Of a stretch of 41,194 bases of DNA, positions 1 to 41,194 are shown in pieces. This DNA is from Lachnospiraceae bacterium (GTDB lineage: Bacteria; Bacillota; Clostridia; Lachnospirales; Lachnospiraceae). The stretch's first letter is position 1. Every line of letters starts with the position of its first letter. Under the pieces are notes generated by a model that saw only the letters and a list, made by a program, of their open reading frames with translations, was not told where the DNA came from and made no database searches. The DNA lies in NCBI GenBank assembly GCA_017424235.1, contig JAFPAQ010000042.1:1-41194 (forward strand), read 5' to 3'. The translations under genes were made by a program, and so were the position numbers.

Positions 1-134
1 ATATAAAATGGGAAAACCATAAGCTTACAGAGCTTAAAGTAAAGGCAGCTTCTGATTACAAAGGTAAATTTATCTATCAGGGAAAGGAAATAAATGATAA
101 GGTGACCTACATTACAGAAATTAGTGCACATTAG
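1..134 (+). CDS. C-terminal end of an unidentified protein (5' end outside window)
   Basis: The frame is open from the window edge and ends at TAG 132-134, giving 43 residues. The visible tail is hydrophilic and Lys-rich and ends in TYITEISAH. It has no recognisable motif, so no function is assigned. A perfect hairpin starts 6 bases after the stop and could end its transcript, although no T-run follows. It may belong to the same decayed accessory cluster as the fragments at 254-709. The absence of a start is due to the window edge. Confidence 0.5.
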   Translation, partial: IKWENHKLTELKVKAASDYKGKFIYQGKEINDKVTYITEISAH

Positions 135-140
135 AATTTC

Positions 141-182
141 TGGTGAACTACCCATTGGCTTTAGACAATGGGTAGTTCACCA
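141..182. repeat. 17-bp perfect inverted repeat (hairpin)
   Basis: TGGTGAACTACCCATTG (141-157) is followed by an 8-base loop and its exact complement (166-182). There is no T-tract after it, so a classical terminator is not shown. It could be a bidirectional transcript end or the end hairpin of a lost IS200/IS605-type element. The second idea is inference, because no transposase is next to it. Confidence 0.7.
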
Positions 183-253
183 GGATATAGAAAGTCAAGG
201 TTGACATAATGCAGATATTATGTATACAATTATTATATTGCTTAGGTAGTTAA

Positions 254-373
254 AACTCGCAAAATATTATAATTAACGGTAAGACTCTTAGTGATCAGTA
301 TGGCGTGGATAGATTGTTTGAAGATTTAAAGGGGTTAAGTACAGAAGAATATTATGGAGGTTGTGTAGTATGA
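254..373 (+). pseudogene. 3' remnant of a small gene, coupled to the next gene by ATGA overlap
   Basis: This frame is open from after TAA 251-253 to TGA 371-373. It reads as 39 residues of ordinary-looking protein (including DQYGVDRLFEDLKGLSTEEY) with no ATG, GTG or TTG start preceded by a ribosome site. Its stop overlaps the ATG at 370 (ATGA), the usual sign of a translationally coupled gene pair. That argues this was once a real upstream gene whose 5' part has been lost. The product is not recognised. Confidence 0.4.
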
Positions 374-609
374 AGTGGATTTTAATTATTTTAGTAGTTT
401 GGCTGATTTTGGCAGCTATATGTGCAGGTGTTTTTCCATTTGCACTCATGGATATCTTTGCCGGTACGACAGGATGCGGTTCGAATTGGGGACCAATATT
501 AGGAATGATTTGTAGTGTGATTTTGTCTCCGCTTTATATTGTTGTGAAGCTTGTCAAAAAAATAATAAGTGCGATTTCTAAGATTGGCAGAGGGAGCGCT
601 AAAGAGTGA
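370..609 (+). CDS. Small membrane protein, two transmembrane segments (hypothetical)
   Basis: The product is 79 residues. I start it at ATG 370 rather than TTG 361, because GGAGG at 356-360 lies 9 bases before this ATG. A first hydrophobic helix covers about residues 3-23. A Gly/Cys loop (TTGCGSNWG) follows, then a second helix at about 43-62 and a basic tail with KKIISAISKIGRG. The charge pattern suggests both ends are cytoplasmic. It sits between two broken reading frames, overlapping the upstream one by ATGA and the downstream one by GTGA, so it is the intact middle gene of a decayed operon. Its function is unknown. A toxin, immunity or signalling role would be speculation. Confidence 0.6.
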   Translation: MKWILIILVVWLILAAICAGVFPFALMDIFAGTTGCGSNWGPILGMICSVILSPLYIVVKLVKKIISAISKIGRGSAKE

Positions 610-709
610 ACAGTTACGAATTAAAATAAAAGGTGAACGTATTCACGATGGTACGCCTGTTTGTTACAAATATAAATTTCAGGAAGATGAAATACTTTCG
701 AGTACCTGA
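606..709 (+). pseudogene. Frameshifted small gene following the 79-residue membrane protein
   Basis: A GTG at 606 overlaps the TGA of the previous gene (GTGA) and starts MNSYELK, then meets TAA at 627-629. Reading one base back after the AAAA run gives a continuous IKGERIHDGTPVCYKYKFQE and ends at TGA 707-709, about 34 residues in all. The sense of both halves suggests a small protein broken by a single-base change in a short A-run. Programmed slippage is less likely because no classic slippery heptamer is present. A sequencing error in the A-run cannot be excluded. Confidence 0.35.
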
Positions 710-750
710 CCACAGTAGAGCTAGTAGAAGTAAACAGAAGGAGAAGAAAT

Positions 751-1614
751 ATGAACAATAATAAGTTTGGAATCGCGTCATTGATCGTAGGAGCCCTGTG
801 CTTTGTGACACTCTTTATAGCAGGACCGCTTTTGGGTATCATAGGTCTGGTGCTCGGAGTTGTGGCATTGGCTTATAAAGAGAGAACAAAAGGTCTGGCG
901 ATTGGAGGAATCGTAGTTTCCTTTATCGGTGTTATCGTCGGAACAGTCGTATTGAGCGTAAATATCATGCATATGGCGTATGGTTATCTGGCCGACAGAT
1001 CCGGAGAACGCATGCAGGCTGATGCGGATGACGAAGATGATTCTAAAAAACGAAAAGAGGATGATGATGACATTAGTATCTCCGAAAAGTGGGACATAAA
1101 TGAGACAGATAAAGAGGACAGCAGTGCTTCGGAAAAACGGGGCAGGGATGAGACAGATGAAGAGGATAAGAAGCGTGAATCGGACACAGAGGTGGAAAAT
1201 TTTGCAGGTAAGCAGTTTCAAGGGAGAGACGGCTCTGTGATCTACTTTGAAACAGATGACGAATTTGTGTGGTACCAGTCGGATGAAGACCATGATGACA
1301 ATTATTTTAGCGGGACATATGAGTTCTACTTTGCAGAGGATGCACAGGATTATATTGTAAATGATCTTTCAGATTTGGGTTTAACAAAGGAAGAACTCAC
1401 TGACTATTTCGAGCGGAACAATGACAGTGATTTTTACAGGTTATCGAATTTCTGCTGTATGGTCATGCATAATGATAAAATGAAGATGAATGGAGAAGAC
1501 ATAGCTCTGAGCAGCGAAAGCAGCGACTCCTATTACATGGGATTCTATGCGAACGACTATTTTGACGCATCCAATATGCTGACAGGGAATTATGCAATCT
1601 TCACCCTGAAATAA
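751..1614 (+). CDS. DUF4190-like membrane protein with acidic linker and C-terminal soluble domain
   Basis: The product is 287 residues, with AAGGAGA upstream of ATG 751. Residues 1-75 contain two Gly-rich hydrophobic helices (FGIASLIVGALCF and GLAIGGIVVSFIGVIVG), the pattern of DUF4190 membrane proteins. Residues about 88-150 are a very acidic low-complexity linker with alternating DE and KR runs and an imperfect internal duplication (SEKWDINETDKED then SEKRGRDETDEED). Residues 150-287 look like a small beta-rich outer domain beginning FAGKQFQGRDGSVIYF. This resembles surface proteins in which a membrane hairpin displays a ligand or stress-sensing domain. No catalytic motif is visible. It is separated from the next operon by a hairpin and a promoter. 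Confidence 0.7.
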   Translation: MNNNKFGIASLIVGALCFVTLFIAGPLLGIIGLVLGVVALAYKERTKGLAIGGIVVSFIGVIVGTVVLSVNIMHMAYGYLADRSGERMQADADDEDDSKKRKEDDDDISISEKWDINETDKEDSSASEKRGRDETDEEDKKRESDTEVENFAGKQFQGRDGSVIYFETDDEFVWYQSDEDHDDNYFSGTYEFYFAEDAQDYIVNDLSDLGLTKEELTDYFERNNDSDFYRLSNFCCMVMHNDKMKMNGEDIALSSESSDSYYMGFYANDYFDASNMLTGNYAIFTLK

Positions 1615-1699
1615 ACAGGAGATTTCCAGTCTTTTTCAGGTCCAACTGAAATGCGCGACCAATTCAATCATGACCTGACTCTGATAGAAAAATATGTGT

Positions 1700-1722
1700 T
1701 CAGAGGAATAGCGCACCTCTGA
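1700..1722. repeat. Short hairpin downstream of the DUF4190-like gene
   Basis: TCAGAGG and CCTCTGA can pair around a 9-base loop. No T-run follows. It may stabilise the end of the upstream transcript. Confidence 0.3.
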
Positions 1723-1762
1723 TAAATGCATTATAACATAATTAAAAAAAAGGTGATACCGG

Positions 1763-1807
1763 CAATAGGGGAATTCGTGATACAACCCTATTGATAATAC
1801 TTTTTTT
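1763..1807 (+). terminator. Candidate terminator before the six-gene operon
   Basis: CAATAGGG (1763-1770) pairs with CCCTATTG (1786-1793). A run of seven T follows at 1801-1807. The T-run is displaced 7 bases from the stem, so this is a weak or imperfect intrinsic terminator. It would isolate the operon that starts at about 1843. Confidence 0.4.
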
Positions 1808-1808
1808 G

Positions 1809-1837
1809 TTGCAAAACAATTGTATAAATTGTATAAT
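1809..1837 (+). promoter_or_regulatory. Sigma-70 type promoter for the SPFH operon
   Basis: TTGCAA (1809-1814), a 17-base spacer and TATAAT (1832-1837) are seen directly. The predicted start is near 1843, giving a leader of about 50 bases before AAGGAGG (1884-1890) and ATG 1896. Confidence 0.65.
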
Positions 1838-1895
1838 GTTCAAGATATAGTCATATTTTTAAGATAAAAATTGTACAAAAGATAAGGAGGATAAT

Positions 1896-3080
1896 ATGGC
1901 AATTATTGATGTTGTAGAGTGGAGTCCTACCAGCAATGATGTATTTGCTTACAAATTTCCAAACAATGAATTAAGTACAGCAACACAGCTCATTGTTCAT
2001 GAATCACAGGAGGCTGTGTTTTTTTCAAAAGGTCAGCTGATGGGAAAGTTTGGACCAGGAAAACACAAATTGACTACCGAGAATTTACCCATTTTGCGTA
2101 ATTTGTTTGGAATTCCATTTGGTGGGAAAAATCCTTTTGTGGCGGAGGTATGGTTTGTAAACAAAACAGCGCCTTTGAACATTGATTGGACAACAACAAC
2201 TATGAGATATTTAGATCCCGAATATAATCAAATGGTTCCTTTGTACGCGCAAGGACGTTATGGATTGAGAGTTAAGGATGCAGAACGCTTTTTAGTGAAG
2301 TTGGTTGGAACAATGACCGGTTTTACGGCTGCACAGTTAACAGATCATTTTATGGGAGCATTAATTGCCAAAACCAAATCTTCTATTATGGCATTTATGA
2401 CTGCAAACCACGTGGGGATTAATCAGATTTCCTCTTATCTGGATAATCTTTCAACTTTCATTAGACAGCCTATGGCTGAATTTTGGGAAGAATATGGTTT
2501 TGATCTTCCGGGATTCTATATAACAAGTGTTGACATCGATGTTTCAACACCGGAAGGCAGAAAAATATCAGAAGCGCTGTCAGACCGTTCAGCACAGGCA
2601 ATAGCAGGTTATACCTGGCAGCAGAAGCAGTCATTTGATGTTGCAAATAATGCTATGAGTAATGGTTCTCAAATGGGAATCTTAGGGGTAGCTATGATGA
2701 CAGGTGCTTTCGCAGGAAATGGCGGTGGTATGGGAAACAGTATGTTTCAGCAACCAAATCCGGGACAGTACCAGATGCCAGTGAATCAAGGCTATGGCAT
2801 GAATGCTAATCAGCAGATGATGCCTCATGCAAGAGCAGAAGTATTCTGTTCCAATTGTGGTAAAAAATTCCCTACTACTTCTCAGTTTTGCCCATTTTGT
2901 GGTGATCAGTATAGACCTTGCTCTGTATGTGGTGCCGATAATGGTAAAAATGCAAGTCGTTGCGTGACCTGCGGATCTGTGCTTCAGACAACACAATTTG
3001 CAACAAACGTGTGTAGCAAATGTAATTCTCCTATTCAGCCGGGAACAAAGTTCTGTGCTGTTTGTGGTAATCCATTATAG
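1896..3080 (+). CDS. SPFH-domain (YdjI-like) protein with three C-terminal zinc ribbons
   Basis: The product is 394 residues. AAGGAGG lies 5 bases before ATG. Residues about 25-235 read as an SPFH/Band-7-like domain of the YdjI / 'virion core protein' type (VHESQEAVFFSKGQLMGKFG, then a long amphipathic helix region ending in SDRSAQAIAGYTWQQKQ). A Gly/Met/Gln-rich spacer (about 265-310) leads to three CxxC...CxxC zinc ribbons at 318-394: CSNCG/CPFCG, CSVCG/CVTCG and CSKCN/CAVCG. In Bacillus subtilis, YdjI lies in an operon with PspA and zinc-ribbon membrane proteins and acts at the membrane. That is family knowledge, not proof here. There is no obvious membrane helix, so it probably acts as an oligomeric cytoplasmic platform recruited to the membrane. 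It is the first gene of a tight six-gene operon. Confidence 0.8.
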   Translation: MAIIDVVEWSPTSNDVFAYKFPNNELSTATQLIVHESQEAVFFSKGQLMGKFGPGKHKLTTENLPILRNLFGIPFGGKNPFVAEVWFVNKTAPLNIDWTTTTMRYLDPEYNQMVPLYAQGRYGLRVKDAERFLVKLVGTMTGFTAAQLTDHFMGALIAKTKSSIMAFMTANHVGINQISSYLDNLSTFIRQPMAEFWEEYGFDLPGFYITSVDIDVSTPEGRKISEALSDRSAQAIAGYTWQQKQSFDVANNAMSNGSQMGILGVAMMTGAFAGNGGGMGNSMFQQPNPGQYQMPVNQGYGMNANQQMMPHARAEVFCSNCGKKFPTTSQFCPFCGDQYRPCSVCGADNGKNASRCVTCGSVLQTTQFATNVCSKCNSPIQPGTKFCAVCGNPL

Positions 3081-3091
3081 GAGGTAGAGAT

Positions 3092-3811
3092 ATGAAACAA
3101 CAAAAACCAGTATTCGTCAGAACTATTTTATTTTTTATAGGTCTTTTTATTTTATTGTTATCAGCATGTCTGATTCATTTCCAGGTGACCGCTTTTAACT
3201 GGAGAATGACTTTTGCATACATTTCATTATGCGTGATTTATATTCTTTTCTTTTTACCGGGCTGTTTTGCTTTAAGGGACGATAGAAAGAGTGGAAATAT
3301 CTTTATTGGAGGTGCAGTATATTTTAAGGGATGCGTAGTATATACAATTCTTTCCGCAATTGTCGCAGGCTGTATTTTTGGATTGTTGATTCCATTTGCA
3401 ATCGCTTTTAGCTTGCAAATGGCAGCTTTCTTTATTTTCCTGATCTATTGCTATTTGTCAGGAGTTGCTTCCGATAAAGTTCTGGGAGTGAAGCTGCAGG
3501 AAGAGGCGAAAACCTCTCAATTAAAAGCGTTACAGGCTGGAACAGCAAGTATGCTAATTCGAGTAAATCAGTCGGCTAAGTGCGATGAAGAGATGAAAAA
3601 GAGTGTTCGTAAATTGTCGGAAGATTTACGTTATTTATCTCCATCCAACACATCAAGATGTGCTGAACTGGAAGGTTGTATGCTGGATATTGTAAATACG
3701 GTTTGCAGAGCGGGTTATTTAGATGAAAAAAGTCTTGCTTCACAGGATGAGTTGAAGAAGATGATAGATGAATTAACAATGCTGTACGAGCAGAGAAAAT
3801 TAATGTATTAA
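3092..3811 (+). CDS. Membrane protein with cytoplasmic helical C-terminal domain (hypothetical)
   Basis: The product is 239 residues and starts 11 bases after the SPFH gene, with TAGGAGGTAG just upstream of ATG. Hydrophobic segments lie at about 10-30, 38-60 and 87-130 (probably two close helices), giving about four transmembrane segments. The last 100 residues are helical and charged, with a conserved-looking SEDLRYLSPSN segment followed by a Cys-containing helix and a final helix ending YEQRKLMY. No enzyme motif is visible. Its position suggests it is the membrane anchor or partner of the SPFH protein, as membrane partners are in ydjFGHI-type operons (inference). I do not recognise the family with confidence. 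Confidence 0.7.
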   Translation: MKQQKPVFVRTILFFIGLFILLLSACLIHFQVTAFNWRMTFAYISLCVIYILFFLPGCFALRDDRKSGNIFIGGAVYFKGCVVYTILSAIVAGCIFGLLIPFAIAFSLQMAAFFIFLIYCYLSGVASDKVLGVKLQEEAKTSQLKALQAGTASMLIRVNQSAKCDEEMKKSVRKLSEDLRYLSPSNTSRCAELEGCMLDIVNTVCRAGYLDEKSLASQDELKKMIDELTMLYEQRKLMY

Positions 3812-3824
3812 GGTTGGTGGAAGA

Positions 3825-5768
3825 ATGACAGGAAAAGTATTTAGTGATTCGGCAAATATTTATCAGGATCAGGCAAAAATATTGTTTGATTATTACAAGT
3901 CAGCAGCAGAGAAAATTGTTGCAGAGGAGATGGAATTAGAGCAGCTGGGCAGCGAGGTAGGGAATGCAATTGCGGCTGATGAGGCTGCACTTAATAAATC
4001 AAAGAAACTGTTCCCAATCGTTATGATTGGAAGTGCGGTTTTGTTGCTTTTGTTTTTTGTACTGCCATTATTAGTGCTGATACCAATTGCAGGTTTTGTG
4101 TATGGTGTCAAACAATTTTTAGATTCAAAAAAGTATGCACAGCAGATTGAAAATGGAAAAATACAATTGCAGCAATTACAGCAGAGCTATCAGCAGATCC
4201 GTAGAGATTACTCTGTTGATAAAATTGGTGTAACTTATGTTCCAGTGGCAACCAGAATGCCTTTCGAGGAAAAAAGTTTCCTGATTGACCATACAAACTC
4301 AGTACCGGAAACAGATTTCCAACTGAATGTATTACATCAGCCTGAGGAATTCCAAAATTCTATGACAAACTTGAAAAAATCCATGGAAAACATTCCAATT
4401 GTAGAGACAAATGAAAAATCTGAGAGCATCAATACTTCAGATTATTCAGTTTCTGTTCAAAATGTTACGCTGCATGATTATGTTGGTAACATTGACAGGC
4501 AGGTTCGTAACATTAATTATCTGTTAAATGATAGTGAGAATGTGTCAGTCAGCATGCCTGTGATTATGCCAGGTAGTGAACGCGCCAATATTATTCAGGA
4601 ATACGCAACAGATGAGATTGGAAATCATCCAGTTGTTTGTGCTTTTAATGTAGATTTTACAAGAGAGATGGAACAGTTTTCATCTTTGAATAGTTTGAAA
4701 AATCAGATGAGTGGTGGGGAAGATAGCGACAGCACGGAATACATGACTAAGACTATGGCACAAATGGCTGAATCAGTACAGCTTTTGTCAAAAACCAAAA
4801 ATGCCGGTTCTAGTAAATTGATTCAATATACTTCGGATATTTTTTCAACAGTTTTAAAAGCAGGATACACGCAGTATTCACCAAAGCTTGAAGCGGAGGA
4901 AATCGAAAAAGTACGTTCTACAGATTTTGATTATCAGTCTTCTGTAAATGGATACACTCCATTTACCATGAAAAAGAGTTCGCGTGTAAAATATGAAATG
5001 TTCTCAGGGAACTGGATAGCAGAAGACGGTTCAACAACAACAATGCCATTTGGGATGCATCAGATTGATGAAGAAATTCTGGTTCCTGTCATTACTTCAT
5101 TAATGGAAGAAAATCGTATTGAACGTTTAAAGATTTACAATAATATTGAGGATCAAAAGCGAGAATATTTGGATAAATGGTCTTCCGAAATTGGTAATTA
5201 TTTTAGGGATAACCGTAAATCAGCAGATGAGTTGATTACACATATGCGAGAGACTTATGCAGATTATGTTAGTGCGTCGAATATGTATCAGTCATTAAGT
5301 GATACAACTGGTTTGATGAAATCAACCCAAAACGTCGATGATGCAGAAGTGAAAGAAATAGACCAGCAGGCAGAAATGATTGCCGGATTTGAATTACAGG
5401 CAAAGCAGTGTAATGAACAGCAGGAACGTTTTGCAGAGTTCATGGATAGAATACAGGAAAGTATTGGAGATACTACAAATGATTTTGCCCACATCGAATA
5501 TTATGAAGGTTCGTTAAGAGATATTGCTTCTCATGAAACTGCCGTTGCAATGGCAAATCTTCATGAGCTGGATCAGAGAAGAAAACAGTTAGTTCAGGTT
5601 AGCCCATATCTGGCTGCTTACGGTGAACTTCCACCTGAACCAAAGACAAGTCCTGAAATGATCGAGCATGTACAGATTGATTTAGAGCGCGAAGTTTCAG
5701 AAAAATTGGAAGAAATTGAAACTAGAAAACTGAATCTGTCTGATTCAAATACAGAAAGTGAAAGGTGA
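3825..5768 (+). CDS. Large membrane-hairpin coiled-coil protein (hypothetical)
   Basis: The product is 647 residues, starting 13 bases after the previous gene. An N-terminal helical segment (1-60) leads into a hydrophobic hairpin at 62-97 (FPIVMIGSAVLLLLFFVLPL and more). A Gln-rich coiled coil (KIQLQQLQQSYQQIRRDY, about 112-129) follows. The middle region (about 220-390) is mixed and contains NIDRQVRNINYLLNDSENVS. The final 220 residues are again strongly helical (KEIDQQAEMIAGFELQAKQC; LEREVSEKLEEIETRKLNL). No nucleotide-binding or catalytic motif is seen. The shape, a short membrane hairpin flanked by coiled coils, fits a scaffold or tether that links the membrane to cytoplasmic partners. 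Its stop overlaps the region of the next ribosome site, so the genes are coupled. Confidence 0.7.
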   Translation: MTGKVFSDSANIYQDQAKILFDYYKSAAEKIVAEEMELEQLGSEVGNAIAADEAALNKSKKLFPIVMIGSAVLLLLFFVLPLLVLIPIAGFVYGVKQFLDSKKYAQQIENGKIQLQQLQQSYQQIRRDYSVDKIGVTYVPVATRMPFEEKSFLIDHTNSVPETDFQLNVLHQPEEFQNSMTNLKKSMENIPIVETNEKSESINTSDYSVSVQNVTLHDYVGNIDRQVRNINYLLNDSENVSVSMPVIMPGSERANIIQEYATDEIGNHPVVCAFNVDFTREMEQFSSLNSLKNQMSGGEDSDSTEYMTKTMAQMAESVQLLSKTKNAGSSKLIQYTSDIFSTVLKAGYTQYSPKLEAEEIEKVRSTDFDYQSSVNGYTPFTMKKSSRVKYEMFSGNWIAEDGSTTTMPFGMHQIDEEILVPVITSLMEENRIERLKIYNNIEDQKREYLDKWSSEIGNYFRDNRKSADELITHMRETYADYVSASNMYQSLSDTTGLMKSTQNVDDAEVKEIDQQAEMIAGFELQAKQCNEQQERFAEFMDRIQESIGDTTNDFAHIEYYEGSLRDIASHETAVAMANLHELDQRRKQLVQVSPYLAAYGELPPEPKTSPEMIEHVQIDLEREVSEKLEEIETRKLNLSDSNTESER

Positions 5769-5773
5769 TTTCT

Positions 5774-6682
5774 ATGGCAACATTTGATTGTATAGTTGAT
5801 ACAACGCCGATGGCGAATTCAGTTGATACAGTTTCAAAACATGTTTTAGGGACAACAGCAGCAGTAACAGCGATGCAGGCAGCTGTAATCAAAACGGAGA
5901 TGGATTCTGCTGATACCATTTGTAAAAATGTAGACCGTGGATTCTATAGCTTAATTCGGTCGCAGCTGAGCATGAAACTGGCAAAGCATTATACGGAGAT
6001 GAATGCAAAACTGGTTTTGCTGTTAGAGTATTCTAAGTCATTAGGAAAGATTCAGAACAGAATGGAAGCCGATGTAAATCGACTGAGAAGAGAGTATTAT
6101 AAAACCTTTCATGGTCTGGATAAAGCATTAGAGAACAGAGTTTATCAATTGGATAAAAATGCAATGATTTTAGCTGATTTGAGAAACAAACTTCTGAGAC
6201 AACATGTTGTTAAGGATATTGCAAAGGTGGTTTGTACAGACTTGGAAGCCACCAGAGTTTCTCAGTTATCATTAACAGCACATATGAAAACAAAAACAAG
6301 TGCAACGTTAAATGCCATCGAAAAAAATGTATGTGCTAATCAAAAGTTCCGTGTACAGATTAAGGAGATTTTGGGTTCAAAGAAATTGAAAGATTCGGCA
6401 CAGGAATACGTACCTGTTATTTATCGCAAAGCACAAAGTACAGCGGTGGCTGGAACAGAAGTTGTTAACTTATATTTTCCGGATTTTATGGAAAAAAATA
6501 TGAAAGACCAGATTGAAACAAGCATGATGAATCAGATTGAACAGTTAGTAGAGGGAGAAGTTTCCGCGGAAGAGAAAGCAGAGATTGCCAAAGAGTTTCA
6601 AAAACTTATGTCGGAATCTTCTGTGACTCAAAGAGTAGCACAAACAATGATGAAATTATTTGGAAATGAGGTACGCCCATGA
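5774..6682 (+). CDS. Helical protein, paralogue of the next gene (hypothetical)
   Basis: The product is 302 residues. I choose ATG 5774 over GTG 5765, because GAAAGG at 5760-5765 is correctly spaced for the ATG. The protein is almost all helical with no membrane segment. Residues 56-135 align without gaps to residues 94-173 of the next protein, with 29 identities in 80 positions, including GFY, ADVNRLR/SDVERLR, LD and LA. A start segment containing VDTTPMANSV also matches VNTDKFDETV of the neighbour. It overlaps the next gene by ATGA, so the pair is translationally coupled and may form a hetero-oligomer (inference). The family is not recognised. PspA-like function was considered, but no PspA signature is seen. 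Confidence 0.7.
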   Translation: MATFDCIVDTTPMANSVDTVSKHVLGTTAAVTAMQAAVIKTEMDSADTICKNVDRGFYSLIRSQLSMKLAKHYTEMNAKLVLLLEYSKSLGKIQNRMEADVNRLRREYYKTFHGLDKALENRVYQLDKNAMILADLRNKLLRQHVVKDIAKVVCTDLEATRVSQLSLTAHMKTKTSATLNAIEKNVCANQKFRVQIKEILGSKKLKDSAQEYVPVIYRKAQSTAVAGTEVVNLYFPDFMEKNMKDQIETSMMNQIEQLVEGEVSAEEKAEIAKEFQKLMSESSVTQRVAQTMMKLFGNEVRP

Positions 6683-7737
6683 GCTATAGTCAATCTTTTC
6701 AAAATAGCATAACCGTCTCAGGAGATGTTAGAGTTTCTTATCCGGCAAGTGAACATGGTGGTACGGTGACAGCGCACTATAGTGAGGTTGTCCCAATCAA
6801 CATAAATCTGCATGTAAACACTGATAAGTTTGATGAGACCGTTGTCAAAACCAATCATTGTGTAGATGGATTGACTGGCGCAGTTGCGGCAATGGATGCA
6901 GCACAGTGTAAGGTAATCAAGGACGGTTCGAAGAAAATATCCGAAAGTTTGGTGAACGGGTTCTATCAGTATATTAATTCAGAAATGTCTGCTCAAAAAA
7001 GTGAAAACTTTAGTATGGTTAGTTCCAAATTTGCTTTACTTATGGAATTTACAAAGGATATGATCTCGAAACACGAACGCATGAGTTCAGATGTTGAGCG
7101 ACTCCGTGGCCATTTTGGAAGGTTGTTTGCAGATATGGATAAAGATTTAGAAAGACGTATTCATAAACTGGATGAACCTGCATTTCACCTTGCCAATCAG
7201 GTGAGAACTGACTTGATAGAAGTTCCTTATAAAGTAGCAGCAAGCTTTGGTTTAGAGCAGATTAGCGAAAATAATCGTTCTCAGAATTTGATTGCAAGTG
7301 CAAGACTTAAGAAAAAAATGTCTGATGCGATGGACACAATTTCTGGATTAGTTGTGAAAAATTTGGATTATCAGAAGGCAGTGAAACAGATTCTTTTCCA
7401 ACAAAAATGTGAAGAGCCTTGCGTGGAATACTTACCAGCTATTGTTTGTGAAAAGAAGAATTTGACAAATGATGGACAAATTAGTAAAGAAGTTTATGTA
7501 GCAGAAGTAAATGGCCAGGAACAGATCATTGCAACGGTGCAAAACTGTTATGGTGATAATAATGCTGGAGAATGGAAAAACATGTCTCAGGAAGATTTAA
7601 AGTTATTGAATCAGGCCTTTAACAATATATTAGAGAATGGTTTTACAGAACAACAACATAATGATTCAAAAAATGATCGTGTGTGTAAAGAAATCATGCG
7701 AATGTGGAACAGCCATCAAACAATGTTGAAATTGTAA
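6679..7737 (+). CDS. Helical protein with beta-rich N-terminal extension, paralogue of the previous gene (hypothetical)
   Basis: The product is 352 residues, with ATG 6679 overlapping the previous stop. Residues 1-50 form an extra beta-like segment (ITVSGDVRVSYPASEHGG; VVPININLHV) missing from the paralogue. Residues 55-180 are the shared helical core (GFYQYINSEMS, SSDVERLR, HKLDEPAFHLAN). The C-terminal 100 residues contain a second shared module around CVEYLPAIV (EYVPVIY in the paralogue). There is no signal peptide or membrane helix. Pairing of a full and a shortened version of one fold in an overlapping gene pair suggests two non-equivalent subunits of one complex. The function is unknown. 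Confidence 0.7.
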   Translation: MSYSQSFQNSITVSGDVRVSYPASEHGGTVTAHYSEVVPININLHVNTDKFDETVVKTNHCVDGLTGAVAAMDAAQCKVIKDGSKKISESLVNGFYQYINSEMSAQKSENFSMVSSKFALLMEFTKDMISKHERMSSDVERLRGHFGRLFADMDKDLERRIHKLDEPAFHLANQVRTDLIEVPYKVAASFGLEQISENNRSQNLIASARLKKKMSDAMDTISGLVVKNLDYQKAVKQILFQQKCEEPCVEYLPAIVCEKKNLTNDGQISKEVYVAEVNGQEQIIATVQNCYGDNNAGEWKNMSQEDLKLLNQAFNNILENGFTEQQHNDSKNDRVCKEIMRMWNSHQTMLKL

Positions 7738-7758
7738 AAAGGAGTATAAGATACAATT

Positions 7759-8736
7759 ATGATAGAATTAGAAGAAATTCGAATTAGCGATAATGAGATT
7801 CACTTGAAAAACAATCTGGTGAAATCTGCAATTTTACCTCAAAATTCAAAAGAACTAAATCGCAACTTGAAAATTCAAGGTCAGGTAATTGTTGAAGGTG
7901 CGGTTTATGGCAATAGTATTGATATTGGTGAAGGTGAAGTAACCTTTGAAAGCGCTGTTTTTGCAAATTCTGAGTTACATATCGAAAATGATATTAAAGG
8001 TGAAGTGTTTTTTAAAAAGGCTGTGGCTAGTACAGATACCATTGCTGCATTTTTATCATCCGGAAGAGCAATTTTTGGATCTGATGTGAACTCAAAAGTT
8101 GTTAAACTAAAGAATTGCTTTATCAGTGGAAGTATTTTTGCACAGGAAGTAAACTTGGAAAACTGCATTGTGTTAGGCGGAGTTTTTGCGACCAAGCAGC
8201 TAAATATGACAAGCTGTATCACAGGAACCTTTCACTGTCCTTCTGTAGAGATTGCAGGAATTAATTATATTCTGTATCCGGCATGCTTTTCAGTTGAACC
8301 GATGAGCGCTCTTCCAAAGTCAGAATTATACAATTTGTCGCTTGCACATTTGGGTGCACTTTTCAAAGGTGAGAAAGAAGATGCTAATACTGGAAAAATA
8401 AAAATTGATATTGAATACGACAGGCAATATACGTCTCTTGTTGGTGAGGAAGATTCCAGAACTGTTATCAATAGTTATTCTGTATCGGGGAAGATTCTTG
8501 CCACAGATATGATTGATTTGGATAAATTGGAAAATCACTTTTTGATTAAGGCTGGTGCACTGGGCTCACAGATTTTGAAGGTATATAGTTTGACAAAAGA
8601 AGATGGAACAAAATCAGATGAATTAACCATCCAGAACATTGCAGATTTCTTTTTCAAGATTTTAAGTGGAGAAATCAGTGTTCAGGAATTATCTGGAGAG
8701 ATTAGCTATGCAGAATTAAAAAGAAATCTAATGTAA
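7759..8736 (+). CDS. Bactofilin-like beta-helix protein (polymer-forming type, hypothetical)
   Basis: The product is 325 residues. AAAGGAG lies 14 bases before ATG, longer than usual, so expression may depend on coupling to upstream genes. Residues 30-170 show the short repeating strands of a right-handed beta-helix (LKIQGQVIVEGAVYGNSIDI; ELHIENDIKGEVFFKKAV; VVKLKNCFISGSIFA; VNLENCIVLGGVFA), as in bactofilins and polymer-forming cytoskeletal proteins. The C-terminal 150 residues are mixed and unassigned. Bactofilins polymerise without nucleotide on membranes. That role here is inferred from the fold pattern only. It is the last gene of the SPFH operon, with a terminator 100 bases downstream. 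Confidence 0.65.
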   Translation: MIELEEIRISDNEIHLKNNLVKSAILPQNSKELNRNLKIQGQVIVEGAVYGNSIDIGEGEVTFESAVFANSELHIENDIKGEVFFKKAVASTDTIAAFLSSGRAIFGSDVNSKVVKLKNCFISGSIFAQEVNLENCIVLGGVFATKQLNMTSCITGTFHCPSVEIAGINYILYPACFSVEPMSALPKSELYNLSLAHLGALFKGEKEDANTGKIKIDIEYDRQYTSLVGEEDSRTVINSYSVSGKILATDMIDLDKLENHFLIKAGALGSQILKVYSLTKEDGTKSDELTIQNIADFFFKILSGEISVQELSGEISYAELKRNLM

Positions 8737-8835
8737 AATTATTTCTGATGAACCATATGCAGGGAAAATTTGGATGAGTATTCAGTTATGTTAGGGTTGT
8801 TTCATGAATGAAAATTGAATAAGTAAGAAGTACCA

Positions 8836-8891
8836 GAAAAGACTGGAAAATCTGCAGTTATACAAAATTGCAGATTTGCTGGTCTTTTTCC
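8836..8891 (+). terminator. Terminator of the six-gene operon
   Basis: A long imperfect stem forms between AAAAGACTGGAAAATCTGCA (8837-8856) and TGCAGATTTGCTGGTCTTTT (8869-8888), and the second arm runs into T residues. It lies about 100 bases after the last stop of the operon. Confidence 0.7.
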
Positions 8892-8945
8892 TTGTGTAGA
8901 GGTATATTATACCCCCTAAAATCCCAGTGGTGTCAGGCACAATAA

Positions 8946-9120
8946 ATAATAGAATATTTGAACCCAAGATTATCCACAGAAGAAAACTGTATTGCATTAA
9001 GTCATGCCAGACGCTTTGGTAAGTCTCATGCAGCCGGAATGATAGATGACTATTATAGTCGTGGCTGTGACTCTTAATCGCTGTTTGATGATACAAGAAT
9101 TGCCAAAGTCCTGTTTGATT
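8946..9120 (+). pseudogene. Remnant of a predicted AAA-ATPase / PD-(D/E)XK family protein
   Basis: The frame beginning GAA TAT TTG encodes EYLNPRLSTEENCIALSHAR, then RRFGKSHAAGMIDDYYSRGC, then a TAA at 9075 and SLFDDTRIA. This is the P-loop region of the predicted AAA-ATPase family common in gut Clostridia, which normally reads RPRRFGKS..A.ML..YYS.GCDS..LF. There is no start, the RPRRFGK Pro is lost, a stop interrupts it and the body of the gene is absent. The 387-base gap 8737-9123 therefore holds a terminator plus this fragment. Confidence 0.6.
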
Positions 9121-9123
9121 GGC

Positions 9124-9690
9124 TTAGATGTTCAGTAACTCGGTAATATCAGAGAAGTTGATAAACAAATCGTCATAAATATTGACTTTGATTGTGGAAT
9201 CAAAGGAGTAATGGATATCAAGCATATTTCCTTCAAAATAATTGACAATCACAGTCTTGCGGCGGGAATCAACAATCCAATATTCACGTACTCCGGCATT
9301 TTTGTAGTAGTATAGCTTGCGGATATAGTCGTCTGCCGGATTATTAGGAGAGACAATTTCGATGATGAAATCAGGAGCACCATTACATCTCTTCCCGTCC
9401 AGCTTATCCTTATCACAAATAACCATTATGTCAGGCTGAACGATTGTAAGAGGTTTATCAGACAGCTTCACGTCAAATGGAGCACTGAATACTTGACATG
9501 AGCCTTTCTTGTTTTTAATATAATTGTAAATGATGTTCGACAGTTCCATAGAGAGTGTCTGGTGAATCTGTGATGGACTGGACATATCATAGACAACCCC
9601 ATCAAAGACTTCTACTCTTTTATCTTCCGGAAGAACTTCATACTGATCCAGAGTGATTATTTCAGGTTGTGGCTGTAATGCTGGTGGCAT
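9124..9690 (-). CDS. Uma2-family (DUF820) PD-(D/E)XK nuclease-like protein
   Basis: The product is 188 residues from ATG 9690. An in-frame GTG at 9699 is less likely because AAAGGAAG sits 8 bases before the ATG. The order of motifs is that of Uma2/DUF820 proteins: an N-terminal ITLDQYEVLPEDKRVEVFDG, a central QPDIMVICDKDKLDG and PDFIIEIVSP, then KLYYYKNAGVREYWIVD. The Asp of QPD and the Glu of IEIVSP are the expected PD-(D/E)XK acidic residues. The family is widespread in accessory DNA and its biological targets are poorly known. It runs tail to tail with the AAA-ATPase remnant and divergently from the amidase. Confidence 0.85.
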   Translation of the reverse strand: MPPALQPQPEIITLDQYEVLPEDKRVEVFDGVVYDMSSPSQIHQTLSMELSNIIYNYIKNKKGSCQVFSAPFDVKLSDKPLTIVQPDIMVICDKDKLDGKRCNGAPDFIIEIVSPNNPADDYIRKLYYYKNAGVREYWIVDSRRKTVIVNYFEGNMLDIHYSFDSTIKVNIYDDLFINFSDITELLNI

Positions 9691-9893
9691 AAAATACACT
9701 TCCTTTCATGGTTATTATACTAAACAAATTCAGGGTATGCACGTATTATAACACGCCGGTTACCCTTCGTCAAAGAAAAGAGGATTACGCCTGCATACTC
9801 ATCATAGGTTCCAGACAGATTCTGCCATGTTCCTGCAGATGCATGATGGAGTTGTCGCAGGAATCACTGGCTGGCAGAACAGCGATCATTCAT

Positions 9894-11051
9894 ATGCCAT
9901 CCTTGTCACAACATGAATTATATGGAACAGGAGAAAATCATAAGTTTGTAATTAATCACATTAGAAAGGCATGGTTTGAATCATTGAAAAATAACAAAAA
10001 AGTATTGCTGTATATTCTTGTAGCTTCAGTATTGATTTTTTGCTGCATATTTCTGGCAGGACAAAATAAGAAACAGATGTTATCAGATTTTGGTCAAAAT
10101 ATCTTGGCAGAAGAGCCACAAAGCATCTTGACAGAAGAGCCACAAAGCATCTTGGCAGAAGAGCCACAAAGCATCTTGACAGAAGAAAGTGTTGCAGCTT
10201 CAGGTAAGGTAGAAAATGAAACTATGGCTGAAGTGGAAAATGAGGTAAAAACTGAGTTGAGTGATACAGATTCCGGTTCGGTTTCTGAAACTGGAGACGC
10301 CAGTCAAACTCCTGAGAAAAAATATACAGTATGTATAGATCCGGGACATTTTCTTGATGAAGAGGATGTGATGGAGGCACAGAATACCTATGGATACAGG
10401 GAAAGTAATGTTTCGCTGAGGCTTGCAATCGCACTTAAGGCAGAGCTTGCCAAATATGGAATAGATGCATATATGACAAGGGAAACAGATCATATAACGC
10501 TTGGAGGATATACAGATAAGGAGCTTGATAAGGGACACATAAGCTTACGAGGTGAGTTTGCAAAGGGAAGTGATCTGTTTGTTTCACTGCATACCAATTC
10601 AAATGGAATAGATGCAAACCAGGTTGGCACCTTCGAACAGCCAAAGGAAATAAATAAGACAATAATCATTGTAAATAAAGTGGCATACAATTCAGACACT
10701 GCCTTAAATATAGCCAATAATATAGGTACAGAGCTCTCAAAGGTAAATTATGACAGCGGGCTTTCATTTACAAATCAGTTTATTGCTGTGACAAGAGATA
10801 CCGCCAGAGAATGGACAGCCGAATATAATGATGGACTTAACCAGGTCGGTACAGTGTGTTACAGATGGGGTACCAAAGGGGATTATTATGGAGTACTTAG
10901 GGGAGCTTCCAATGTAGGAGTACCCGGCATAATCATTGAGCATGGTTTTCATTCGGTAGAGGAATTGAGAAAGCAGGCAATGACACAGGAGCTTGTCGAG
11001 AAGTGGGCAAAGGCGGATGCATATGCAATCGCCAAAGGCTTTGGTCGTTAG
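9894..11051 (+). CDS. Membrane-anchored N-acetylmuramoyl-L-alanine amidase (Amidase_3)
   Basis: The product is 385 residues from ATG 9894; the frame is open back to ATG 9708. Starts at 9708, 9843 and 9894 all lack a clear ribosome site. The first would leave only 17 bases to the divergent Uma2 gene, so I prefer a later one. One helix at about 36-56 anchors the protein. A linker holds an eight-residue tandem repeat (ILAEEPQS/ILTEEPQS). The Amidase_3 domain (about 145-385) has the zinc ligands His152 (DPGH), Glu170 (YRESN) and His233 (SLHTN), and catalytic Glu349 (IIEHGF). It cleaves the bond between muramic acid and the peptide stem, outside the membrane. All key residues are present, so it is probably active. 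Confidence 0.85.
   Translation: MPSLSQHELYGTGENHKFVINHIRKAWFESLKNNKKVLLYILVASVLIFCCIFLAGQNKKQMLSDFGQNILAEEPQSILTEEPQSILAEEPQSILTEESVAASGKVENETMAEVENEVKTELSDTDSGSVSETGDASQTPEKKYTVCIDPGHFLDEEDVMEAQNTYGYRESNVSLRLAIALKAELAKYGIDAYMTRETDHITLGGYTDKELDKGHISLRGEFAKGSDLFVSLHTNSNGIDANQVGTFEQPKEINKTIIIVNKVAYNSDTALNIANNIGTELSKVNYDSGLSFTNQFIAVTRDTAREWTAEYNDGLNQVGTVCYRWGTKGDYYGVLRGASNVGVPGIIIEHGFHSVEELRKQAMTQELVEKWAKADAYAIAKGFGR
10101..10188 (+). repeat. 24-bp tandem repeat inside the amidase linker
   Basis: Three full units and one partial unit of a 24-base repeat alternate gca and aca at one codon, giving ILAEEPQS and ILTEEPQS. The alternation suggests a 48-base unit that itself duplicated. Copy number could vary between strains. 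Confidence 0.85.
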
Positions 11052-11088
11052 GGTAAAGAAGTTATATCCCGAGTTTTGGTCTTAGGCA

Positions 11089-11118
11089 TTGACAAAGCAG
11101 GTTACAGTGGAATAAAAT
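11089..11118 (+). promoter_or_regulatory. Promoter for proS
   Basis: TTGACA (11089-11094), an 18-base spacer and TAAAAT (11113-11118) are present. The transcript would carry a short hairpin GCCGT/ACGGC before the gene. No T-box motif is seen in the leader. Confidence 0.5.
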
Positions 11119-11162
11119 AAATTGATTAAAAGCCGTGTATACGGCAGAATGAGAGGAATAAA

Positions 11163-12602
11163 ATGGCTAACGATAAGAAAATGGTAGAAGCTATTACTTC
11201 TATGGAAGAGGATTTTGCCCAGTGGTATACAGATGTTGTTAAGAAAGCAGAGCTTTGCGATTATTCAAGCGTAAAGGGCTGTATGATAATCAAGCCCGCA
11301 GGATATGCAATATGGGAACAGATACAGAACCAGCTTGATGCAGAGTTTAAAAAGACAGGTGTTGAAAATGTATATATGCCTATGTTCATTCCTGAAAGCC
11401 TTCTTCAGAAGGAAAAGGATCATGTAGAGGGATTTGCTCCCGAAGTAGCATGGGTAACACATGGCGGACTTGAACCACTTACAGAGAGAATGTGTGTAAG
11501 ACCTACATCAGAAACACTTTTCTGTGATTTCTATGCAAATGAGATACAGTCTTACAGAGATCTTCCAAAGGTATATAATCAGTGGTGTTCAGTAGTTCGT
11601 TGGGAAAAGACTACACGTCCATTTTTAAGAAGCCGTGAATTCTTATGGCAGGAGGGACATACAGCACATGCCACAGCACAGGAGGCACAGGAGCGTACAG
11701 TTCAGATGTTAAATGTGTATGCAGACTTCTTAAAGGATGTTCTTGCAATCCCTGTAGTAAAGGGACAAAAGACTGATAAGGAGAAATTTGCAGGTGCAGA
11801 AGCTACATATACAATAGAAGCACTTATGCATGATGGAAAAGCGCTTCAGTCCGGTACAAGCCATAACTTTGGTGATGGTTTTGCAAAGGCATTTGGAATA
11901 CAGTATACAGACAAGGATAATACACTTAAATATGTTCATCAGACTTCATGGGGTATGACTACACGTCTTATCGGTGCTGTTATCATGGTACATGGTGATG
12001 ACTCAGGACTCAAGCTTCCACCTAAGGTAGCACCTGTTCAGATAATGGTAATTCCAATCCAGCAGAAAAAAGAAGGTGTGCTTGATAAGGCATATGAGCT
12101 TCGTGACAGACTTATTGCAAAAGGCTTTAGAGTAAAAGCTGATGATACAGACAAGAGTCCGGGCTGGAAATTCAGTGAGTGCGAGATGAGAGGTGTTCCT
12201 TTCAGAATCGAAATCGGACCAAAGGATATCGAAAATAATAAATGCGTATTTGTAAGACGTGATACAAGAGAAAAGATAGAGGTATCTCTTGATGAGGTGG
12301 AGACAAAGGCAGCAGAGCTTCTTGACACAATTCAGAAGGATATGTATGAGACAGCAAAGGCACACCTTGAAGCACATACCTACAAGGCAGTAAACTGGGA
12401 TGAATTTGCACAGATTATCAACACAAAACCAGGCTTTATTAAGGCTATGTGGTGTGGAGACGTTGAGTGCGAAGACAAGATTAAGGATGAATTTGCAGCA
12501 ACAAGCCGCTGTATGCCATTTGAGCAGGAAAGCCTGAGTGACAAGTGCGTATGCTGTGGTAAACCTGCCAAGAAGATGGTTTACTGGGGAAGAGCATATT
12601 AA
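11163..12602 (+). CDS. proS: Prolyl-tRNA synthetase, short archaeal/eukaryotic-like type
   Basis: The product is 479 residues with GAGAGGAATAAA before ATG. It charges tRNA-Pro with proline in the cytoplasm. Class II motif 1 lies around [20 protein letters not shown], motif 2 around [20 protein letters not shown], and motif 3 around [17 protein letters not shown]. The insertion editing domain of the long bacterial type is absent. The C-terminal domain has the zinc-type cysteines (CGDVEC, then [10 protein letters not shown]) and ends in Tyr, as archaeal-type enzymes do. Length and motifs are complete. It is a single-gene unit with its own promoter and a strong terminator. Confidence 0.97.
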
Positions 12603-12610
12603 TATATTTC

Positions 12611-12652
12611 AAAAAACAAAGGATATCGCCCTGCGATATCCTTTGTTTTTTT
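12611..12652 (+). terminator. Terminator of proS
   Basis: GGATATCGC pairs with GCGATATCC around a 3-base loop. Flanking A and T runs extend the stem and supply the T-tract. Confidence 0.9.
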
Positions 12653-12720
12653 GAAATATAAATAATGTAGACATTTTAAACCTCTAAATAATAAACTTTT
12701 CATAAATAATGGTTATTTTG

Positions 12721-12749
12721 TTTAAAATTTTTTAGAAAAGATATATAAT
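12721..12749 (+). promoter_or_regulatory. Possible promoter for ackA
   Basis: TATAAT is present at 12744-12749 with only a weak TTTAAA at the -35 distance of 17 bases. The 213-base gap before ackA is very AT-rich and shows no other clear signal. Confidence 0.3.
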
Positions 12750-12866
12750 AATTATATATTTGTCAGGATTGTGTAAGTACAAAACACAAAAAAGACCATT
12801 TAATATAAATTTTGGTGTTTCATACACACTGAATAATATAAATAAATATCGGAAAGGGAAACGGAT

Positions 12867-14057
12867 ATGAATATTTTAGTAATCAACTGTGGAAGCTCTT
12901 CACTTAAATATCAGCTTATAAACAGTGAAAGTGAAGAAGTACTTGCAAAAGGACTTTGCGAGAGAATCGGACTTGAGGGAAGTCTTATAACACATCAGGC
13001 AGCAGGAAAAGAGAAGGTAAAAATAGAAACCCCTATGCAAAACCATACACTTGCTATCAAACAGGTCATCAGTGCACTTACAGATGCAGAGCATGGTGTT
13101 ATTGCTTCACTTGACGAGATTGGTGCAGTAGGACATCGTGTTGTACATGGTGGAGAGAAATTTTCAACTTCTGTAATAATAGATGATGAGGTAATGAAAG
13201 CAATTGAGGAGTGTAATGACCTTGCACCGCTTCACAATCCGGCAAACCTCATCGGTATCAATTCCTGCAGGGAGATCATGCCCAATGTGCCAATGGTGGC
13301 AGTATTTGATACAGCCTTCCACCAGACAATGCCAAAGAAGGCTTACTTATATGGACTTCCATATGAGTATTATGAAAAATATAAGGTACGCCGTTATGGA
13401 TTTCATGGTACAAGCCATGATTATGTATCTGCACGTGCAGCAGAGCTTCTTGGAAAGAAAAGAGAGGATCTTAAGATTATTGTGTGCCACCTGGGAAACG
13501 GGGCATCTGTTTCAGCAGTTGACCATGGCAAATGTATAGATACAAGTATGGGACTTACACCGCTTGAAGGACTTATCATGGGTACACGTTCAGGAGATAT
13601 TGACCCTGCAATATGTGATTTTATATGTCAGAAGGAAAATATCACTCCTGCACAGATGAACAATATCCTCAACAAGAAATCAGGAGTGTATGGTATGACA
13701 GGTATCTCAAGTGATTTCAGGGATATTGAAAATGCCGCCTATGCCGGTGATGAAAAAGCAATTGCAGCACTTGATGCCTTCCACTATAAGGTAGCCAAAT
13801 ATATTGGTGCTTATGCAGCAGCAATGAATGGAGTAGATGCAATCGCATTTACAGCAGGCGTTGGTGAAAATAACAAGGTGGGACGTTCGGAAATAGCTAA
13901 TTATCTTGGATATCTTGGCACCAGTATGGATGAAGAAAAGAATAATGTAAGAGGCGAGGACAGGATTATTTCAAAGGATGGAAGCAAGGTTGCAATGCTT
14001 TGTGTTCCAACTAACGAAGAGCTTGCAATCGCACGTCAGACATTAGCACTTTTATAG
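12867..14057 (+). CDS. ackA: Acetate kinase
   Basis: The product is 396 residues, the normal family length, with GGAAAGGGAAACGG before ATG. It transfers phosphate between acetyl phosphate and ADP, yielding ATP in fermentation. Family motifs in order: [10 protein letters not shown] at the N-terminus, [73 protein letters not shown] and FTAGVGENN. All nucleotide- and acetate-binding segments are intact. A phosphotransacetylase gene, the common partner, is not adjacent in this window. It has its own leader and is followed by a hairpin. Confidence 0.97.
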
Positions 14058-14077
14058 TTGATTAACTACACATAAAG

Positions 14078-14133
14078 ATAGGCTGCAGTCAGGGCTGTTT
14101 TCAGGTAAACAGATAATCCTTATTGTAGCCTAT
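14078..14133 (+). terminator. Branched hairpin at the end of ackA
   Basis: ATAGGCTGCA (14078-14087) pairs with TGTAGCCTAT (14124-14133) including one G-U pair, and CTGTTT/AAACAG pair inside. The T-rich tail is short, so terminator strength is uncertain. Confidence 0.45.
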
Positions 14134-14139
14134 TTGTAA

Positions 14140-14184
14140 ATATGTACTCTCGGAATCTTTTAAACAGATTCCGAGAGTACATAT
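14140..14184. repeat. Dispersed palindrome, copy 1 (perfect 18-bp arms)
   Basis: The arm ATATGTACTCTCGGAATC (14140-14157) and its exact complement (14167-14184) flank a 9-base loop. The reverse complement of this copy matches the copy at 30666 closely, loop included. It ends just before the ribosome site of the kinase gene. Confidence 0.9.
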
Positions 14185-14203
14185 ATGTGGAAAGGAGGAG
14201 CTT

Positions 14204-15334
14204 ATGAAGTTTAAGACGAAGATGACAATTTTGTTTCTGGTAATAATATTGGTACCTATTTGTTTTTCTACCATTGCTTTTTTTGGAATAGGTTATTATG
14301 AAAATATAGATATGATAAATGAAATCAGAAAAGAAGATGTTATGATAGGAAGCATTGTTAATAAGAGATTCATGCACTCTATAGTATCGTCATCAGTGGT
14401 TATACTTATTGCCACAAGTGCAATCATAACTGCATGGATAAATAAGGACATTTATAAGCCTATACAGCAGTTAAGTGGTGCGATGCAGCATATTGCAATG
14501 GGAGATTATGATTTCAGGCTTCCGGATAAAGGTGACAGTGAGATAGGCATTTTATACAGCAATTATGAGCAAATGCGTTTGAGACTTAAGGAAAGTGCAG
14601 AAGAGGAGCTTTTAAATGAAAAAAAGTCCAAGGAGCTTATAAGCAATATCTCACATGACCTTAAGACCCCTATTACTTCAATAAAAGGATATGTGGAAGG
14701 TATTATGGATGGGGTTGCTGATACACCTGAGAAAATGGATAAGTACATAAAGACCATTTATAATAAGGCAAATGATATGGACAGGCTTATAAATGAGCTT
14801 ACCACTTATTCGGCAATTGATTCAAATAAAATACAGTATCATTTTCATGTTATAAATATTTCTGATTATTTTGCGGACTGCGTGGAGGAGGTCGGTCTGG
14901 ATCTGGAATCCAAAAATATCCAGTTAAACTATACCAATCTGGTATCAGAGGGTACAAGTATAGTGGCAGACCCTGAGCAGCTTAAAAAAGTAATAAATAA
15001 TGTTATCGGAAACAGTGTAAAATATATGGATAATGATAAAGGTGAGATAGATATTCGTATTATTGAAGAAAATGAGTCTGTAAAGATAGAGATAGAGGAT
15101 AATGGAAAAGGTATCCCTGCAAAGGATATAGGAAATATATTTGAGAGATTTTACAGAACTGATGCCTCACGCAATTCAATGAAGGGTGGAAGTGGTATTG
15201 GACTTAGTATAGTAAAGAAAATCATAGAAGATCATGGTGGATATGTGTGGGCTACCAGTAAGGAGGGCGAAGGCACCTGTATTCACTTTGTCATAAGGAA
15301 ATATGTGCAACACCATGATGAGGTAGTTGTTTAA
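14204..15334 (+). CDS. Sensor histidine kinase of a two-component pair
   Basis: The product is 376 residues with AAAGGAGGAGCTT before ATG. Two membrane helices at about 8-29 and 58-78 enclose a very short outer loop of roughly 28 residues, so it probably senses a signal in or near the membrane. A HAMP segment follows (about 79-132). The phosphoacceptor is His151 in SNISHDLKTPITS. The ATP domain has the N box NNVIGNSVKY (265-274), the G1 box DNGKGIP (299-305) and the G2 box GGSGIGLSIV (328-337). It should autophosphorylate and pass the phosphate to the regulator encoded next. The two genes are separated by a degenerate copy of the dispersed palindrome. The stimulus is unknown. Confidence 0.93.
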   Translation: MKFKTKMTILFLVIILVPICFSTIAFFGIGYYENIDMINEIRKEDVMIGSIVNKRFMHSIVSSSVVILIATSAIITAWINKDIYKPIQQLSGAMQHIAMGDYDFRLPDKGDSEIGILYSNYEQMRLRLKESAEEELLNEKKSKELISNISHDLKTPITSIKGYVEGIMDGVADTPEKMDKYIKTIYNKANDMDRLINELTTYSAIDSNKIQYHFHVINISDYFADCVEEVGLDLESKNIQLNYTNLVSEGTSIVADPEQLKKVINNVIGNSVKYMDNDKGEIDIRIIEENESVKIEIEDNGKGIPAKDIGNIFERFYRTDASRNSMKGGSGIGLSIVKKIIEDHGGYVWATSKEGEGTCIHFVIRKYVQHHDEVVV

Positions 15335-15341
15335 TAAATGG

Positions 15342-15383
15342 GCGTACTTTCGGCATCTGTTTAAAAGATTCCGGGAGCATATA
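15342..15383. repeat. Dispersed palindrome, copy 2 (degenerate)
   Basis: The right arm GATTCCGGGAGCAT and loop TCTGTTTAAAA match copy 3 with a few changes, while the left arm GCGTACTTTCGGCATC has diverged more. It separates the kinase and regulator genes. Confidence 0.7.
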
Positions 15384-15412
15384 TTGATAATAAGAAAGGT
15401 AAAATTAAAAGT

Positions 15413-16102
15413 ATGAGTAAAATTTTGATAGTAGAAGATGAACAGGCTATTGCTGAGCTTGAAAAAGATTATCTGGAATTAAATGATTTTGAGGTTTCAA
15501 TAGAAAATAATGGTGTAGATGGACTTAACACTGCACTTAGTGGAGACTTTGACCTTATAATACTGGATTTGATGCTTCCGGGGATGGATGGCTTTGAGAT
15601 ATGCAAGAAAATAAGGGAAGACAAGAATATACCAATTATAATGGTATCTGCCAAGAAGGATGATATAGATAAGATAAGAGGACTTGGACTTGGGGCAGAT
15701 GATTATCTTACAAAACCCTTCAGCCCAAGTGAGCTTGTTGCCAGAGTAAAGGCACATATGTCACGTTACAAGAGACTTGTAGGAAGTCATGCAAGGGAAA
15801 ACGATATAGTTGAGGTGCGTGGAATACGCATTGATAAGACAGCAAGACGCATAACTGTCAATGGGGTTGAGAAGCCTTTTACAACCAAGGAATTTGACCT
15901 TTTGACTTTCCTTGCTGAAAATCCCAACAGGGTATTTACAAAGGATGAGCTTTTTAAGGAAATATGGGATATGGATTCAATAGGTGATATTGCAACTGTA
16001 ACTGTGCATATCAAAAAGATACGTGAAAAAATTGAGGAAAATTCCGCAAAGCCACAATATATTGAGACGATATGGGGCACTGGATATCGCTTTAAATTAT
16101 AA
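15413..16102 (+). CDS. OmpR/PhoB-family response regulator
   Basis: The product is 229 residues. The receiver domain (1-115) has the acidic pocket EDE (8-10), phosphoacceptor Asp52 in IILDLMLPG, and Lys101 in YLTKPF. The winged-helix DNA-binding domain (about 130-229) contains FTTKEFDLLTFLAENPNRVF and ends in the typical IETIWGTGYRFKL. It is the partner of the upstream kinase and should act as a DNA-binding transcription factor. The last 32 bases of the gene (16071-16102) are repeated after the stop (see the duplication at 16178), which leaves the gene intact. Confidence 0.95.
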   Translation: MSKILIVEDEQAIAELEKDYLELNDFEVSIENNGVDGLNTALSGDFDLIILDLMLPGMDGFEICKKIREDKNIPIIMVSAKKDDIDKIRGLGLGADDYLTKPFSPSELVARVKAHMSRYKRLVGSHARENDIVEVRGIRIDKTARRITVNGVEKPFTTKEFDLLTFLAENPNRVFTKDELFKEIWDMDSIGDIATVTVHIKKIREKIEENSAKPQYIETIWGTGYRFKL

Positions 16103-16214
16103 AGAATTTTATGCCCCATATCGTCTAAAAAGATGTGCAGACTACGTCGCACCCATATCAGCCAAGCTGATATGTTATATGGGGCACAGGATATCGCTTT
16201 AAATTATAAAGAAT
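16071..16214 (+). repeat. Duplicated 3' end of the response regulator gene with an inverted copy between
   Basis: The 37-base segment 16071-16107 recurs at 16178-16214 with one mismatch. It covers the last codons (YRFKL and the stop) and some following bases. A 14-base inverted copy (GACGATATGGGGCA at 16066-16079, complement at 16112-16125) lies between them. This arrangement suggests slippage or element excision. The 238-base gap 16103-16340 holds only this repeat and AT-rich sequence. Confidence 0.85.
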
Positions 16215-16340
16215 ATTGTTATTGTACAAAGGCTGTATCCCGTGAGGTGTTTTCAGAATGAAAACCTGATTAATCACATAACGTGTTCAGAACAAAAGCC
16301 CATAATATCATGTAATAAATCGTGTATAGGAATATAAAAC

Positions 16341-17039
16341 ATGGATAAAATGATTGTATACGAAGATAAGAATATAATGGTTATACACAAACCGGCAGGG
16401 ATTGCGACACAGACAGGAAGACTGGGGCAGGCGGATTTGGTATCAGAGCTTAAGAACTACAGAAAGAAAAAAGGTGAAGACACCTACATTGGTGTTGTTC
16501 ATCGGCTTGATCAGCCCGTCGAAGGACTTTTGGTGTTTGCAAAAGATGCAAAGAGTGCAAAAATATTGACAAATCAACTAGGCACAAAAGTGTTAAACAA
16601 GAGTTATTCAGCTATAGTGTCAGTTGAGACTGATACAGAGTTGACAGGTGGAAAACTTAGAGACTATCTGCTCAAGGATAATAGAACAAATACTTCAAGT
16701 GTAGTATCAGAAGAAAAACCTATTCCGAAAGAAGCAAAAGAAGCAGTTTTGTATTGGGAAATCGTGCAAAAATGTGGAAATGCTGCACTAATAAAAGTAA
16801 AACTTTTAACAGGAAGACATCATCAGATAAGAGTGCAGATGTCCAATGCAGGTATGCCACTTTTAGGAGATATAAAGTACGGAAGTGAGTTTTCAAAAAA
16901 GCTGTCTAAGCAGCTTAATATCAAAAATACAGCTTTGCTTGCTGATAGTATTGAGTTTGAACATCCTTTAACAGGAAAAAAGATGAGTTTTAATATCGAT
17001 AATGGCAGTATGCTGTCCAAAATAGTTGTAAAAATATAA
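16341..17039 (+). CDS. RluA-family 23S rRNA/tRNA pseudouridine synthase
   Basis: The product is 232 residues. It converts uridine to pseudouridine in structured RNA. The catalytic Asp57 lies in VVHRLDQPVEGLLVFAKD, the RluA signature. The N-terminal VYEDKNIMVIHKPAG and the later LLTGRHHQIRVQMSNAGMPL segment are also typical. It is shorter than RluD-type enzymes because it lacks an S4 domain, so it belongs with the compact RluA/YjbO-like forms. The exact target uridine cannot be read from the sequence. The ribosome site is weak (AGGAAT) and there is a short A-rich gap upstream. Confidence 0.9.
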   Translation: MDKMIVYEDKNIMVIHKPAGIATQTGRLGQADLVSELKNYRKKKGEDTYIGVVHRLDQPVEGLLVFAKDAKSAKILTNQLGTKVLNKSYSAIVSVETDTELTGGKLRDYLLKDNRTNTSSVVSEEKPIPKEAKEAVLYWEIVQKCGNAALIKVKLLTGRHHQIRVQMSNAGMPLLGDIKYGSEFSKKLSKQLNIKNTALLADSIEFEHPLTGKKMSFNIDNGSMLSKIVVKI

Positions 17040-17091
17040 TATATTGGTGTAAAAAAATAATAATTCTGACAATATGAACACACTTATTGAG

Positions 17092-17120
17092 TTGACACTC
17101 TTTAAAGTAGAGGGTATAAT
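17092..17120 (+). promoter_or_regulatory. Perfect consensus sigma-70 promoter
   Basis: TTGACA (17092-17097), exactly 17 bases, and TATAAT (17115-17120) match the consensus at all 12 positions. The predicted start near 17127 lies about 285 bases before the next gene. Confidence 0.85.
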
Positions 17121-17126
17121 AAATTA

Positions 17127-17405
17127 TGTAAGAGGGAACTTTTCTATTTGTGAATTGTTGTTTTAGTGTGTGTAAAGTAAGATTTAATAGTACTAAAGAG
17201 TGCTTTTTGCAATAGAAATAAGGGAAAGCTTATATTTGATGCAAGATTATTGCTCTGGCTGTTATTATCAGATTTGACAAAGGGTGATAATATACATCAT
17301 TAATTAAATACTTCTTTTTGAGCTAGTGATTCAGTCATAAACCAATTAGGCCTTGTATTTTGCAAGAACTCATTTAAAGGGGGAGTAATTACCAAAGGAG
17401 GCCAC
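17127..17405 (+). other. Long leader or small RNA region
   Basis: This transcribed region has no ORF of note. TTTCTATTTG (17141-17150) can pair with CAATAGAAA (17210-17218), and TATTATCA (17263-17270) with TGATAATA (17285-17292). No known riboswitch core is recognised. It may be a regulatory 5' UTR or a separate small RNA, but no T-run terminator is visible inside it. Confidence 0.35.
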
Positions 17406-17411
17406 TTGAGT

Positions 17412-17807
17412 ATGGATGGAATGCAGAACTGGACAAATTACTTAGAGGTAATGCGTAATCGGCTTTTGATAGTTAATGATGCTGAGAGTTTAATTTCAGT
17501 TTTAAACGATGTTAAAAATATACCTATTGCACTATCAACTATTGAAGATGTTACAGACGGAACCGGATTAAATATGTCAATATCCGTAATTTGTTCGGAG
17601 GTAAAAGTTGTTGGACATGTAATGTGTCTGGTAAGCGATGACATGTTTACCACAGTACAGCTGAATCTCGACACTGTTCGTAAGATAAGTTCGAAGATTT
17701 CGGTAGATGGAAAAGGTGTTGTCATGAAGCTTACGATTAAAAACGGTGCAGAATTCTTACTTATGTTCCACACCGATTTGGTGGAGGAAGATGAAGAAAA
17801 GTTATGA
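17412..17807 (+). CDS. Hypothetical 131-residue cytoplasmic protein
   Basis: I start at ATG 17412, because AGGAGG (17396-17401) lies 10 bases before it and only 4 bases before the alternative TTG 17406. The product is soluble with alternating helix and strand segments: a helix (WTNYLEVMRNRLLIVNDAES), then beta-type stretches (GLNMSISVICSEVKVVGHVM; GVVMKLTIKNGAEFLLMFHT), and an acidic C-terminus (EEDEEKL). No catalytic motif or known family is recognised. It is a single gene with a consensus promoter, a long leader and a strong terminator, which suggests high or regulated expression. Confidence 0.65.
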   Translation: MDGMQNWTNYLEVMRNRLLIVNDAESLISVLNDVKNIPIALSTIEDVTDGTGLNMSISVICSEVKVVGHVMCLVSDDMFTTVQLNLDTVRKISSKISVDGKGVVMKLTIKNGAEFLLMFHTDLVEEDEEKL

Positions 17808-17888
17808 TAATAAAAACTTATTTCTGCAGCGTCATATTGGGGAACACAGGATATACCTGTGAAAATTAATTTGAAAATGAAAACACAG

Positions 17889-17929
17889 GAGAATTGTATT
17901 AATTCTATTGATTAATACAATTCTCTTTT
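17889..17929 (+). terminator. Intrinsic terminator
   Basis: GAGAATTGTATTAAT (17889-17903) pairs perfectly with ATTAATACAATTCTC (17911-17925) and is followed by TTTT. Confidence 0.85.
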
Positions 17930-18036
17930 GCTTTATATAATTGCCTGGTGTTATAAAAAGTGATAAAATTGATATGGTTGTGAAGAACCTGGTTTGGAAC
18001 AGTTATAAATTAATTTATAAAGTGTGGTGAGTATAA

Positions 18037-18447
18037 ATGGAATATAGAAAGAAAGCTGATTTAAAGGTTGAGTGTATAGTGTCTGAAGAGGATTTTGAGT
18101 TTTTTGGAATTTGTTTTGATGATCTTCTTGAAAGAACAAAGGCAGGTATGAATTTTATAAGAAGGACAAAAGAGCTGTGTGCCATGACACAGAAGGTGCA
18201 ATGGACTAATGTTGCATATACTCTTAATATAGGCATGCTTGCGGATGGCAGACTTTCGCTGGAATTCAGTGAATGTATAGAGGACTATGTAAAGAGTCTT
18301 AGAAATTCAATGATTGCTGCAGATGAAAGAACTAAAGAATCTCTTTTGGAATTTATAACTACTCTTGAATCATCAGATGAAGAAAGCGCGAGAAAGCTGG
18401 TAGCAAATTTTGAAAAAAATATAAAAAAACTCACTGTAAATAAATAA
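18037..18447 (+). CDS. MecA-like adaptor protein, N-terminal domain only
   Basis: The product is 136 residues. The pattern VSEEDFEFFGICFDDLLERT, a helix with FIRRTKEL, and then ANVAY-like strand segments (WTNVAYTLNIGMLADGRLSL) matches the substrate-binding N-terminal domain of MecA, an adaptor that delivers proteins to ClpC/ClpP. Full MecA proteins are about 210-240 residues with a ClpC-binding C-terminal domain. Here the C-terminus is a short charged helix (about 85-136), so that domain is missing or replaced. It may bind targets without delivering them, or use another partner (inference). The ribosome site is weak. The gene is monocistronic between a terminator and the promoter of the next gene. 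Confidence 0.6.
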   Translation: MEYRKKADLKVECIVSEEDFEFFGICFDDLLERTKAGMNFIRRTKELCAMTQKVQWTNVAYTLNIGMLADGRLSLEFSECIEDYVKSLRNSMIAADERTKESLLEFITTLESSDEESARKLVANFEKNIKKLTVNK

Positions 18448-18473
18448 AATAGAATTAAAAAGCATATATAATA

Positions 18474-18502
18474 TTCACAATTGTATTCTAATATGATATA
18501 AT
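18474..18502 (+). promoter_or_regulatory. Promoter for the 103-residue membrane protein
   Basis: TTCACA (18474-18479), 17 bases, TATAAT (18497-18502). The leader contains 11-base arms AAATGTATTCT (18526-18536) and AGAATACATTT (18570-18580) that would form a hairpin ending 8 bases before the ribosome site. Confidence 0.55.
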
Positions 18503-18602
18503 ATAAATGTATTTTAAAAATAACAAAATGTATTCTTGGATTTTTGATAATATTTATTAAAATATTCTGAGAATACATTTCGTGCAAAAAGGGGATAAGA
18601 AT

Positions 18603-18914
18603 ATGGCAGATGGAAAGGTGACAGCGTTTATGTACAGACTTGTAAAAATTGTATTAACCATTATGGTTGGTGCATTTATAGGGGCATTTGCGATGAATGT
18701 ATCTACAGTAAATGCAGCTGAAAGCGAATTAGTGATAATCGAAGATGAACAGGTAGCGCTTGACGACGGTGAAGCACAGGTTGCGGAACAGGCAGATGGA
18801 GCTTCAAGTGTAGCATTTCTTATCATGGGTGGAATGTTACTTATAGTTATTGCTGTAGTAATTACGGTGGTTGCTACTTTTGTGGTTACAGCACCTATAG
18901 CTGATGAGATTTAA
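18603..18914 (+). CDS. Small membrane protein with two transmembrane segments (hypothetical)
   Basis: The product is 103 residues from ATG 18603, because AAAGGGG (18587-18593) fits it; the GTG at 18582 lies upstream of that site. A hydrophobic segment at about 13-38 (VKIVLTIMVGAFIGAFAMNV, then NAAES) could be a signal peptide with an Ala cleavage site or an anchor. An acidic loop follows (ELVIIEDEQVALDDGEAQVA). A second long helix covers about 68-96 (VAFLIMGGMLLIVIAVVITV). No family is recognised. The leader hairpin suggests post-transcriptional control. Confidence 0.65.
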   Translation: MADGKVTAFMYRLVKIVLTIMVGAFIGAFAMNVSTVNAAESELVIIEDEQVALDDGEAQVAEQADGASSVAFLIMGGMLLIVIAVVITVVATFVVTAPIADEI

Positions 18915-18939
18915 AATTTAAAAAGTAAATAAATGTAAT

Positions 18940-18971
18940 AAAAAAAGGATGCAAGGCTGCATCCTTTTTTT
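18940..18971. terminator. Bidirectional terminator between convergent genes
   Basis: GGATGCA (18947-18953) pairs with TGCATCC (18958-18964), flanked by an A-run and a T-run. It serves the plus-strand membrane protein and the minus-strand HD-GYP gene. Confidence 0.9.
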
Positions 18972-18988
18972 GTGGGAATATATATTCC

Positions 18989-20038
18989 CTATTCCATTCT
19001 TATTATTTCCAACTCAGGAGTTTCTCTTAAATCATGGTAAGCTATACCATCAAATACTGTCGGACGTGACAAATCATCTTCGTGAATCTCAGTGATTCTG
19101 CCAACTATATTATTTGATAGGCATACTCTTCTGTCAACATATGCAGCGGCTATCTTTTTTAGGATTGGTTCTATATTAGGACCAAATTTTGCAAATCCCT
19201 GCGCTTCAAAGATTCTAAAGGCCTGAAATGGAGTAAGTGCCAGTCGCTGTGCTCGTGGATGAGTCATGGCCTCGTAGGTATCTGCAATACCTGCAATAAG
19301 AGCAAAAGGATCTATTCGGTTTTGTTTTATATGAGCAGGATATCCACTGCCGTCACAGCGCTCATGATGCATAATGAGTACAGTAATTACATGAGGTGGA
19401 AGCTGCTTGGTGCGTAAAAGCTCATATCCGAGATGGATGTGGCGTTGCATTTGTATAAATTCATCAGGAGTAAGCCTTTCAGGCTTCCACAAGAGCTCAT
19501 CGGGTATTTTTGATTTTCCTATATCAAATAAAAAACCGGCAATTGTAAGATTATCAAGGTCTTCATCTTCTATTCCCACCCATTTGCCAAAGACACTACA
19601 GATAATACCACAGTTAAAACAGTGGTTATAGGTTATCTCATTTTCACTTGGCATCATATTGTAGAGGTAATCCAGAAGCTGTTCACCATTATGTACAGCG
19701 TCCATAATATCATCTCTTAATTCGAGAAATTTGTGAGTATTTATGTCTATTCCAAGATTGAGATTTTTCATTATTTTGTTAAAGGATTCAAGATTGGAAT
19801 TATATGCCTCTACAAAGCTTTGAAAATGTGGATGAGAATGCAGATGTTTATATCTTGTCATATCAACTTCAGTTGGTTCTGCGAGATTTACCTCTTCAAC
19901 CAGATAATCATTTAACAGTTTTATTTTCTCCTCTGTCAGTGAAGCATTTGCAGGCATAATAAGTTTACCTGCCGGTGTAAAGATATCGTCATATATTACC
20001 ATTCCCGGTTTAACGGATTGTATTGAAAGTGTATACAT
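18989..20038 (-). CDS. HD-GYP domain protein with altered HD motif (FD)
   Basis: The product is 349 residues. I start at ATG 20038, since GGAGG lies 6 bases upstream; the longer TTG 20068 form has no such site. Residues 1-100 contain a DUF3391-like opening (SVKPGMVIYDDIFTPAGKLI). The HD-GYP domain spans about 135-300, with His139, HIHLGYELL (His200/202), HHERCDGSGYP (224-234) and ADTYEAMT. These domains hydrolyse cyclic di-GMP using a metal pair. The usual HD pair reads FD here (Phe171-Asp172 in AGFLFDIGKSKIP), so one metal ligand is missing. It may be a binding-only or weakened enzyme. A degenerate hydrolase still acting through the remaining ligands cannot be excluded. Confidence 0.88.
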   Translation of the reverse strand: MYTLSIQSVKPGMVIYDDIFTPAGKLIMPANASLTEEKIKLLNDYLVEEVNLAEPTEVDMTRYKHLHSHPHFQSFVEAYNSNLESFNKIMKNLNLGIDINTHKFLELRDDIMDAVHNGEQLLDYLYNMMPSENEITYNHCFNCGIICSVFGKWVGIEDEDLDNLTIAGFLFDIGKSKIPDELLWKPERLTPDEFIQMQRHIHLGYELLRTKQLPPHVITVLIMHHERCDGSGYPAHIKQNRIDPFALIAGIADTYEAMTHPRAQRLALTPFQAFRIFEAQGFAKFGPNIEPILKKIAAAYVDRRVCLSNNIVGRITEIHEDDLSRPTVFDGIAYHDLRETPELEIIRME

Positions 20039-20403
20039 TTTGTCCTCCGATCTGAATTGCTTTTTCAATTTAATATTGAAATCATGTAACTGTTCACAGC
20101 CGTTATTGTGGATGTAAACGGTTGTAAATTCGGTTAATATTCAGTAACTATGTATATTTATACTCATTTATTATATATAATAACATATTTATACTAAAAT
20201 GAATATACAATTGCTTAAAAAATCTATTAAAAACCATAAAAACTTTAATTGTTCAAACAATACAAAAAACTAGTGCAATTATGAGCCCAAGCCCTTAAAA
20301 AAACCGTCGTTTATAGGGCATTTTAACCAATTTTTGATACATAATTTTTAATATTAAATCTAATAAAATTCATTGCAAAATAAAAAACCATATGATAGTA
20401 TTG
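20039..20403. other. AT-rich divergent intergenic region
   Basis: This gap holds the promoter zones of two divergent genes. A hairpin GCCCT/AGGGC (20291-20319, with AAAC/GTTT inside) is seen. TTGCAA at 20373 and TATGAT at 20391 are only 12 bases apart, so they do not form a good promoter. No gene is visible. Confidence 0.4.
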
Positions 20404-20520
20404 ATTACAGAGTAGGTGGGGAGTTAGTTACATGTAAACTATGAACCTGCTGTAGATTGCTTTGAAAAATCACTCAGGTTGAGTGCACAAGGACGCACCT
20501 TGATAAGGATTTCTGTAACA
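20404..20520 (+). ncRNA. Candidate structured leader RNA (possible riboswitch)
   Basis: Several stems nest into a closed multi-branch shape. TTACAGA (20405-20411) pairs with TCTGTAA (20512-20518) as the closing stem. GTAGGT (20412-20417) pairs with ACCTGC (20445-20450), enclosing TAGTT/AACTA. CACTCA (20471-20476) pairs with TGAGTG (20480-20485), and CAAGG (20488-20492) with CCTTG (20498-20502) around an ACGCA loop. It precedes a 71-residue gene. I recognise no described riboswitch class. Core sequences of TPP, SAM-I, cobalamin and c-di-GMP-I types were considered and do not match. Confidence 0.4.
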
Positions 20521-20600
20521 AATGTTAATAACATTACTTGAAAATGTGTACTAGAAAAATTAACATATCACATTGAAAAGGGTTGAAAGGGGAAAACAAC

Positions 20601-20816
20601 ATGTTAGTAGCAAGTAGAGAGGTATCTAAGAAGAGTGCAAATATAGGAAAGAAACCAATTATCAGAAAGAATCAGGCAACAGGTGAAATGGTGGCTGGTT
20701 TCTTGGAGCCGGAAACAGGTGTATTTGAAGTAGTAATGGAAATCAATGAAGACAGAGATATCGACGAGTTTCTTGATGAGTATGATTTATCTGTTGTAAT
20801 GATTTCTAAAATGTAA
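20601..20816 (+). CDS. Hypothetical 71-residue acidic protein
   Basis: I start at ATG 20601, since AAAGGGG (20586-20592) is placed for it; the TTG at 20583 is upstream of that site. The protein is soluble, with a basic first half (SKKSANIGKKPIIRKNQATG) and an acidic second half (NEDRDIDEFLDEYDLSVVMI). No family is recognised. The dipolar layout suggests a small binding or regulatory protein. It follows a long structured leader and is followed by a strong terminator, so it is a single-gene unit whose expression may be set at the RNA level. Confidence 0.6.
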   Translation: MLVASREVSKKSANIGKKPIIRKNQATGEMVAGFLEPETGVFEVVMEINEDRDIDEFLDEYDLSVVMISKM

Positions 20817-20960
20817 TATTTGGAAATCGTAAGCAGTGATATTGTATATTACTGATAAGTAGCTGTATTGATTATAGCTAAACAATATTTTAAAAATTTA
20901 ATAATGATAATAACTAAAGTAGTTTATTAAATATTGTACAAGAGTGCGAATCAAAGCAAG

Positions 20961-20988
20961 AGGGAGCGGAAGGGACCGCTCCCTTTTT
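20961..20988 (+). terminator. Intrinsic terminator
   Basis: AGGGAGCGG (20961-20969) pairs with CCGCTCCCT (20976-20984) and ends in a T-run. Confidence 0.9.
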
Positions 20989-21018
20989 CGTAAACTTAGA
21001 GAAAGGCAAGGTGATTAA

Positions 21019-21945
21019 ATGGCAAGGAAAGAGATTTCACTTCCTTCAAATGATGGTGTTCATAAGCTGCATGTAGTGATATGGGAGCCTGAGGGTGTTG
21101 CAAGAGCAGTGGTTCAGATATCACATGGAATGGTAGAGCATATTGGCAGATATAGCGATTTTGCAGCATTTTTATGTGAGAATGGTTTTGTTGTGATAGG
21201 TAATGACCACCTTGGACATGGAAGGACAGCCGCCAATAATGCGGACTTTGGATATTTTTGTCCTGAACATAGAAGTGCCACTGTTGTAAAAGATATACAT
21301 AAGGTAACAAGATATGCGAAATCAAGATATAAGAATATGCCTTATTTTCTGTTAGCTCACAGTATGGGTTCATTTTTGGCAAGAAGATATCTTATGACTT
21401 ATGGTGGAGAACTGGATGGTACGATTCTTTTAGGTACAGGAGGTCAGAAGGAAAGCGTACTTATAACAGGTATGATATATGCAAAACTGATGTCCTTGTT
21501 TGTCGGAGAAAGACACCGTTCTGAATTTGTAAAGAAACAGTCGTTTCACACTTATTTGGACAGAATACCTGATTACAGCTCAGAAAATGAATGGATATCA
21601 AGGGATAAAAATGTAGTTGCTGCCTATGATGCTGACGAATTATGTTCATTTAATTTTACTTTAAACGGATACTATACATTGTTTGAAGTGATAGATTATA
21701 TACAGAAAAAGAAAAATATTCAGAAGATACCTAAGGATATGCCAATTTTCTTTGCTTCGGGAGAAGAAGATCCGGTTGGTGGATATGGCAAATGGGTAAG
21801 ACAGATAGTAGATGAATATAAAAAAGCCGGGATAAAAAATATCAAATTAAAAATGTACAAAAATGACAGACACGAGCTGTTAAACGAGCTTGACAGAGAA
21901 GTAGTTTATGCGGATATTTTAAATTGGCTTTTAGAATTAAGTTGA
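21019..21945 (+). CDS. Alpha/beta hydrolase, monoacylglycerol-lipase-like (Hydrolase_4)
   Basis: The product is 308 residues with AAGGTGA before ATG. The oxyanion-hole segment SHGMVEHIGRYSDFA and the NDHLGHGRT segment are typical of lysophospholipase/monoacylglycerol lipase-like enzymes. The nucleophile is Ser115 in LLAHSMGSF, where the first Gly of GxSxG is Ala. The acid is probably the Asp in FFASGEEDPVGG, and the catalytic His is in NDRHELLNELDR near residue 288. The triad therefore looks complete. There is no signal peptide, so it acts in the cytoplasm, perhaps on acylglycerols or lysolipids; the true substrate cannot be read. It has its own unit before a lipoprotein gene. Confidence 0.88.
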   Translation: MARKEISLPSNDGVHKLHVVIWEPEGVARAVVQISHGMVEHIGRYSDFAAFLCENGFVVIGNDHLGHGRTAANNADFGYFCPEHRSATVVKDIHKVTRYAKSRYKNMPYFLLAHSMGSFLARRYLMTYGGELDGTILLGTGGQKESVLITGMIYAKLMSLFVGERHRSEFVKKQSFHTYLDRIPDYSSENEWISRDKNVVAAYDADELCSFNFTLNGYYTLFEVIDYIQKKKNIQKIPKDMPIFFASGEEDPVGGYGKWVRQIVDEYKKAGIKNIKLKMYKNDRHELLNELDREVVYADILNWLLELS

Positions 21946-22020
21946 CAATAATAGGGCATTATGGTAAAGTTCATGAGTATTATTTCTATAATATATATTA
22001 AATGAGGGAGAAATGAAAAA

Positions 22021-22632
22021 ATGAACAAAAGATTAAAATCAATTGTACTTGCGCTTGTATGTGTGATGATGGTTGGAGTACTTGGTGGATGTGCTTCTAA
22101 GTTTGATGCAGTTAAATATGTTGAGGCTGTACTTGAAGGTACTTTCTATAACGATCCTACTAAGTATGTTGAGATGAAGATTGCAACAAAAGAAGAAGTT
22201 ACCAGTGAGTATGAAGCAGGAATAGACGAGGTTGTTCAGGCACTTCTTTCAGGAGCAACTGCCTCTGATGAACTTAAGGCTGAGTACAAAAACATGATTA
22301 CTGACTTATTCAAATGTGCAAAGTATACAGTTAAGTCAGCTAAGATGCAGGAGGATAAGACATTTACAGTAGAAGTTGAATGTCAGAAATGTAAAGTTTT
22401 TGGACCTGCTATGGAAAAATTCGCAGCAATCAGCGAAGAAGAAGCAGCAGCACTTACAGAGCAGGAGGATATCTTAAAATATATGCTTGACTGCTTCAAC
22501 GCAGCAATTGCAGATGCTCAGTATGACGAGGCTGAAACAATTTCAATCAAGCTTGTGCTCAATGACAACGTATATAGTATTGACAGCAAGGATATGGAAA
22601 CATTAAATACAAAGCTTTTTGATTTCCAATAA
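22021..22632 (+). CDS. Lipoprotein of unknown function
   Basis: The product is 203 residues. The signal peptide (KRLKSIVLALVCVMMVGV) ends in the lipobox LGGC, giving lipidation at Cys24. The mature part is mostly helical and acidic with the opening FDAVKYVEAVLEGTFYNDPT. It resembles the DUF5105-like lipoproteins of Clostridia, although I assign this only loosely. It is probably attached to the outer face of the membrane. It is followed by a strong terminator, so it forms its own unit or ends one with the upstream hydrolase (75 bases between). Confidence 0.8.
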   Translation: MNKRLKSIVLALVCVMMVGVLGGCASKFDAVKYVEAVLEGTFYNDPTKYVEMKIATKEEVTSEYEAGIDEVVQALLSGATASDELKAEYKNMITDLFKCAKYTVKSAKMQEDKTFTVEVECQKCKVFGPAMEKFAAISEEEAAALTEQEDILKYMLDCFNAAIADAQYDEAETISIKLVLNDNVYSIDSKDMETLNTKLFDFQ

Positions 22633-22643
22633 AGCAGTTTTTA

Positions 22644-22675
22644 AGATGGAAAGACAGATTCTTTCCATCTTTTTG
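22644..22675 (+). terminator. Intrinsic terminator
   Basis: AGATGGAAAG (22644-22653) pairs with CTTTCCATCT (22661-22670), then TTTT. Confidence 0.9.
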
Positions 22676-22869
22676 TATAATAGAAAAAAGGTGCACCCAC
22701 TCTTTTGTATATATGTATCTGTAATGTTTTGTGAAAAATGCACAAAGGTATAAAAAACTCTAAAAAATTCATTGCTTTAGCGAACGATTTAGATTACTAT
22801 AATACAAGTATAGCAGCATATTATCACAATGGTGAAATGTTTAGTTATAGTTGGGAGAGGTTATAGAAT

Positions 22870-23997
22870 ATGGCTCGTAAGAAAAAAATGGGTGGAACTG
22901 AGGTGGCTTTCAGACCACAGACAATCATTGAAGCAAGATATGATCTGGACAGAAGACAAAATGATATACTTGATATACTTTTGGGAATTGTGGGAGAAGG
23001 CGATGATGCAGAGGACAACACACGATATGAGATAAATATTGCAGATGTCAAGCACCTTTATGACCTTAAGGATGAATCGAATGCATATATGTATTTGCAA
23101 AAAGCTGTTAAAAAGTTTGAAGGTGCAGGCTTTAAGCTTAAGGAAGATGAAAACACAGATATATATTATCCATGGTTTAGCAAGATAAAATATCAGAAAA
23201 AGCGTGGAGATGAAGGCAGGAGCAAGATAGTTGTAGACCTTCATCCGGAAGTAAAGGAAATGATAATATCTGCGAAACAGGGTGCGTATTATCGTATAGA
23301 ATATCCACTTAATCTTACTAAGAAATATTCAAAGAGATTATATTATCTCTTAAAGAATAAGGAAAACTTTAATGGAGGAGTTTTTGTAGTATCATTTTCA
23401 GAGCTTCGAAAGATGTTGAAGGTGCCTGACTCATATGCAAATGCAAATGTTAAGAAAGAAATACTTGACAAGCCTTATGAGGAAATAAATGGAAATACTG
23501 ATATCAGCTTTGAATATGAGCTTATTCAGGAGAAGCTTCCAAGTGGTCAGAAAAGCCTTGGTGCTGTTCGATTTAAAGTAAAGAAAGTAAGAAGAAATCA
23601 TACAATAGTTGAGTATGAGACTATTGAGCAAAATGGTGATGTAATAATTGCTTCTGAGGAAGAACAGGAGATTATTGATATCCTTGGATGCTCACTTAAG
23701 GAATCAAGAGATATATTGCGTACAGCAAATGCCAATGAGCGTACACATGAACAGCTTATACATATTTTGGAGTATACCGTTGACAAGGATGTAGAAAACA
23801 GAGTGGGATATGCACTTACTTTATTAAAGAACGGATTTACGGAAGCCGCCACAAGGCGTATTGCTGCATCAAATGAAAAAAAAGCCGAGACTAAGACAAG
23901 ATCTGTCAGCAAATCCTCTTGGAATAATAATGATCTCGATATAGCATATTCTCAAATGGACTTTGATGATCTTGAAAAGCAACTGTTATCCAATTAA
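22870..23997 (+). CDS. Rep_3-superfamily (RepB-like) replication initiator protein
   Basis: The product is 375 residues with GGGAGAGG before ATG. The N-terminal 250 residues look like the two winged-helix domains of Rep_3 plasmid initiators: LDRRQNDILDILLGIVGEGD, then a DVKHLYDL segment, VDLHPEVKEMI, and LTKKYSKRLYYLLKNKENF, the typical S-x-R-x-Y-x-L core. The C-terminal 100 residues are extra: a helical segment with SLKESRDILRTANANERTHE, then a polar tail. It may have been domesticated from a plasmid or mobile element. No iteron repeats are visible in the 200 bases upstream, and an ABC-exporter gene starts 17 bases downstream, which argues for a chromosomal, non-replication role such as regulation (inference). 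Confidence 0.75.
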   Translation: MARKKKMGGTEVAFRPQTIIEARYDLDRRQNDILDILLGIVGEGDDAEDNTRYEINIADVKHLYDLKDESNAYMYLQKAVKKFEGAGFKLKEDENTDIYYPWFSKIKYQKKRGDEGRSKIVVDLHPEVKEMIISAKQGAYYRIEYPLNLTKKYSKRLYYLLKNKENFNGGVFVVSFSELRKMLKVPDSYANANVKKEILDKPYEEINGNTDISFEYELIQEKLPSGQKSLGAVRFKVKKVRRNHTIVEYETIEQNGDVIIASEEEQEIIDILGCSLKESRDILRTANANERTHEQLIHILEYTVDKDVENRVGYALTLLKNGFTEAATRRIAASNEKKAETKTRSVSKSSWNNNDLDIAYSQMDFDDLEKQLLSN

Positions 23998-24014
23998 TAC
24001 AGATCGGTGAATAC

Positions 24015-24707
24015 ATGGAGAGAATTTTAGCAGTAGGTATAGAATGCTCATATGGAGCCAAAAAAGTGTTGTCCGGCGTGGATATCTCAGTTCAGGCAGG
24101 ACAATGTGTAGGAATTGTAGGTGCTAATGGTTGTGGCAAATCTACACTTCTTAATATCATGACAGGAATCAGAAAGCCTAAAAAGGGTGACTTGTATTTT
24201 GATGGATATAAGGTAGATTTTTGGGGCAGTACCGGGAGAAAGATGTTTATTTCATATACAGGCTATGTTCCTCAGGAAAGTAATCTTATACCTGAGCTTA
24301 GTGTTTTGGATAATCTTTTGTTGTGGTATCAGGATAAAAGAGAGTTGGAATATACTCTAAATAATGGATTTTTGGGTGCAATTGGTATAAATCAGATGTT
24401 ACACTTAAAGGCCGGAAAGCTTTCAGGTGGCATGAAAAAAAGAGTGAGTATTGGATGTGCGCTCGCCGGTAATCCACCGATTTTGATGCTTGATGAACCG
24501 GATGCAGCACTCGACCTTCCCGGTAAGGAAGAAATAAGAAGATATCTTGATATGTACAGGCACTGTGGAGGAACTGTACTTGTGGCAACTCATGATGAGG
24601 GAGACCTTGATATATGTGACCGTGTATATGCGCTTCGAAATGGTAAGGCCATGGAGATTGAAAGGACACTTAGAGGGAATGAGTTGCTGAGATATATACT
24701 TAATTAG
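24015..24707 (+). CDS. ABC transporter ATP-binding protein (ABC-2 export type)
   Basis: The product is 230 residues. Walker A is GANGCGKST (36-44), the Q-loop is YVPQES, the signature is LSGGMKKR, Walker B is ILMLDEPDAALD, and the switch His is in VATHDEGD. All ATPase elements are intact. It powers the permease encoded two genes downstream. The position of a Q/N-rich repeat membrane protein between ATPase and permease is unusual. The substrate is unknown. Confidence 0.92.
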   Translation: MERILAVGIECSYGAKKVLSGVDISVQAGQCVGIVGANGCGKSTLLNIMTGIRKPKKGDLYFDGYKVDFWGSTGRKMFISYTGYVPQESNLIPELSVLDNLLLWYQDKRELEYTLNNGFLGAIGINQMLHLKAGKLSGGMKKRVSIGCALAGNPPILMLDEPDAALDLPGKEEIRRYLDMYRHCGGTVLVATHDEGDLDICDRVYALRNGKAMEIERTLRGNELLRYILN

Positions 24708-24728
24708 ATGAAAGGATAAGGGTTAATA

Positions 24729-26513
24729 ATGGAGGAGAACAATAACAATCAACAGCCGAGTCAGTTTGGAAACCAAACCGGTTCCCAATTTGCCGGCCAG
24801 CCAAATCAATTTAATGGCCAGCCAAATCAATTTAATGGTCAGGTAAATCAATTTAATGGCCAGCCAAATCAATTTAATGGCCAGCTAAATCAGTTTAATG
24901 GTCAGCCAAATCAGTTTAATGGCCAGCTAAATCAGTTTAATGGTCAGCCAAATCAATTCCAGAATCAAACAGGTTTCCAGTATCAAAACCAAAATGTAAA
25001 CCAAACAGGTTTCCAGCCTGGAAGCATGTATGCCAATAATGCTATGGTGAATGCTCAGAAGCCAAAGAAGAAGGTTTGGCCAATAGTTATCGGTGCTGCA
25101 GCTTTATTGCTTGTAGTAATTTCAATAGCAGTTGCTGCTTTGGTTATTCCAAGTAACAAAAAAATCAATTCTTCAGCAAAGAAGATAACAGGTAATGCCC
25201 AGATCGACAATGGACTTGATCAGTTAATATCTGAAAGTTCTTTAAGTGAAAATTCTGTATACAATCAGATAGAATTTGACAAGTTATTCGAAAAGGCAAA
25301 GGATAATACACTTAATGTATCAGGAAACTTTAATGTAAGTATTGCAGGAAGTGAGCCTGTAAATGCAGGCATTGTTTTTGATGGTGTTAATGATCTGAAC
25401 AATAATGTATTACAGTATGATTTAAGTGTAAATGCATTTGGAGCAGATCTGGCTTCAGGTATAGTCACATTTACCAAGGAGAGCTTATTTGTTAATTCAG
25501 AATTATTGGGAAGTGACACTTACCGCGTTGATTTTGAAAATTTTGTTGAGAGATTTGATGCATCAGAGTGGAGCAGATTATTGAATCTCAAATTACAGGA
25601 TAAGCTGGAGTCAGAAGAATTCGATGCAGCAATGGAAGATATTGTCAGTCAGGAAAACTATTCTGAAGAGATGAAGAAAATCTATGAAGAGTCTTTTGCA
25701 GATTTAGAAGTAAAATATGAAAAAGCTGATAAGATGACAGTAAATATTGATGGAAAAGATGTATCATGTAATGGTGTTAATATGATTCTTGATATGGATG
25801 ACCTCAATGCTGCACTTGCAGACTGGTCAGACAAACTTGTAGAGAGTGAATATTACAATAAGATAAAGGAAGAAAATAACCTTGAAGCTACTGAAATCAA
25901 TATTCAGGCAAAGTCAGATATTGTTATCAGCTGGTATTTTGATAAAAAGGGACGCATCGTAAGAGTAATTACTCCTGAAGATATCATATTAAATGATGGA
26001 GAAGATGATTTATGCATCGATTTGGAAGTAGGCTTTGATGGTGTTGATATCATAACAGACAAGATGTACATCAATATAGGAATGAGCGTTGATGAGGATA
26101 AAGTCTATATAGATGCATATAAAGATGTTGAGCGCATGGATGACACCAAATATGAGTATATTACATTTGAAGTATCAAATGATAAAGAAAAGGTTACCAT
26201 AGCATATGACAATAAGACTGTAGAAGAAGATGGAAGCTTTGCTATGAACCTTTCTGTTATAGACGATGCAGAAGAGGTTATGAAGGTAAATGCAAATGGT
26301 TCTGTTACAGATATTGAAAAAGGAAACACATTTACATTCTCTCTTGATGAGTGTAATGTTGCAGTTGAAGGAGAGACTTTAGCATCATTTGATGGTAATA
26401 TTTCAGTTTCCAGTGATAAAAAAGACGTATCAGTTCCTGAGAACTCATTAGATATGCTTGAGATGTCAGAGAGCGATATCTATGGTATGATTATGGGAAT
26501 TATGTATAAGTAA
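24729..26513 (+). CDS. Membrane protein with N-terminal QFNGQPN repeats and large outer domain
   Basis: The product is 594 residues. Residues 23-78 are eight copies of a seven-residue unit (GQPNQFN with P/V/L variation), followed by more Q/N-rich sequence. A basic KPKKK stop and one helix (117-140) point the repeat side into the cytoplasm. The outer part (about 145-594) is acidic, with two similar-looking beta-rich halves rich in Asp, Asn and Lys (LNVSGNFNVSIAGSEPVNAG; EVMKVNANGSVTDIEKGNTF). No catalytic motif is visible. It is encoded between an ABC ATPase and its permease, so it may be an exporter accessory or a surface protein exported by it. The repeat region is likely to vary in copy number. 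Confidence 0.8.
   Translation: MEENNNNQQPSQFGNQTGSQFAGQPNQFNGQPNQFNGQVNQFNGQPNQFNGQLNQFNGQPNQFNGQLNQFNGQPNQFQNQTGFQYQNQNVNQTGFQPGSMYANNAMVNAQKPKKKVWPIVIGAAALLLVVISIAVAALVIPSNKKINSSAKKITGNAQIDNGLDQLISESSLSENSVYNQIEFDKLFEKAKDNTLNVSGNFNVSIAGSEPVNAGIVFDGVNDLNNNVLQYDLSVNAFGADLASGIVTFTKESLFVNSELLGSDTYRVDFENFVERFDASEWSRLLNLKLQDKLESEEFDAAMEDIVSQENYSEEMKKIYEESFADLEVKYEKADKMTVNIDGKDVSCNGVNMILDMDDLNAALADWSDKLVESEYYNKIKEENNLEATEINIQAKSDIVISWYFDKKGRIVRVITPEDIILNDGEDDLCIDLEVGFDGVDIITDKMYINIGMSVDEDKVYIDAYKDVERMDDTKYEYITFEVSNDKEKVTIAYDNKTVEEDGSFAMNLSVIDDAEEVMKVNANGSVTDIEKGNTFTFSLDECNVAVEGETLASFDGNISVSSDKKDVSVPENSLDMLEMSESDIYGMIMGIMYK
24795..24962 (+). repeat. 21-bp tandem repeat, eight units
   Basis: The unit reads approximately GGCCAGCCAAATCAATTTAAT with P/V/L codon changes and alternating ggc/ggt. 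Each unit encodes seven residues, so copy-number change keeps the frame. Confidence 0.95.
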
Positions 26514-26516
26514 GTT

Positions 26517-28736
26517 ATGAATAGTAAAATTTTTATATGGTTCAGAACTGAATATAAAAGGGCAGCAGCTATGCTGCCCTTAATTTTAAAACGTGCAGTG
26601 ATACTGGTTATGGTTTGTGCGATCATGGCAGGTATAACTGTATTTTTTGTTAATGAAATAAAACAAAAAGAGCCACAAAAAGATATATCAGTAAATATAG
26701 GATATGTTGCGGGCACAGATAATATGACTCAGCTCGCAATCAAATATGTTAAGGGTATTGCCTCGGTAAAAGCCATGTGCAATCTTCAAAGCTATGACCT
26801 GGAGGAAGGAATGGACAGGCTAAGGGCAAAGGATATAGATGCTCTTGTAGTGCTTCCTGACAATATCATAGAAGGTATTCTTACAGGAAGTAATGCTCCT
26901 GCAACCATATATGTATCAGATGATGGAATGAAAATGGCATCTGAATTTAATGGACTTGGAAATATCGGGGGTCTGATTTTCAGGGAGCTGGTATCGTCCG
27001 GTGTGAGCATGCTAAAGACAGCTCAGGCGCAGATATACGTGGCATCAGATATGGCTCACAAAAATATTGCAGATAACTATGATATAATATTGCAGGCTGA
27101 TAAATTACAAAGTGCCTTTGATGAAATAAACAGGTACAATCTTTCAATGGCAATAACAAGAGAGTCTCTTTTTAAAACAAAACAGCTCTCTGTTACAGGC
27201 AATGACTCTCCGGTAGTATATTATGGTGGGGCACTGATTACAGTGTACCTGATGTTTTCGGGACTGTTTTTAGGCGTATATTGCAAGAGAAGCTGTATTA
27301 TGCAGAAAATGTTCAACAAGAGACTTGGCATATCATATATGCTTCAGATAGTATCTCAAATGGCAGTTATGGTCAAACTGCTTGCTGTTGTAGGAGCATT
27401 GCCATTATTATTATTGGTTTACAGACCTTTCAGAGAATATGTAAATATAGAGATATCTGTATGTGATATATTCCTTGTTATTTTAGTACTCATAATGATG
27501 TCAGCATATTTTCTGTTGATATATCAGGCAGTGGAAAAGAAAGAGCTTGCACTTTTGGTAGTTGGGTTGTCAGCCTTTGTGCAGGGTTATATGTCAGGCT
27601 GTTTTGTTCCGGCAGTGCTTTTACCGGATAAAATAGCACTTGTTGGCAAATACCTTCCGGCATGGTATATGAGGACAGTTTTTGCAGGACTGTTTGGTGG
27701 AAAAAGTAAAAATAACACCATGATAATAACTGGTATTATTATATGGACTGTGGTGTTTTGTTTTGCTATATGGCTTCTGATGAATAAAAATATATCAGAA
27801 GAACATACTATTACTGCAAAGAGATATGAAATAAAAAATAACAGTACGAATGTTAAAAAAATAAAGATACAGGGTGGATTAAACAGCCTGAAAAACAGCC
27901 TTTTTGGAGTTCTTTTCAGAAGACTTATATATCACAGGAGTATATGGATAACGCTTGTTTTTATGATAATAATAACAATTGGTATTGTAAATGCGGAGAA
28001 AAGCTCTGATACAGTCATACATATTGGAGTTTATGATGAAGCTGATATTTTTATAGAAGAGCTGCAGGCACATTCCGGTCTGATATGTTTTGATAAATAT
28101 GCTTCAGCTGAGGAATTAAAGAAAGCTGTATTAACCGATAAGGTTGAAAGTGGTTATGTGATTCCAAAGGAAGTAAAGGGTAAATCATTTATTCAGGCAA
28201 TGATGGATAATGATGCCAAAAAGGCAATAAGCATATATGAAGATGCCGATACAATAACTACCGATATTGTTAATGAGATAGTTTTTGAGACTATTTTCAG
28301 GGAAAGCTCCCTTAGATGCTTTGAGCAGTATATCGCCTCAAGTGAATATTTTGAGACCTGCAAAAATGATATCGATATTTATGCTGCTGTCAAGGAAATG
28401 ATACAGGATAAGCTGGATGAGAATGTTACCTTTGATGTTCAGATAAAGGATGTTAGTGGCAGTCAGGTAAAGAATCCGCAGGAAATCTTTAAAAGCTATA
28501 GCACGGATAAGGAGGAGACTGATGAGGATGAGACCACATATCCTGTGGCAGGTGTTATATTAGTAGCAGCATTTTTGTGTGTTGTGCAGTCCTTGATTTA
28601 TATAATGAATGATTTCAGGCAAAATCTGTTTTATAAAAGGAATAGACGGGTAGTTGCCATTATAACCATGCTTCAGTCAGCCGGACTATGTTTTGTAGCC
28701 GGAGCAGCATTAATGTTATTTTTCCTATTGACATAG
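26517..28736 (+). CDS. ABC-2 type permease, two tandem halves, second half apparently shortened
   Basis: The product is 739 residues, starting 3 bases after the previous stop, with no separate ribosome site, so translation is probably coupled. The first half has one N-terminal helix (about 20-42), a long outer domain (VNIGYVAGTDN...), then about five more helices from residue 237 (YGGALITVYLMFSGLFLGVY). The second half repeats the plan: helix at about 478-498 (SIWITLVFMIIITIGIVNAE), an outer domain, then two helices at about 675-739 (YPVAGVILVAAFLCVVQSLI; GLCFVAGAALMLFFLLT) and an early stop. By comparison with its own first half, the last four or so helices are missing. It may be a natural variant or a truncation. 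Confidence 0.85.
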   Translation: MNSKIFIWFRTEYKRAAAMLPLILKRAVILVMVCAIMAGITVFFVNEIKQKEPQKDISVNIGYVAGTDNMTQLAIKYVKGIASVKAMCNLQSYDLEEGMDRLRAKDIDALVVLPDNIIEGILTGSNAPATIYVSDDGMKMASEFNGLGNIGGLIFRELVSSGVSMLKTAQAQIYVASDMAHKNIADNYDIILQADKLQSAFDEINRYNLSMAITRESLFKTKQLSVTGNDSPVVYYGGALITVYLMFSGLFLGVYCKRSCIMQKMFNKRLGISYMLQIVSQMAVMVKLLAVVGALPLLLLVYRPFREYVNIEISVCDIFLVILVLIMMSAYFLLIYQAVEKKELALLVVGLSAFVQGYMSGCFVPAVLLPDKIALVGKYLPAWYMRTVFAGLFGGKSKNNTMIITGIIIWTVVFCFAIWLLMNKNISEEHTITAKRYEIKNNSTNVKKIKIQGGLNSLKNSLFGVLFRRLIYHRSIWITLVFMIIITIGIVNAEKSSDTVIHIGVYDEADIFIEELQAHSGLICFDKYASAEELKKAVLTDKVESGYVIPKEVKGKSFIQAMMDNDAKKAISIYEDADTITTDIVNEIVFETIFRESSLRCFEQYIASSEYFETCKNDIDIYAAVKEMIQDKLDENVTFDVQIKDVSGSQVKNPQEIFKSYSTDKEETDEDETTYPVAGVILVAAFLCVVQSLIYIMNDFRQNLFYKRNRRVVAIITMLQSAGLCFVAGAALMLFFLLT

Positions 28737-28756
28737 TAGGGATTGCATGATAAAAC
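28728..28756 (+). promoter_or_regulatory. Possible promoter of the iron-sulfur operon
   Basis: TTGACA (28728-28733), 17 bases, TAAAAC (28751-28756). The -35 element overlaps the last codons of the upstream permease gene. Confidence 0.35.
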
Positions 28757-28780
28757 AAATATAACAAACAAAAATATATG

Positions 28781-28801
28781 AATGTACGCTGAAAGTACAT
28801 T
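28781..28801. promoter_or_regulatory. Inverted repeat, candidate operator upstream of the Rrf2 gene
   Basis: AATGTAC (28781-28787) and GTACATT (28795-28801) are exact complements with a 7-base spacer. The centre-to-centre distance of 14 bases is suitable for a dimeric regulator, such as the Rrf2 protein encoded next (inference). Confidence 0.35.
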
Positions 28802-28909
28802 GGAAAAGAATAAGGATCAGTTTGAAAAATATATGGAAGTTTTTTCAAATGAAGCTTTGTATCTACAGTTAAAAGATTGCAGATTATAAGAAAGGTAAGG
28901 TTTTATTTC

Positions 28910-29344
28910 ATGGCGATTTCAACAAAAGGCAGATATGCCCTGCGTATTATGCTCGACCTTGCTGAGCATTCGGGCGAGGTAATCAAGTTAAAGGAAATAG
29001 CAGGAAGGCAAAATATTTCTGAAAAATATATGGAGCAGATAATATCAATACTTAATAAGGCCGGATATGTGAGAAGTACCAGAGGTGCACAGGGTGGATA
29101 TCAGCTGGTGAAGAACCCGGCAGAGTATACCGTCGGAATGGTGCTTCGTCTTACGGAAGGCTCTTTAGCACCTGTAGAATGTCTTAACGAAAATGCATTA
29201 AAGTGTGAGCGCGAGGATATTTGTGCCACAGTAGAGGTGTACAAAAGAATATACGACGCAATAAACGGAGTTATTGATAATTTTACCATAGCAGATTTGC
29301 TGGATGTAAAAAACGAAAAGGCATCAAACAACTATGTAATCTAA
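28910..29344 (+). CDS. Rrf2-family transcription regulator, probable Fe-S sensor
   Basis: The product is 144 residues. I start at ATG 28910 (AAAGGTAAGG upstream, spacing 9). The N-terminal winged helix is typical: MAISTKGRYALRIMLDLAEH and RGAQGGYQLVKNPAEYTVG. Cys91, Cys99 and Cys105 (C-x7-C-x5-C) are placed like the cluster ligands of IscR-type proteins, so an iron-sulfur cluster is likely. It precedes the cysteine desulfurase and scaffold genes, as IscR does in many bacteria, and probably regulates them. The alternative is a CymR-like cysteine regulator, which normally lacks the three cysteines. Confidence 0.88.
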   Translation: MAISTKGRYALRIMLDLAEHSGEVIKLKEIAGRQNISEKYMEQIISILNKAGYVRSTRGAQGGYQLVKNPAEYTVGMVLRLTEGSLAPVECLNENALKCEREDICATVEVYKRIYDAINGVIDNFTIADLLDVKNEKASNNYVI

Positions 29345-29452
29345 GCCTGGGAGAGAATATTCTCTCCTAAATTTAAGAAATAAAAGTATACTAATCTTAT
29401 ATGAATACAGGACTTTTTGAGTCTGGCATATTAAAAAAACATCAGGAAAGGA

Positions 29453-30643
29453 ATGGAAAATAATATGATTTATTTGGATAATGCAGCTACAACAAGGGTT
29501 AGTGAGGAAGTTTTCGAAGCTGTGAAACCATATTTTTGCGAGAATTATGCAAATCCTTCTGCAGTATATGGATTTGCAGGTAAGGATATGAGAGCTGTAA
29601 ACAGGGCAAGACAGAGTGTTGCTGATCTTATAGGAGCAAACCACAGTGAAATATATTTTACGGCAGGCGGAAGCGAATCGGACAACTGGGCGATAAAGGC
29701 AGTTGCTGAGAGCTATAAGGAAAAAGGAAAACATATTATCACTACTAAAATAGAGCATCATGCAGTGTTGCACACCTGTGAATATCTTGAAAGACAGGGC
29801 TATGAGGTGACATATGTGGGCGTGGATGAGTATGGAGTGGTAAAGCTTGATGAGATTGAAAAGGCTATAAGACCGGATACCATCCTTATCTCAGTTATGG
29901 CTGCAAACAATGAGATAGGTACCATACAGCCACTTAAGGAGATAGGTGAGCTTGCACATAAGCATGGTGTCATCTTCCACACAGATGCAGTACAGGCCTA
30001 TGGTCATATTCCTTTGAATGTGGATGAGCTTGGAATAGACCTGTTAAGTGCCAGCGGACACAAATTTCATGCGCCAAAGGGTATAGGATTTTTATATATT
30101 CGCAAAAATATACGTATAGGTTCGTTTATACATGGTGGTGCACAGGAGAGAGCCAGAAGAGCAGGCACTCTCAATACACCGGGTATAGTTGGAATTGGTG
30201 CAGCGGCAGAGTGTGCAAAGCTCAACATGGAGAAAAATATAGAAGCTCAGACTTCTCTCAGAGATTATCTTATAAAAAGAGTGCTTGAGGAGATTCCATA
30301 CAGCAGACTTAACGGACATCCGACAAAGAGACTTCCGGGAAATGCCAATTTCTGCTTCCGTTTTATAGAGGGTGAGTCAATGCTGATTCTTTTGGACCAG
30401 CAGGGAATATGCGCTTCTTCAGGCTCAGCATGTACATCAGGCTCGCTTGACCCATCACATGTGCTTCTGGCAATAGGACTTCCTCATGAGATAGCACATG
30501 GTTCACTCAGACTTACTCTGTCAGAGGATAACACAAAGGAGGAAATTGACTTTACGGTTGAGGCATTAAAGAAAATAATTGTGCGTCTGAGAGAGATGTC
30601 ACCTCTATATGAGGATTTTTTAAAGCAAAATGAAAATGTGTAA
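29453..30643 (+). CDS. iscS: Cysteine desulfurase (NifS/IscS-type)
   Basis: The product is 396 residues. Either ATG 29453 or ATG 29465 could be the start; AGGAAAGGA is just upstream. It removes sulfur from cysteine using pyridoxal phosphate and passes it to the scaffold encoded downstream. The N-terminus reads MIYLDNAATT. The PLP lysine is Lys204 in SGHKFHAPKGIGFLY, and the active Cys327 lies in SGSACTSGSLDPSHVLLAIG. All key residues are present. The gene is between the Rrf2 regulator and iscU, with a palindrome before the latter. The short NifS-type length suggests it acts with the adjacent IscU-type partner. Confidence 0.95.
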   Translation: MENNMIYLDNAATTRVSEEVFEAVKPYFCENYANPSAVYGFAGKDMRAVNRARQSVADLIGANHSEIYFTAGGSESDNWAIKAVAESYKEKGKHIITTKIEHHAVLHTCEYLERQGYEVTYVGVDEYGVVKLDEIEKAIRPDTILISVMAANNEIGTIQPLKEIGELAHKHGVIFHTDAVQAYGHIPLNVDELGIDLLSASGHKFHAPKGIGFLYIRKNIRIGSFIHGGAQERARRAGTLNTPGIVGIGAAAECAKLNMEKNIEAQTSLRDYLIKRVLEEIPYSRLNGHPTKRLPGNANFCFRFIEGESMLILLDQQGICASSGSACTSGSLDPSHVLLAIGLPHEIAHGSLRLTLSEDNTKEEIDFTVEALKKIIVRLREMSPLYEDFLKQNENV

Positions 30644-30665
30644 ATAAAGTTTGGACTATAAAAAA

Positions 30666-30710
30666 ATGTACTCTCGGAATCCATCTGTTTAAAAGATTCC
30701 GAGAGTACAT
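30666..30710. repeat. Dispersed palindrome, copy 3
   Basis: ATGTACTCTCGGAATC (30666-30681) pairs perfectly with GATTCCGAGAGTACAT (30695-30710). The loop CATCTGTTTAAAA matches copy 2 and the inverted copy 1. It sits between iscS and iscU. Confidence 0.9.
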
Positions 30711-30733
30711 AAAAGGTGAGGTAGGGATTAAAA

Positions 30734-31156
30734 ATGTATAGTGAAAAGGTAATGGATCATTTTAATAATCCACGCAATGTGGGTGAGATAGAGAACGCAA
30801 GCGGAGTAGGTACAGTGGGAAATGCCAAATGTGGCGATATCATGAGAATGTACCTGGATATAGATGAAAACGGTGTTATAAACGAAGCCAAATTTAAGAC
30901 CTTTGGCTGTGGTGCTGCCGTAGCTACCAGTTCAATGGCTACTGAGCTGGTGAAAGGAAAGACAGTAGAGGAAGCCATGAAGGTAACAAATAAGGCAGTT
31001 ATGGAGGCCCTGGACGGACTTCCTCCTGTAAAGGTACACTGTTCGCTTCTTGCAGAGGAAGCAATACATGCCGCATTATGGGATTATTCACAAAAAAACA
31101 ATATCGTGATAGATGGTCTTAAGAAGCCTGTTGAGGATATAGAGGAGTTAGATTGA
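30734..31156 (+). CDS. iscU: NifU/IscU-type iron-sulfur cluster scaffold
   Basis: The product is 140 residues, starting MYSEKVMDHFNNPRNVGE, with GGTGAGGTAGGG upstream. The three scaffold cysteines are Cys33 (AKCGD), Cys59 (FGCGAA) and Cys103 (VHCSLLAEEA), with Asp35. Clusters are built on it from sulfur delivered by the desulfurase encoded upstream. It lacks the IscU LPPVKLHCS form in detail but has LPPVKVHCS, the partner-binding motif. No chaperone genes hscAB follow, as usual in clostridia. Confidence 0.93.
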   Translation: MYSEKVMDHFNNPRNVGEIENASGVGTVGNAKCGDIMRMYLDIDENGVINEAKFKTFGCGAAVATSSMATELVKGKTVEEAMKVTNKAVMEALDGLPPVKVHCSLLAEEAIHAALWDYSQKNNIVIDGLKKPVEDIEELD

Positions 31157-31207
31157 TTTCACAAAAAGCATTGAAAATACAATTCAAAACAGATAATATG
31201 ATATGTA

Positions 31208-31239
31208 GGATTGTGAGAGTACGAAGTACGTAACAATCC
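31208..31239. repeat. Hairpin between iscU and the MBOAT gene
   Basis: GGATTGT and ACAATCC bracket an inner GTAC/GTAC pair. The 184-base gap also has a GGGGAC/GTCCCC pair (31272-31305). No T-run is present. Confidence 0.5.
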
Positions 31240-31340
31240 GTAGGTATCTGAAATGAATAAGCCGTTTTCGCGGGGACGGGAAAAGTGTTTCCAATATCTG
31301 TCCCCACCGGTCATGGCTTGGAAAGGAAATGTAATTTAAG

Positions 31341-32831
31341 ATGCTTTTTAACTCATTTATATTTATTTTTCTGTTTTTGCCATTAACGCTTATAGGCTGG
31401 TATGGATTAAATAAAATACACAGATATAAACCGGCGCAGATTTTTCTTGTAGCCATGTCTTTATGGTTTTATGCTTATTTTAATGTAAGCTATCTGCCAA
31501 TAATTCTGGTAAGTTGTTTTATCAATTATTTCTTTAGTTATCTTATAGCCAAAGGTATATCCGCAAAGGCTGTGTGTACAGCCGGCTGCGTGGTAAATCT
31601 TGGTATACTTGGTTATTTCAAATATTATGATTTCTTTGTAGAAAATATAAATGCCGTTTTGGGCATGAATTTTAATCTGAAACATATTTTACTGCCACTT
31701 GGAATAAGCTTTTTTACATTTCAGCAGCTGTCCTTTGTCATTGACAGATGTACAGGCAGGGCACCACATTACGGGTTTCTTGAATATATGAATTTTGTGA
31801 CCTTTTTTCCACAGCTTATCGCAGGACCGATTGTGCTTCACAGTGAGCTTGTACCTCAGTTTAAAGACGAGTCAAAGAAAAGCTTTGATACAGACAGCTT
31901 TGCACAGGGTATAGCTTTCTTTGTGCTTGGTCTGTCCAAGAAAGTATTGCTTGCAGATTCACTTATTAGACCTGTTGAATATGCATTTACTCATGTTACC
32001 GGGCTTGATACACCTTCTGCGATACTTGGCATACTGGCATATACGTTTGAATTGTATTTTGATTTCAGTGGATATTGTGATATGGCAGTTGGTATAGGCA
32101 AGATGTTTAGGATTGAGATACCGGACAACTTCGATTCTCCCTATAAGTCAGCTTCGGTAAAAGAGCTGTGGAGGAGATGGCATATTACCCTTGGCAGATT
32201 CTTCACCACCTATGTATATTTTCCTTTGGGAGGAAACAGAAAAGGTACGGTAAGAACGGTTATAAATACCATGACAGTGTTTTTGTTAAGTGGACTGTGG
32301 CACGGCGCAAACTGGACTTTTGTAATATGGGGAGCACTCCAGGGCATTGCAATCTCATTTGAAACGCTACGTGACAAATTGCGAAAAGACGGCAAAACGG
32401 ATAAAAAACAGATTAAAAGAGGATTTATGTATCGAGTTTCACAGCTGCTAACCTTCTGCTATTTTGCGCTTTCAGTAATATTTTTCAGAAGTGACAGTGT
32501 AGATCTTGCCATCACATATTTTAAGCAGATGTTTTCTTTTTGCTACAGTGGCAGAATGTTCATTATGACAGATACGCTCAAATGTCCGGAGCTTTATATG
32601 GTGACAAAGCTTATTTCCCTGAAAGCACCACAGCTTGTATCAGTGGCTAATTTCATTATATTTATGCTTATCATGCTGATATGCGTTATCGCACTTGCCG
32701 GCAGACGCACCCGTGTCATAGTAGAGAATGCAAAGTGGGGTATTGGATTTGGTTTTGTGCTGGCATTTCTGTTTGTGTGGTCTGTTATCGCACTTTCCGG
32801 GGTAAGTACTTTTCTGTACTTTAATTTTTAG
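31341..32831 (+). CDS. MBOAT-family O-acyltransferase (AlgI/DltB-like)
   Basis: The product is 496 residues with about ten membrane helices. MBOAT features: ITLGRFFTTYVYFPLGGNRK and SGLWHGANWTFVIWGALQG, where the His of SGLWHG is the conserved catalytic residue of the family. It moves acyl groups, usually acetyl, across the membrane to an extracytoplasmic acceptor. The SGNH partner is encoded next, 37 bases downstream, the usual AlgI/AlgJ or PatA/PatB layout. The acceptor polymer (cell wall or exopolysaccharide) cannot be read. It is flanked by inverted 14-base repeats (31292 and 32837). Confidence 0.92.
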   Translation: MLFNSFIFIFLFLPLTLIGWYGLNKIHRYKPAQIFLVAMSLWFYAYFNVSYLPIILVSCFINYFFSYLIAKGISAKAVCTAGCVVNLGILGYFKYYDFFVENINAVLGMNFNLKHILLPLGISFFTFQQLSFVIDRCTGRAPHYGFLEYMNFVTFFPQLIAGPIVLHSELVPQFKDESKKSFDTDSFAQGIAFFVLGLSKKVLLADSLIRPVEYAFTHVTGLDTPSAILGILAYTFELYFDFSGYCDMAVGIGKMFRIEIPDNFDSPYKSASVKELWRRWHITLGRFFTTYVYFPLGGNRKGTVRTVINTMTVFLLSGLWHGANWTFVIWGALQGIAISFETLRDKLRKDGKTDKKQIKRGFMYRVSQLLTFCYFALSVIFFRSDSVDLAITYFKQMFSFCYSGRMFIMTDTLKCPELYMVTKLISLKAPQLVSVANFIIFMLIMLICVIALAGRRTRVIVENAKWGIGFGFVLAFLFVWSVIALSGVSTFLYFNF

Positions 32832-32868
32832 CCAGAGGGGACAGATATTGATTTAGAAAGGCAAGGTT

Positions 32869-33918
32869 ATGGATAAGAAGCGTTTTATAAAGTGGTTTGC
32901 TGTATTTTCGAGTGTTATGTTAGCGGCAGTGGCAGCAGTTGTTGCCATTGTAGACCCGTTTTTTCATTATCATAAGCCACTTAACGGCTTGAAGGCAGTA
33001 GTGGTCACACCTGAATATCAGTGTATAGGCACTGTAAGAAATTTTGATTATGACAGCATTATTCTTGGCTCATCGGTTGCTGAAAACTATAACAACCACT
33101 GGTTTGATGAAGGATTTGGCTGTACTACCATAAAGGCTATACAAAAGTCAGCAAAGACAACAGACCTGACCTATTATCTTAGAGAGTCGCTAAAGGAGCA
33201 TAAGCTGAAAAATGTATTCTACAGTCTCGATGTATCAGCACTTTGTGCGGACTATGAGGCCAAATTTCCCAATGCCTCCCTGCCGCTTTATATGTTTGAT
33301 GACAATCCGGTGAATGATATAGAGTATTTGTGGAACAGAGATGTGCTTTTTGAGGATGTTCCGTATATGTTTGCAATGAGCTTTATGGGTGATTATGATG
33401 AGGGAAATTCTTACAACTGGGCGCAGTATAAGACCTTTTCCAAGCAGGGCACGCTGCAGCAGTATCACAGACTGGAGCAGATAAAGCCACAGGTGCCTGC
33501 CTCTGAGTATGAAAAGCTGGTAGATGGCAATCTGAAGCTTATAGAGGAGCTTGTAATGCAAAATCCTGATACAAAGTTCAGATTTATTTATCCTCCGTAC
33601 TCCATGCTCTGGTGGGATGATGCCCATAGAAATGGCATATTGGAGCAGTACAGGTATGCCATAGCGCAGTCTGCAGACAGGCTTTTATATTATGACAATG
33701 TGGAGCTTTACTATTTCCAGAATATACCTGAGATCATATTGAATCTGGACAATTACATGGATACTGTGCATTTCAGTGCTGAAATTAACAGATATATCTG
33801 TGAGCAGATGATAGCGGGAAAAAATAAACTCACAAGAGAAAATATTGTGACAGTTTTGGAGGATATGACAACATTGTCAGACGAAATTGTGTTGAATTAT
33901 GATAAAATTATCAAATAA
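32869..33918 (+). CDS. SGNH-like O-acyltransferase partner of the MBOAT protein (hypothetical)
   Basis: The product is 349 residues with AGAAAGGCAAGG before ATG. One N-terminal helix (about 10-28) anchors it, leaving the rest outside. IILGSSVAENY resembles the Ser block I of SGNH hydrolases (GxSxxx), and a late MDTVHFSAEINRY fits the DxxH block V, giving a likely Ser/Asp/His set. Its place after the MBOAT gene suggests it receives acyl groups from the MBOAT protein and transfers them to the polymer. The fold assignment rests on motifs only. Confidence 0.75.
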   Translation: MDKKRFIKWFAVFSSVMLAAVAAVVAIVDPFFHYHKPLNGLKAVVVTPEYQCIGTVRNFDYDSIILGSSVAENYNNHWFDEGFGCTTIKAIQKSAKTTDLTYYLRESLKEHKLKNVFYSLDVSALCADYEAKFPNASLPLYMFDDNPVNDIEYLWNRDVLFEDVPYMFAMSFMGDYDEGNSYNWAQYKTFSKQGTLQQYHRLEQIKPQVPASEYEKLVDGNLKLIEELVMQNPDTKFRFIYPPYSMLWWDDAHRNGILEQYRYAIAQSADRLLYYDNVELYYFQNIPEIILNLDNYMDTVHFSAEINRYICEQMIAGKNKLTRENIVTVLEDMTTLSDEIVLNYDKIIK

Positions 33919-33975
33919 TAACAATAGTGTTTTTGTACAAAACCTATAAATATATTATTGTGTCTATTTTAAGGC

Positions 33976-34004
33976 TTGTGAATGATTTACAACTGCTTTA
34001 TAAT
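33976..34004 (+). promoter_or_regulatory. Promoter for the small membrane protein and chemoreceptor genes
   Basis: TTGTGA (33976-33981), 17 bases, TATAAT (33999-34004). Confidence 0.5.
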
Positions 34005-34059
34005 GAATTTACAGGTTTTTAGAGACAATAACTAGTTTTTGCAGAAGGGGTATATAAAA

Positions 34060-34287
34060 ATGGATAAGAGAAAAACCACCAAAAGTACATTAATGATACG
34101 AGTTTTACTGGCTGTATATCTGCTGTATCTGGCATATGGACTGATAAAGGATTATAGTACTTCAAATTATCAAATATTAGTTACAATGGGAATAGCCGTA
34201 TTTGGCATATGTGGTATTGCAATATTTATGTCGTCTGTTATAAGGCTTGTAAGAGGCAGATATGACGATGTAAATGAAACACAATAG
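34060..34287 (+). CDS. Small membrane protein preceding the chemoreceptor (hypothetical)
   Basis: The product is 75 residues from ATG 34060 (AAGGGG upstream; the TTG at 34039 precedes that site). Two helices are at about 10-29 and 40-62, joined by a short charged loop, with a basic turn and a polar tail (RGRYDDVNETQ). It lies 30 bases before the chemoreceptor, likely on the same transcript. Its function is unknown. Confidence 0.65.
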   Translation: MDKRKTTKSTLMIRVLLAVYLLYLAYGLIKDYSTSNYQILVTMGIAVFGICGIAIFMSSVIRLVRGRYDDVNETQ

Positions 34288-34317
34288 TCACACTGCTCTG
34301 TGATAGGAGGGGGCTGT

Positions 34318-36081
34318 ATGAAGATAAATAAAGCCATTAAAAAAGAAAACAAGAATAAAATAAATATGTCTGAAAAAGCAGGAGCAAAGCATATTGGTCT
34401 TGGAATAGGATTTAAGCTTAATGCCGGTATATTGGGCGCGGTAGGTGTTTTTGTTGTTTTGCTGGCAGTTTTAATCATAAAGTCTTCTCAGTACAGCACA
34501 CAGTACACACAGGTGCTTGACAATATTAGTAAGATCACATATATCAAAATGAATGCAACGAAGGTATCACATACGGTTGTGAACATGTGTGGCGTGGGAG
34601 GAGATATTGCTTCCAGTGGACATATGGAAATCGTTGATAATATTGAGAAATATGTGCAGGAAATAGGTGAGAATATACCTGACAGTACAGAATTTACAGA
34701 GGCACGTACACAATATGATAAGTTTCAAAATGAAGTTGGAAAATATATAAATTATTATCATGATGTGCTGGCACAGTGCGGTGACAAATATTCCACAAAA
34801 GGATTAGCAGCAGCTAAGTCTATGGATGGAAACGCTACTTTTGTTAATTCAAGTGCTGATATATTGCTCACCCTGGAGATCAAAAGAAGTGAACAGGTTG
34901 AAGCTATAATTGATGCAGACTTTAGCAGAACTAATACAATCATTGTATTGATTGCAGTAGTTGCAACTGTTTTGGTATTTACAGCAATGATCATTCTGTC
35001 AAAAAGCATAACCGGTTCCATCAAAAGACTGCAGAACCAGCTTGCCATTATGTCTGAGGGGGATTTGACACAACCGGTACTCAAGGTCACATCAAAGGAC
35101 GAGGCAGGACTTGCTACTATTGCTTTCAACAAGATGAAAACCAATCTGGTAAATCTGATAAGTAAGGTTATGGGAGCAACCGGTGATATCAAAAATGCAA
35201 CTGCTGTTGTGAATTTGAGCATTGATGAAAATACACAGGGAAGTACCCGTATTTCAGAGGCAGTAGAAGGAATGCTTGCAGGTCTGGAGCAGCAGAAGGT
35301 TGAAGTAAAATATACAGTTGATCAGATTGAGAGCATGGAGAGCATTTCAAAGGAAATGGATGAATATGCACATTCGATTTACCACAATTCTGACAAGACG
35401 TTGGCAAATGCAAAGGATGGAATGCACAGAATCAAAGCATATGTTAGTCAGATGGAAGAGGTAAATAAAGCGATGCATGAGATGGAGAGCGTATTTGCTG
35501 CTTTTGGCGAGACCACCAAGGGAATGTCCGAAGCACTGAGTTCGATCACTTCAATTGCCTCACAGACAAATTTGCTGTCACTTAATGCATCGATTGAAGC
35601 GGCGAGAGCTGGAGAAGCGGGAAGAGGATTTGCGGTAGTTGCTACGGAAATCAGGGATCTGGCAGATAATTCCCAAACTGCTGCAGCAAAGATCGGTCAG
35701 ATGATTGAGGTTGTGCAGGATCAGGCCGACAATATGAGTAGAAAACTAAAAGAGAGCATGGAACAGCTCGAAATTGGTAATCAACTGACCAAAGAAACAA
35801 GTGAGAGCTTTGTTATCATTCAGGAAGGTACAAATGAAGTCAGTGATAATGTTGGAGGAATCATAGAGCGTGTTGAGGTACTGACACGTATGATAACAGA
35901 GACGATAGATGGAATTAATGTGATTAAGAATGCAGCAGATGAAAATGTTGTAGAGATTAATGAAATCAGTGCTATTGTGGCAGAGGAATCAGCTAATCTT
36001 GAAGAGGTATCGGAGGCTATGAATAAATTGCTGGGATTAACAAAAGAATTAGATGATTTGGTTTCTGAATTCAAATTGTAG
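34318..36081 (+). CDS. Methyl-accepting chemotaxis protein
   Basis: The product is 587 residues. I start at ATG 34318 since GGAGGGGG precedes it; GTG 34300 is upstream of that site. Helix 1 is at about 33-55 and helix 2 at about 205-227, bounding an outer sensor domain of about 150 residues with a four-helix-like pattern. A HAMP domain follows, then the conserved signalling hairpin ([39 protein letters not shown]) around residues 415-455. It senses an external ligand and controls CheA. The downstream sugar-binding protein gene suggests sugar-dependent taxis (inference). Confidence 0.93.
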
Positions 36082-36142
36082 TAAAATATTTCAAAAATAA
36101 AGTAAATTAAGTAAAAAATAATGCAAATTGTCAAAAATATAC

Positions 36143-36171
36143 TTGACATAATCTATTTGGATATATATAAT
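36143..36171 (+). promoter_or_regulatory. Perfect consensus promoter of the sugar ABC operon
   Basis: TTGACA (36143-36148), 17 bases, TATAAT (36166-36171). The start is predicted near 36178. Confidence 0.85.
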
Positions 36172-36182
36172 GTATACATAAA

Positions 36183-36199
36183 TTAGCATTTGATGCTAA
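36183..36199. promoter_or_regulatory. Palindrome just downstream of the start site, possible operator
   Basis: TTAGCAT, 3 bases, ATGCTAA: a perfect 7-base inverted repeat 5 bases after the predicted start, a position where repressors commonly bind. No regulator gene is next to it. Confidence 0.45.
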
Positions 36200-36211
36200 A
36201 AAATAAAAAAA

Positions 36212-36260
36212 TTGCACAAAAAAATCAAAAGTGTGTTTTTAAAGGGGTAATTTTGTGCAA
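36212..36260 (+). repeat. Leader hairpin before the sugar-binding protein
   Basis: TTGCACAAAA (36212-36221) and TTTTGTGCAA (36251-36260) are perfect 10-base complements. The stem ends 8 bases before AAGGAGG and may stabilise the 5' end of the mRNA. Confidence 0.5.
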
Positions 36261-36280
36261 AATGTTTAAGGAGGAAAAAT

Positions 36281-37468
36281 ATGAAAATGAGAAAGAAAAT
36301 TTTGGGTGCGTTACTTAGTGTAGCGATGGTTGCGACAACGCTTGTTGGATGCGGAGGCTCTGCTACCACAACAAATGACACAGCAACAAAGGATGCATCA
36401 AGCACAACAGCCAGTGATTCAACAACTGGTGATTCAACAGCTGCTGATACTGCTACACAGGAAGTTACAACAAAGACAGAAGCAGGCGGCAAGGTTGGTG
36501 TAGCAATGCCTACACAGTCTTCTGAAAGATGGATTAATGATGGTGCTAACATGAAAGCACAGTTAGAGGCACTTGGCTATGAAGTAGATCTTCAGTATGC
36601 TGAGGATGATGTACAGATGCAGGTTTCTCAGATTGAGAACATGATCGCTTCCGGTGTTAACTGTCTGGTTATCGCTTCAATCGACTCATCTGCACTTGTA
36701 AACGTAGAAGCTCAGGCTAAAGATGCAGGTATTCCAATTATCGCATATGACCGTTTATTAATGGATACAGACGCTGTTTCTTACTATGCTACTTTTGATA
36801 ACAAGGGTGTAGGTACAGCGATCGCTAAATATGTTGAAGACAAGCTTGATCTTGCTAACGCATCAGAAAGTTATACAATTGAGTTATTCATGGGTTCTCC
36901 TGATGATAACAATGCTGTATTCTTATACAATGGTGTTATGGAAGTTCTTCAGCCATACTTTGATAATGGTACATTAGTATGTAAGTCTGGAAGAACATCA
37001 TTCGAAGATACATGTATCTTAAGATGGTCTCAGGAAACAGCTCAGCAGAACTGTGAAAACTACTTAACAGGCTTCTATGCTGACGAAGATCTTGATATTT
37101 GCTTGACAGCATTTGATGGATTTGCATATGGATGTAAAGCAGCATTAGAAGGTGCCGGCTATACAGCAGAGAACTGGCCAATCATCACAGGACAGGATGC
37201 AGAGCTTATGGCAACTAAGAATATCATCTCTGGCAAGCAGACAATGTCTATCTACAAAGATACACGTCTCTTAGCTGAAAAGTGTGTAAAGATGGTACAG
37301 GCTGTGCTTGAGGGTGCTGAACCGGAAATCAACGATACAGAGCAGTACAACAACGGCAAGATCGTAGTTCCTTCTTACCTCTGTACTCCAGTTGCAGTAG
37401 ACCAGGATAACTACAAGACAATTATTGTAGATGGTGGCTATTATACAGAAGAGCAGTTAGCAGAGTAA
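36281..37468 (+). CDS. Sugar ABC transporter substrate-binding lipoprotein (ChvE/XylF type)
   Basis: The product is 395 residues with AAGGAGG 6 bases before ATG. The signal peptide ends in the lipobox LVGC (Cys24). A Thr/Ser/Asp linker (25-68) leads to the periplasmic-binding fold (KVGVAMPTQSSERWINDGAN; GVNCLVIASIDSS; GIPIIAYDRLL) of the D-xylose/arabinose/glucose family (ChvE-like). It is anchored outside the membrane and delivers monosaccharide to the transporter encoded next. The intergenic terminator after it should give it more transcript than the downstream genes. Confidence 0.93.
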   Translation: MKMRKKILGALLSVAMVATTLVGCGGSATTTNDTATKDASSTTASDSTTGDSTAADTATQEVTTKTEAGGKVGVAMPTQSSERWINDGANMKAQLEALGYEVDLQYAEDDVQMQVSQIENMIASGVNCLVIASIDSSALVNVEAQAKDAGIPIIAYDRLLMDTDAVSYYATFDNKGVGTAIAKYVEDKLDLANASESYTIELFMGSPDDNNAVFLYNGVMEVLQPYFDNGTLVCKSGRTSFEDTCILRWSQETAQQNCENYLTGFYADEDLDICLTAFDGFAYGCKAALEGAGYTAENWPIITGQDAELMATKNIISGKQTMSIYKDTRLLAEKCVKMVQAVLEGAEPEINDTEQYNNGKIVVPSYLCTPVAVDQDNYKTIIVDGGYYTEEQLAE

Positions 37469-37482
37469 ATAAAGAAATCCAG

Positions 37483-37516
37483 CAGGTGGCACATGTTTGT
37501 TGCCACCTGTTTTTTT
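37483..37516 (+). terminator. Partial terminator inside the sugar operon
   Basis: CAGGTGGCA (37483-37491) pairs with TGCCACCTG (37501-37509) followed by TTTTTTT. It lies between the binding-protein and ATPase genes and probably attenuates the latter. Confidence 0.85.
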
Positions 37517-37550
37517 CAGAAAATAGAAAATTAAGAAAGGGGTTGAAATA

Positions 37551-39110
37551 ATGTCGGAGTACATCTTGGAAATGAATCACATTGTTAAAGATTTTTCAGG
37601 CGTTAAAGCATTGAATGACGTTAATCTGAAAGTAAAACGCGGTGAGATTCATGCTCTTTGTGGTGAAAATGGAGCAGGAAAATCGACATTGATGAACGTT
37701 TTGTCCGGCGTATATCCGTATGGTACATACTCAGGTGATATCGTATACAATGGGGAAATTAGCAAGTTTCACAATTTGAAGGATAGTGAGGCTAAGGGCA
37801 TCGTTATTATTCATCAGGAATTGGCATTGAGCCCATTGCTTTCAATTGCTGAGAATGTTTTTATTGGTAATGAACAGCTTTCTATGAAGGGAGTTATTGA
37901 CTGGACCAAGACAAGACAGCGTGCACAGGAAATGCTTGCGAAGGTTGGTTTGGAGCATGAGGATGTCAATGTTCCGGTAAATTCGCTTGGTGTTGGAAAA
38001 CAGCAGTTGATTGAGATTGCAAAGGCAATGGCAAAGAAGGTAGAGCTTTTGATTCTGGATGAGCCTACAGCTGCCTTGAATGATGAAGAGAGTAAGATTC
38101 TGTTAGATATCATGCTGGAATTGAAGAAGCAGGGAATTACCTGTATTATCATTTCACATAAGCTAAATGAGATTGAGTATGTTTCAGATGCAGTTACTAT
38201 CATTCGTGATGGTAAGACAATTGAGACTTTGATAAAAGGAAAAGATGAGTTTACAGAGGATCGCGTTATCAAGGGTATGGTAGGTCGTGAGATGACAAAC
38301 CGATATCCGGTTCGAGAAGGTGTTACTATTGGGGACACGATATTTGAAGTAAGTAACTGGAATGTATATCATCCGGATGATGCAGAACGTCAGGTGCTCA
38401 AAGATATTAACATCAGTGTTAAAGCAGGTGAGGTAGTAGGTCTTGCAGGTCTTATGGGAGCCGGACGTACAGAGTTTGCAATGAGTATATTTGGCCATAG
38501 TTACGGTCAGAAGATTTCAGGTACTGTCAAAATCAACGGTAAGGAAGTACATATGAAGAATGTAAGAGATGCCATTGACAGCAAGCTTGCATATGTATCA
38601 GAAGACAGAAAGACATATGGACTCAACCTGATTGGTGAGATTAAAGAGAATATGACAATTGCAGCACGTCCAAAGTTTTTCTCAAAACATGGTGTAATTA
38701 ATGGAAATGATGAGATTGTTGCCGCAGAAGAATACAAGAAGAGAATTAATATAAAGTCAAATTCTATTGAACAGGTGGTGGGTTCCTTATCGGGAGGAAA
38801 TCAGCAAAAGGTTGTATTGGCTAAATGGATGCTCACGCAGCCGGATGTATTGATTCTGGATGAGCCTACCCGTGGTATCGACGTAGGTGCTAAATATGAA
38901 ATTTATTGTGTTATTAATGATCTTGCCAAGGCTGGAAAAGCAGTCATTGTTATATCTTCTGAAATGCCTGAGATCATTGGTACCTGTGACAGAACATATG
39001 TTATTAATGAAGGCCAGATCGCAGGGGAATTAGGTAAAGATCAGCTGACACAGGAAAATATTATGCAATGTATTATGGCTCATAATAGAAAGGGTGATGG
39101 AGATGAATAA
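37551..39110 (+). CDS. Sugar ABC transporter ATP-binding protein (GguA/XylG/MglA type, two domains)
   Basis: The product is 519 residues with AAAGGGG before ATG. The first nucleotide-binding domain (1-250) has Walker [10 protein letters not shown], a degenerate signature (LGVGKQQ) and Walker [13 protein letters not shown]. The second (about 260-510) has the altered Walker [10 protein letters not shown] typical of this family, the signature LSGGNQQK and Walker [15 protein letters not shown]. One working site and one degenerate one fit the ribose/galactose/xylose importers. It pairs with the permease encoded next and the binding protein encoded before. Confidence 0.95.
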
Positions 39111-40275
39111 TAAGAAAAAAGTAGTAAATCTGGACATGAAACAATATGGTATGTTTCTTGCTCTTATTGCAATTTATGTTATATTTGCCATTATGACAGG
39201 TGGAAAGAACTTATCCCCTGCAAACATAAATAACCTGATCATGCAGAACGGTTATGTAGTTATTCTTGCAATAGGTATGCTTTTATGTGTTCTGACAGGT
39301 AACGTTGACCTTGGTGTAGGCTCTGTTGTAGCTCTTACCGGTGCATCAGCAGGTATCATTATGGTTGACTATAAGATGAACATGTGGGTAGCAATTTTTG
39401 TAGCTTTATTAATTGGTCTTCTGGTTGGTATGTTTGCCGGCTTCTTTATTGCTTACCTTGGAATTCCTCCTTTCGTAGTAACACTGGCGACGATGCTTAT
39501 GGGACGTGGTCTTACATATACTTTACTTAAAGCACAGACAAAAGGACCTTTACCAGATAACTACATCTATCTTGGTGCAGGATTTTTACCAACAATCAAA
39601 GTAAATGTTGGTGGAGCACCATTGGATCTTGTATGTATATTTGTTGCAATCATTGCATCTGTTGCTTTGATTTTATCTGAAATTAAGAGTATCGCAACAA
39701 AGAAGAAATACAATTTTGCAACAAATCCTACATGGCAGATTGTTGCAAAGTTAGCAGTAATGCTTGTAATTATATGGTTCTTCTTCTACAAGCTGGCAAG
39801 ATATAACGGTTTACCATTTGTACTTGTAATCATGGTTGTTCTTGTGGCATTATATTCTTTCATCACAAGCAAGACTGTTGCAGGTAGACAGATTTATGCA
39901 TTGGGTGGTAACAGAAAAGCAGCAAACTTATCCGGTATCAATACAAATAAAGTATTCTTCTGGGTTTATACTAATATGGGACTTCTCAGTGCCGTAGCCG
40001 GTATCGTACTCTCAGCACGTAATGCATCTTCTACACCAAAGGCTGGTGACGGATTCGAAATGGATGCTATCGCATCCTGCTACATTGGTGGTGCAGCCGT
40101 AGCCGGTGGTGCAGGAACAATTCTCGGTGCTGTAGTCGGAGCGTTCATCATGGGTATTCTTAACAATGGTATGTCTTTGTATGGATGGTCAACAGATATT
40201 CAGAAAATCGTAAAAGGTGCTGTACTTCTCGGTGCTGTAACGGTGGATGTAATGTCTAAGAGAAAGAAAGGTTGA
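39103..40275 (+). CDS. Sugar ABC transporter permease (GguB/XylH type)
   Basis: The product is 390 residues. It overlaps the previous gene; I choose ATG 39103 over GTG 39094 because AAAGGG at 39089-39094 fits it. About ten membrane helices are visible ([56 protein letters not shown]). The [15 protein letters not shown] and [17 protein letters not shown] segments are typical of ribose/xylose-type permeases. It forms the membrane channel of the monosaccharide importer, with the two-domain ATPase. Confidence 0.94.
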
Positions 40276-40290
40276 TTAATAGGTATACAA

Positions 40291-40324
40291 ATAAATCGGA
40301 TGCCAGGCATCCGATTTATTTTTT
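40291..40324 (+). terminator. Terminator of the sugar operon
   Basis: ATAAATCGGATGC (40291-40303) pairs with GCATCCGATTTAT (40307-40319) and is followed by T residues. Confidence 0.9.
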
Positions 40325-40355
40325 GAAAAATGGTTGAAAAATATTCTAAATGGTA

Positions 40356-40384
40356 TTGCAATTTGGTAACTTATATGATATAGT
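40356..40384 (+). promoter_or_regulatory. Promoter for the tRNA pair
   Basis: TTGCAA (40356-40361), 17 bases, TATAGT (40379-40384); the predicted start is about 33 bases before tRNA-Tyr. Confidence 0.5.
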
Positions 40385-40423
40385 CTTGAATGTTGGTGAT
40401 TACTGACAAAACATTAATTAGAT

Positions 40424-40505
40424 GGGTGGATTCCCGAGTGGCCAAAGGGGACAGACTGTAAATCTGCTGCTTAATGCTTCGGTGGTTCGAATCCACCTCC
40501 ACCCA
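40424..40505 (+). tRNA. tRNA-Tyr (anticodon GTA)
   Basis: The acceptor arms GGGTGGA (40424-40430) and TCCACCC (40498-40504) pair, followed by discriminator A. The anticodon GTA is at 40458-40460. A long variable arm and the GGTTCGAATCC T-arm are present. CCA is not encoded. Confidence 0.95.
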
Positions 40506-40579
40506 TTTGCCAGATAATAATTAGCTTTAAGGCGTAGTTTGCATCAAGCCGTAGCCCAAAAGGGTCAGGTGTGGCATAT

Positions 40580-40665
40580 GCCGGCGTGGCGGAACTGGCA
40601 GACGCACAGGACTTAAAATCCTGCGGGACTAACCTCCCGTACCGGTTCGATTCCGGTCGCCGGCA
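40580..40665 (+). tRNA. tRNA-Leu (anticodon TAA)
   Basis: GCCGGCG pairs with CGCCGGC (40658-40664), discriminator A. The anticodon TAA is at 40614-40616. The long variable arm of leucine tRNAs (CGGGACTAACCTCCCGT) and the GGTTCGATTCC T-arm are present. CCA is not encoded. Confidence 0.95.
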
Positions 40666-40673
40666 GTAAGATA

Positions 40674-40706
40674 AAAAAACCTAAGACATTTGTCTTAGGT
40701 TTTTTT
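40674..40706. terminator. Terminator of the tRNA pair
   Basis: AAAACCTAAGACA pairs with TGTCTTAGGTTTT with a 2-base loop, followed by more T. Confidence 0.9.
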
Positions 40707-40765
40707 CTTATAGAAGAAGAGACAAGGCATGCAGAATCGAGCTTCCAACATAGTAGCAAAAGTGA

Positions 40766-40861
40766 GCAATAGGGACGGGGCTTGCTGTATCGTGCTTCCC
40801 AACGATACAGAAGCCCCGTCCCTATTGCGAACGTATGATACAGAAGCCCCGTCCCTATTGC
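40766..40861. repeat. Large palindrome with an extra 25-bp direct copy
   Basis: GCAATAGGGACGGGGCTT plus CTGTATCGT (40766-40793) is complementary to 40802-40828 except for one unpaired G (40784). The 25-base right arm (40804-40828) recurs exactly at 40837-40861. The rest of the 323-base gap 40666-40988 has no gene. It may be a miniature mobile or REP-like element. Confidence 0.85.
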
Positions 40862-40988
40862 TGATTTCGAACAAATGTACCAAAAGCCATTGACATATTT
40901 ATTATTGCATGATAATATTCAGTACATACATTCGAATGATATCAATTTGCAATTGCAATAAATATTTGATACGATAATGGAGAGAGCA

Positions 40989-41194
40989 ATGGATAATAAT
41001 GAACAAGCAATTGAAAAGCTGCAGTGGCATCCTGCATTTTATGCCGGATTACAGATTGAACTGCAAGAAGACAGTGATAATCTGATTTTTGAAAACGAGC
41101 ATCAGTTAGGAACAAAACCAAAGCAGATAGATGCACTGATAATTAAGAAGCAAAAAGACATACCAGTAAAGAAAAACATAGGGAAGATATTTCG
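40989..41194 (+). CDS. N-terminal part of a PD-(D/E)XK / Rpn-like family protein (cut by window end)
   Basis: ATG 40989 is preceded by GGAG (40979-40982), and 68 codons are visible before the edge. The segment LQWHPAFYAGLQIELQEDSD, then LIFENEHQLGTKPKQIDALI and VKKNIGKIF, is the start of a family common in gut Clostridia and often misnamed in databases. I recall it as PD-(D/E)XK-like with EYKSP as a later motif, which lies outside this window. The function is unknown. Confidence 0.65.
   Translation, partial: MDNNEQAIEKLQWHPAFYAGLQIELQEDSDNLIFENEHQLGTKPKQIDALIIKKQKDIPVKKNIGKIF

Follow-up and report, generated by a model that had tools for sequence, protein, structure and literature searches.

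A six-gene module with SPFH and beta-helix-like proteins and conserved gene order, found sporadically in four phyla of bacteria

The SPFH protein YdjI of B. subtilis possesses an SPFH domain and a C-terminal zinc ribbon (PMC8581546; PMC11237479, where the name is written YdjL). According to the available part of PMC8581546, YdjI is likely soluble, depends on two membrane proteins for its membrane localization, and is required at the membrane for PspA foci. In the archaeal Meth_adaptin ESCRT loci, a protein combining SPFH, coiled-coil and zinc-ribbon regions is encoded within a multi-gene membrane-remodelling locus (PMC10936438, accessible sections), and SPFH proteins are described, in the portions at hand of two reports, as closed rings or domes on membranes (PMC10936438; PMC12624060). 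Here we analyzed a locus within a 41,194-nucleotide stretch of Lachnospiraceae DNA (contig JAFPAQ010000042.1; the whole stretch is called the window), in which an SPFH gene is accompanied by five further genes.

Positions 1896-8736 of the window are occupied by six plus-strand ORFs, one after another, with spacings from gene 1 to gene 6 of 11, 13, 5, -4 and 21 bases; the third becomes -4, a 4-base overlap with gene 3, when the upstream GTG at 5765 is used as the start of gene 4, and genes 4 and 5 likewise overlap by 4 bases. The close packing described in an earlier, sequence-only reading was borne out by the ORFs and their spacings, and the proposal of one operon is supported. That reading had also named one promoter and one terminator. 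A candidate sigma-70-type promoter (TTGCAA-17-TATAAT, plus strand, 1809-1837) scored 10/12, a top score common to three sites in 1615-9130, of which only this one lies upstream of gene 1. The candidate intrinsic terminator is a plus-strand stem at 8848-8877 with 12 pairs (3 G-C), followed by a T-rich tail. Candidate sites are present, but promoter-like sites (22 in the region vs. 24.1 in shuffles) and terminator-like stems (5 vs. 4.3) showed no excess; because both kinds were as frequent in shuffles, these two sites are plausible rather than established. One short gene fragment was located downstream of the operon at about 8946-9074, in keeping with the flanking fragments reported earlier. No foreign base composition was observed, the operon having the same GC (0.373) as window positions 9701-41194.

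Gene 1 (1896-3080, plus strand) encodes a soluble SPFH protein. Its Pfam match to PF13421 (Band_7_1) had an E-value of 2.7e-37 and 128.9 bits against a curated cut-off of 24, placing it within the SPFH/Band_7_1 family, and it also matched Zn_Ribbon_1 and DZR. Hydropathy analysis showed that TM segments are absent in 16/16 members of the gene 1 family, and identity to the 15 relatives was 45-72%. With an SPFH domain, C-terminal zinc ribbons and no TM segment, the protein is of the YdjI type, as had been proposed. A search of solved structures returned weak matches confined to the zinc-ribbon region. Judging from profile matches, gene 1 is the only one of the six with a known family: window genes 2-6 matched no family above cut-off in Pfam, NCBIfam, PADLOC or PHROGs, the best PHROGs match (E 8e-4) linking gene 4 with a family of unknown function, and profiles of genes 3-6 had no convincing solved-structure relative at E<=1.

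Gene 2 (3092-3811, plus strand) encodes a membrane protein; it has about four TM segments, and its C-terminal tail has none. The window protein has four hydrophobic segments, which agrees with its earlier description as a multi-helix membrane protein; the number was 3-5 across members, and all 16 were membrane proteins by hydropathy. The 647-aa product of gene 3 (3825-5768, plus strand) is largely helical and anchored in the membrane, with a global period of 3.63 and 30-60% identity to its 15 relatives. One long hydrophobic segment was found in the window protein, so that of the original term "membrane-hairpin" the membrane part stands but the hairpin part is weaker; members had 0-2 such segments, with a TM-type segment in 13/16 and none above the TM threshold in 3/16. 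No TPM domain was among the Pfam matches of the window's genes 2 and 3. Tallies for the relatives' membrane genes covered the first 25 of 44 and of 28 Pfam families. Among the families listed, no weak Pfam match of genes 2-5 recurred in more than 4/16 members, and these matches were provisionally taken as chance; their lowest E-values were those of gene 4 relatives to MuDR (3/16, best E 3.5e-6) and CmlA_N (1/16, 6.8e-5).

Genes 4 (5774-6682) and 5 (6679-7737), both on the plus strand, encode soluble helical proteins, the latter with an N-terminal extension. An hhalign comparison of the two gave a probability of 100 and an E-value of 7.2e-53, and their global periods were 3.67 and 3.70, respectively, confirming that they are paralogous helical proteins, as first read. 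PspA or ESCRT-III identity of the pair was rejected at the profile level only; when genes 2-6 were compared by hhalign with four PspA sequences from host genomes, the best probability was 1.3.

The N-terminal half of the gene 6 protein (7759-8736, plus strand) is beta-helix-like; the C-terminal half, conserved and about 130 aa long, lacks the 5.5-residue rhythm. For residues 31-190, a range picked by eye, the hydrophobic period was 5.51 (2/2000 shuffles equally strong), the same as that of a bactofilin control (5.52); for the whole protein it was 5.85 (10/2000 shuffles), with an equal peak at 2.35. The protein hence displays the repeat rhythm of a beta-helix. The label "bactofilin-like" held for this rhythm and for sub-threshold matches, but not for family membership. 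The window protein did not match Bactofilin (PF04519) at E<=0.5, and weak matches within the gene 6 family were to Bactofilin in 6/16 members (best E 7.3e-4) and to LbH in 7/16. When 11 host genomes were searched with Bactofilin, the one match falling on a gene 6 was in G257 (locus L013), placed there by coordinates, and scored 20.9 bits vs. a cut-off of 27.9, and gene 6 was absent from the matches listed for G000; hhalign with bactofilin gave a probability of 2.3. Membership in PF04519 was rejected as below cut-off, and likeness at the level of the fold was retained.

A scan seeded with gene 3 identified 15 more loci, distributed over Bacillota, Spirochaetota, Bacteroidota and Actinomycetota, and every one of them has all six genes with order and strand preserved. 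Among 17 additional loci, 14 had all six, one was cut by a contig end and two lack genes (L065 genes 1 and 2; L068 gene 6). Overall, the six-gene order was found in 30/33 loci including the window, the others being 29 complete and three partial, and such recurrence is far beyond chance; co-occurrence of the same six families in distant genomes had been set beforehand as the test of the module, and the 29 loci provide it. Within one spirochaete order (146 genomes), genes 3 and 4/5 were present in the same 10 genomes; gene 6 was found in 9 of these and also as two scraps at contig ends. The Bacteroidota, L017-L020 (spirochaete) and L007-L009 groups were recovered alike in all six single-gene trees. 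Of 24 gene pairs, five were saturated; the 19 computable pairs had dN/dS ratios of 0.011-0.155, and in 13 of them dS exceeded 1, which makes the ratio rough. All six genes are under purifying selection; they are genuine genes and constitute a single evolutionary unit.

The expected conservation across Lachnospiraceae failed: two of 250 genomes had clear matches, one of them the window's own, and the spread is across phyla, not within the family. In the window's genus the module was present in 1/38 genomes, again the window's own, and comparison with the neighbourhood in two congeners gave no match, both of which support the earlier placement of the locus in accessory DNA. The module is sporadic, occurring in rare members of four phyla; it is inherited as a whole, has probably crossed phyla, and was probably transferred as a whole. 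Plasmid records contained no match for genes 3 and 6 and phage records none for gene 3, with three weak SPFH likenesses to gene 1 (25-29% identity); in IMG/VR, searches with exact short peptides of genes 3 and 6 gave no confirmed match.

Gene order across four phyla argues strongly, on genetic grounds, for a single machine. From this order, inheritance as a unit, the gene 1 family, TM content, paralogy and the beta-helix rhythm, we infer by analogy, at a rough probability of 0.45, that the module specifies one multi-protein scaffold on the cytosolic face of the membrane, resembling PspA-YdjGHI and built from unrelated parts. Genes 2 and 3 would anchor the assembly in the membrane and hold there an SPFH ring or oligomer of gene 1, as YdjG/YdjH do for YdjI; gene 6 may form a beta-helical polymer, stiffening or spacing the membrane patch; and the genes 4/5 pair could be the working coat recruited to the patch, occupying the place of PspA in B. 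subtilis. The likely job of such a complex would be membrane stabilising or repair, or the clustering of membrane proteins, under envelope stress.

It is unlikely that the module instead serves anti-phage defence or abortive infection, with the SPFH/zinc-ribbon and membrane proteins sensing infection and genes 4/5 disrupting the membrane. Defence genes often show sporadic presence, as observed here (1/38 in the genus), and transfer between phyla, as is probable here, and some neighbours point the same way. We scanned 98 of 164 flanking ORFs, from 30 loci (L062 had no ORF and L063 was left out; for the neighbours within the window, the scan used Pfam and NCBIfam alone), and tallied the first 25 of 114 PADLOC models and the first 25 of 161 Pfam families. 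Among the PADLOC models listed, Cas4, GajB and DRT-helicase were matched by one neighbour each and mad2, mad3 and mad8 by two each, and an integrase piece adjoins L006. The GajB and DRT-helicase matches may be one protein. However, the best match of the six proteins to the component models of PADLOC-DB 2.0.0 (dated 2023, later systems lying outside its coverage) had an E-value of 0.027, which identifies no component; no effector domain was recognisable in the window's six with Pfam, NCBIfam, PADLOC or PHROGs; and no Pfam family among those listed occurred in more than 3 of the 98 neighbours. Flanking genes were mostly unrelated. A defence-island setting was not supported by the scanned neighbours, and the phage-defence role considered in the sequence-only reading received little support.

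We regard as still more improbable an internal compartment or membrane-attached organelle, in which an SPFH cage and a beta-helical shell would surround client proteins with genes 4/5 as adaptors. The SPFH rings and domes cited above (PMC10936438; PMC12624060, portions at hand), the polymer-type rhythm of gene 6, and the zinc-ribbon, GYF and WG-repeat genes attached in some loci are in its favour, but in the tally of the 98 neighbours (first 25 of 161 Pfam families) no cargo gene recurred. A chance or partly degraded cluster maintained by hitchhiking, to which rarity and a variable chromosomal site might point, is scarcely credible and strongly disfavoured because of the identical order in 30/33 loci, the purifying selection on all six genes and the exact coincidence of genes 3 and 4/5 in 10/146 genomes.

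Returning to the membrane-surface scaffold, we suggest more tentatively that it may represent a new kind of bacterial membrane-remodelling or repair machine, consisting of an SPFH ring and a beta-helical polymer together with a coat of paired helical proteins unrelated to PspA/ESCRT-III, and moving as a portable six-gene cassette among phyla of mostly animal-gut bacteria. Gene order surviving across four phyla ties five proteins with no family match above cut-off to the partly understood SPFH/YdjI type, and the module offers a compact system for studying the role of SPFH zinc-ribbon proteins and for asking if membrane-surface coats other than PspA/ESCRT-III exist in bacteria.

Literature searches for SPFH together with bactofilin or with "six-gene operon" found no such combination in the paper collection covered, and other searches showed, among the matches listed, no such system under any name; this agrees, as do PADLOC, Pfam, NCBIfam and PHROGs, with the original view that the operon is not a described system under other names. 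Gene 1 is a member of SPFH/Band_7_1 (PF13421) with a different partner set. With bactofilins (PF04519), the N-terminal half of gene 6 shares the 5.5-residue beta-helix rhythm, but the likeness lies below family level and the conserved C-terminal half lacks the rhythm. The Meth_adaptin ESCRT loci, in the accessible sections of PMC10936438, likewise combine SPFH and zinc ribbon, whereas the profile searches with the window's six proteins identified neither a Vps4 ATPase nor an ESCRT-III or adaptin domain. PspA was not found in the window's genome (90.75% complete). It was above cut-off elsewhere in 6/16 host genomes; hence the module does not simply replace PspA. The likeness to pspA-ydjGHI, as far as the available parts of its descriptions go (PMC8581546; PMC11237479), comprises a TM-free SPFH protein with C-terminal zinc ribbon(s), a pair of membrane proteins and one or more soluble helical partners in one operon. 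In contrast to that operon, the one in the window has no PspA gene (PspA_IM30 matched none of the six proteins), its helical paralogues 4/5 are unrelated to PspA by profile, its membrane partners have no listed TPM domain, and it adds a beta-helix protein within an array of six genes led by the SPFH gene.

The six plus-strand genes of the module occupy positions 1896–8736 of the window with intergenic spacings of, in order, 11, 13, 5, −4 and 21 bases (the third, between genes 3 and 4, becomes a 4-base overlap if translation of gene 4 begins at the GTG at 5765), and their base composition is native. A promoter-like site at 1809–1837, 5' of the genes and one of three sites sharing the top score, and a terminator-like stem of 12 pairs at 8848–8877, 3' of them, plausibly bracket the operon; neither is put more strongly because neither kind of site was commoner than in shuffled sequence. 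Just ahead of a Uma2-family gene (9124–9699) lies a gene remnant at 8946–9074, ending ...RRFGKSHAAGMIDDYYSRGCDS, which we take to be a piece of an AAA-ATPase-like nuclease family.

A scan of 84,980 species, one genome apiece, seeded with gene 3 of the window and that of genome G017 (61% identical), found 15 loci, which is a floor because the scan requires exact short peptides: Butyrivibrio and three other Clostridia, two Treponema, four other spirochaetes, one Coriobacteriaceae and four Bacteroidota. All six genes kept their order and strand in 15/15, with gene 1 of L020 truncated by the end of the locus and L006 matching the contig of L005 from G017 (both 127,911 bases). Record titles place L009 in roe deer colon, L010 in horse faeces, L013 in buffalo rumen and L015 in yak reticulum, all of them gut sources, and the species names of L018 and L020 point to poultry droppings; these sources rest on six of the 15 loci, the nine other titles not plainly stating a habitat.

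Whole-genome profile searches identified gene 3 in 6 of 139 genomes in the order of G262 (four already known), 7 of 247 in the order of G259 (one known), 2 of 149 in the class of G256 (one known), 10 of 146 in the order of G254, the Treponema genome carrying L010 (two known), and 1 of 341 in the window's class, the window itself. All six genes were in order in 14 of the 17 loci thus added, giving 30 of 33 with the window counted. The three exceptions were L063, which starts inside gene 3 at a contig end and carries genes 3–6; L065, with genes 3–6 preceded by 1.7 kb of unrelated sequence; and L068, with genes 1–5 and without gene 6. Reading by eye placed a BspA-type repeat protein at L065:1–1730, where genes 1 and 2 are missing. 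Among the 146 genomes of the G254 order, the gene 4 profile matched exactly the 10 with gene 3, twice each (genes 4 and 5), and the gene 6 profile matched nine of these; G1252, the gene 3 genome without gene 6, is consistent with L068. Two further genomes of this order yielded only scraps of gene 6 at contig starts, and G255 had an additional second gene 6 piece, also at a contig start. The six-gene operon noticed in the sequence-only reading therefore stands, and more firmly than was claimed, since conservation across phyla extends to the entire operon.

Gene 1 of the window encodes an SPFH protein of the Band_7_1 family (E 2.7e-37) that carries zinc ribbons, and a TM segment was absent from this protein in 16/16 members (the window and the 15 scan loci). 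None of window genes 2–6 scored above the curated thresholds of Pfam or NCBIfam; the window's proteins matched PADLOC models at E 0.027 at best, and the best PHROGs match among genes 2–6 (E 8e-4) was to a family of unknown function. Pfam matches of genes 2–5 were scattered, each in at most 4/16 members among the families listed. The lowest E belonged to gene 4 against MuDR (3.5e-6, 3/16 members); this match and that of gene 4 to CmlA_N (6.8e-5, 1/16) were taken as chance. Genes 4 and 5 are paralogous (hhalign probability 100, E 7.2e-53) and helical by period (3.67 and 3.70, respectively); they did not match four PspA proteins from host genomes, and a PspA identity was rejected at the level of profiles. 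Profiles of genes 3–6 found no convincing solved-structure relative. SPFH-like proteins with 25–29% identity to gene 1 were seen in three human faecal 'Bacteriophage sp.' records (MT838602.1, MT835670.1 and MT839532.1).

Weak Pfam matches recurred for gene 6, to the left-handed beta-helix domain in 7/16 members and to Bactofilin in 6/16 (best E 7.3e-4). Residues 31–190, a range picked by eye, had a hydrophobic period of 5.51 residues (equalled by 2/2000 shuffles), compared with 5.52 for 11 bactofilins of host genomes; the whole protein gave 5.85 (10/2000) with an equal peak at 2.35. Alignment by hhalign to the host-genome bactofilins reached a probability of only 2.3, gene 6 of the window's genome was not among the PF04519 matches in 11 host genomes, and in G257 the match falling, by coordinates, on gene 6 of L013 scored 20.9 bits, under the cut-off of 27.9. 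Taken with the 5.5 period, these low scores lead us to classify the predicted product as a putative beta-helix-type protein and not as a bactofilin member, though it is perhaps a far relative; the earlier beta-helix assignment is thus retained and its bactofilin label softened.

Each single-gene tree recovered the Bacteroidota, L017–L020 and L007–L009 groups; the placement of L012 and the two Treponema varied between trees, often with low support, the latter pairing weakly for genes 1 and 6 (63 and 49). In the six-gene tree, a quick tree whose long inner branches could mislead, Treponema L010 clustered with Bacillota, and monophyly of the spirochaetes was rejected (p-AU 0.00028), which suggests that the module was transferred across phyla. 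Gene 3 occurred in 1/38 genomes of the window's genus, its own, and searching 250 genomes of the family with a single sequence returned four rows at E<=0.001, including the window and G017; the other two (about 60 residues, E 6e-4) were set aside. A block read as ProRS-AckA is retained in two congeners, and blastn against their fetched stretches (20.0 and 15.1 kb) found nothing matching window 1–11152, so the operon lies in a variable segment. Window blocks 11153–14054 and 14196–18308 are rearranged in relative order in these congeners. Comparisons of close pairs suggest purifying selection on the six genes: dN/dS was 0.011–0.155 in the 19/24 for which it was computable (dS >1 in 13 of the 19), the other five being saturated. 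No copy of gene 3 or gene 6 was confirmed in IMG/VR scans, both were absent from plasmid records, and gene 3 was absent from phage records.

On reading by eye, the module is mostly isolated, with unrelated genes on either side. Phage defence, offered earlier as one possible role, is a minor alternative: in a selection of 98 of the 164 flanking proteins, covering 30 loci, each Pfam family occurred at most three times, and of the 25 PADLOC models listed out of 114, Cas4, GajB and DRT helicase each had a single neighbour match and mad2, mad3, mad8 and a GlgB model had two each. Association with defence islands is therefore not supported, though it may exist. The Cas4 match agrees with L068:11097–12621, a stretch in which gene 6 is missing after gene 5 and a gene read by eye as Cas4 lies further downstream.

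The commonest neighbour family was GYF_2, by our reading from two Bacteroidota loci, directly after gene 6. These GYF_2-type proteins (L014:8191–9652 and L015:13659–15176) share the strand of gene 6, the first of them beginning 4–13 bases after it, and we regard them as extending the operon in Bacteroidota. In these genomes gene 3 carries a long tail rich in proline and acidic residues, to which a GYF domain could bind. L013 has extra zinc-ribbon-motif genes flanking the module at 2471–3133, 10560–10952 and 10972–13278 (two read by eye, one matched by the gene 1 profile), the last with a relative adjoining L005. Directly downstream of gene 6 at L006:14966–20610 (same stretch in L005), we read by eye two zinc-ribbon membrane proteins and, presumably, an FHA-type Ser/Thr kinase and a radical SAM protein; upstream are an integrase piece (Pfam) and what we take to be a PASTA-kinase-like giant with InlB-like repeats.

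The membrane-surface scaffold proposed from the sequence remains the best reading of the module, as we infer by analogy, and it would most likely stabilise the membrane or cluster proteins during envelope stress. The operon contains no PspA gene, and none was found in the window's genome (90.75% complete); PspA scored above cut-off elsewhere in 6/16 host genomes. In PMC8581546, the SPFH protein YdjI of B. subtilis is described as likely soluble, as dependent on two membrane proteins, YdjG and YdjH, for reaching the membrane, and as required there for foci of PspA, an ESCRT-III relative. PMC11237479 describes the YdjI operon as combining Band-7 and zinc-ribbon domains with two membrane proteins, one of which carries a TPM domain, and an archaeal ESCRT locus likewise has an SPFH zinc-ribbon protein (PMC10936438). 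The module shares the logic of the YdjI operon: its SPFH zinc-ribbon protein has no TM segment and is accompanied by two membrane proteins and by helical partners that are soluble, but no relation was found for the other parts.
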